DNA from: a virus
Strand: one strand, 5' to 3'
DNA: 23,483 bases
IMG/VR virus record: IMGVR_UViG_3300030294_000162
Coordinates: 1 to 23,483 of that record
Both the position numbers and the translations under genes were made by a program. The notes beneath the pieces were generated by a model. It searched no databases and was not told the DNA's origin. It was given only the letters and a program-made list of their open reading frames with translations. Below are positions 1-23,483 of the stretch, piece by piece (within the stretch, counting starts at the first letter, position 1; the number at the start of each line of letters is the position of its first letter).

Positions 1-3000
1 TATGTGACTCCACTACCACCTGAATCGGTTGTCGTGCCGCCACCACTCACATTGCCCAAAATTCCTGTAAACCAATTTTTTAGGGGCTGCATAATATATG
101 TCTGGTAAAGTATGTCAGCAAACATTTTTACAACGGCTTCGCTTATGCCTAAAATTGTTTCCTTTATTCCAGTTCCCAATCCTTCATTCATCGTAAGTAT
201 ATTTTCAATATGGGTTTTTGTGGAGCTATCCATACTTGACCAAGCTCCCATATAAATACTTTTAAAATCTGTCGTCTGTTTTTTCAACTCTTCTATGGCC
301 ACGCTAGCACCCGTATCAAATGAATTCGATAAAACTCCATTTCTTTTTTGAGCTACATCACTTAGTTGACCTTCAAGCTTTACCCTTTCGGTATAAGTAA
401 GTTTTTGTTTGTCTAGTAGACCCTGTAACCTGGTGATTTCTGCATTGTATACTTCCAAGTTTAATGCATCTACTTCTGATGCTGTCATTTTACCCAAATT
501 CAATTCATAACCATTCAGATCTACTTCGTGCTGATAAAACTCCATCATTGCATCGCGCTGTTTTTGATTTCTTGTCTTTTGTGCAACTAGAATTTGCTCA
601 TTGCGCTGTTCATCAACTGCCGCTGCTGCTTGCTTATCGTTTTCATCAACCATGATTGCACGTTTTTTTTCATCTGTTTCTTTATTGATTTTTTGAACTG
701 TTTTTTGATATTCTAGCTCAGCTTGAGTCGATGCATCATCTGTCAATTGAGCATGAAAATTAACGGTATCATCTTTCACAGACTGCCAGGCTTCACGCCA
801 ATTTTTCATTATTTTATCCGTTGATAATTTTTTATATTGCTCTATTTTCGCATTAATCTGTGTTACATCAACACCAGACGTCGCAAGTTGTGCTGATTGT
901 GATTGCATTCCAATAACTTCATTATTCGTCTTTTGTTCTTCTGTTTCTCGTGTTGGTAACATTTTTAATGAATTCAATTTGGAATCAAGCTGTTTTAGCA
1001 GTTCATCGGCTTTTTTCTTTGTTTCTTGCTGTTTCTTATAATAATCGCCGGGCTTATCTTCGCTTCCATGTCCTGCCGCATCTAAATATCCTACGATTTT
1101 ATTCACATAGTTTTGTGTTTCCGTATATGGTGGAACCCCACCATAATCTTTAACTGCTTGTGGTCCGGCATTATACGCCGCTAAAGCCATCCTCACATTT
1201 CCGCCAAATGTATCCATTTGCTGTCTGAGGTATTTTGCACCACCTTGCAAGTTTTGTTGCGGATCGTTAGGATCGACACCCAATCCTGCCGCCGTTTCTG
1301 GCATTAATTGGGTAAATCCAATAGCGCCTGCTCCAGAAACTGCATTTGGATTAAATGAGCTTTCTGCTTTTACTACAGCCGCAAATAAATTCCGATCTAC
1401 ACCTGCTGCATCAGCCGCCTGTTTAATCATATCGGCATAGCCGCCCGCTTCATCGGCTATTTCATATCTTTCTTTTTTTGGTTTTTTCGTTTTTTCATTT
1501 GCTTCTGGATCATATTTATTTGTTATGTCATCTAATGAGGGTGCATTAGGATCTGGCATTCCGAACAAACGCCGTTCTTCCTCTTCGTCTCGCTTTTTCT
1601 TTTGTGCATCCACAGCATCTTGGTGTTCGTTTTCTGCATCTGATAAATCTTTCCAGCCCCATGCACCGTCTGATGCTTTAACTTCAACCGTTCCTCCTGT
1701 GGTTGGGTCAAAAAGTGTATCTGTTTTTCCTTCGATATATGCCATTTTTTGTCGTTTCCCTGTTTCGGGATTAACTCTTGTTCTGGCATCTTCGTTGTAA
1801 CCTTTATAATCATTTTTGGCATCATTATATTCCACTAGTTTATAAGTTGCATATCCAATTGCAGCAGCTACTCCGAGCCATCCTCCAGCGAGTGCCAATA
1901 CCGTTTTACCTAGATTTCCAACAGCTGTGCCAGCAACTGCCATAGCTGACACAGTCTTTGTTCCGGCGCCTTCAGCCGCTATTCCATTTTCAATATGAGC
2001 TGCCGTTGTTGTTGCTACCGACCCCGTTAAGGCTTCTTGTGCAACCGTACTGCTTGCCGCTCCGACTGCTATTTTTTCACCAGTAACTGTTGCCGCTATA
2101 CCTTCTTCATTTAAAGCAAGCGTTGACGCCAAAATCGACTGAGCTAGTTCTATCTGTCCCCCCTTAGCAAGTGCTGATGCTACAACCATTCTTTCAGCCA
2201 TAACCTCTGATGCTATAGCTTGCTCTTCAATAGTCAAATTTGTTGCTATAATAGCCTCAGCTACTTCCAGCTGACCTGCTATAATAGCAGCGTTTGCGGC
2301 TTCTATAACTTCTGCTTTCCTTACCGCTGCTGCCATTTGCTCATTTTCTGCTAAAACGCTGCGTTGAATCGCTGCTGCAAGTTCCGTTTGACCTAATGAA
2401 GCAGCTACTGCCGCGGTTTCCATTGTTGTTCCGGCAAGCGTCGCCTGAATTTGTTGTTCTGCGGCAGCAACAGCGGCAACTCGTTCTGCTGTTGCCGCCG
2501 CTTCAGCTGCAACAATTTGCTGTGCATATTTGGTTTGTGTATCCAAAACAGCTTGTCCAAGAAAAGTTTGGGCTTTTGCTGCGCCATTCGTTACTGCTGA
2601 AACATCAGTAATCATTGCATTAATTTTGCCCACCACTACCCATCCAGCAATTCCAACTGTCACAAGTTCCGCATTTTCAGCTACAACTTTCAACGCTGTT
2701 CCTAATATTTTTGCAGCAGGAACGGCTACAACTGAAAGATCTGAACCTATTTTTTTTATTTCTCCACCAAAAACAATTGCTGTCCTGCTAGCACTTGCTA
2801 TCTCATTTACAAGGTCTTGGTTGACTGTTACTTTTTTCGTTTCGTTATCGACCGTTACAAACTTATCTGCAAGTATGGCAAGTTCATCTGTAGCTGCACT
2901 AAATATAGGGCTTAATCCTGTTCCGCCAATACGTCCTACTGCTTCTTTTAAGTGATTTATCCTACCTTCAAGCGAAGTCAAATAATTTTCATTTGCTTCT

Positions 3001-3680
3001 TTTTCGCCTCGTAATCGTTCTGTTAAAAAAGCATAAAGTCCACCAGCAGACTGTTTTGCCGCTGCTATATCCGCATCGGATATTCCAAGTAAAGATCCAA
3101 GTTTTGTCCGCTGTGCATTTTTCCCCGTAATAATATCGGCGACGTCGCGCATTAATATGTTTTCCTGTAACCCCATGGCTTTACCAGTTGTAGTAAGAGT
3201 GGATGCAAGTTCTAATGTTTGGCCAATTGTCATCTTTGCATTTAAGGCGGCTGGAAGCATAGCTCTGAATACATCCGATATTTCTTTTGTTGATGATCCA
3301 GTTAATATTGCCTGATCGTTTAACTGAGCCATCAAGTCTTTTGACATACTCAAGGCACTTCCCCAAGATATCGCCTCGCCATTTAATAATCCCATAGACA
3401 TTAAAGTGCCGGCCATACTTATACTGCCGGTTTCCATTGTTTTATAAAAGTCCTCAGCTGCGCCTAATGTAGAATCAAATGCGTCTCTAAGTCCGTTTAT
3501 TCCGGCTATTGCCAAGGCATATCCAGTTGCATTACTCAACGTACTATTTACTAAACCAACGCTTGCACCAAAGGATTCCATAGCTTGGGCAGTTTCTTGT
3601 GCAGAATTATTGACTTGTTTAAAGGCTGTACTGGCTAAATCTTTGCCGATAATTTGAATTTGTACATCATTAGCTCCCAT
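1..3680 (-). CDS. Tape measure protein with lytic transglycosylase (SLT) domain, C-terminus off the window
   Basis: The frame is open from ATG 3680 to the left edge (at least 1226 codons, no stop), so the gene is 3'-partial. The protein should set tail length and pass into the host envelope on infection. The N-terminal 300 residues resemble phage tape measure proteins (short hydrophobic and Gly/Ala-rich helical stretches). An Ala-rich middle holds three degenerate 39-residue repeats. A charged segment follows, then at about residues 748-845 a lysozyme-like SLT domain. This domain has a catalytic-type Glu in [15 protein letters not shown], then [18 protein letters not shown], and an AYNAGPQAV signature. 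Such a domain would cleave peptidoglycan during DNA entry. A long Lys/Glu/Gln-rich coiled-coil-like region follows. The ATG overlaps the stop of the G-T frame (TAATG), and AGGAGG lies 8 nt upstream. Position right after the tail chaperones is the standard one for this gene. Confidence 0.95.
2041..2397 (-). repeat. Three tandem degenerate 39-residue repeats within the tape measure protein
   Basis: In the tape measure frame, three consecutive units begin [36 protein letters not shown] and [18 protein letters not shown], each about 39 residues apart. Each has an aliphatic/Ala helix after the G-Q-x-E motif, then a second Ala-rich helix. DNA identity between units is low, so this is an old protein-level repeat and not a recent duplication. 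Tape measure repeats are thought to adjust tail length in steps. Here the role is inferred. Confidence 0.75.
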
Positions 3681-4365
3681 TATGCTATTTCCTCCTCGAT
3701 GCGATTTACTTCAAAAAATTCCAATGCCTGTATTTTATATAAGGTTGCGGGTGTCACATCAATATTTAATGTTTTCGCGACAATTGGCAGGACGTTGTAA
3801 TCGAGCCCCATAGGCATAGACCCAATCGCTCCCATCCCCACACCAATAACTCTGGTTCGCCATTGCGTGCGTATGGCCAGCCAGAGTTCCCATGCCTCTC
3901 TATTTTCTTCCCATAATTCTGGGCGTTTAAATTCACATTCTTCGCAATCTGCCTGCGTACATTCGTTTAAATCCAGAGCAGCTGTACAATATTTAAGCCG
4001 CCCTATAATCCAGTGCCAGGCAGCTATTAGTTTTTTTCCGCGAAATCATCCCGATATGTCATTCCAAAAACAAAGTCTGCAAAGCTTACGCAAACGTTAT
4101 TAGGCAGTGTCGAATCAAATTTGAAATCCTTAAAAATATGTTCCGCCATCCAGTCGAACATTTCATCTTTAATCTCAAATACATTCCGCGGATCTCCACT
4201 TTTTATTTTAAAAAAATTAAGATTCGCAGCATCCAGCTCTTTTCTTTCGTTTCGTGTCAAGGATCGCGCGGCTGGTAACTTTTTTTCTTTCGCCAACTCT
4301 GCGAAATAATTCCGTTTTTTTTCATATTCTTCTTTTGCTTTTTCTACTTTATCTTGATTGTCCAT
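3680..4365 (-). CDS. Tail assembly chaperone G-T fusion made by -1 ribosomal frameshift
   Basis: Genes G and T share one start. After Asn112 (codons AAA AAC at 4035-4030) the ribosome is predicted to slip back one base. It then reads CTA ATA GCT from 4030 and continues 116 codons to TAA 3682-3680, giving about 228 residues. The T part has no ATG of its own near the junction. It contains WHWIIGRL, a Cys cluster ([13 protein letters not shown]), an [11 protein letters not shown] segment and [10 protein letters not shown], which I recognise as DUF1799-like, the usual frameshifted partner of phage tail chaperones. In lambda, gpG and gpGT coat and fold the tape measure protein and recruit tail tube subunits. 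The next gene, whose ATG overlaps this stop, is the tape measure. The frame shows no internal stop, and otherwise 346 bases (3681-4026) would be empty. Confidence 0.9.
3996..4036 (-). other. -1 programmed frameshift site: A AAA AAC slippery heptamer plus downstream stem-loop
   Basis: The heptamer A AAA AAC occupies 4036-4030, in the correct phase (gaa AAA AAC). Two stop triplets (TAA TAG) follow in frame 0. Four nt after the heptamer a 7-bp stem can form: AGCTGCC (4025-4019) with GGCGGCT (4002-3996), including one T-G pair and a 16-nt loop. Heptamer, short spacer and stem are the classic components of bacterial/phage -1 frameshifting. The stem assignment is by eye and has not been folded computationally. 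Confidence 0.88.
4027..4365 (-). CDS. Tail assembly chaperone G (frame-0 product)
   Basis: This 112-residue protein is highly charged at its N-terminus ([16 protein letters not shown]). Its middle contains [16 protein letters not shown] and its end [18 protein letters not shown]. Size, position between tail tube and tape measure, and the terminal slippery sequence identify it as a gpG-type tail chaperone, although sequence similarity to lambda gpG is not evident to me. ATG 4365 is preferred over ATG 4371 because GGAGG lies 7 nt before the former but directly abuts the latter. Most ribosomes should stop at TAA 4029-4027; a minority make the G-T fusion. Confidence 0.85.
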   Translation of the reverse strand: MDNQDKVEKAKEEYEKKRNYFAELAKEKKLPAARSLTRNERKELDAANLNFFKIKSGDPRNVFEIKDEMFDWMAEHIFKDFKFDSTLPNNVCVSFADFVFGMTYRDDFAEKN

Positions 4366-4378
4366 TTTCATTCCTCCA

Positions 4379-5719
4379 TTATGCTATCGCGTAGCTTGCT
4401 ACGTCGTTTGTAAGTGTGATTTGAATTACCGAATTTTCTACGCTATTGCTGTAATATGATTTATAATTCATTGATAGCAACACGCCTTTTGGTCCATCAA
4501 TGGTCGGTGTAGCACGTTCAAAAATTAATTCTGGCAGTAATATTTCTAAGGAGTATATACCGGTTGTGAACATTAGTTTCAAACTTGTTTCTATTCCATT
4601 TATTGCTTTTTCTAAAAGAAGTGTGTCTTTAAACAGCGATTCTACGGTTCCGGTTGGTTTTATAATCCCTTCCGCTATATCGGTTCGCGTTCCGTTGCCA
4701 TTTAAGCAGTACGTGTCACCATCAAGCCCAAAATCAATATCTAGACTCATTTTTCTAGCTGATCCTAAAACCTCTCCATTTTCGACCACCGTTGCATTGA
4801 AATTGTTAAATCGTAATGGTTGTTCCTGCGTCGGTGAACTATCTAGGGATGCATCATTTAAAATTTCATCAGCACCCATTATATCGGCTGTGGCTGTCAA
4901 TTCATTGTTTCCTACCTGCGCTGAAATAGACAATTTACTGATTTTGCAGCCAGGATAAACTGCGTATTTTGATAAATCACTAAATCCTTTTTCAATGGAA
5001 GCCGACGGCATATCATCCTGCACCTTGAATACATGTTTGAATAATGCTGCTCCAGCTGTTGCTGTCCCTGTATTACATTTCATGATACTTGATATATCTG
5101 ATCCGGTTGCAGGTGCTTCCAAAAGACTGACAGATGAACTAACACCGGTCGAACCAGATGTGATTGTAAATTTTCCGTTAATAGCATCCCAGGTAACTGT
5201 TGCCCCAGTAAATCCAATCGTTGCTGCAGCGGCTCGAATTGCTGTTTGAATTTTCCCCGCTACGTCGTTCATCGTGATGATGCCAGTAGAAAAGTCAATC
5301 GGTCCAATTGTTGTCTTTGAACTTCCATCCATTGAAATTTTAAAAGCCCCAGCCGTGATTGCTATCCACGTTGCAATCACGGCTGAAACACCATTCGCTC
5401 CTTGTAATGTTCCGGCTGTATTCTGATTCGTTGTTACCGGTGCACCAAAGCATAAGGTAAGCCAATGCCCGGTATTTCTTGCATCCAGTGGGAATTCAAC
5501 ATTCCCCGATACGTCAATTTGTCCAAGTCCCGGTGCTATCGGATCGCGCCGCCCCGTAATTGTATTGGATTCGATTGTATTTTGTTTACTCGTTAGTGTG
5601 TTTTTATTGAACGGCAGTTTGATTGCTTGCGGACTTATCGGTGTGACGCCATATTCTGATTCGAACGCCAAAAGTAAGGCGCCTTTCATACCTCTTGCTT
5701 GTCTACCCAATCTATTCAC
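4379..5719 (-). CDS. Major tail tube protein (gpV-like) with an inserted domain
   Basis: A 446-residue protein that should polymerise into the tail tube. The N-terminus (RGMKGALLLAFESEYGVTP) and residues 226-290 (FKHVFKVQDDMPSASIEKG, then a YPGCKISKLSIS strand) match the phage tail tube family of siphoviruses. Between WLTLCFGAP (about residue 87) and FKHVF (228), where the family normally has a short link, about 105 residues (116-220) are inserted. The insert has the pattern hydrophobic strand, ISMDG, a helix with GKIQTAIRAA, then GKFTITSGSTG. Start is uncertain: GTG 5719 has no spaced ribosome binding site, whereas TTG 5710 sits 5-7 nt after AGGGGTG and would drop three residues. Next to gene G, as expected. 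Confidence 0.85.
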   Translation of the reverse strand: MNRLGRQARGMKGALLLAFESEYGVTPISPQAIKLPFNKNTLTSKQNTIESNTITGRRDPIAPGLGQIDVSGNVEFPLDARNTGHWLTLCFGAPVTTNQNTAGTLQGANGVSAVIATWIAITAGAFKISMDGSSKTTIGPIDFSTGIITMNDVAGKIQTAIRAAAATIGFTGATVTWDAINGKFTITSGSTGVSSSVSLLEAPATGSDISSIMKCNTGTATAGAALFKHVFKVQDDMPSASIEKGFSDLSKYAVYPGCKISKLSISAQVGNNELTATADIMGADEILNDASLDSSPTQEQPLRFNNFNATVVENGEVLGSARKMSLDIDFGLDGDTYCLNGNGTRTDIAEGIIKPTGTVESLFKDTLLLEKAINGIETSLKLMFTTGIYSLEILLPELIFERATPTIDGPKGVLLSMNYKSYYSNSVENSVIQITLTNDVASYAIA

Positions 5720-5721
5720 CC

Positions 5722-6237
5722 CTAATAAATAATATTTTCGCCCATTGCAGGCTCTAGCTCTGTTGTCAAAACCATGTATCCCGGAAATTGCGGGAAATAG
5801 GCTTGTGTGTCGATATTGTACTCAATTTTTGATATAGGAAAGCTATTATCAATGAGTACTTGTTGTAACGTCTCATAGATCAACTGACCAAAATCATCTG
5901 TTTCATACATTCCTAAAAACTCAATCACGTTACCAGTCAAAGTTTCTGACCATTTCACCGTTTCCCCATCAACTAATATATTTTCATTTGCAATTGTCCA
6001 CGATACACACAATCCATAGGACAAAACATCCTGATTCCCGCCTTCCGCTTTGATTCCGGGCAAAATAAAAATTGCCGGACAATGTTTTTTGTCAGGCAAT
6101 TTTTTTCCATTAACCCCCATAAATATGGTTGGCTTTTTCCCGTATTTATTCATGCAAAAATCATTTATTTCTGTTGAATCCATGATAATATCACGCCATC
6201 GCATAGCCATGGTTTTAATTTTTAATGTCATTTCCAT
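5722..6237 (-). CDS. Tail completion/terminator-like protein (gpU position)
   Basis: A 171-residue protein lying between the HK97-gp10/gpZ-like gene and the tail tube gene, which is the slot of the tail terminator that caps the tube and joins it to the head. It starts MEMTLKIKTMAMRWRDI and has the alternating beta strands (YGLCVSWTIANENILVD, FPGYMVLTTELEP) and helix (LIYETLQQVLI) seen in small tail-terminator folds. I do not recognise a specific family. ATG 6237 is chosen because AAGGAG lies 11 nt upstream. A longer frame to 6333 has no ribosome binding site and would overlap the preceding gene by 59 nt. Confidence 0.65.
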   Translation of the reverse strand: MEMTLKIKTMAMRWRDIIMDSTEINDFCMNKYGKKPTIFMGVNGKKLPDKKHCPAIFILPGIKAEGGNQDVLSYGLCVSWTIANENILVDGETVKWSETLTGNVIEFLGMYETDDFGQLIYETLQQVLIDNSFPISKIEYNIDTQAYFPQFPGYMVLTTELEPAMGENIIY

Positions 6238-6274
6238 GTTGAGCACTTCTCCTTGTATCCAAGTTGGACACCTT

Positions 6275-6868
6275 TCATGTATAAACTTGATATACTCGAT
6301 TGGATGATGCTGCTGACCTATTTGATGCACCATTTAAATAGCTAATTAGTTTTTCTTCTACTTTTTTTGGTGCTCCCACCTGAATAATAGGCTGCATTGG
6401 TTTATAGGTTGGTCTTGCAATGACTTGTATTACGTCCCGTGTCTCCGCAAGTGGTATTCCAGCGGCAGCAAAAGCTTTCCGCATACTTTGCGTTACGGTA
6501 TTAAAAAAACCATCTTCTTGCTTTGTTCCAATATCTACAGCTGATGCACTTAACCAACCAACCGTAACAATCCCATCACTAGCTCTTGCTTTATCATACC
6601 CAACTGCATTGGCAAGTTTTCCCATAGGTTTATAGTTTCTTTTAATTTCATGGTTCATTGCAGCATCAAGAGCTTTTCTTATCCATACTGGTATAAGCGG
6701 CGAATATTGGCTTCCCCCTGGCGATCCAGAGCGAATACCCTTCTTTATTTCTTGCTGTGCCCAATATCCGGCTGATTTTAACGCACTACCAATCCACTGC
6801 GGTTTTTCTTCTATAACTCGATTCAGAAAAGGTGTCAATTCGTCTTGATATCTTATTTCAATTGGCAT
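6275..6868 (-). CDS. HK97 gp10-like / gpZ-like minor tail (tail completion) protein
   Basis: A 197-residue basic protein. It carries a helix with AGYWAQQEIKKGIRSGSPGGSQYSPL, then RKALDAAMN, a GKLANAVGYD segment and strands around GIVTVGWLS. The C-terminus has PTYKPMQPIIQ. This arrangement (amphipathic helix, tolerance for Gly/Ser, 'W-L-S' strand, P-T-Y-KPM) is that of the head-tail/tail-completion proteins of the gp10/gpZ group. They act after head and tail are made, at the neck. ATG 6868 is one base past the TAA of the preceding gene (6871-6869). The last 19 residues (SNRSAASSNRVYQVYT) look disordered. Confidence 0.7.
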   Translation of the reverse strand: MPIEIRYQDELTPFLNRVIEEKPQWIGSALKSAGYWAQQEIKKGIRSGSPGGSQYSPLIPVWIRKALDAAMNHEIKRNYKPMGKLANAVGYDKARASDGIVTVGWLSASAVDIGTKQEDGFFNTVTQSMRKAFAAAGIPLAETRDVIQVIARPTYKPMQPIIQVGAPKKVEEKLISYLNGASNRSAASSNRVYQVYT

Positions 6869-7207
6869 TTACCTGCCCCCAAACATAACGGCACTTTCAT
6901 TGGCAATAAAACGCAATCTAAACATTCCTGCTGAATCCCCTGAGATGGCTGCAAAATCATATTCTTTTTCTTTGTATATAATTGTGTCACCAATATACGG
7001 ATTTGGTATATCTGCCTTTCTTACACTGAATATAGCATCTTCATAGGTTCGTTCACGATCATTTGGTTTTGTCCTTACAGAGCTTCCTTCGCCAATTTCC
7101 GGTATAACTGTTATTTCTATGCCATTATATAAAGCTTTTTTCCCAAATTCATCCGTATCAAAAAATACTGTATCAACATCGTTTTCCATATCGTCTTTTA
7201 GGCTCAT
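6869..7207 (-). CDS. Head-tail attachment protein, gpFII-like
   Basis: A 112-residue protein with an acidic helical N-terminus (SLKDDMENDVDTVFFDTDEF) followed by beta strands (ALYNGIEITVIPE, YEDAIFSVRKADI, GDTIIYKEKEYDF) and a terminal FRLRFIANESAVMF. The order 'disordered/helical head, ITV strand, S-V-R strand, P-x-x-GD, Y-x-V/F strand' is that of lambda gpFII, which forms the ring the tail docks on. The start codon overlaps the preceding stop (ATGA). Assignment rests on position and strand pattern; sequence identity to lambda is low. Confidence 0.65.
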   Translation of the reverse strand: MSLKDDMENDVDTVFFDTDEFGKKALYNGIEITVIPEIGEGSSVRTKPNDRERTYEDAIFSVRKADIPNPYIGDTIIYKEKEYDFAAISGDSAGMFRLRFIANESAVMFGGR

Positions 7208-7479
7208 TTTTTATCGGCTCCAACAGTTTTTTTAGGATCAATCGGTATCAAGGCTTCACCTGTGTCATTCCCTTTGATTTCTGTTGTTTCTGGATTTGTT
7301 TGTGATTCGGGATTTATTGGTGATTCTATTGGTTCTCTCGCTGGCAATTCTTCCATTTCGCCATTACTTTCATTAACTATTTTCCGCCCCGATTCATCAG
7401 GAACATTACAAATAATATCCCCCGGTCCATAATGCTTCCCATTATGTTTCACGGTAAAACGCTTTACTAAAATATCCAC
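7204..7479 (-). CDS. Small gpFI-position protein, DUF7210-like N-terminus
   Basis: A 91-residue protein. The first 40 residues (KRFTVKHNGKHYGPGDIICN, then a GRKIV segment) form a small beta unit found in many short phage proteins located just after the capsid gene. The remainder is Pro/Glu/Thr-rich (EPIESPINPESQTNPETTE) and probably disordered. Starts at GTG 7479 with GGAGG 8 nt upstream. By position it matches lambda FI, which helps DNA packaging, but the sequence itself does not prove that function. Confidence 0.6.
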   Translation of the reverse strand: MDILVKRFTVKHNGKHYGPGDIICNVPDESGRKIVNESNGEMEELPAREPIESPINPESQTNPETTEIKGNDTGEALIPIDPKKTVGADKK

Positions 7480-7492
7480 TTAATTTTCCTCC

Positions 7493-8551
7493 TCAATATG
7501 CTTTTATTGTATACCAATCATCAATAAATTCCGGTTTTGGTACGCATTTACTGGCAACACGAATCATTTGCGTATCTCTCCCAGTTTCATTCCAAACTTT
7601 TGGAACATCTTTACCTTCATAGGTTCGTCTTACGCCATCTTCTTCAAGCTGCGTCACCGCACCGAAAAGCTGAGATCCACGTCCAGAAACCCCCATAATA
7701 AAATATCCATCAGGAATATACTGTTGCAATTCTCCTGCATCATCTTGATAAACCCCATCATATGCATATACTTCAAGGTTTAAGCTTTGGATAAATCCAA
7801 TTCTCGTAACGCCCGGTGCAATAATACGCGGTTGAATGCTCATTAATGAAAGGTTCGTTGCATTTGGAATTAATAAATATTGTAAAATACTAGCATTTTT
7901 TAATATTTTATTACATGTTTCATAACTGCCGATTGCTACATCCGGAACACGCCCGCTGTTACGTGCAACCGTTTTCGATCCGGTTTGGATCTGTCCATAT
8001 ATATCAGATCCGGCTGATGTCCACTTATCCGTATCGGATATCAATGTTAATTTTTGTGTCCAATCTGGATATGTTACGGTATCAATGATTGGTGTTTTGT
8101 CATCGTCAGCATATCCCATTACATCAAATTTACCAAAAAGCATCAATTGGGCGCACATCCACTCCACGCGGCGTTTATTCATGTCTTGTAAATCCGCCAT
8201 GTCTTTCGCTCTAAGAGCCATTGCCCGCTGTTCCGGTGTTTGAGTGGAGAATACATTTTCACCAAATGCACGCTGTTCTACGTCATCGTTCGTTGTTGAT
8301 CGTTGCGGAGCCATCATTGGTGGTTCATATTCTTTTGTCGAAAATCCGGTCCGTTTTACATTGGCACCATTACCGCCTTTTGAAATAAAAGGTGCAAGCT
8401 GTCTATTCCCTTTTCTATAATCCATTAAGACCGTTTTTGTTGGGAAAGTTACTTCATTTGGGAAAAATGTATCTCGGAATAATGTTTGCGGTGCAAAACT
8501 TTGCTCTAATGCTTGTAATAAACCGTATGTTTGATTAATGTTAAATGCCAT
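7493..8551 (-). CDS. Major capsid protein, lambda gpE family
   Basis: A 352-residue protein of the length typical for lambda gpE (341). Visible family marks are an N-terminal FAPQTLFRDTFFPNEVTFPT, an ERQLAPF-like NRQLAPFISKGG, the PPMMAPQRSTTNDDVEQR stretch, RRVEWMCAQLMLFGKFDV, and a C-terminal GRDTQMIRVASKCVPKP. It should build the icosahedral shell with the HK97 fold. The decoration protein gene is immediately upstream (2-nt gap) and the gpFI/FII-like genes downstream, as in lambda. ATG 8551 is the only good start. Confidence 0.95.
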   Translation of the reverse strand: MAFNINQTYGLLQALEQSFAPQTLFRDTFFPNEVTFPTKTVLMDYRKGNRQLAPFISKGGNGANVKRTGFSTKEYEPPMMAPQRSTTNDDVEQRAFGENVFSTQTPEQRAMALRAKDMADLQDMNKRRVEWMCAQLMLFGKFDVMGYADDDKTPIIDTVTYPDWTQKLTLISDTDKWTSAGSDIYGQIQTGSKTVARNSGRVPDVAIGSYETCNKILKNASILQYLLIPNATNLSLMSIQPRIIAPGVTRIGFIQSLNLEVYAYDGVYQDDAGELQQYIPDGYFIMGVSGRGSQLFGAVTQLEEDGVRRTYEGKDVPKVWNETGRDTQMIRVASKCVPKPEFIDDWYTIKAY

Positions 8552-8553
8552 AA

Positions 8554-8934
8554 TTAGTCCACTCCCTTTTCACTGGTTAAATAAATATCCATGCCTCTTA
8601 ATGTTTCTTCATGGTTTGTGGGCGTATCCGTTCCACCAAACGTCAAGTACTCGCGGTTAAATATCCCGCTCAAATATGCGGTGCCAACTACGTCTGCACT
8701 TGTTGCATCCACAGAATACGCTAAAACGCAATTTGCCGATTGACTACCATCTGTCGATGCACTGTTTACTGATGTAAATTTACCACTTGCTGTTATCTTA
8801 CCTAAAACTCTCCCACGTGGTAGAATACCTGCACCGCTGGCAATGGTAATATTTTTTGTAAAAAGATTTGGGTCTGTTCCACCGATTAGCCCATCATATT
8901 CCTCTGTGGAAATGCTATTTACTAATTCAGCCAT
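8554..8934 (-). CDS. Head decoration protein, lambda gpD family
   Basis: A 126-residue protein matching the HDPD family, with an SGAGILPRGRVLGKIT motif, a short spacer, CVLAYSVDATSADVVGTAYL, and the terminal GREYL-type segment (GIFNREYLTFGG). Trimers of gpD stabilise the expanded shell at threefold sites. Its ATG overlaps the TAA of the protease-scaffold gene by one base (TAATG), so the two are probably translationally coupled. Confidence 0.92.
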   Translation of the reverse strand: MAELVNSISTEEYDGLIGGTDPNLFTKNITIASGAGILPRGRVLGKITASGKFTSVNSASTDGSQSANCVLAYSVDATSADVVGTAYLSGIFNREYLTFGGTDTPTNHEETLRGMDIYLTSEKGVD

Positions 8935-10037
8935 TATTTTTTCACTCCATTCTTTTTGTTAATAATATCCGTCATATAGTTCACGGCTGCGGCGGTTTCC
9001 TGTACATCATTACCTGCTGGGCTTGACCCATTTGCCTCTATGCCATCAGCACCAGAATTTTTATTGTCGGCAATTGCTTTTTTCATGAAATCCTTTGCCG
9101 TATCGGTCACCGTGGTTGTTTCTGGTGTATGTTTTTTTATGATATCAACAACGTTTTTTACTTCATCTGCTGTTTTACCATTTTTTTTGGCGTCATTGAT
9201 AATCTCATGAACCGCTTGATTTTCTGAACTATCTAATGCATCCAGCGCTTCATTGCGGTTTCTTTCCGCAATAATTGCTTCTTGTGTTATCTGATTAACA
9301 AGATCCGGCTTTTCTTTTCTCAAATCATCAATTGTAGTAAACGCCATTTCATCAGCTTCTTTCTTTTTTTGTTTTGGTACGGCGATGTTTAAAATTTTTA
9401 GTGCCGCTTGTGAATTTTTTAATTTTGATAGATCCATACCAATCCCATTAATAAATGTTTTTCCACCTTTCATGACAGCTTCCACTTCTTCTACTTCTAT
9501 TTCATCAGCAAAGCCATATTGTTTGGCCATGTCTGCCGTCAACCACGTTTCATCATCCATGAGCTGTGATAGTTGATCATCATCAAGATTACATTTTGTT
9601 TTATAGGCATTCATTATGCTTTGCTTGATAATTCCCAGGTCCTTTGACATTTTCACCATATCATCGGCGGCATAATAACCGCATAAGCCAACAGCCGGAT
9701 TGTGAATCATCATTACAGCATTTGATGGCATAATGCATTTTTTCCCAGCCGGTATAATAATTGTTGCTGCACTCGCGGCTAATCCATCAATATATACTGT
9801 TACATCTCCGGTATATGACTGTAGTAAATTAGAGATTGTATGAGCAGCGAAGACGTCGCCACCGGGACTATTTATTCTTACATGGATATCTTTACCGCCC
9901 TGTGCTGAAAGGTCATTTGCAAACTGTTGTGGTGTTATTTCATCGCCCCACCATGTTTCACTTGAGATATTGCCATAAAGTAGCAGTTCTGCTATGTCGC
10001 CATCAGCTTGATTTCTGAAATTCCAAAATTTATTCAT
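8934..10037 (-). CDS. Head maturation protease (ClpP/S49-like) fused to a scaffold-like domain (gpC/Nu3 type)
   Basis: A 367-residue protein. Residues 15-185 are a ClpP-fold protease. They include INSPGGDVFAA (about 55-65), the nucleophile in DGLAASAAT (Ser89), MIHNPAVG (His112), and the Asp-bearing DDETWLTADMAKQYGFADE (161-179). Residues 230-367 are Glu/Lys/Asn-rich and helical, as in scaffolds. Lambda gpC has the same layout, and its C-terminal part is also made alone as Nu3 from an internal start. Here Met231 (ATG 9347) begins MAFTTIDDLRKEKP after a Lys-rich linker and could serve likewise, though only a weak purine-rich stretch precedes it. The start overlaps the portal stop (ATGA). Confidence 0.9.
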   Translation of the reverse strand: MNKFWNFRNQADGDIAELLLYGNISSETWWGDEITPQQFANDLSAQGGKDIHVRINSPGGDVFAAHTISNLLQSYTGDVTVYIDGLAASAATIIIPAGKKCIMPSNAVMMIHNPAVGLCGYYAADDMVKMSKDLGIIKQSIMNAYKTKCNLDDDQLSQLMDDETWLTADMAKQYGFADEIEVEEVEAVMKGGKTFINGIGMDLSKLKNSQAALKILNIAVPKQKKKEADEMAFTTIDDLRKEKPDLVNQITQEAIIAERNRNEALDALDSSENQAVHEIINDAKKNGKTADEVKNVVDIIKKHTPETTTVTDTAKDFMKKAIADNKNSGADGIEANGSSPAGNDVQETAAAVNYMTDIINKKNGVKK

Positions 10038-11698
10038 TTTGTTTTACTATCTCCTTTCCCCGTTTCCTCATCTTGAGGCTGATCCGTCTTCGCAACAATC
10101 GCTGTTGCAATTGGTATTCCCAATCTATTCATTGTTGTCTGTTCAGTTGCTAATCGTTCGACATTATCATCCCATGCTGTCCCCGTCATTTCAGCCGCTT
10201 CTTTTTCTCTCGTTGAGAATCCATATTGTACGCGCAAAGCCGCTCCCTGAACTTCTTTAACCGGATCAAGTACACCCATAACAGGTCCATACCATTCAGC
10301 ATTGCACCAAGCTTTTTTAACTAACGGATCATCAAAGAAACCCAGTGCCTCGATACGACCAATTGTAATTGCTTCCGCCAACCATGTTTCATAGGTCGGC
10401 TGGCAAAAATCTCTTGAAAACCAAACTCGTCTTGTTTTGAAGGTAGCCCATGCTTGCAATAATGCTGCACGACTTGCTGTATAGGACGAATTAAATGCTT
10501 TCATCAATACCTCATACGGTTGTTCTATCGAGGCGCCAATTTGTTTAATAAGTTCTTTTGTAAAAGGCTCAAAGGTAGATAAACTACGTTGTGCATCAAC
10601 CGAAGTTACATCATATCCTGGTGGTAAAACGTTTAAGCTTGCTGGGCCAAGTTCAAAATCATTTGGATCAAGTGTTACTCTTTCCCCATCTGGTACTGCG
10701 GGCTGAAGTGGAAAACCTCCATTTGTTGTAGCAGTTTGTTCTTTGAAAAACAAACTAAAAAATGATTTAATGATGGCTGACGTCAACTCTGCCTCTGTAT
10801 ATCTCCCGACTTGTTTAATGACTTCAATTACAGGTGCCAAATACGGAATTCCCCGATATTGTTCGGGACGTTCATCGTGGCTAATTTGTAAAACATTTGG
10901 CTGCCCTGTCAAGTTTCCGAAGGCTTCTACTCTTTGCCATACCGGCAACTGCGTCATATTTGTGGGGTCATATGGATACCGATTACATATCCAATAGGCC
11001 ACAACTGCCCCATCCGTATCAATTTCCACACCATTTACAATTCGATTGCCATTATTAGGATTGTGTACAGTTACCATCCATGGAGATATAGCCCCCAACA
11101 TACTTTGCACCCCTGGATTGCATACCCGACTTGCTTCAAACACTTGAATTCTGAGACTATATGGCATATTGGGTGCCGGATCTCGATATTTAAAAGCAGC
11201 AAAACTATCTCCATCAATCAGATAGCACATGTAAGCAATATCTTGCAGATCGTAAAAGTTATTTTTCTTGAGAACATCACAAAACTTTGACGTTGCCCAT
11301 AGGTCAAATTCTTCTTTTGTTTTCTTTGCCCACGCCTCGGCCTCATCGGCGCTAATACCCAGTAAACTATATTTGGGTCTTGGACTTAATTTCAGTCCCG
11401 CCCCTATTACATTTGTCCTGGATGTATTAATCGCACTAGATGCTACCGGTGTGCTCATTACAAGATCGGCTGATCTAGCTCGAAGCGTATTTAGGTTCAC
11501 ATCAATATCAGATGCGGGGCTGCTACGGATTGGATTCCATGCGGCTAAACTACCTTTTTTATGGCTCGCACCGCTTTCAGAGAAACCTGTATTAACAATA
11601 CGGCGCATAATATCCATGCCAGAGATTGGATTGGTGGGTGCTGCTTGTTTTGTTGGCATTCTTGCCATTTTTGCTTTATTTTTATTTTTCTTCATCAT
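10034..11698 (-). CDS. Portal protein, lambda gpB family
   Basis: A 554-residue portal that forms the dodecameric DNA channel at one capsid vertex. Family marks include LRARSADLVMSTPVASSAI near the N-terminus, WGADPDG-type GDSFAAFKYRD, QISHDERPEQYRGIPYLAP, and a late AFNSSYTASRAALLQAW with QPTYETWLAEAI. These are typical of the lambda portal group (Phage_portal_2). ATG 11698 is chosen because GAGG precedes it and it overlaps the gpW stop (ATGA). A longer frame begins with TTG 11734 inside gpW and is unlikely. A second ATG directly follows (11695) and may be used as well. Confidence 0.95.
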   Translation of the reverse strand: MMKKNKNKAKMARMPTKQAAPTNPISGMDIMRRIVNTGFSESGASHKKGSLAAWNPIRSSPASDIDVNLNTLRARSADLVMSTPVASSAINTSRTNVIGAGLKLSPRPKYSLLGISADEAEAWAKKTKEEFDLWATSKFCDVLKKNNFYDLQDIAYMCYLIDGDSFAAFKYRDPAPNMPYSLRIQVFEASRVCNPGVQSMLGAISPWMVTVHNPNNGNRIVNGVEIDTDGAVVAYWICNRYPYDPTNMTQLPVWQRVEAFGNLTGQPNVLQISHDERPEQYRGIPYLAPVIEVIKQVGRYTEAELTSAIIKSFFSLFFKEQTATTNGGFPLQPAVPDGERVTLDPNDFELGPASLNVLPPGYDVTSVDAQRSLSTFEPFTKELIKQIGASIEQPYEVLMKAFNSSYTASRAALLQAWATFKTRRVWFSRDFCQPTYETWLAEAITIGRIEALGFFDDPLVKKAWCNAEWYGPVMGVLDPVKEVQGAALRVQYGFSTREKEAAEMTGTAWDDNVERLATEQTTMNRLGIPIATAIVAKTDQPQDEETGKGDSKTK

Positions 11699-11907
11699 GT
11701 ATCCCTCAATATAACTCGTTTTGATCTTCCACAAGAAGAAGTATTCCCCGCACCACTTGCCAATAGTTTATTTATTCCTGAACTTATATCGCCAAGATCG
11801 GCTCTACGGTTTTTTACGTTTCCATCCTGGTATTCTTGGCTATTTAGTGCTTTTATTTCTGCTGCTACATATGCATCCAACCTAGCTTTTTGAATATCAT
11901 CCGCCAT
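11695..11907 (-). CDS. gpW-like head-tail joining protein (DUF6148-like)
   Basis: A 70-residue protein between large terminase and portal, the exact slot of lambda gpW. Its sequence (ARLDAYVAAEIKALNSQEYQ, then RRADLGDISSGINKL) fits the DUF6148-like group found in Bacillota phages, with a helix, a short beta hairpin and a second helix. Such proteins sit at the connector and prevent DNA loss from filled heads. AAGGGG lies 9 nt before ATG 11907. The C-terminus is Ser/Gly/Asn-rich and probably flexible. Confidence 0.75.
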   Translation of the reverse strand: MADDIQKARLDAYVAAEIKALNSQEYQDGNVKNRRADLGDISSGINKLLASGAGNTSSCGRSKRVILRDT

Positions 11908-11910
11908 AGT

Positions 11911-13779
11911 TTACAACCCCTTTTTTATACATCCATATTGTTGTTTTTTATTTTCTGTATTTTTTTCTATATTTTCACCACCGCTTGATTGTTCATTTAT
12001 AAGTTTTTCATAAACTGTCCAATCCGGATTTACGCTGTAAAGACAGGCTAAATTATAAATTTGCAAATCAATCGGTTCATTTCGTTTGTCTTCCGCTATA
12101 TTTACCCATACTTTTTCAAACCTTCCCTTTACGATTTTTTCTTGCAATTGTTCAGATAGCAGCCCCTTATAATAAGCACCATCATAGCCGCGTCGATCAT
12201 CTAAGGGGAAATGCAGGAAATATGGTCCTGGTTCTGTTTTTTCTTTGAGTCTTTGCAAAATATATTGTTTACCATCATTTACCCCAATTAGTATGAGCGG
12301 TAACGTTGGGTACCCATCCGCTTTACCAAGTTTATACAAAATAGGTATGCCAAACGCTTGATGTCCTTTGATTGCATATCTTTGTTTGTATCTATTTTTA
12401 TCACAATATTGATAAACATTTTTACTATAATGCCCACCAGAATCTATAAATGTTCTGGCTACTTTTATTCCTTTTCCATTTGCAAATCTATAGGTTCGAT
12501 CAAGCTGCTGATCGAGTGAATCCCATGTTGCGTCCTGATCTGGTACACCTAAAATAACACCTTTTTTTATTCCCCATCGTTCTTCATCTTTTCCCCAACC
12601 TGCAATTTCATATTCTAGTCGATTATCCTGCGTATCAACAGCAGCGGTCAGCACCAAAACCCCATCTGGCAATTCTGCGGCATATTCTTCGCGCCGTTTC
12701 ATAAGAATATCAATGTTTTTTATTTCACCCGTTGGCTTATATAACTCTGCTAGCCGTGTATTTACAAACGTTTTTAAAGATTCCGGTGCATCTTTAACGA
12801 CCAAATATTCTTGTACGATCGTTTTCCATGACAACCAAGGGCTTGCAAATGCGTTAACGTGAAAAGACCGAACATCTGTAATGTTCGGATTTAGAATTAT
12901 ATATTTTTGTTCTGTAGCTTTCATTTCTCGTTCATAAAATTCATGTCCACAATCTGGACAACGCCATTTTACAGAATCAACTCTGTAAGATTTTCTTTCA
13001 TCAATCTCAAATGTCTCAAACTCATAGATCATATTCCAAATCGTGACCCAGTGGAATTCTTTGCAGTTCGGACATTTATGCTGCCATTCCTCTTGTGTTC
13101 CAAGCATGTACTCACGATAAATCCTACTTTTTAGATCTGTTGGCGTGGAAAATAAACCAATAATGTGATTCCAAAAATTTGATGTTCTTTTTATTCCTAA
13201 GTCAACCGGATCACCTTCCGTTCCTGCTGATTTTTCAAATCTATCTACTTCGTCATATACTAAAACGCGGATACTTCGCTTTGCGAGTCCTGATGGTGCA
13301 TTGGCGCCGACAAGAGCAAGATATCCGCCGGGGAAAATCTTTTTTAATATAGTATTTTTGCTACTTCTTGATTTTTGTTCATGTATTCTTTCCGCTAATA
13401 CCGGAGTCCTATTAACCGTCGGCGTAAGTCGTTCTTTTGACCAGTCTTCGGCATCCCCGAGCGCTGGTTGAACCATCAGTATTGGACAAGGGTCTAAATG
13501 AATAAATCTGCCTAAAACATTAAACAAAATTTCTGATTTACCAAGTTGTGCACTAATCATAGCAATGACTTTATGCACGCCCATTGCTGTGAAAGCATCC
13601 ATAATTTCTTTTTGATATGGGACTCGACTTGTATTCCATTTCCCTGGTTCTGCGCCATATTCTTCTGGGATAAATCTGTATTCATCTGCCCATTCAGATA
13701 CGCTCATACGTGGCGGCGGAGCTGCCATGCTGAGAATTTTTTTAAATAAATCAATTGTTTTCTTCGGTATCTTCGTCAT
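11911..13779 (-). CDS. Terminase large subunit, GpA family
   Basis: About 622 residues, the motor and nuclease that packages DNA. Near the N-terminus MSVSEWADEYRFIPEEYGAE and WNTSRVPYQKEIMDAF are diagnostic of the GpA family. A deviant Walker A is seen at SAQLGKSE (76-83) and Walker B at LVYDEVD (173-179). Two Cys pairs (C236/C239 and C273/C276) form a zinc-ribbon pattern. The nuclease part begins with AAVDTQDNRLEYEIAGWG (first Asp at 382) and continues with FIDSGGHYSK. GpA-type enzymes make staggered cos ends. ATG 13779 is chosen because GGTGA lies about 8-9 nt upstream; TTG 13809 and ATG 13806 lack a site. It overlaps the small subunit by 29 nt. Confidence 0.95.
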   Translation of the reverse strand: MTKIPKKTIDLFKKILSMAAPPPRMSVSEWADEYRFIPEEYGAEPGKWNTSRVPYQKEIMDAFTAMGVHKVIAMISAQLGKSEILFNVLGRFIHLDPCPILMVQPALGDAEDWSKERLTPTVNRTPVLAERIHEQKSRSSKNTILKKIFPGGYLALVGANAPSGLAKRSIRVLVYDEVDRFEKSAGTEGDPVDLGIKRTSNFWNHIIGLFSTPTDLKSRIYREYMLGTQEEWQHKCPNCKEFHWVTIWNMIYEFETFEIDERKSYRVDSVKWRCPDCGHEFYEREMKATEQKYIILNPNITDVRSFHVNAFASPWLSWKTIVQEYLVVKDAPESLKTFVNTRLAELYKPTGEIKNIDILMKRREEYAAELPDGVLVLTAAVDTQDNRLEYEIAGWGKDEERWGIKKGVILGVPDQDATWDSLDQQLDRTYRFANGKGIKVARTFIDSGGHYSKNVYQYCDKNRYKQRYAIKGHQAFGIPILYKLGKADGYPTLPLILIGVNDGKQYILQRLKEKTEPGPYFLHFPLDDRRGYDGAYYKGLLSEQLQEKIVKGRFEKVWVNIAEDKRNEPIDLQIYNLACLYSVNPDWTVYEKLINEQSSGGENIEKNTENKKQQYGCIKKGL

Positions 13780-14269
13780 CAATGGCTTCACCAAGCTTCG
13801 ATGCATCAAAAGAAGACAGTGCTGTTAAGGCTCCGTTTATTTCTTCTGTCAACATTTCATTAATTTCATCGGTGTTTTTCCCCTCTATTCTTGGTGACAT
13901 CTTGTAAGGAATTGCCAGCATTTGCCTTTTAAATACAGTAACCATTCCCCCAACCGCCAATTCAATATCCGATGTGTTATGCATTTCGTTCTTCAATTCC
14001 GCCAATTTCATCTCAGTAAGTTCTCGTTTTGCCTTTTCATGGAGCGCCTTTTCATGGTCTAAGGATAACTCCCCATTTTCATCACTTTCACCACTGTGCG
14101 ATTTGTAGAAATTCTTTAAACTTTCGATGACAACAACAGCTCCATTTTCAGTTCGAACAATTGTTTCTTCTTTGACTAATTGACTAACTCTTTGTTGTGT
14201 AATTCCAAGGACTCGTGCCATTTCCGTTTGGGTCGTGGTCGTGTCTTTTAAATTCTTGGAAATTTTCAT
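13751..14269 (-). CDS. Terminase small subunit, Nu1-like
   Basis: A 172-residue protein. A winged helix-turn-helix is seen at about residues 13-45: TQTEMARVLGITQQRVSQLV followed by a wing (VRTENGAVVVIESL). It is then charged and helical (HEKAKRELTEMKLAELKNEM), with a C-terminal acidic tail. This is the domain order of lambda Nu1 (DNA binding at cos, dimerisation, contact with the large subunit). It lies directly before the large subunit, and the noncoding stretch upstream (14270-14429) is the likely place of its DNA target. GGGGGTGA lies 4 nt before ATG 14269. Confidence 0.88.
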   Translation of the reverse strand: MKISKNLKDTTTTQTEMARVLGITQQRVSQLVKEETIVRTENGAVVVIESLKNFYKSHSGESDENGELSLDHEKALHEKAKRELTEMKLAELKNEMHNTSDIELAVGGMVTVFKRQMLAIPYKMSPRIEGKNTDEINEMLTEEINGALTALSSFDASKLGEAIDDEDTEENN

Positions 14270-14330
14270 TTTGTCACCCCCAATTTATTCAAATTCTACA
14301 AACAAGCGCCAAAAAAAATTTGTATCTAGA

Positions 14331-14356
14331 AAACCTTTGCGGGCTTCGCGACCCCT
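14331..14356 (-). other. Candidate cos site (GC-rich core upstream of small terminase gene)
   Basis: On the minus strand a GC-rich core (AGGGGTCGCGAAGCCCGC) followed by AAAGGTTTTC stands out in an otherwise A+T-rich noncoding stretch about 70-90 nt before the small terminase gene. It contains the palindrome TCGCGA flanked by GGG and CCC-type runs, i.e. partial twofold symmetry. The GGTTTTC that follows recalls the flank of lambda cosN. GpA/Nu1 terminases cut at cos, and cos lies just upstream of the small subunit gene in lambda. The exact cleavage positions cannot be read from the sequence. Confidence 0.45.
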
Positions 14357-14386
14357 GTGCCCTATTTTTTCCCAGAAGTACCTTTT

Positions 14387-14430
14387 GATAATGTAACTCA
14401 TTATCTTTTATTTTGTATGATAATGATAAT
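14387..14430. promoter_or_regulatory. GATAAT repeat block, Fur-box-like or terminase-binding repeats
   Basis: On the plus strand GATAATG-TAACT-CATTATC (14387-14405) is a perfect 7-bp inverted repeat with a 5-nt centre. It matches the classical 19-bp Fur box at 16 of 19 positions. A direct repeat GATAATGATAAT follows at 14419-14430. The block lies between the Cys-rich small gene and the cos candidate. Two readings are possible: binding sites for a host metal regulator (Fur/Zur/PerR type), or cosB-like sites for the small terminase. The sequence alone does not choose. Confidence 0.4.
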
Positions 14431-14642
14431 TATTTAAAGGTCTTTCCATGGTCAGATCTGTACTTACCACTGCTCTTGTGGCAGCGGGGACAGCCTGTTT
14501 TCATCAGTGCCGCATAATTCTCACGTTTTGATTTACGACGATACGTAACGCATAAACGATTTATGTAGTAGACCTTATCATTGGTGCATTGCTGATTCTC
14601 ATTGAATTGGCATTTCTCCGTATTGCAATACAACACTGCCAT
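14430..14642 (-). CDS. Small Cys-rich protein, putative zinc binding
   Basis: A 70-residue basic protein with a Cys cluster YCNTEKCQFNENQQC and a further Cys in NRLCVTYRRK, then CPRCHKS near the end. The N-terminal pattern (C-x4-C-x-F-N-x5-C) is common in tiny phage proteins found near HNH and packaging genes. The C-terminal CxxCH could complete a second metal site. AAGGTGA lies 5 nt before ATG 14642, and the gene starts 4 nt after the HNH stop. Function unknown; DNA or partner-protein binding is a guess from its charge. Confidence 0.75.
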   Translation of the reverse strand: MAVLYCNTEKCQFNENQQCTNDKVYYINRLCVTYRRKSKRENYAALMKTGCPRCHKSSGKYRSDHGKTFK

Positions 14643-14646
14643 GTAC

Positions 14647-14943
14647 TCACCTTCCTTCAGGGTACAGCCTATTTAGGTAATCCTCACAATGCCGGCGTAT
14701 CGGTTCGCTATGTTTACTTTCCCGCTCTTGATGATGTTTGTAACATAGCAAGCATCCTTTTTCTGGTACGTCTTCTTTGTATGGGCCGCATGGCTCATGA
14801 TGCCATTTTTCGTTAATTGATACATAACCATCGCATCCTGGGACAATGCAGGTATAATTGTCACGTTCATGAATCTCTAGGTTTAATTTAATGATTGCAT
14901 TGCCTTTGAGTTTCACACGTTTGTGCTTGCTAAGGTCCATCAT
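14647..14943 (-). CDS. HNH-like endonuclease next to terminase
   Basis: A 98-residue protein with RDNYTCIVPGC, WHHEPCGPY and GCLLCYKHHQERE, the order of a beta-beta-alpha metal HNH fold: first Cys pair, His-His, Cys pair, final HH. The central Asn of the classical HNH motif is not evident. HNH proteins encoded beside terminase genes are known to act with terminase in cos cleavage and head morphogenesis in several phages, so a packaging role is likely. ATG 14943 (AAGGGG 9 nt upstream) is chosen over GTG 14964, which would start inside the leader. It is the first gene after the promoter/terminator switch. Confidence 0.8.
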   Translation of the reverse strand: MMDLSKHKRVKLKGNAIIKLNLEIHERDNYTCIVPGCDGYVSINEKWHHEPCGPYKEDVPEKGCLLCYKHHQERESKHSEPIRRHCEDYLNRLYPEGR

Positions 14944-14964
14944 AGTTCTGCGCCCCTTTCGCAC

Positions 14965-15000
14965 ATAAATAAAAGCGCCGTCGAATTATCGACAACGCTT
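14965..15000 (-). terminator. Intrinsic terminator, second of a tandem pair
   Basis: In minus-strand RNA a 12-bp stem (15000-14989 with 14984-14973, two U-G pairs, UAAU loop) is followed by UUAUUU. On the plus strand the two U-G pairs become C/A mismatches, so the structure belongs to leftward transcripts. It lies just before the ribosome binding site of the HNH gene. Confidence 0.75.
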
Positions 15001-15009
15001 AATTTTTTG

Positions 15010-15044
15010 TATAAGAAAAAGCCGTTAGCAAATGCCAACGGCTT
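15010..15044 (-). terminator. Intrinsic terminator, first of a tandem pair
   Basis: Minus-strand RNA forms an 11-bp stem (15044-15034 with 15029-15019, one G-U pair) with an AUUU loop, and the stem runs into UUUUUCUU. On the plus strand the G-U pair becomes an A/C mismatch. It ends transcripts from the early region and would also stop RNA from the promoter at 15119-15091 unless prevented. Confidence 0.85.
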
Positions 15045-15052
15045 AGATATTT

Positions 15053-15066
15053 ATGTAAATTTACAT
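15053..15066. promoter_or_regulatory. Perfect 14-bp palindrome, candidate operator
   Basis: ATGTAAATTTACAT is a complete twofold palindrome located about 20-30 nt after the predicted transcription start of the leftward promoter and just before the first terminator. This is a suitable place for a repressor or an antitermination factor. With 14 of 14 symmetric bases in A+T-rich DNA it is suggestive but not proof. Confidence 0.45.
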
Positions 15067-15090
15067 TTAGAGACACGACCAATTAAATTC

Positions 15091-15119
15091 ATTTTAACCG
15101 ATTCGTCAAAAAATGTCAA
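15091..15119 (-). promoter_or_regulatory. Strong sigma-70-type promoter facing the packaging/structural genes
   Basis: The minus strand has a perfect -35 box TTGACA (15119-15114), a 17-bp spacer and a -10 box TAAAAT (15096-15091, 5 of 6 matches). Transcription should start near 15084 and enter the HNH and terminase genes after about 140 nt. It is the best promoter match I noticed. It directly follows the stop codon (15123-15121) of the last early gene. Confidence 0.8.
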
Positions 15120-15120
15120 A

Positions 15121-15450
15121 TTATCTTGATTCAAATAATCCACTACCTCCGGCAAGACCAGCATTAATTTGTGACAGAGACTTTTTCTTCATGGCGCTTG
15201 AATTACTCTTTCCATTGCTGCTTCCACCTCCGCCCTTTGCGGCTTCACCAGCTGGTAAATACTCTTTAGACGGCAGATTCGATTTATATTTTTCCTGCAT
15301 CATCTGTACAACTTCATCCCGTGGCTTTGATTCTATAGGATACCAGACTTCAATCCCACATTTTGGACATTTATAGAAATCATCCTGTTCGTTATATTTC
15401 ATAGGTACGCGGCAATCTTGGCAGAACCAAAGTCCTCTTTTTTCAGCCAT
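15121..15450 (-). CDS. Zinc-ribbon protein with Gly/Ser-rich tail
   Basis: A 109-residue protein. Residues 7-37 have the pattern FCQDC-x12-KCPKCGIEVWYP, a four-Cys zinc ribbon as in many nucleic-acid-binding proteins. The second half is Lys/Ser/Gly-rich and probably unstructured (GGGGSSNGKSNSS). ATG 15450 is preferred (AGAGG about 10 nt upstream) over ATG 15486, which lacks a site. It is the last gene before the terminators and promoter, so a regulatory role (for example as late activator or antiterminator) is conceivable. That is inferred from place alone. Confidence 0.7.
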   Translation of the reverse strand: MAEKRGLWFCQDCRVPMKYNEQDDFYKCPKCGIEVWYPIESKPRDEVVQMMQEKYKSNLPSKEYLPAGEAAKGGGGSSNGKSNSSAMKKKSLSQINAGLAGGSGLFESR

Positions 15451-15504
15451 GTTTTGATCAACCTCTTTTCTGCTGTCGCTTGACATAAAGTGTATGGGCT
15501 TGTT

Positions 15505-15744
15505 TTATTTTATAAATTCTTCACTTCTTTCGTTCAATACTTCTTTTGCTATATCCTTCATTTTTATTATTTCACAGCATCCAGTGCAGCAACTCCCCAT
15601 TGCTTTATACTGCAACTTTATAATCTTTTTTAATGCCAATTTATATTCCATATTGTCAGCCATGATTCCAGCGTTTGCCGATACCGTACACATTATTGTT
15701 ATTCCTATGGTCGCACCAATTACGCTGCATATAAAGTATCCCAA
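15505..15744 (-). CDS. Small membrane protein, DUF3789-like
   Basis: A 79-residue protein. Its first 25 residues (GYFICSVIGATIGITIMC) form one membrane helix with Gly spacing as in DUF3789-type phage proteins. The rest is charged with a Cys cluster (GSCCTGCCEIIK) and should face the cytoplasm. Start is TTG 15744, with GAGGAGG about 10 nt upstream in the end of the RusA gene; the first in-frame ATG would remove part of the helix. Function unknown. Confidence 0.6.
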   Translation of the reverse strand: MGYFICSVIGATIGITIMCTVSANAGIMADNMEYKLALKKIIKLQYKAMGSCCTGCCEIIKMKDIAKEVLNERSEEFIK

Positions 15745-15746
15745 TG

Positions 15747-16112
15747 TTATCCAACCTCCTCAATCAAAATCTCAACTCTTGGGTTGTTTTTATCTATATC
15801 AAATTCATCATGCAAATACTTTATCTGGTCCCACCCATCATTTTTAATTATTCGTCCATTTTGCATTGCATCTAAAATAAATTTTTTTGCAAAACAAATA
15901 TTATCTTTATCTCGCCTTTTATCTTTTTCCACCCAACAAAATTTCATACCAATTCTAGTTAATGTTTTTCCCCGCAGTGCTGCCTTGATGAATATAATGC
16001 AATCATTTTCCACCTGCCTCTTAAAGTTGGCTGCTTCATATTTATTCCCTCGACATGCATCTACATATTCATTTAGTCCTGGCAATCTCATAGGAATTAT
16101 TACTTTTATCAA
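15747..16112 (-). CDS. rusA: RusA-like Holliday junction resolvase
   Basis: A 121-residue protein matching the RusA family in length and motifs: an N-terminal strand with IKVIIPMRLPGLNEYVDA, a middle KDKRRDKDNICFAKKFILDA with acidic residues Asp68 and Asp70, and NDGWDQI with Asp92. RusA is a small dimeric, metal-dependent nuclease that cuts four-way junctions. In phages it resolves recombination intermediates and branched DNA before packaging. The start is TTG 16112 with GAGGG 6-7 nt upstream, which preserves the family N-terminus (an in-frame ATG seven codons later would not). Confidence 0.88.
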   Translation of the reverse strand: MIKVIIPMRLPGLNEYVDACRGNKYEAANFKRQVENDCIIFIKAALRGKTLTRIGMKFCWVEKDKRRDKDNICFAKKFILDAMQNGRIIKNDGWDQIKYLHDEFDIDKNNPRVEILIEEVG

Positions 16113-16113
16113 C

Positions 16114-16227
16114 TCAAACCCTCAGTTCTTCAATATCTTTTCTCCGCCGCCCGATGCGATTCTTTAAATGTCGAAGCGGTTGCACCCTGAATCTCAACCG
16201 CTTAATTATTTTTAGTATCCTTTTCAT
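16114..16227 (-). CDS. 37-residue Arg/Lys-rich small protein
   Basis: A short frame from ATG 16227 to TGA 16116-16114 fills the gap before the RusA gene. The product begins MKRILKIIKRLRFRVQPLRH and continues LKNRIGRRRKDIEEL. More than a third of its residues are Arg, Lys or His. GAAAGG lies 8 nt before the ATG, and the frame overlaps the upstream gene end by 26 nt and almost touches the RusA start. A nucleic-acid-binding or leader peptide role is possible. It may also be a chance ORF; absence of any other coding content there supports it. Confidence 0.5.
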   Translation of the reverse strand: MKRILKIIKRLRFRVQPLRHLKNRIGRRRKDIEELRV

Positions 16228-16408
16228 TCTTGAAACCTTTCTTTAACTTTTCCTCGATCTCAGCCAACGTATAACCGTTACATATCCATGTCATGTCCTC
16301 TGGGTTGTTAAAGCAAAGCCAATACCATGGACCGCCGTCATATCCTTTGTCGCGATCAAGATAAACTCCATATCGCTGTTCAATTTGTCGTTTTGATACA
16401 TTACTCAT
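16202..16408 (-). CDS. Small phage protein of unknown function
   Basis: A 68-residue protein. It has KRQIEQRYGVYLDRDKGYD, an aromatic-rich segment WYWLCFNNPEDMTWICNGYT and a charged helix (LAEIEEKLKKGFKNEKDTK). I do not recognise a family. The ATG overlaps the TGA that ends the frame of the amber-interrupted gene (ATGA) and has no good ribosome binding site of its own. Its translation therefore probably depended on ribosomes finishing that upstream frame. Confidence 0.7.
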   Translation of the reverse strand: MSNVSKRQIEQRYGVYLDRDKGYDGGPWYWLCFNNPEDMTWICNGYTLAEIEEKLKKGFKNEKDTKNN

Positions 16409-16692
16409 GTTAATGAGCCATCTATAAAAATAGCCCGTGGTTCTTTGCTATTTATAATGTTTATGAGCAAACCGCCCACGCCGATTGTTTTAGCCTCTTT
16501 ATCATTTTCATAATCTTCTATCTACATTTTTTCTAAAACCGCATCAACATCCATTGTTGGAAGTTCTAAGTCTCGTTCCCCACTGTCAAGGTCGCAAACT
16601 TCTTCTTCGTATTTATCAAAAGCTTGTTTTTCATCTTTTGCCCAGACCACTGCCCAATAAGGCATTTCCCCTGTAAATTCATAAAATTTCAC
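16405..16692 (-). pseudogene. Small phage gene split by one in-frame amber codon (pseudogene or readthrough)
   Basis: From GTG 16692 (AGGAGG 8 nt upstream) 56 codons are open (MKFYEFTGEMPYWAVVWAKD, then ELPTMDVDAVLEKM), followed by TAG at 16524-16522. The same frame continues for 38 sense codons (IEDYENDKEAKTIGVGGLL, then INIINSKEPRAIFIDGSLT) to TGA 16407-16405. That TGA overlaps the next gene's ATG as ATGA. The preserved frame and coupled junction indicate that both parts were one 94-95-residue protein. TAG is one substitution from CAG or AAG. TAG ends a gene normally at 22581-22579, so general reassignment of the codon is unlikely. Either a recent nonsense mutation or programmed readthrough is possible. 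The short form alone may also be made. Confidence 0.75.
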
Positions 16693-16710
16693 AGTTCATT
16701 CCTCCTGGTA

Positions 16711-17022
16711 TTATTTTTTATTACGATGAATTTTTAGAAAGTTTCTTTGTTCTGATTTTTTTGCTTCATGAATCAATATGATCTCTTTAAAAGTCTTTTC
16801 AATGCATTGTGGGCAAAAGTCCATTTTTCTCCATTCGGTAGAACACTCATCACACATTGGGCGACTGCATTTCACTAATTGCTCGGCAGTTATATCTTTT
16901 CCTTGGTAATCAAAAACCTTTTCATTTTCTGGTAAATCGAATATTACTCCAGCATAATCCATAGGAAAGTCACATAATTTAGTTGCGACTTTCCCACAAA
17001 ATACACAGGTCCCATTATCCAT
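16711..17022 (-). CDS. Zinc-binding small phage protein
   Basis: A 103-residue protein with three Cys pairs: CVFC near the N-terminus, MCDEC and FCPQC in the second half. A Gly/Asp-rich beta segment (DYAGVIFDLPENEKVFDYQG) lies between them. This is a zinc-ribbon/treble-clef-like arrangement. The tail is strongly basic (KKSEQRNFLKIHRNKK). ATG 17022 has GAGG about 11 nt upstream; GTG 17031 is too close to that site. Probably binds nucleic acid or another phage protein; the family is not recognised. Confidence 0.7.
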   Translation of the reverse strand: MDNGTCVFCGKVATKLCDFPMDYAGVIFDLPENEKVFDYQGKDITAEQLVKCSRPMCDECSTEWRKMDFCPQCIEKTFKEIILIHEAKKSEQRNFLKIHRNKK

Positions 17023-17035
17023 ATTGCCCACATCC

Positions 17036-17629
17036 TCAATCGATCATATCAAAATGCATTACTTTGTATTCTTTTTCCTTTAGACATTTCGAAAATGCAT
17101 TTCTTGCCCTTGTCCTATCTTCGCCCTGACCACCACCAGTACTAATTAAATAACCATGCCGTCCCATCCAATCGGTTTGTTGTCGACAATATAGTCCAGC
17201 GGCTTTTATTGCCTTTAAAATTTGTTCTTCACTCCATCCCGTTAATATTAAAAATGTACTATCAAGATTCGCCGTTCCTCCATCATCGCCAGTTACAGCT
17301 TCTTTTGATTTCTGATAAGCTTCTTTCAAATTTTCTGTTAGCTGTTCATATTTTGTTATAAGTCTACATCCGGTCGCCGCTTCACTCTCTATCACGTTCC
17401 TTCCTTTTAACAACTCGTCCCATTCGTCCATCCATTCTTTAACCGAAAATGTTCTGCTAAAGTATTTCTTACTAATTGCTTCGATATCCCGACGTTCCTT
17501 GAGTTCTTTCAAAATACTGTATTGTTGCTCATGATCTGTAGTATCTTGATTTTTCTCTTTATTCCAATCAATACTGTAAGATGCATTGTTTATCATTTCA
17601 TTTAACTTTTCATCGCTGATCCGTTCCAC
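17036..17629 (-). CDS. Phage protein of unknown function
   Basis: A 197-residue protein. The N-terminus (ERISDEKLNEMINNASYS, then ILKELKERRD) resembles the start of many phage accessory proteins that begin with this short helical 'DEKLNEMI' unit. The C-terminal half has WSEEQILKAIKAAGLYCRQQ and a Gly-rich STGGGQGEDRTRARNAF loop followed by a short basic helix, which is suggestive of nucleotide or nucleic acid contact but is not a standard P-loop. Starts at GTG 17629 with a GGGGG run about 6 nt upstream and overlaps the previous gene by 20 nt. Confidence 0.65.
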   Translation of the reverse strand: MERISDEKLNEMINNASYSIDWNKEKNQDTTDHEQQYSILKELKERRDIEAISKKYFSRTFSVKEWMDEWDELLKGRNVIESEAATGCRLITKYEQLTENLKEAYQKSKEAVTGDDGGTANLDSTFLILTGWSEEQILKAIKAAGLYCRQQTDWMGRHGYLISTGGGQGEDRTRARNAFSKCLKEKEYKVMHFDMID

Positions 17630-17810
17630 TGTCAGCCCCCCTTGGCATATTTAATATGTCTCCCTCAATTTCCAGATATACATAACGGCTGCTTTCTTTT
17701 ACGGGCTTGTTTGGATATATTGCTCTTATGACGTCCCAATCTTTTTTTCTGAACCGCAATGAAGTAAAAACTTTTCCACCACGCTCAATCCTTTTCATCA
17801 AATATCTCAT
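17610..17810 (-). CDS. Small phage protein of unknown function
   Basis: A 66-residue basic protein: MKRIERGGKVFTSLRFRKKD, DVIRAIYPNKP and ESSRYVYLEIEGDILNM in order. Alternating strands and a short helix suggest a compact alpha/beta fold. ATG 17810 is chosen because GGAG lies 8 nt upstream; the frame can be extended to ATG 17837, but no ribosome binding site precedes that. Overlaps the following gene's start by 20 nt. No family recognised. Confidence 0.55.
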   Translation of the reverse strand: MRYLMKRIERGGKVFTSLRFRKKDWDVIRAIYPNKPVKESSRYVYLEIEGDILNMPRGADSGTDQR

Positions 17811-17847
17811 CTGTATGTCTCCAATGCTGAATGTCATACTGCTATTT

Positions 17848-18243
17848 TTATAAATTGAAAATTAACATCTTTCCTTTTTGGTCCCACCGGCAGGAGAATT
17901 TTTTTCGTTCTCCTGCCTCTTTTCTTATTAACCGCATGAGTTGCCGACTGCTCAAAGATTTCCCGCTCCCTTGTTTACATATTTTCTTTGACGAATCCGT
18001 TCTTTCAGTCGGCTGAATAGCTATTGCTTTTTTCTGTTTATCGTATCCTATTTCCACATATTCTTCGGTTAGAAATTTCGACGCCTCCGCGCTTATATAT
18101 AGCTGATTGCTCATGGCGTATACTGACATTTCGCCCCTGGCTCGTTTTCGCTTCGTTATATGAAATATTTCAAAGTCAAATCCGTTAATTATATGGTTTC
18201 TTTCGCTTTTTGCGATTGCTTGGATACCTGCTGCATAGACCAT
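17848..18243 (-). CDS. Conserved-looking phage protein, possible DNA-binding beta domain
   Basis: A 131-residue basic protein. In the middle, SNQLYISAEASKFLTEEYVE followed by IGYDKQKKAIAIQPTE resembles the short beta unit common in phage proteins of early regions (strand, helix, 'V-E-I-x-Y-D', 'K-A-I-A-I-x-P'). This recalls swapped-hairpin transcription factors only loosely. The C-terminus (SSRQLMRLIRKEAGERKKF) is a basic helix that could bind nucleic acid. ATG 18243 is preceded by an A/G-rich AAAAGGGGGGG with a 5-nt spacer. Confidence 0.6.
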   Translation of the reverse strand: MVYAAGIQAIAKSERNHIINGFDFEIFHITKRKRARGEMSVYAMSNQLYISAEASKFLTEEYVEIGYDKQKKAIAIQPTERTDSSKKICKQGSGKSLSSRQLMRLIRKEAGERKKFSCRWDQKGKMLIFNL

Positions 18244-18258
18244 GAATGCCCCCCCTTT

Positions 18259-19383
18259 TCATGCCAAATTTATTGGATCATGATAGGTAGCAGCTTTTTG
18301 ATGAATTTGTCTGATCTGCGGATTCGATTCTGCTTGATCTATTAATACCGTTGCTTCCATACCTTCATCTGTGTAAATTACTTGATCTGCATTCTTCAAT
18401 TTTTTATGGCATGCACGACAACATGTTTTTGAATTGTAGACCAACGCTGCAAAATATTTTTGACCGCAAGAACATTCCACATGATAGAGTTTTTTCTCTG
18501 CGTAGGATTGCCTTGATGATATTTCTCGATGTTCTGTAAATTCATCCGGTGGTACGTCTTCCATGCTATCAATATGTAATGCTGCAATTTCTTGCGTATC
18601 GATGGCAAAAACAGAATCATCAATTCGGGCTGAACATATTGGGCGGTTATTCATTCCTTTGAATCCTTGATAAGTTAATTCGGCAAATTCTTTCGGTAAA
18701 AATCGATTTATCTTTTCTCCATTTTTAAAAACGATATAACATGCAACGCCTTTATCTTTTATGCGTTCAGTTTTTTCTTGGATGTCTTTGTCAATGGCTT
18801 CATTCTTTTCTGTCGGTTTAGCATTTTCAACCATGAGCGGTTCTCCTATATCATCCTTTGCAAAAATATTTTTTGATTCTAATTTTTGCGCGTCCGCTGG
18901 TGCCTCAACGTATGAATACTGACACACCGTTTTTGCTTCCGGATTAAGTGGATATACACCATACCGACTGAGAAGCTGGCGCAAGCGGCATTTTCTATAC
19001 TCTTGGCCATCACAAGTTTTACAAGTTTTTTCAATGACTAAGGCATACCAATCATTAAAATCATCGATACTCATAATGAATTGATTCTGAAATTTATTAA
19101 TTTCTTCGTATTCTTTTTTTGCTTTATCGCTCGGAACAAATATAATTGGCTCCAGCTTGCTGACTTGTTTTGCAAAATTGTAAGCAGCATCTTCGTCAAG
19201 AAACCCTTGTCTATATGTGATTGCTTTTTTTAACCATGTCAGTCCTGTTTTCAGACTCTTCATAAATTCCTTATCTGGATTTTTTGATTGCCCATATCCT
19301 TTAAAGATCTGATCCGCTGTCCCTAGAATCGTAACCAACCGGACAAAGGTCGTTTTTTCTTCCCTAGATAAATAACTATTCAT
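18259..19383 (-). CDS. DUF5651-domain protein with zinc-finger-like Cys clusters
   Basis: A 374-residue protein. The first 100 residues (YLSREEKTTFVRLVTILGTA, and LKTGLTWLKKAIT) match the DUF5651 domain known from Bacillota phages. Then follow CKTCDGQEYRKCRLRQLLSRYG (four-Cys site), a charged linker, an RNA/DNA-binding-like basic segment, and CSCGQKYFAAL with TCCRACHKKL (second site). Acts probably on nucleic acid in the early region; no biochemical role is established to my knowledge. A strong AAGGAGG inside the preceding small ORF serves ATG 19383. Confidence 0.75.
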   Translation of the reverse strand: MNSYLSREEKTTFVRLVTILGTADQIFKGYGQSKNPDKEFMKSLKTGLTWLKKAITYRQGFLDEDAAYNFAKQVSKLEPIIFVPSDKAKKEYEEINKFQNQFIMSIDDFNDWYALVIEKTCKTCDGQEYRKCRLRQLLSRYGVYPLNPEAKTVCQYSYVEAPADAQKLESKNIFAKDDIGEPLMVENAKPTEKNEAIDKDIQEKTERIKDKGVACYIVFKNGEKINRFLPKEFAELTYQGFKGMNNRPICSARIDDSVFAIDTQEIAALHIDSMEDVPPDEFTEHREISSRQSYAEKKLYHVECSCGQKYFAALVYNSKTCCRACHKKLKNADQVIYTDEGMEATVLIDQAESNPQIRQIHQKAATYHDPINLA

Positions 19384-19386
19384 TTT

Positions 19387-19548
19387 TTATTTGCCTCCTT
19401 GCAGCGTTATCGCTGGCTGATTATTTTGCCAATCAATTATTTTCTGCTCTCTGCGTTGCTTTTTGCGTCTGTGTTCCTTTTGGCGACGTCCCGCCCGCTG
19501 TGCACGGCATATATTGTTCATTGCTTCCCATGCCGTTTTATCATCCAT
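19387..19548 (-). CDS. 53-residue basic small protein
   Basis: A short frame from ATG 19548 to TAA 19389-19387. The product starts MDDKTAWEAMNNICRAQRAG and continues RRQKEHRRKKQRREQK, a run of Arg/Lys that would bind nucleic acid or charged partners. AAGG or GGG lies 9 and 5 nt upstream of the start. The frame ends four bases before the DUF5651 gene and contains that gene's ribosome binding site. No other coding content explains 19384-19673. Function unknown. Confidence 0.6.
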   Translation of the reverse strand: MDDKTAWEAMNNICRAQRAGRRQKEHRRKKQRREQKIIDWQNNQPAITLQGGK

Positions 19549-19673
19549 ATATCCCGACCTTGCCAAATTACCCGCCCCCTTATTTTCTCTAGATATATTC
19601 TTTTATCATGTCCAATTTATTAATATTTCTAGTTGGATATCACTGATTTTATCCACCGTCATTACGCCATCAA

Positions 19674-20000
19674 TTAGACCGTCTTCTCACTTTCTATCTT
19701 CGCCCCACATTCCGGGCAATATTTTATTTGGTCCTGCTCAATCAGCACTTTGTTGTCCCGCCCGCACTGTTTGCATATTCCTGTAACTTGCTTTTCATCA
19801 AATTCTTCAACTATTTTTATTACGGCCGAAATGTCTTTGTCTTTTCTTGGTATCCCACAGTCATATGCTTTTAACGGGCATTTATCGTTGCATTCTCTAC
19901 TTTCAAAACTGGTGCATATTTCATTCACCCGCTGTATATATTTTTTTGCAATCATATTTCCATTTTTGACTTTTGTTGTATCCATCTTTTTATTTTCCAT
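19674..20000 (-). CDS. Zinc-ribbon phage protein with C-P-L motif
   Basis: A 108-residue protein. The centre has CTSFESRECNDKCPLKAYDC, a compact Cys-rich unit found in many small phage proteins, followed by a helix (DISAVIKIVEEFDEKQ) and a C-terminal zinc ribbon CKQCGRDNK...YCPECGAK. Metal binding is very likely; function is unknown. ATG 20000 has GGGGAGG about 7-8 nt upstream, just after the stop of the DUF3102 gene. Confidence 0.75.
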   Translation of the reverse strand: MENKKMDTTKVKNGNMIAKKYIQRVNEICTSFESRECNDKCPLKAYDCGIPRKDKDISAVIKIVEEFDEKQVTGICKQCGRDNKVLIEQDQIKYCPECGAKIESEKTV

Positions 20001-20002
20001 AA

Positions 20003-20950
20003 TTACGCCTCCCCGACTTGTCCGCGAATCATATCAAGCACTTTTCCGGCTGCAGCCCGACATTTTGTTTTCATTTCTTCATTTTCTATCTTATCGATTG
20101 ACCCTAAAAGCTTTTCCGCATCATTTTGCACAATATCAAAATAGGTTTTGAATTCGAGTACGGCTTTTTCTTGTCCTGTAGCCGCCTGCAACTTTTCGAC
20201 TTGTTCATGTAGTGCTTTCAATTCTTGTTCTGTTGCTTCTGGGACTTTTTCGACTATCGTTGCCTCAATTGGCTCGGCAAGACGATCATTCAGTTCTTTC
20301 ACCTTGGCTTTTTGCTCTGCCAAGTCTTTTTTCAATTGCTTCAATTTTTCCTTATCCCCAGGTTTGGCTTCCGCAAGCTGTTTTTCAAGCTCCGCCGCAC
20401 GTTTGGATTCTTTTTCTTTATCCGCTGTCAGTTTTTCCTTTTCGGCAAGCAAATCAAAAGCTGTGTCTTCCGCTGTCTTTTTTGCTGTTTTTTCGGCTTC
20501 CAAGGCTTTAGATAACTTTTCGTTCTCGGCTTTTTCCTTGTCCCGTTCTTTAATTGCTTCCTGCAACTCCCTGGTACTCATGGAATCAACATCATTTTCC
20601 TTAATGAATTCTGCACGATCATCTTCGTCATGAATACCCAAAAGGGCGATTGCTTGTGTATAACTGAGTTCGGCAAACGCTTGCTGATTTGACTGTCCAA
20701 ATAGCTTTTCTTGCCCATTTCCGTATTCATTGAAAATCCTCATGAGGTTGGTGGCTGTTCTGTCGCTATAGTCAACGGACTGTTTCAGCCATTTTGTCCA
20801 ATTGCCATGGCCAACGGCGGCTTTTGCCTCCGCTAAACGCCGCCCAATTTCAATGCTTGCCTGTAACATGATTTTTTGTGTCTGACTCTTAATACTATTT
20901 ATTTCCGCTGCTATGATTTCCGGGGATCTTATCGCTGTGATTTCACTCAT
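20003..20950 (-). CDS. DUF3102-domain protein with long coiled coil
   Basis: A 315-residue protein. The first 110 residues match DUF3102: a helix (KIMLQASIEIGRRLAEAKAA), VGHGNWTKWLKQSVDYSDRT and ATNLMRIFNEYG, a helix-turn-helix-like unit. Residues 130-270 are a long Glu/Lys/Ala coiled coil. A short helical end follows. DUF3102 proteins are common in Gram-positive phages and mobile elements, often near ParB and PcfJ-like genes; their role in replication or partition is not established. ATG 20950 has GGAA 8 nt upstream; ATG 20956 is too near that site. Confidence 0.8.
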   Translation of the reverse strand: MSEITAIRSPEIIAAEINSIKSQTQKIMLQASIEIGRRLAEAKAAVGHGNWTKWLKQSVDYSDRTATNLMRIFNEYGNGQEKLFGQSNQQAFAELSYTQAIALLGIHDEDDRAEFIKENDVDSMSTRELQEAIKERDKEKAENEKLSKALEAEKTAKKTAEDTAFDLLAEKEKLTADKEKESKRAAELEKQLAEAKPGDKEKLKQLKKDLAEQKAKVKELNDRLAEPIEATIVEKVPEATEQELKALHEQVEKLQAATGQEKAVLEFKTYFDIVQNDAEKLLGSIDKIENEEMKTKCRAAAGKVLDMIRGQVGEA

Positions 20951-20968
20951 TTTCATTCTTCCTTTCGT

Positions 20969-22567
20969 TTATGCGCTTATTAGTGCCGGCAGCCTAACTT
21001 CTCGTACATCCCGGCAGGATTTCCATTCCACTCTGACTTTTTCCGCCCATTCAATGATTTCGGCATTTATCTTGGCATCATCTGATACGGGTTTATTCCG
21101 ATTTAGTTTGGCCTGAATGATTTTCCCGCCCATTACTTCGATACATGCAATGAGCTTTCCACAATCATCGGCTACTAGAACAATATGTGTTCCCCCATCC
21201 CTTACACGCTTGACGTAAGTCCCAACACAGTTGTGCAAGGTTTTCCCCACATAGACCAAGTCCTCCGAATGATTCGGGATAAAGAAGTTTATCAAATCCG
21301 TTTGCATTGACAGACGTTTTCTGATTGGCTCTGTGTTTTTAAATCGGCAGACTGGATTTCTTTCAAGCCGTTGTTTTTCTACAAGCCAGTCATGCAAGTC
21401 TCTAATTCTTATTCGGTCCCTTTTTATCTCAGTTTTCCACTCTGTTCCATTCGTACTCTGCATTCGGAAAATATCTCGCAAACTCTGGTGGTCTTCATCG
21501 ATCAATTTGACCAAATCACGTTCGTTATATATTCCTTCGTACCAGCTCAAGCCTGTAACCAGACTATACATGCTCATTTTGGTTGCATCATCTTCCCATT
21601 TTTTTACTTTTTCATATGCAGTTAAAAGATTGTTCTGATCTTTAAAAATCCTATGAAGCTTGCCTATCATCATGAAATTCATCGGTTTATCATGCACTAC
21701 ATGTCTGATTTTGCGTGTATCCGGTAGATTTGCCATTTGCAGTAGAGCAGTTATGCTATCTGGCGCCTTACGCATTTTCGGTATGTCGTATTCATCTACC
21801 GATAGCAGTGTAATCAAGCTGTTCCGGTAGTCAAGTATTCCCGTTCTCCAGGCTTCCGTGAGATTTGGCATATCGATTCCAATGATGCGATATGCAATGT
21901 TGAATAGCGGCAGAAGCATTGACCCATACTGGCTTCCTGGTGATATATACATTGAAGATACTGGATGGACAACTCTTTCAGACAGTTTTTTGACCACCCG
22001 TTCCCGTAGTATTTTTAACAGCTTGTTTATTTCCGCCCGGTACGGCGTAATCGTTTTATGGGCAAACAGGTAGCGCAAGATTGATAGATTAAATACCTCT
22101 GTTTTTAGTGGGTTTCCAAGTTCTACAGCTTCGCTGCCCTTCTGTTTAAAAAAGGTTTGCCGCTTTTTGATATCAAAACGGAATGTTTCTCTGTATAGTT
22201 GTTCGTGCCAATACTCTCCAGCTTTGCTGTCTGAATTCTCCTTGATTTCATTGCCAGCAACAGTCAATGTTAGGTGATGCTGAAATTCCTCTAACCGAAT
22301 ATACATGTTCAATGGTGCCGAATCGTGCCTCTGAACATGACAGATTTCATTTTCCCACTCGAGAATGGATTCTCGACATTTCGGGCAGTATCTCTCTTTC
22401 CCATCGAAACTTCCATATCCCATATAACCAGTACGTTTCCAAAGGCTCTTAAATTCATGGCCGCAAGCTGTGCAATAGGTTATTTCTTCCTGGCGGTCAT
22501 ACCATTGAGCCGTGCAGCATACGTATGAACGAAAAACTTTCTCTATATTCACTTCTGCGATTACCAT
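20969..22567 (-). CDS. PcfJ-like protein
   Basis: A 532-residue protein. The N-terminus has zinc-ligand pairs C32/C35 and C61/C64 (TYCTACGHEF, RYCPKC). The C-terminal 90 residues, starting at HNCVGTYVKRVRDGG (about 445) with IACIEV, GGKIIQAKLNRNKPVS, are the signature of the PcfJ family. PcfJ was named from the conjugative plasmid pCF10 and also occurs in many phages with its partner PcfK. Its biochemical role is not known to me. GGAGG lies 7 nt before ATG 22567 in the tail of the preceding gene, so the pair is one unit. Confidence 0.85.
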   Translation of the reverse strand: MVIAEVNIEKVFRSYVCCTAQWYDRQEEITYCTACGHEFKSLWKRTGYMGYGSFDGKERYCPKCRESILEWENEICHVQRHDSAPLNMYIRLEEFQHHLTLTVAGNEIKENSDSKAGEYWHEQLYRETFRFDIKKRQTFFKQKGSEAVELGNPLKTEVFNLSILRYLFAHKTITPYRAEINKLLKILRERVVKKLSERVVHPVSSMYISPGSQYGSMLLPLFNIAYRIIGIDMPNLTEAWRTGILDYRNSLITLLSVDEYDIPKMRKAPDSITALLQMANLPDTRKIRHVVHDKPMNFMMIGKLHRIFKDQNNLLTAYEKVKKWEDDATKMSMYSLVTGLSWYEGIYNERDLVKLIDEDHQSLRDIFRMQSTNGTEWKTEIKRDRIRIRDLHDWLVEKQRLERNPVCRFKNTEPIRKRLSMQTDLINFFIPNHSEDLVYVGKTLHNCVGTYVKRVRDGGTHIVLVADDCGKLIACIEVMGGKIIQAKLNRNKPVSDDAKINAEIIEWAEKVRVEWKSCRDVREVRLPALISA

Positions 22568-22578
22568 TTCCCCGCCTC

Positions 22579-22911
22579 CTAAATGTCTAGCAAAGCATCA
22601 ATGTCTAGGTTTATTCTGTTCTTTTTCTCCATGGGCGCTGGCACATCTGTTTCGTTTAAGCCGTAATATTCCATGATAATGGCAAAGCCTTCATCCGGGG
22701 TAAACATTGCGCAGCCGCCCGTGGCTTTCGCCTTTGCTTTATCTTTCATAAAGGCAAGGCTTCCATCAACCGTTTTTCCTTCTTGCATAATAGCCGCCGC
22801 ATCCGCTGGCGTTCCCTTGATATGGTCTATCATGTACTGCCCGATAAATTTTATATAAGGTTCTTTTGATTCCTTGATTTCCTCTTCTAATTTTGCAATT
22901 GCTTTTTCCAT
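22579..22911 (-). CDS. PcfK-like protein, AcrIIA9-family candidate
   Basis: A 110-residue protein: charged helix (EKAIAKLEEEIKESKEPYIK), FIGQYMIDHIKGTPADAAA, a segment LAFMKDKAKAKATGGCAMF, TPDEGFAIIMEYYGLNETD, and a short acidic tail. This is the PcfK family layout (helix, 'C-a-x-x-t-d-e', then a 'hYYg' helix end). The family, as I recall, also contains the Cas9 inhibitor AcrIIA9, so an anti-CRISPR function is possible but not shown. The gene ends with TAG. ATG 22911 has GGGAG 8 nt upstream; ATG 22929 overlaps the previous stop (TGATG) and could be used through coupling. Confidence 0.75.
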   Translation of the reverse strand: MEKAIAKLEEEIKESKEPYIKFIGQYMIDHIKGTPADAAAIMQEGKTVDGSLAFMKDKAKAKATGGCAMFTPDEGFAIIMEYYGLNETDVPAPMEKKNRINLDIDALLDI

Positions 22912-22928
22912 TCCGATATCTCCCATCA

Positions 22929-23483
22929 TCAGTTTTCTAAGTCAGATAAATCCTGCTGTACTCGCTCTAGCAGCTCACCCAAATATTCAATATGGGCGGC
23001 TCGTTTTGCTGCTCCATCTAGATTCCCCTGTTCTTCGTCAAAACTTTTCAAGTCTGCGATTCTGCCGATTTCACACTCCAACATGTTCATTGTCGACTTG
23101 ACAGCATAGATATTATTTTCAATATCCTCTATCGATCGTTGATGCATGGTGTTTTCATCTTCTTGTGTTTTTTTTGGTGTTGTTACTGCTTGATGGCTTT
23201 CTTTTTTTGCCGTTGCATCTTTTAATTTAGGCTTGCCATCCGTTTTTTCGTATACGGCTTTTTGATCCGCTGCCGACATGCTGGATAGTTCTGTTGCTGT
23301 ACTCATGCTGATATTTCCGTCTTTGAATTCTTCTTTAAGTTCCGGTGTAAGGCTCTTATCAATTTGTTCCATTCTGCCAACTGCACTTTTACTCATTTTT
23401 AAAGTATCCGCAATAATTTCACGCAAGCGCCCTGGTAATTGGTGGCCTGCTTCTTTATATTCTAAAAGCAATAATTTCAATTG
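22929..23483 (-). CDS. ParB-like protein, N-terminus beyond the window
   Basis: The frame is open from the right edge to TGA 22931-22929. No credible start is seen (the first TTG has no room for a site), so the gene continues to the right. Visible residues 1-60 hold the central ParB/Spo0J-type DNA-binding part: LKLLLLEYKEAGHQLPGRLR, EIIADTLKMSKSAVGRM (helix-turn-helix) and LKDGNISMSTATELSSM (EFKDGNIS...). The rest is charged and helical with ENNIYAVKSTMNMLECEIGR. The ParB nuclease-like N-terminal domain would lie outside. Phage ParB-like proteins regulate or nick DNA; here the role is unknown. Confidence 0.75.
   Translation of the reverse strand, partial: QLKLLLLEYKEAGHQLPGRLREIIADTLKMSKSAVGRMEQIDKSLTPELKEEFKDGNISMSTATELSSMSAADQKAVYEKTDGKPKLKDATAKKESHQAVTTPKKTQEDENTMHQRSIEDIENNIYAVKSTMNMLECEIGRIADLKSFDEEQGNLDGAAKRAAHIEYLGELLERVQQDLSDLEN

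Follow-up and report, generated by a model that had tools for sequence, protein, structure and literature searches.

A candidate antitermination switch ahead of the late genes of Negativicutes phages, with a zinc-ribbon protein as putative factor

To our knowledge, late-gene control has been little studied beyond Proteobacteria and Bacilli. In Firmicutes phages, RinA, ArpU and Ltr act as activators of late promoters, so that a small protein encoded just upstream controls the packaging and structural operon. The lambda Q system works by other means, and a −35-like sequence is among the elements that it needs. The recognition element of Q lies between the −35 and −10 elements of the promoter and in phage 21 takes the form of a direct repeat (PMC6606751), while a −10-like element in the initial transcribed region causes the pause needed by both Q and AlpA (PMC6606751, PMC9371919). 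Here we describe a promoter–terminator module in a window of 23,483 nucleotides (the whole stretch of DNA analysed, a 23.5-kb viral record) and in related loci. Judging from sequence comparison, we think it rather probable that this module is a Q/pR′-like late-gene switch of Negativicutes (Sporomusaceae-type) phages, in which a zinc-ribbon factor is loaded near the promoter and brings about read-through.

The early block of the window lies to the right, and its last gene (15121–15450; like all features of the module and the late block, on the minus strand) encodes a zinc-ribbon protein of 109 amino acids, with a CxxC...CxxC arrangement and a basic C-terminal tail that ends in a short helix, which we propose as the antitermination factor. 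The module stands between early and late genes, and the packaging and structural block comes after it: an HNH endonuclease-like gene is the first past the module (14647–14964; PHROG 119, E 1e-4), followed by the genes for the terminase small subunit (13751–14269; PHROG 57, E 4e-29) and a gpA-type terminase large subunit (11911–13809; Pfam GpA ATPase and nuclease). Strong promoters within 1.5 kb after the module occur at chance level (13 seen versus 12.3 expected). Pfam, PHROG and further checks found no known protein of the Q, ArpU or RinA type among the window's proteins. More CxxC zinc-ribbon-like segments are present in two early proteins, a DUF5651 protein (18259–19383) and a protein of 108 amino acids (19674–20000).

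The late promoter (15119–15091) comprises a −35 element TTGACA (15119–15114), a 17-bp spacer and a −10 element TAAAAT (15096–15091) and, at 11/12, is the top promoter match in the 18.5 kb scanned. Two intrinsic terminators lie downstream, at 15044–15010 (hairpin 15044–15019 and a U-rich tract) and at 15000–14965 (hairpin 15000–14973 and a U-rich tract), and both hairpins rank at the top of the window's terminator list. The initial annotation, made from the sequence of the window, had described this promoter, a palindrome after it and the two hairpins; its coordinates and sequences were exact. The composite did not arise when the window was shuffled 200 times with dinucleotides preserved, and in none of these shuffles (0/200) was an 11/12 promoter followed by so much as a single strong terminator on its strand. 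The annotation had also described the stems as continuous only in leftward RNA, and folding the RNA of both strands agreed: leftward RNA forms unbroken stems of −17.6 and −18.2 kcal/mol (z −6.3 and −5.7), and in rightward RNA the stems have interruptions and are weaker, at −13.8 and −11.9 kcal/mol.

Homologues of the zinc-ribbon protein were gathered from viral contigs and from genomes of the class that contains the Sporomusaceae starting genome, in which they were present in 27 of 381 genomes (E 1e-3); the assignment of the module to Negativicutes hosts of the Sporomusaceae type rests on the group of that starting genome. We then compared the DNA after the gene at 34 distinct loci with homologues, from viral contigs and Negativicutes genomes, using 1069 ORF ends from the same DNA as the control. 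A sigma-A-type promoter with a spacing of 16–18 bp was found at the end of the zinc-ribbon gene at 28 of the 34 loci (8.2% in the control), often with the TGA stop codon of the gene inside TTGACA. Promoter and terminator under one strict rule were found together at 20/34 loci (0.8%), a TTGAC within the promoter spacer at 21/34 (0.3%) and all three at 18/34 (0.1%), in a sample with few independent lineages. The promoter–terminator module is therefore conserved across related phages ahead of the packaging and structural block, as the late switch suggested in the initial annotation would have it. The terminases that follow belong to unrelated families of at least four types (gpA, Terminase_3, Terminase_6 and TerL), indicating that the module moves as one mosaic unit that phages exchange.

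Terminators were found in the equivalent place at 25 of the 34 loci when imperfect stems were counted, with the structure kept and the stem sequences mostly unrelated. The second terminator of the window is kept in a close relative (L036/L037), in which a G-U pair of the stem is exchanged for A-U. No terminator was found at L040, and no clear one nearby at L173 or L186. At L040 and L044 the promoter and initial transcribed region are intact, the sequence beyond differs and no terminator was found, as if a foreign late block had been joined by recombination. Several loci also carry an intergenic element, GCAGGA-N-TCCTTTTTG(T/C)CGAA, which contains a Spo0A-box-like TG[TC]CGAA and is present in 8 copies in ~339 kb (sites L112:2990, L114:5425, L173 (-), L183 (-), L239:3281, L108:7194 and L188:2762); several copies stand right behind the module terminator and others between late genes, and none was seen in the window. 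In L002 and L003, which have a related terminase and no zinc-ribbon gene that we could see there, a terminator-like hairpin (CGTAGTC...GACTGCGTC) with a T tract lies ~0.3–0.4 kb upstream of the terminase small subunit gene, and L003 has a promoter-like TTGAC...TATACT immediately ahead of its packaging genes. Further switches with such a layout may therefore exist.

Beyond the features first annotated, the module holds a second TTGAC in the promoter spacer (15109–15105) and a conserved initial transcribed sequence. In an alignment of 28 promoters, the spacer TTGAC is present in 22 (shuffled rate 1.7%), 6–11 bp ahead of the −10 element; it is degenerate in L040, L046 and L047 and missing in L111 and L186. 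The discriminator and initial transcribed region of the window (15090–15068, GAATTTAATTGGTCGTGTCTCTA; expected +1 near 15084) is kept in the anchored alignment, its conserved initial transcribed sequence being TTTAATTGGTCGTG (15087–15074). The consensus of the module is TTGACAnnTnTTTGACAnATnTGnTATAATnAAnTTAATTGGT, which includes an extended −10, and that of the initial transcribed sequence is TTTAATTGGT, then YCTA near +14 to +17. Since these conserved parts keep a nearly fixed distance from the promoter and include the untranscribed spacer, they point to the stage of initiation or early elongation. The spacer TTGAC, our proposed loading site, may bind the factor itself or, like the −35-like sequence of lambda, a paused complex through sigma region 4. 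A classical −10-like hexamer occurs in the initial transcribed region of 4 of the 28 leaders, compared with 9.7 expected from shuffles, and is thus depleted. The comparison with lambda pR′ drawn in the initial annotation is limited by this absence of the −10-like pause element of Q, which makes a strict copy of lambda pR′ unlikely.

The perfect 14-bp palindrome of the window (ATGTAAATTTACAT, 15066–15053), which had been put forward as the site of the factor, did not hold up in that role: conservation of its left half ends at one close, 90%-identical relative (L036/L037), and with only these two sequences containing the whole palindrome we rejected it as a conserved operator. Its right half belongs to a wider motif, box B (ATTTACATAA, 15060–15051; consensus GTTWACATAA), and TTWACATAA is found 26–31 nt past the −10 element in 12 of the 28 leaders (0.17% expected by chance in each). 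The motif also occurs in reverse orientation in L176 and, in L170, ahead of the promoter.

The zinc-ribbon gene had also been named as the candidate for the factor, and here the comparison was favourable, with the module tied to this gene across loci. A pattern scan of viral contigs with TAWAMTNNAWTTAATTGGTC returned 65 stretches, in which all true members had the zinc-ribbon gene except for one incomplete contig (L044) and the remaining stretches were chance matches. Searching in the direction from site to gene, we ran a sequence-only model of the module on the 381 genomes and on chosen loci. Complete modules were detected beyond the zinc-ribbon gene, ~2.1 kb downstream in L177, ~1.4 kb in L179 and ~5.3 kb in L185; in these three the gene ends in its own terminator and no such promoter follows directly. 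In L227 the module lies ~0.4 kb downstream, behind another small gene. All four loci were out of sample and not used in building the model. At L234 and L239, which were later additions, a promoter with the spacer TTGAC adjoins the zinc-ribbon gene. That gene and site are kept in one phage though not adjacent is expected if the zinc-ribbon protein acts in trans on the site. Two matches were exceptions to this pairing: G305:C2, with only a C-terminal remnant of the gene adjoining and other copies in the genome, and a 3.5-kb contig (G149) without the gene; terminase relatives in other Clostridia and in Veillonella-type phages gave no match to the model.

The zinc-ribbon protein had no family match in Pfam. 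In an AF2 model, a local zinc ribbon (pLDDT ~85 for residues 11–30) is accompanied by one helix, a conserved stretch that is disordered and a short helix at the C terminus; no helix–turn–helix (HTH) is seen, with low confidence for everything beyond the ribbon. Foldseek returned only generic zinc ribbons for this model and none at E < 0.001, Pfam, PHROG and PDB gave no match of the Q or AlpA type, and no sequence similarity to known antiterminators was detected. We found no homologues in records of isolated phages or plasmids and, in the wider phylum, one in 399 genomes (E 1e-6), without an adjoining module; the family would otherwise remain a 'hypothetical protein'. In a variant of 190 amino acids (L128/L149, G256:C23) the zinc ribbon occurs as a tandem duplicate, and its gene is not followed by a promoter module.

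In the mechanism that we propose, host RNA polymerase carrying the main sigma factor would start constitutively at the late promoter and, without a phage factor, would halt at one or both terminators to leave an RNA of ~65–115 nt. Once produced from the last early gene just upstream, the zinc-ribbon protein would load onto the polymerase at or near the promoter, using the TTGAC box of the spacer together with the conserved initial transcribed sequence, after which the modified polymerase would run past the terminators and transcribe the packaging and structural genes. What the comparison shows is that the zinc-ribbon gene, the spacer box, the initial transcribed sequence and the terminator are conserved and occur together, also where gene and site lie apart, and that the module precedes the late genes; we infer that the terminators are functional, that the zinc-ribbon protein is the factor, that it loads at the promoter and that read-through is the outcome. 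The placement between early and late genes, a promoter that should not require an activator, a terminator in the path and conservation confined to the promoter, the spacer and the first transcribed bases all fit an antitermination factor that loads at the promoter, as known for Q, AlpA and GafZ (PMC11150451), and the zinc-ribbon protein is the most likely such factor. More tentatively, as a serious possibility that falls somewhat short of probable, it may be a processive antiterminator of a new class, small, built around a zinc ribbon and free of an HTH, which loads through the spacer TTGAC and initial transcribed sequence, with no sigma pause at a −10-like element.

The terminators might instead be bypassed by another phage or host factor, with the zinc-ribbon gene a mere neighbour travelling with the promoter. 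The zinc-ribbon family is the sole one at all sampled loci within 4 kb upstream, and no other exceeds 9 of 31 loci, yet its universality arises partly by construction because the loci were found via this protein; the family also has a generic fold with weak matches to unrelated zinc-ribbon proteins. On the other hand, gene and module occur in the same phage even when detached, and on balance we consider another factor unlikely. Still less probable is that the protein is an activator or a regulator of the anti-sigma type and the terminator a leaky attenuator that sets the level of late-gene expression. A conserved box within the promoter rather than at the terminator would suit such a role, but promoters that already have a good −35, an extended −10 and a −10 should need no activator, and strong tandem terminators would stop most of the transcript.

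Other readings concern the leader itself. A promoter, a conserved RNA 5′ end and a terminator are also the anatomy of a gene for a small regulatory RNA, here of 65–115 nt, with an incidental link to the late genes, and Rfam gave weak sRNA matches, all sub-threshold. However, conservation reaches into untranscribed spacer DNA, neither the RNA body nor the majority of the stems is conserved, and the locus is placed ahead of the late block; we regard this reading as very unlikely in its own right, although it could coexist with the antitermination model. Marginally less credible is an operator, at which a repressor bound at ~+20 to +35 would prevent late transcription during lysogeny, the terminators serving only to tighten control. 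The fixed distance of box B, its inverted and upstream occurrences and its extension to a palindrome in the window are what one might expect of such a site, but it is missing from over half of the leaders, it is common to phages with unrelated genes whereas repressor sites are normally phage-specific, and both the terminator and the spacer box would be left unexplained. A protein-free antitermination RNA acting in cis, like put of HK022, is the most improbable of all. Only a few leaders fold well (L047 and L177), folding of 33 leaders, a kind of check proposed in the initial annotation, revealed no common structure (mean z −0.3), and usually only 17–50 nt precede the terminator stem.

Should antitermination by the zinc-ribbon protein be correct, promoter-proximal late-gene antitermination would have arisen again with an unrelated protein, and ~30 natural candidate pairs of factor and site would be at hand. 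With a spacer TTGAC and an initial transcribed region but no second −10, what an antiterminator needs for loading becomes a directly testable question.

We found no comparable system described in the literature for this group of Negativicutes phages. The module shares with RinA, ArpU and Ltr a small protein encoded just upstream of the packaging and structural operon, but these are late-promoter activators, and none was detected among the window's proteins; it differs from put of HK022 in having no conserved leader RNA hairpins. The AlpA-dependent alpB promoter of Pseudomonas aeruginosa likewise combines an element in the −35/−10 spacer with terminator bypass (PMC9371919), the latter being our proposal for the module, but the fold of AlpA is an HTH like that of 21Q, and AlpA depends on a −10-like sequence. 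In the Caulobacter gene transfer agent, GafZ likewise goes with a putative −35/−10 element, a structural-gene promoter and terminator bypass (PMC11150451), again a presumed property of the module, but GafZ has a sigma-like HTH, acts with GafY and IHF and faces a terminator located after the first gene. As in the lambdoid Q/pR′ system, the gene of the candidate factor immediately precedes the late promoter and an intrinsic terminator follows at a short distance; the place of the Q element between −35 and −10 is taken here by the conserved spacer TTGAC, a putative binding site. Unlike Q, the module's protein is a zinc ribbon with no predicted HTH and no detected relation to Q, and the module lacks a −10-like pause element, shows conservation instead in the initial transcribed sequence and in box B and belongs to a Negativicutes host. 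The module has neither the −10-like pause element nor a protein of the Q or AlpA type, two defining features of Q systems, so we do not class it with them, but Q-like action is still the reading that we favour.

Follow-up and report, generated by a model that had tools for sequence, protein, structure and literature searches.

Does a single in-frame amber codon in a small phage gene mark a young nonsense mutation, a site of functional readthrough, or something else? The gene lies in IMG/VR record IMGVR_UViG_3300030294_000162, whose 23,483 bases were analyzed as a whole (here called the window) and whose open frames run off both ends. The original prediction described 56 codons, a TAG, 38 further codons, and a TGA overlapping the ATG of the next gene, and this layout was found exactly as described on the minus strand, in both the sequence and its translation. 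The features are as follows.

16701 to 16706, minus strand: Shine-Dalgarno sequence AGGAGG, 8 nt ahead of the GTG start, read in the sequence
16522 to 16692, minus strand: first part of the YosH-like gene, GTG start (16692 to 16690), 56 codons, and TAG, from the sequence and a phrog_3930 match
16522 to 16524, minus strand: in-frame TAG, codon 57; the aligned codon in the nearest relative is GTA (Val)
16405 to 16521, minus strand: tail after the TAG, 38 codons and TGA (16407 to 16405), a homolog of the family's C-terminal part, ending in the conserved motif (I/M)DGSL
16405 to 16408, minus strand: ATGA overlap between the TGA of the tail and the ATG of the next gene, read in the sequence
16202 to 16408, minus strand: next gene, 68 amino acids, with no evident ribosome binding site and no relatives detected

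Under a first-order Markov model of the window, 38 codons would remain open after a stop by chance in about 8% of cases. It is the homology of the tail, and not its openness by itself, that places it above chance.

Family membership and conservation of the tail

A search of the extended product for a family had been proposed as one way to check the prediction. The product read through the TAG proved to be a full-length member of phrog_3930, the family of YosH of SPbeta (E value of 3e-11, residues 2 to 94 on positions 53 to 144 of a 145-position profile). The first 56 residues used alone as the query also matched this profile, through residues 1 to 39 (E value of 8.2e-11), and the tail added only 1.4 bits to the score (44.6 versus 43.2). 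Because the 38-residue tail alone gave no match to the phrog_3930 profile, direct sequence comparison was needed to assess it. No convincing match for the YosH-like family was found in Pfam or NCBIfam. All 17 members of one alignment (A5), the window gene included, matched phrog_3930. Known YosH-like proteins include those encoded by yosH of SPBc2, phi3T_163, and EF62_phi0013 of Enterococcus phage EF62phi. The window gene shares with them an N-terminal KF[YF]E..PY.AL motif, a domain of 86 to 96 amino acids, a C-terminal [IM]DGSL motif that is present in most of them, and a neighborhood of small genes in phages of Bacillota. Both family motifs (N-terminal KFYE...PY.A and C-terminal [IM]DGSL) were recovered in the window gene in alignments A4 and A5, the C-terminal one after the TAG. 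In the 44 homologous loci described below, and in yosH of SPBc2 and gp12 of Ray17, the frame continues through the position of the TAG, whereas the window copy is interrupted there; since it lacks one uninterrupted frame of about 86 to 96 codons, having a TAG at codon 57, the locus was filed as a broken YosH-like member. Apart from its single premature stop, the reading frame of the window gene is a normal and conserved one.

The nearest relative, P0002, is a protein of 96 amino acids with 52% identity to the window product end to end. It is encoded on two IMG/VR contigs from one sample (3300000313), which were found through a scan with the RusA protein, the homolog sitting just after RusA. 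The codon comparison that had been suggested gave a sense codon, GTA (Val), in P0002 at the column of the TAG. P0002 shares 18 of 37 aligned residues with the tail, and the BLOSUM62 local score of 84 compares with a maximum of 44 among 5,000 shuffles, while the two other frames of the same DNA scored 12 and 13, which is noise level. No shuffle of 2,000 scored as high as the tail against L117/L113 or against phi3T; the comparison with EF62phi was not significant (501 of 2,000 shuffles reached the score), and the homology of the tail thus rests mainly on P0002, L117/L113, and phi3T. After the TAG, differences from P0002 number 9, 14, and 22 at the first, second, and third codon positions, and dN/dS is about 0.35 (dN of 0.461, dS of 1.32), compared with about 0.61 (0.316/0.52) before it. 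These values do not point to a long period of relaxed selection downstream of the TAG; coming from a single distant relative, they have little power to date the stop, but they do show a tail free of decay. At the level of sequence, the frames before and after the TAG are thereby shown to be one ancestral gene and the tail to be real coding sequence.

Homologs that all end at the TAG, or a downstream sequence with no conservation, had been named as evidence against the prediction. Neither was seen: the tail is conserved (0 of 5,000 shuffles), and in 44 of 44 homologous loci, none of which keeps the stop, the frame continues beyond the TAG position to its own end. These loci represent 31 distinct proteins and include many duplicates, several of them copies of one contig; two loci that are the window itself were left out. 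They encode 86 to 96 amino acids each, apart from one member of 117 amino acids (L023:4001-4354), which owes its length to a tandem duplication of roughly 25 internal residues. Also intact are yosH of SPBc2 (156 amino acids, the C-terminal part of which is the domain) and gp12 of Ray17 (94 amino acids). Of 14 further SPbeta-like copies, L141 alone is broken; the other 13 are open, two of them (L136 and L139) without an ATG at the aligned start. The openness of the homologs, together with the conservation of the tail, indicates that the TAG is derived and, among the copies compared, peculiar to the window. Relatives close enough to date it or to show it as a polymorphism were found neither by megablast (the whole window against phages and positions 11900 to 23483 against plasmids) nor by scans of viral and genome contigs with the P0001 protein. 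The exact DNA pattern around the TAG, with that codon left free, also had no match, and the closest terminase among viral contigs was 53% identical.

Readings of the amber codon

The TAG is best read either as a nonsense lesion that recently struck an accessory gene or as a wrong base in the contig. We consider it probable that a single nonsense mutation has recently arisen in this YosH-like phage accessory gene of the phrog_3930 family. The original prediction had left the choice between a young nonsense mutation and readthrough, and the first of these is now well supported, by the full-length homologs, the sense codons at the aligned position, and the conserved tail; nothing positive emerged for the second. 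Ribosomes starting at the GTG at 16692 would stop at the TAG and release a fragment of 56 residues. In the structure predicted for P0002 (mean pLDDT of 74.8), two strands and a helix are followed by two more helices and a terminal strand. The TAG would cut this fold where helix 51-60 ends, removing helix 67-82 and strand 88-90, so that the fragment, lacking the last helix and the final strand, would be expected to be inactive. The model of the window protein itself was poor (mean pLDDT of 63.3).

Such a lesion could be tolerated because the YosH-like gene is accessory. In the broken SPbeta-like copy (L141:1501-1770, from IMGVR_UViG_2908369612_000002), 2 bases are inserted after codon 33 while the remaining frame is intact, and this independent frameshift suggests that the gene is probably dispensable. 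Taken together, the TAG in the window and the insertion in L141 indicate that lesions in YosH-like genes are sporadic and occur at different places. A published survey of bacterial genes (PMC7918605) describes in-frame stops as widespread and mostly short-lived, with ages like those of SNPs, and finds the largest number of them in the mobilome category; this provides a natural base rate for a sporadic stop in a phage gene. The sporadic stops it describes resemble the window case in being single in-frame stops in genes of mobile elements with purifying selection on both sides, but the survey required a stop to occur in at least two species, whereas the window stop is known from a single sequence. 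The lesion would in this sense be an ordinary one, as sporadic nonsense changes are common in mobile-element genes.

A base-calling or assembly error is a less probable explanation to which we still give appreciable weight; the phage gene would then be intact and encode a normal YosH-like protein of 95 amino acids. The window is a single IMG/VR record, exactly one base-level lesion was seen in a stretch that otherwise looks intact, a random single substitution in these genes would create a stop in about 5% of cases, and the tail shows no relaxed selection, all of which fit an error. On the other side, the sequence bears no mark of error, the window being free of N. In a metagenome contig, a wrong base and a real mutation would be indistinguishable by sequence.

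The use of stop codons across the window bears on whether TAG could be read as sense. As terminators, the 28 other genes use TAA 16 times, TGA 10 times, and TAG 2 times; the TAG terminator claimed at 22581 to 22579 is present, and a second was found at 5724 to 5722. The list of 28 genes was built from open frames, so that internal stops could not show up in it, but a scan of TAG-joined frames, which tests for TAG only and not for frameshifts, found no second TAG-interrupted gene among the minus-strand genes. With one interrupted gene only and TAG terminating 2 of the 28 others, the earlier statement that wide reassignment of TAG is not supported stands. Stop-recoded phages exist, among them crAss-like phages in which TAG is read as glutamine. 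The window shares with such phages an in-frame TAG inside a gene, but differs in that only one such gene was seen, TAG still serves as a terminator, and no suppressor tRNA was detected in the window. No tRNA of any kind and no Rfam element was detected in the window, which is a fragment of the phage genome.

Functional readthrough, in which some ribosomes would insert an amino acid at the TAG and yield a little full-length protein, with the dose of the next gene tied to it, appears improbable. The frame downstream of the TAG is intact and conserved, with dN/dS below 1, but this also fits a recent nonsense mutation. The survey in PMC7918605 makes the case that a gene is not necessarily lost through an in-frame stop. 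A possible genuine stop bypass is noted in a phage of Bacillota, Geobacillus virus E3, where gp69, a putative DNA gyrase (KP144388.1, 59519 to 63622; L128), is annotated as having an in-frame stop and peptides that indicate a fusion product, according to an annotation note only. Against readthrough are the absence of the stop from all 44 homologous loci, the two other genes that end in TAG, and the lack of a tRNA, and thus of a suppressor tRNA, in the window. Moreover, the RNA fold of the first 120 nt from the TAG is only mildly stable (z score of −2.2; 6 of 200 shuffles were as stable), and its strongest helix lies at the far 3′ end and not beside the TAG; no recoding signal was found adjoining the TAG. 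We give slightly less credence still to the idea that the amber serves as a dose switch in a host able to read TAG in part, by a natural suppressor or as a pyrrolysine-using member of the Bacillota; if true, it would limit both the full-length YosH-like protein and, through the ATGA, the 68-amino-acid protein.

Two further readings would make use of the pieces on either side of the stop. Translation might end at the TAG and restart inside the tail, giving two translated pieces, for which the tail offers an in-frame GTG at 16479, preceded 14 nt upstream by AGAGG, and a TTG at 16470. We think this very unlikely, as the tail has no in-frame ATG, the spacing is poor, a piece begun there would be without the conserved motif of the N terminus, and no homolog is divided in two such pieces. 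The least credible reading makes the 56-residue fragment a short protein with a function of its own and the tail a relic. The N-terminal 39 residues are indeed the best conserved part of the family, but helix 67-82 and strand 88-90 of the P0002 model lie beyond the cut, the tail lacks decay, and no intact homolog is as short as 56 amino acids. For annotation, the practical consequence of the preferred reading, a recent nonsense mutation, is that a gene caller reports a 56-amino-acid orphan and misses the broken YosH-like gene.

Downstream gene, phage context, and modularity of the domain

The next gene was said to have no ribosome binding site of its own, and indeed no evident Shine-Dalgarno sequence lies upstream of 16408. 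It is probably translated by coupling through the ATGA, and the overlap makes a polar effect of the amber on this gene plausible: fewer ribosomes would arrive at the ATGA junction, and coupled translation of the 68-amino-acid product would be lowered. No homologs of this product were detected, and no overlapping gene like it was evident by eye after the YosH-like copy in L106.

The window encodes the genes of a tailed phage (terminase, portal, head protease, major head protein, and minor tail protein) together with a RusA-like resolvase. Decay of a whole prophage was considered and rejected, as the gene-poor-looking region at 1 to 4000 is one open frame that runs off the end of the window and is tape-measure-like by length and place. 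Relatives of the YosH-like and RusA-like genes come from phages or genomes of Enterococcus, Bacillus, Oceanobacillus, and Lactobacillus, and the host of the window phage is likely a member of the Bacillota.

Foldseek searches against the PDB gave no match for the P0002 model or the model of the window protein. Against viral models, the P0002 model matched an uncharacterized protein of 84 amino acids (E value of 4e-4) and, weakly, parts of two proteins from Lactobacillus phages Lenus and LpeD (E values of 0.016 and 0.053). The Lenus protein is named "Thoeris anti-defense 2-like," a Tad2 label that is a database name alone. The LpeD protein (MF787246.1; L144:1495-2112, minus strand) has 205 amino acids, with a YosH-like domain (residues 107 to 204, phrog_3930) fused behind a MazG-like domain (residues 1 to 106; PF03819 and PF01503 above the cutoff, phrog_1992 with an E value of 6e-46). 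In YosH of SPBc2, about 67 residues that gave no match in Pfam precede the domain. Judging from these architectures, the YosH-like domain is modular, standing alone in some phages and forming the C-terminal part of larger proteins elsewhere. No literature joining at least three of the terms Tad2, Thoeris, MazG, and Lactobacillus phage was found. The MazG fusion is a first hint that the uncharacterized YosH-like domain works alongside nucleotide-handling or counter-defense proteins, and a modular accessory role beside such proteins is a reasonable lead.

The RusA-like and YosH-like genes are close neighbors in the window (15747 to 16692) and in L106 and L108, the contigs from sample 3300000313. 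Their order is opposite, the YosH-like gene following RusA in L106 and L108 and preceding it in the window, and on the evidence of gene position this is a shuffling of small accessory genes around RusA.
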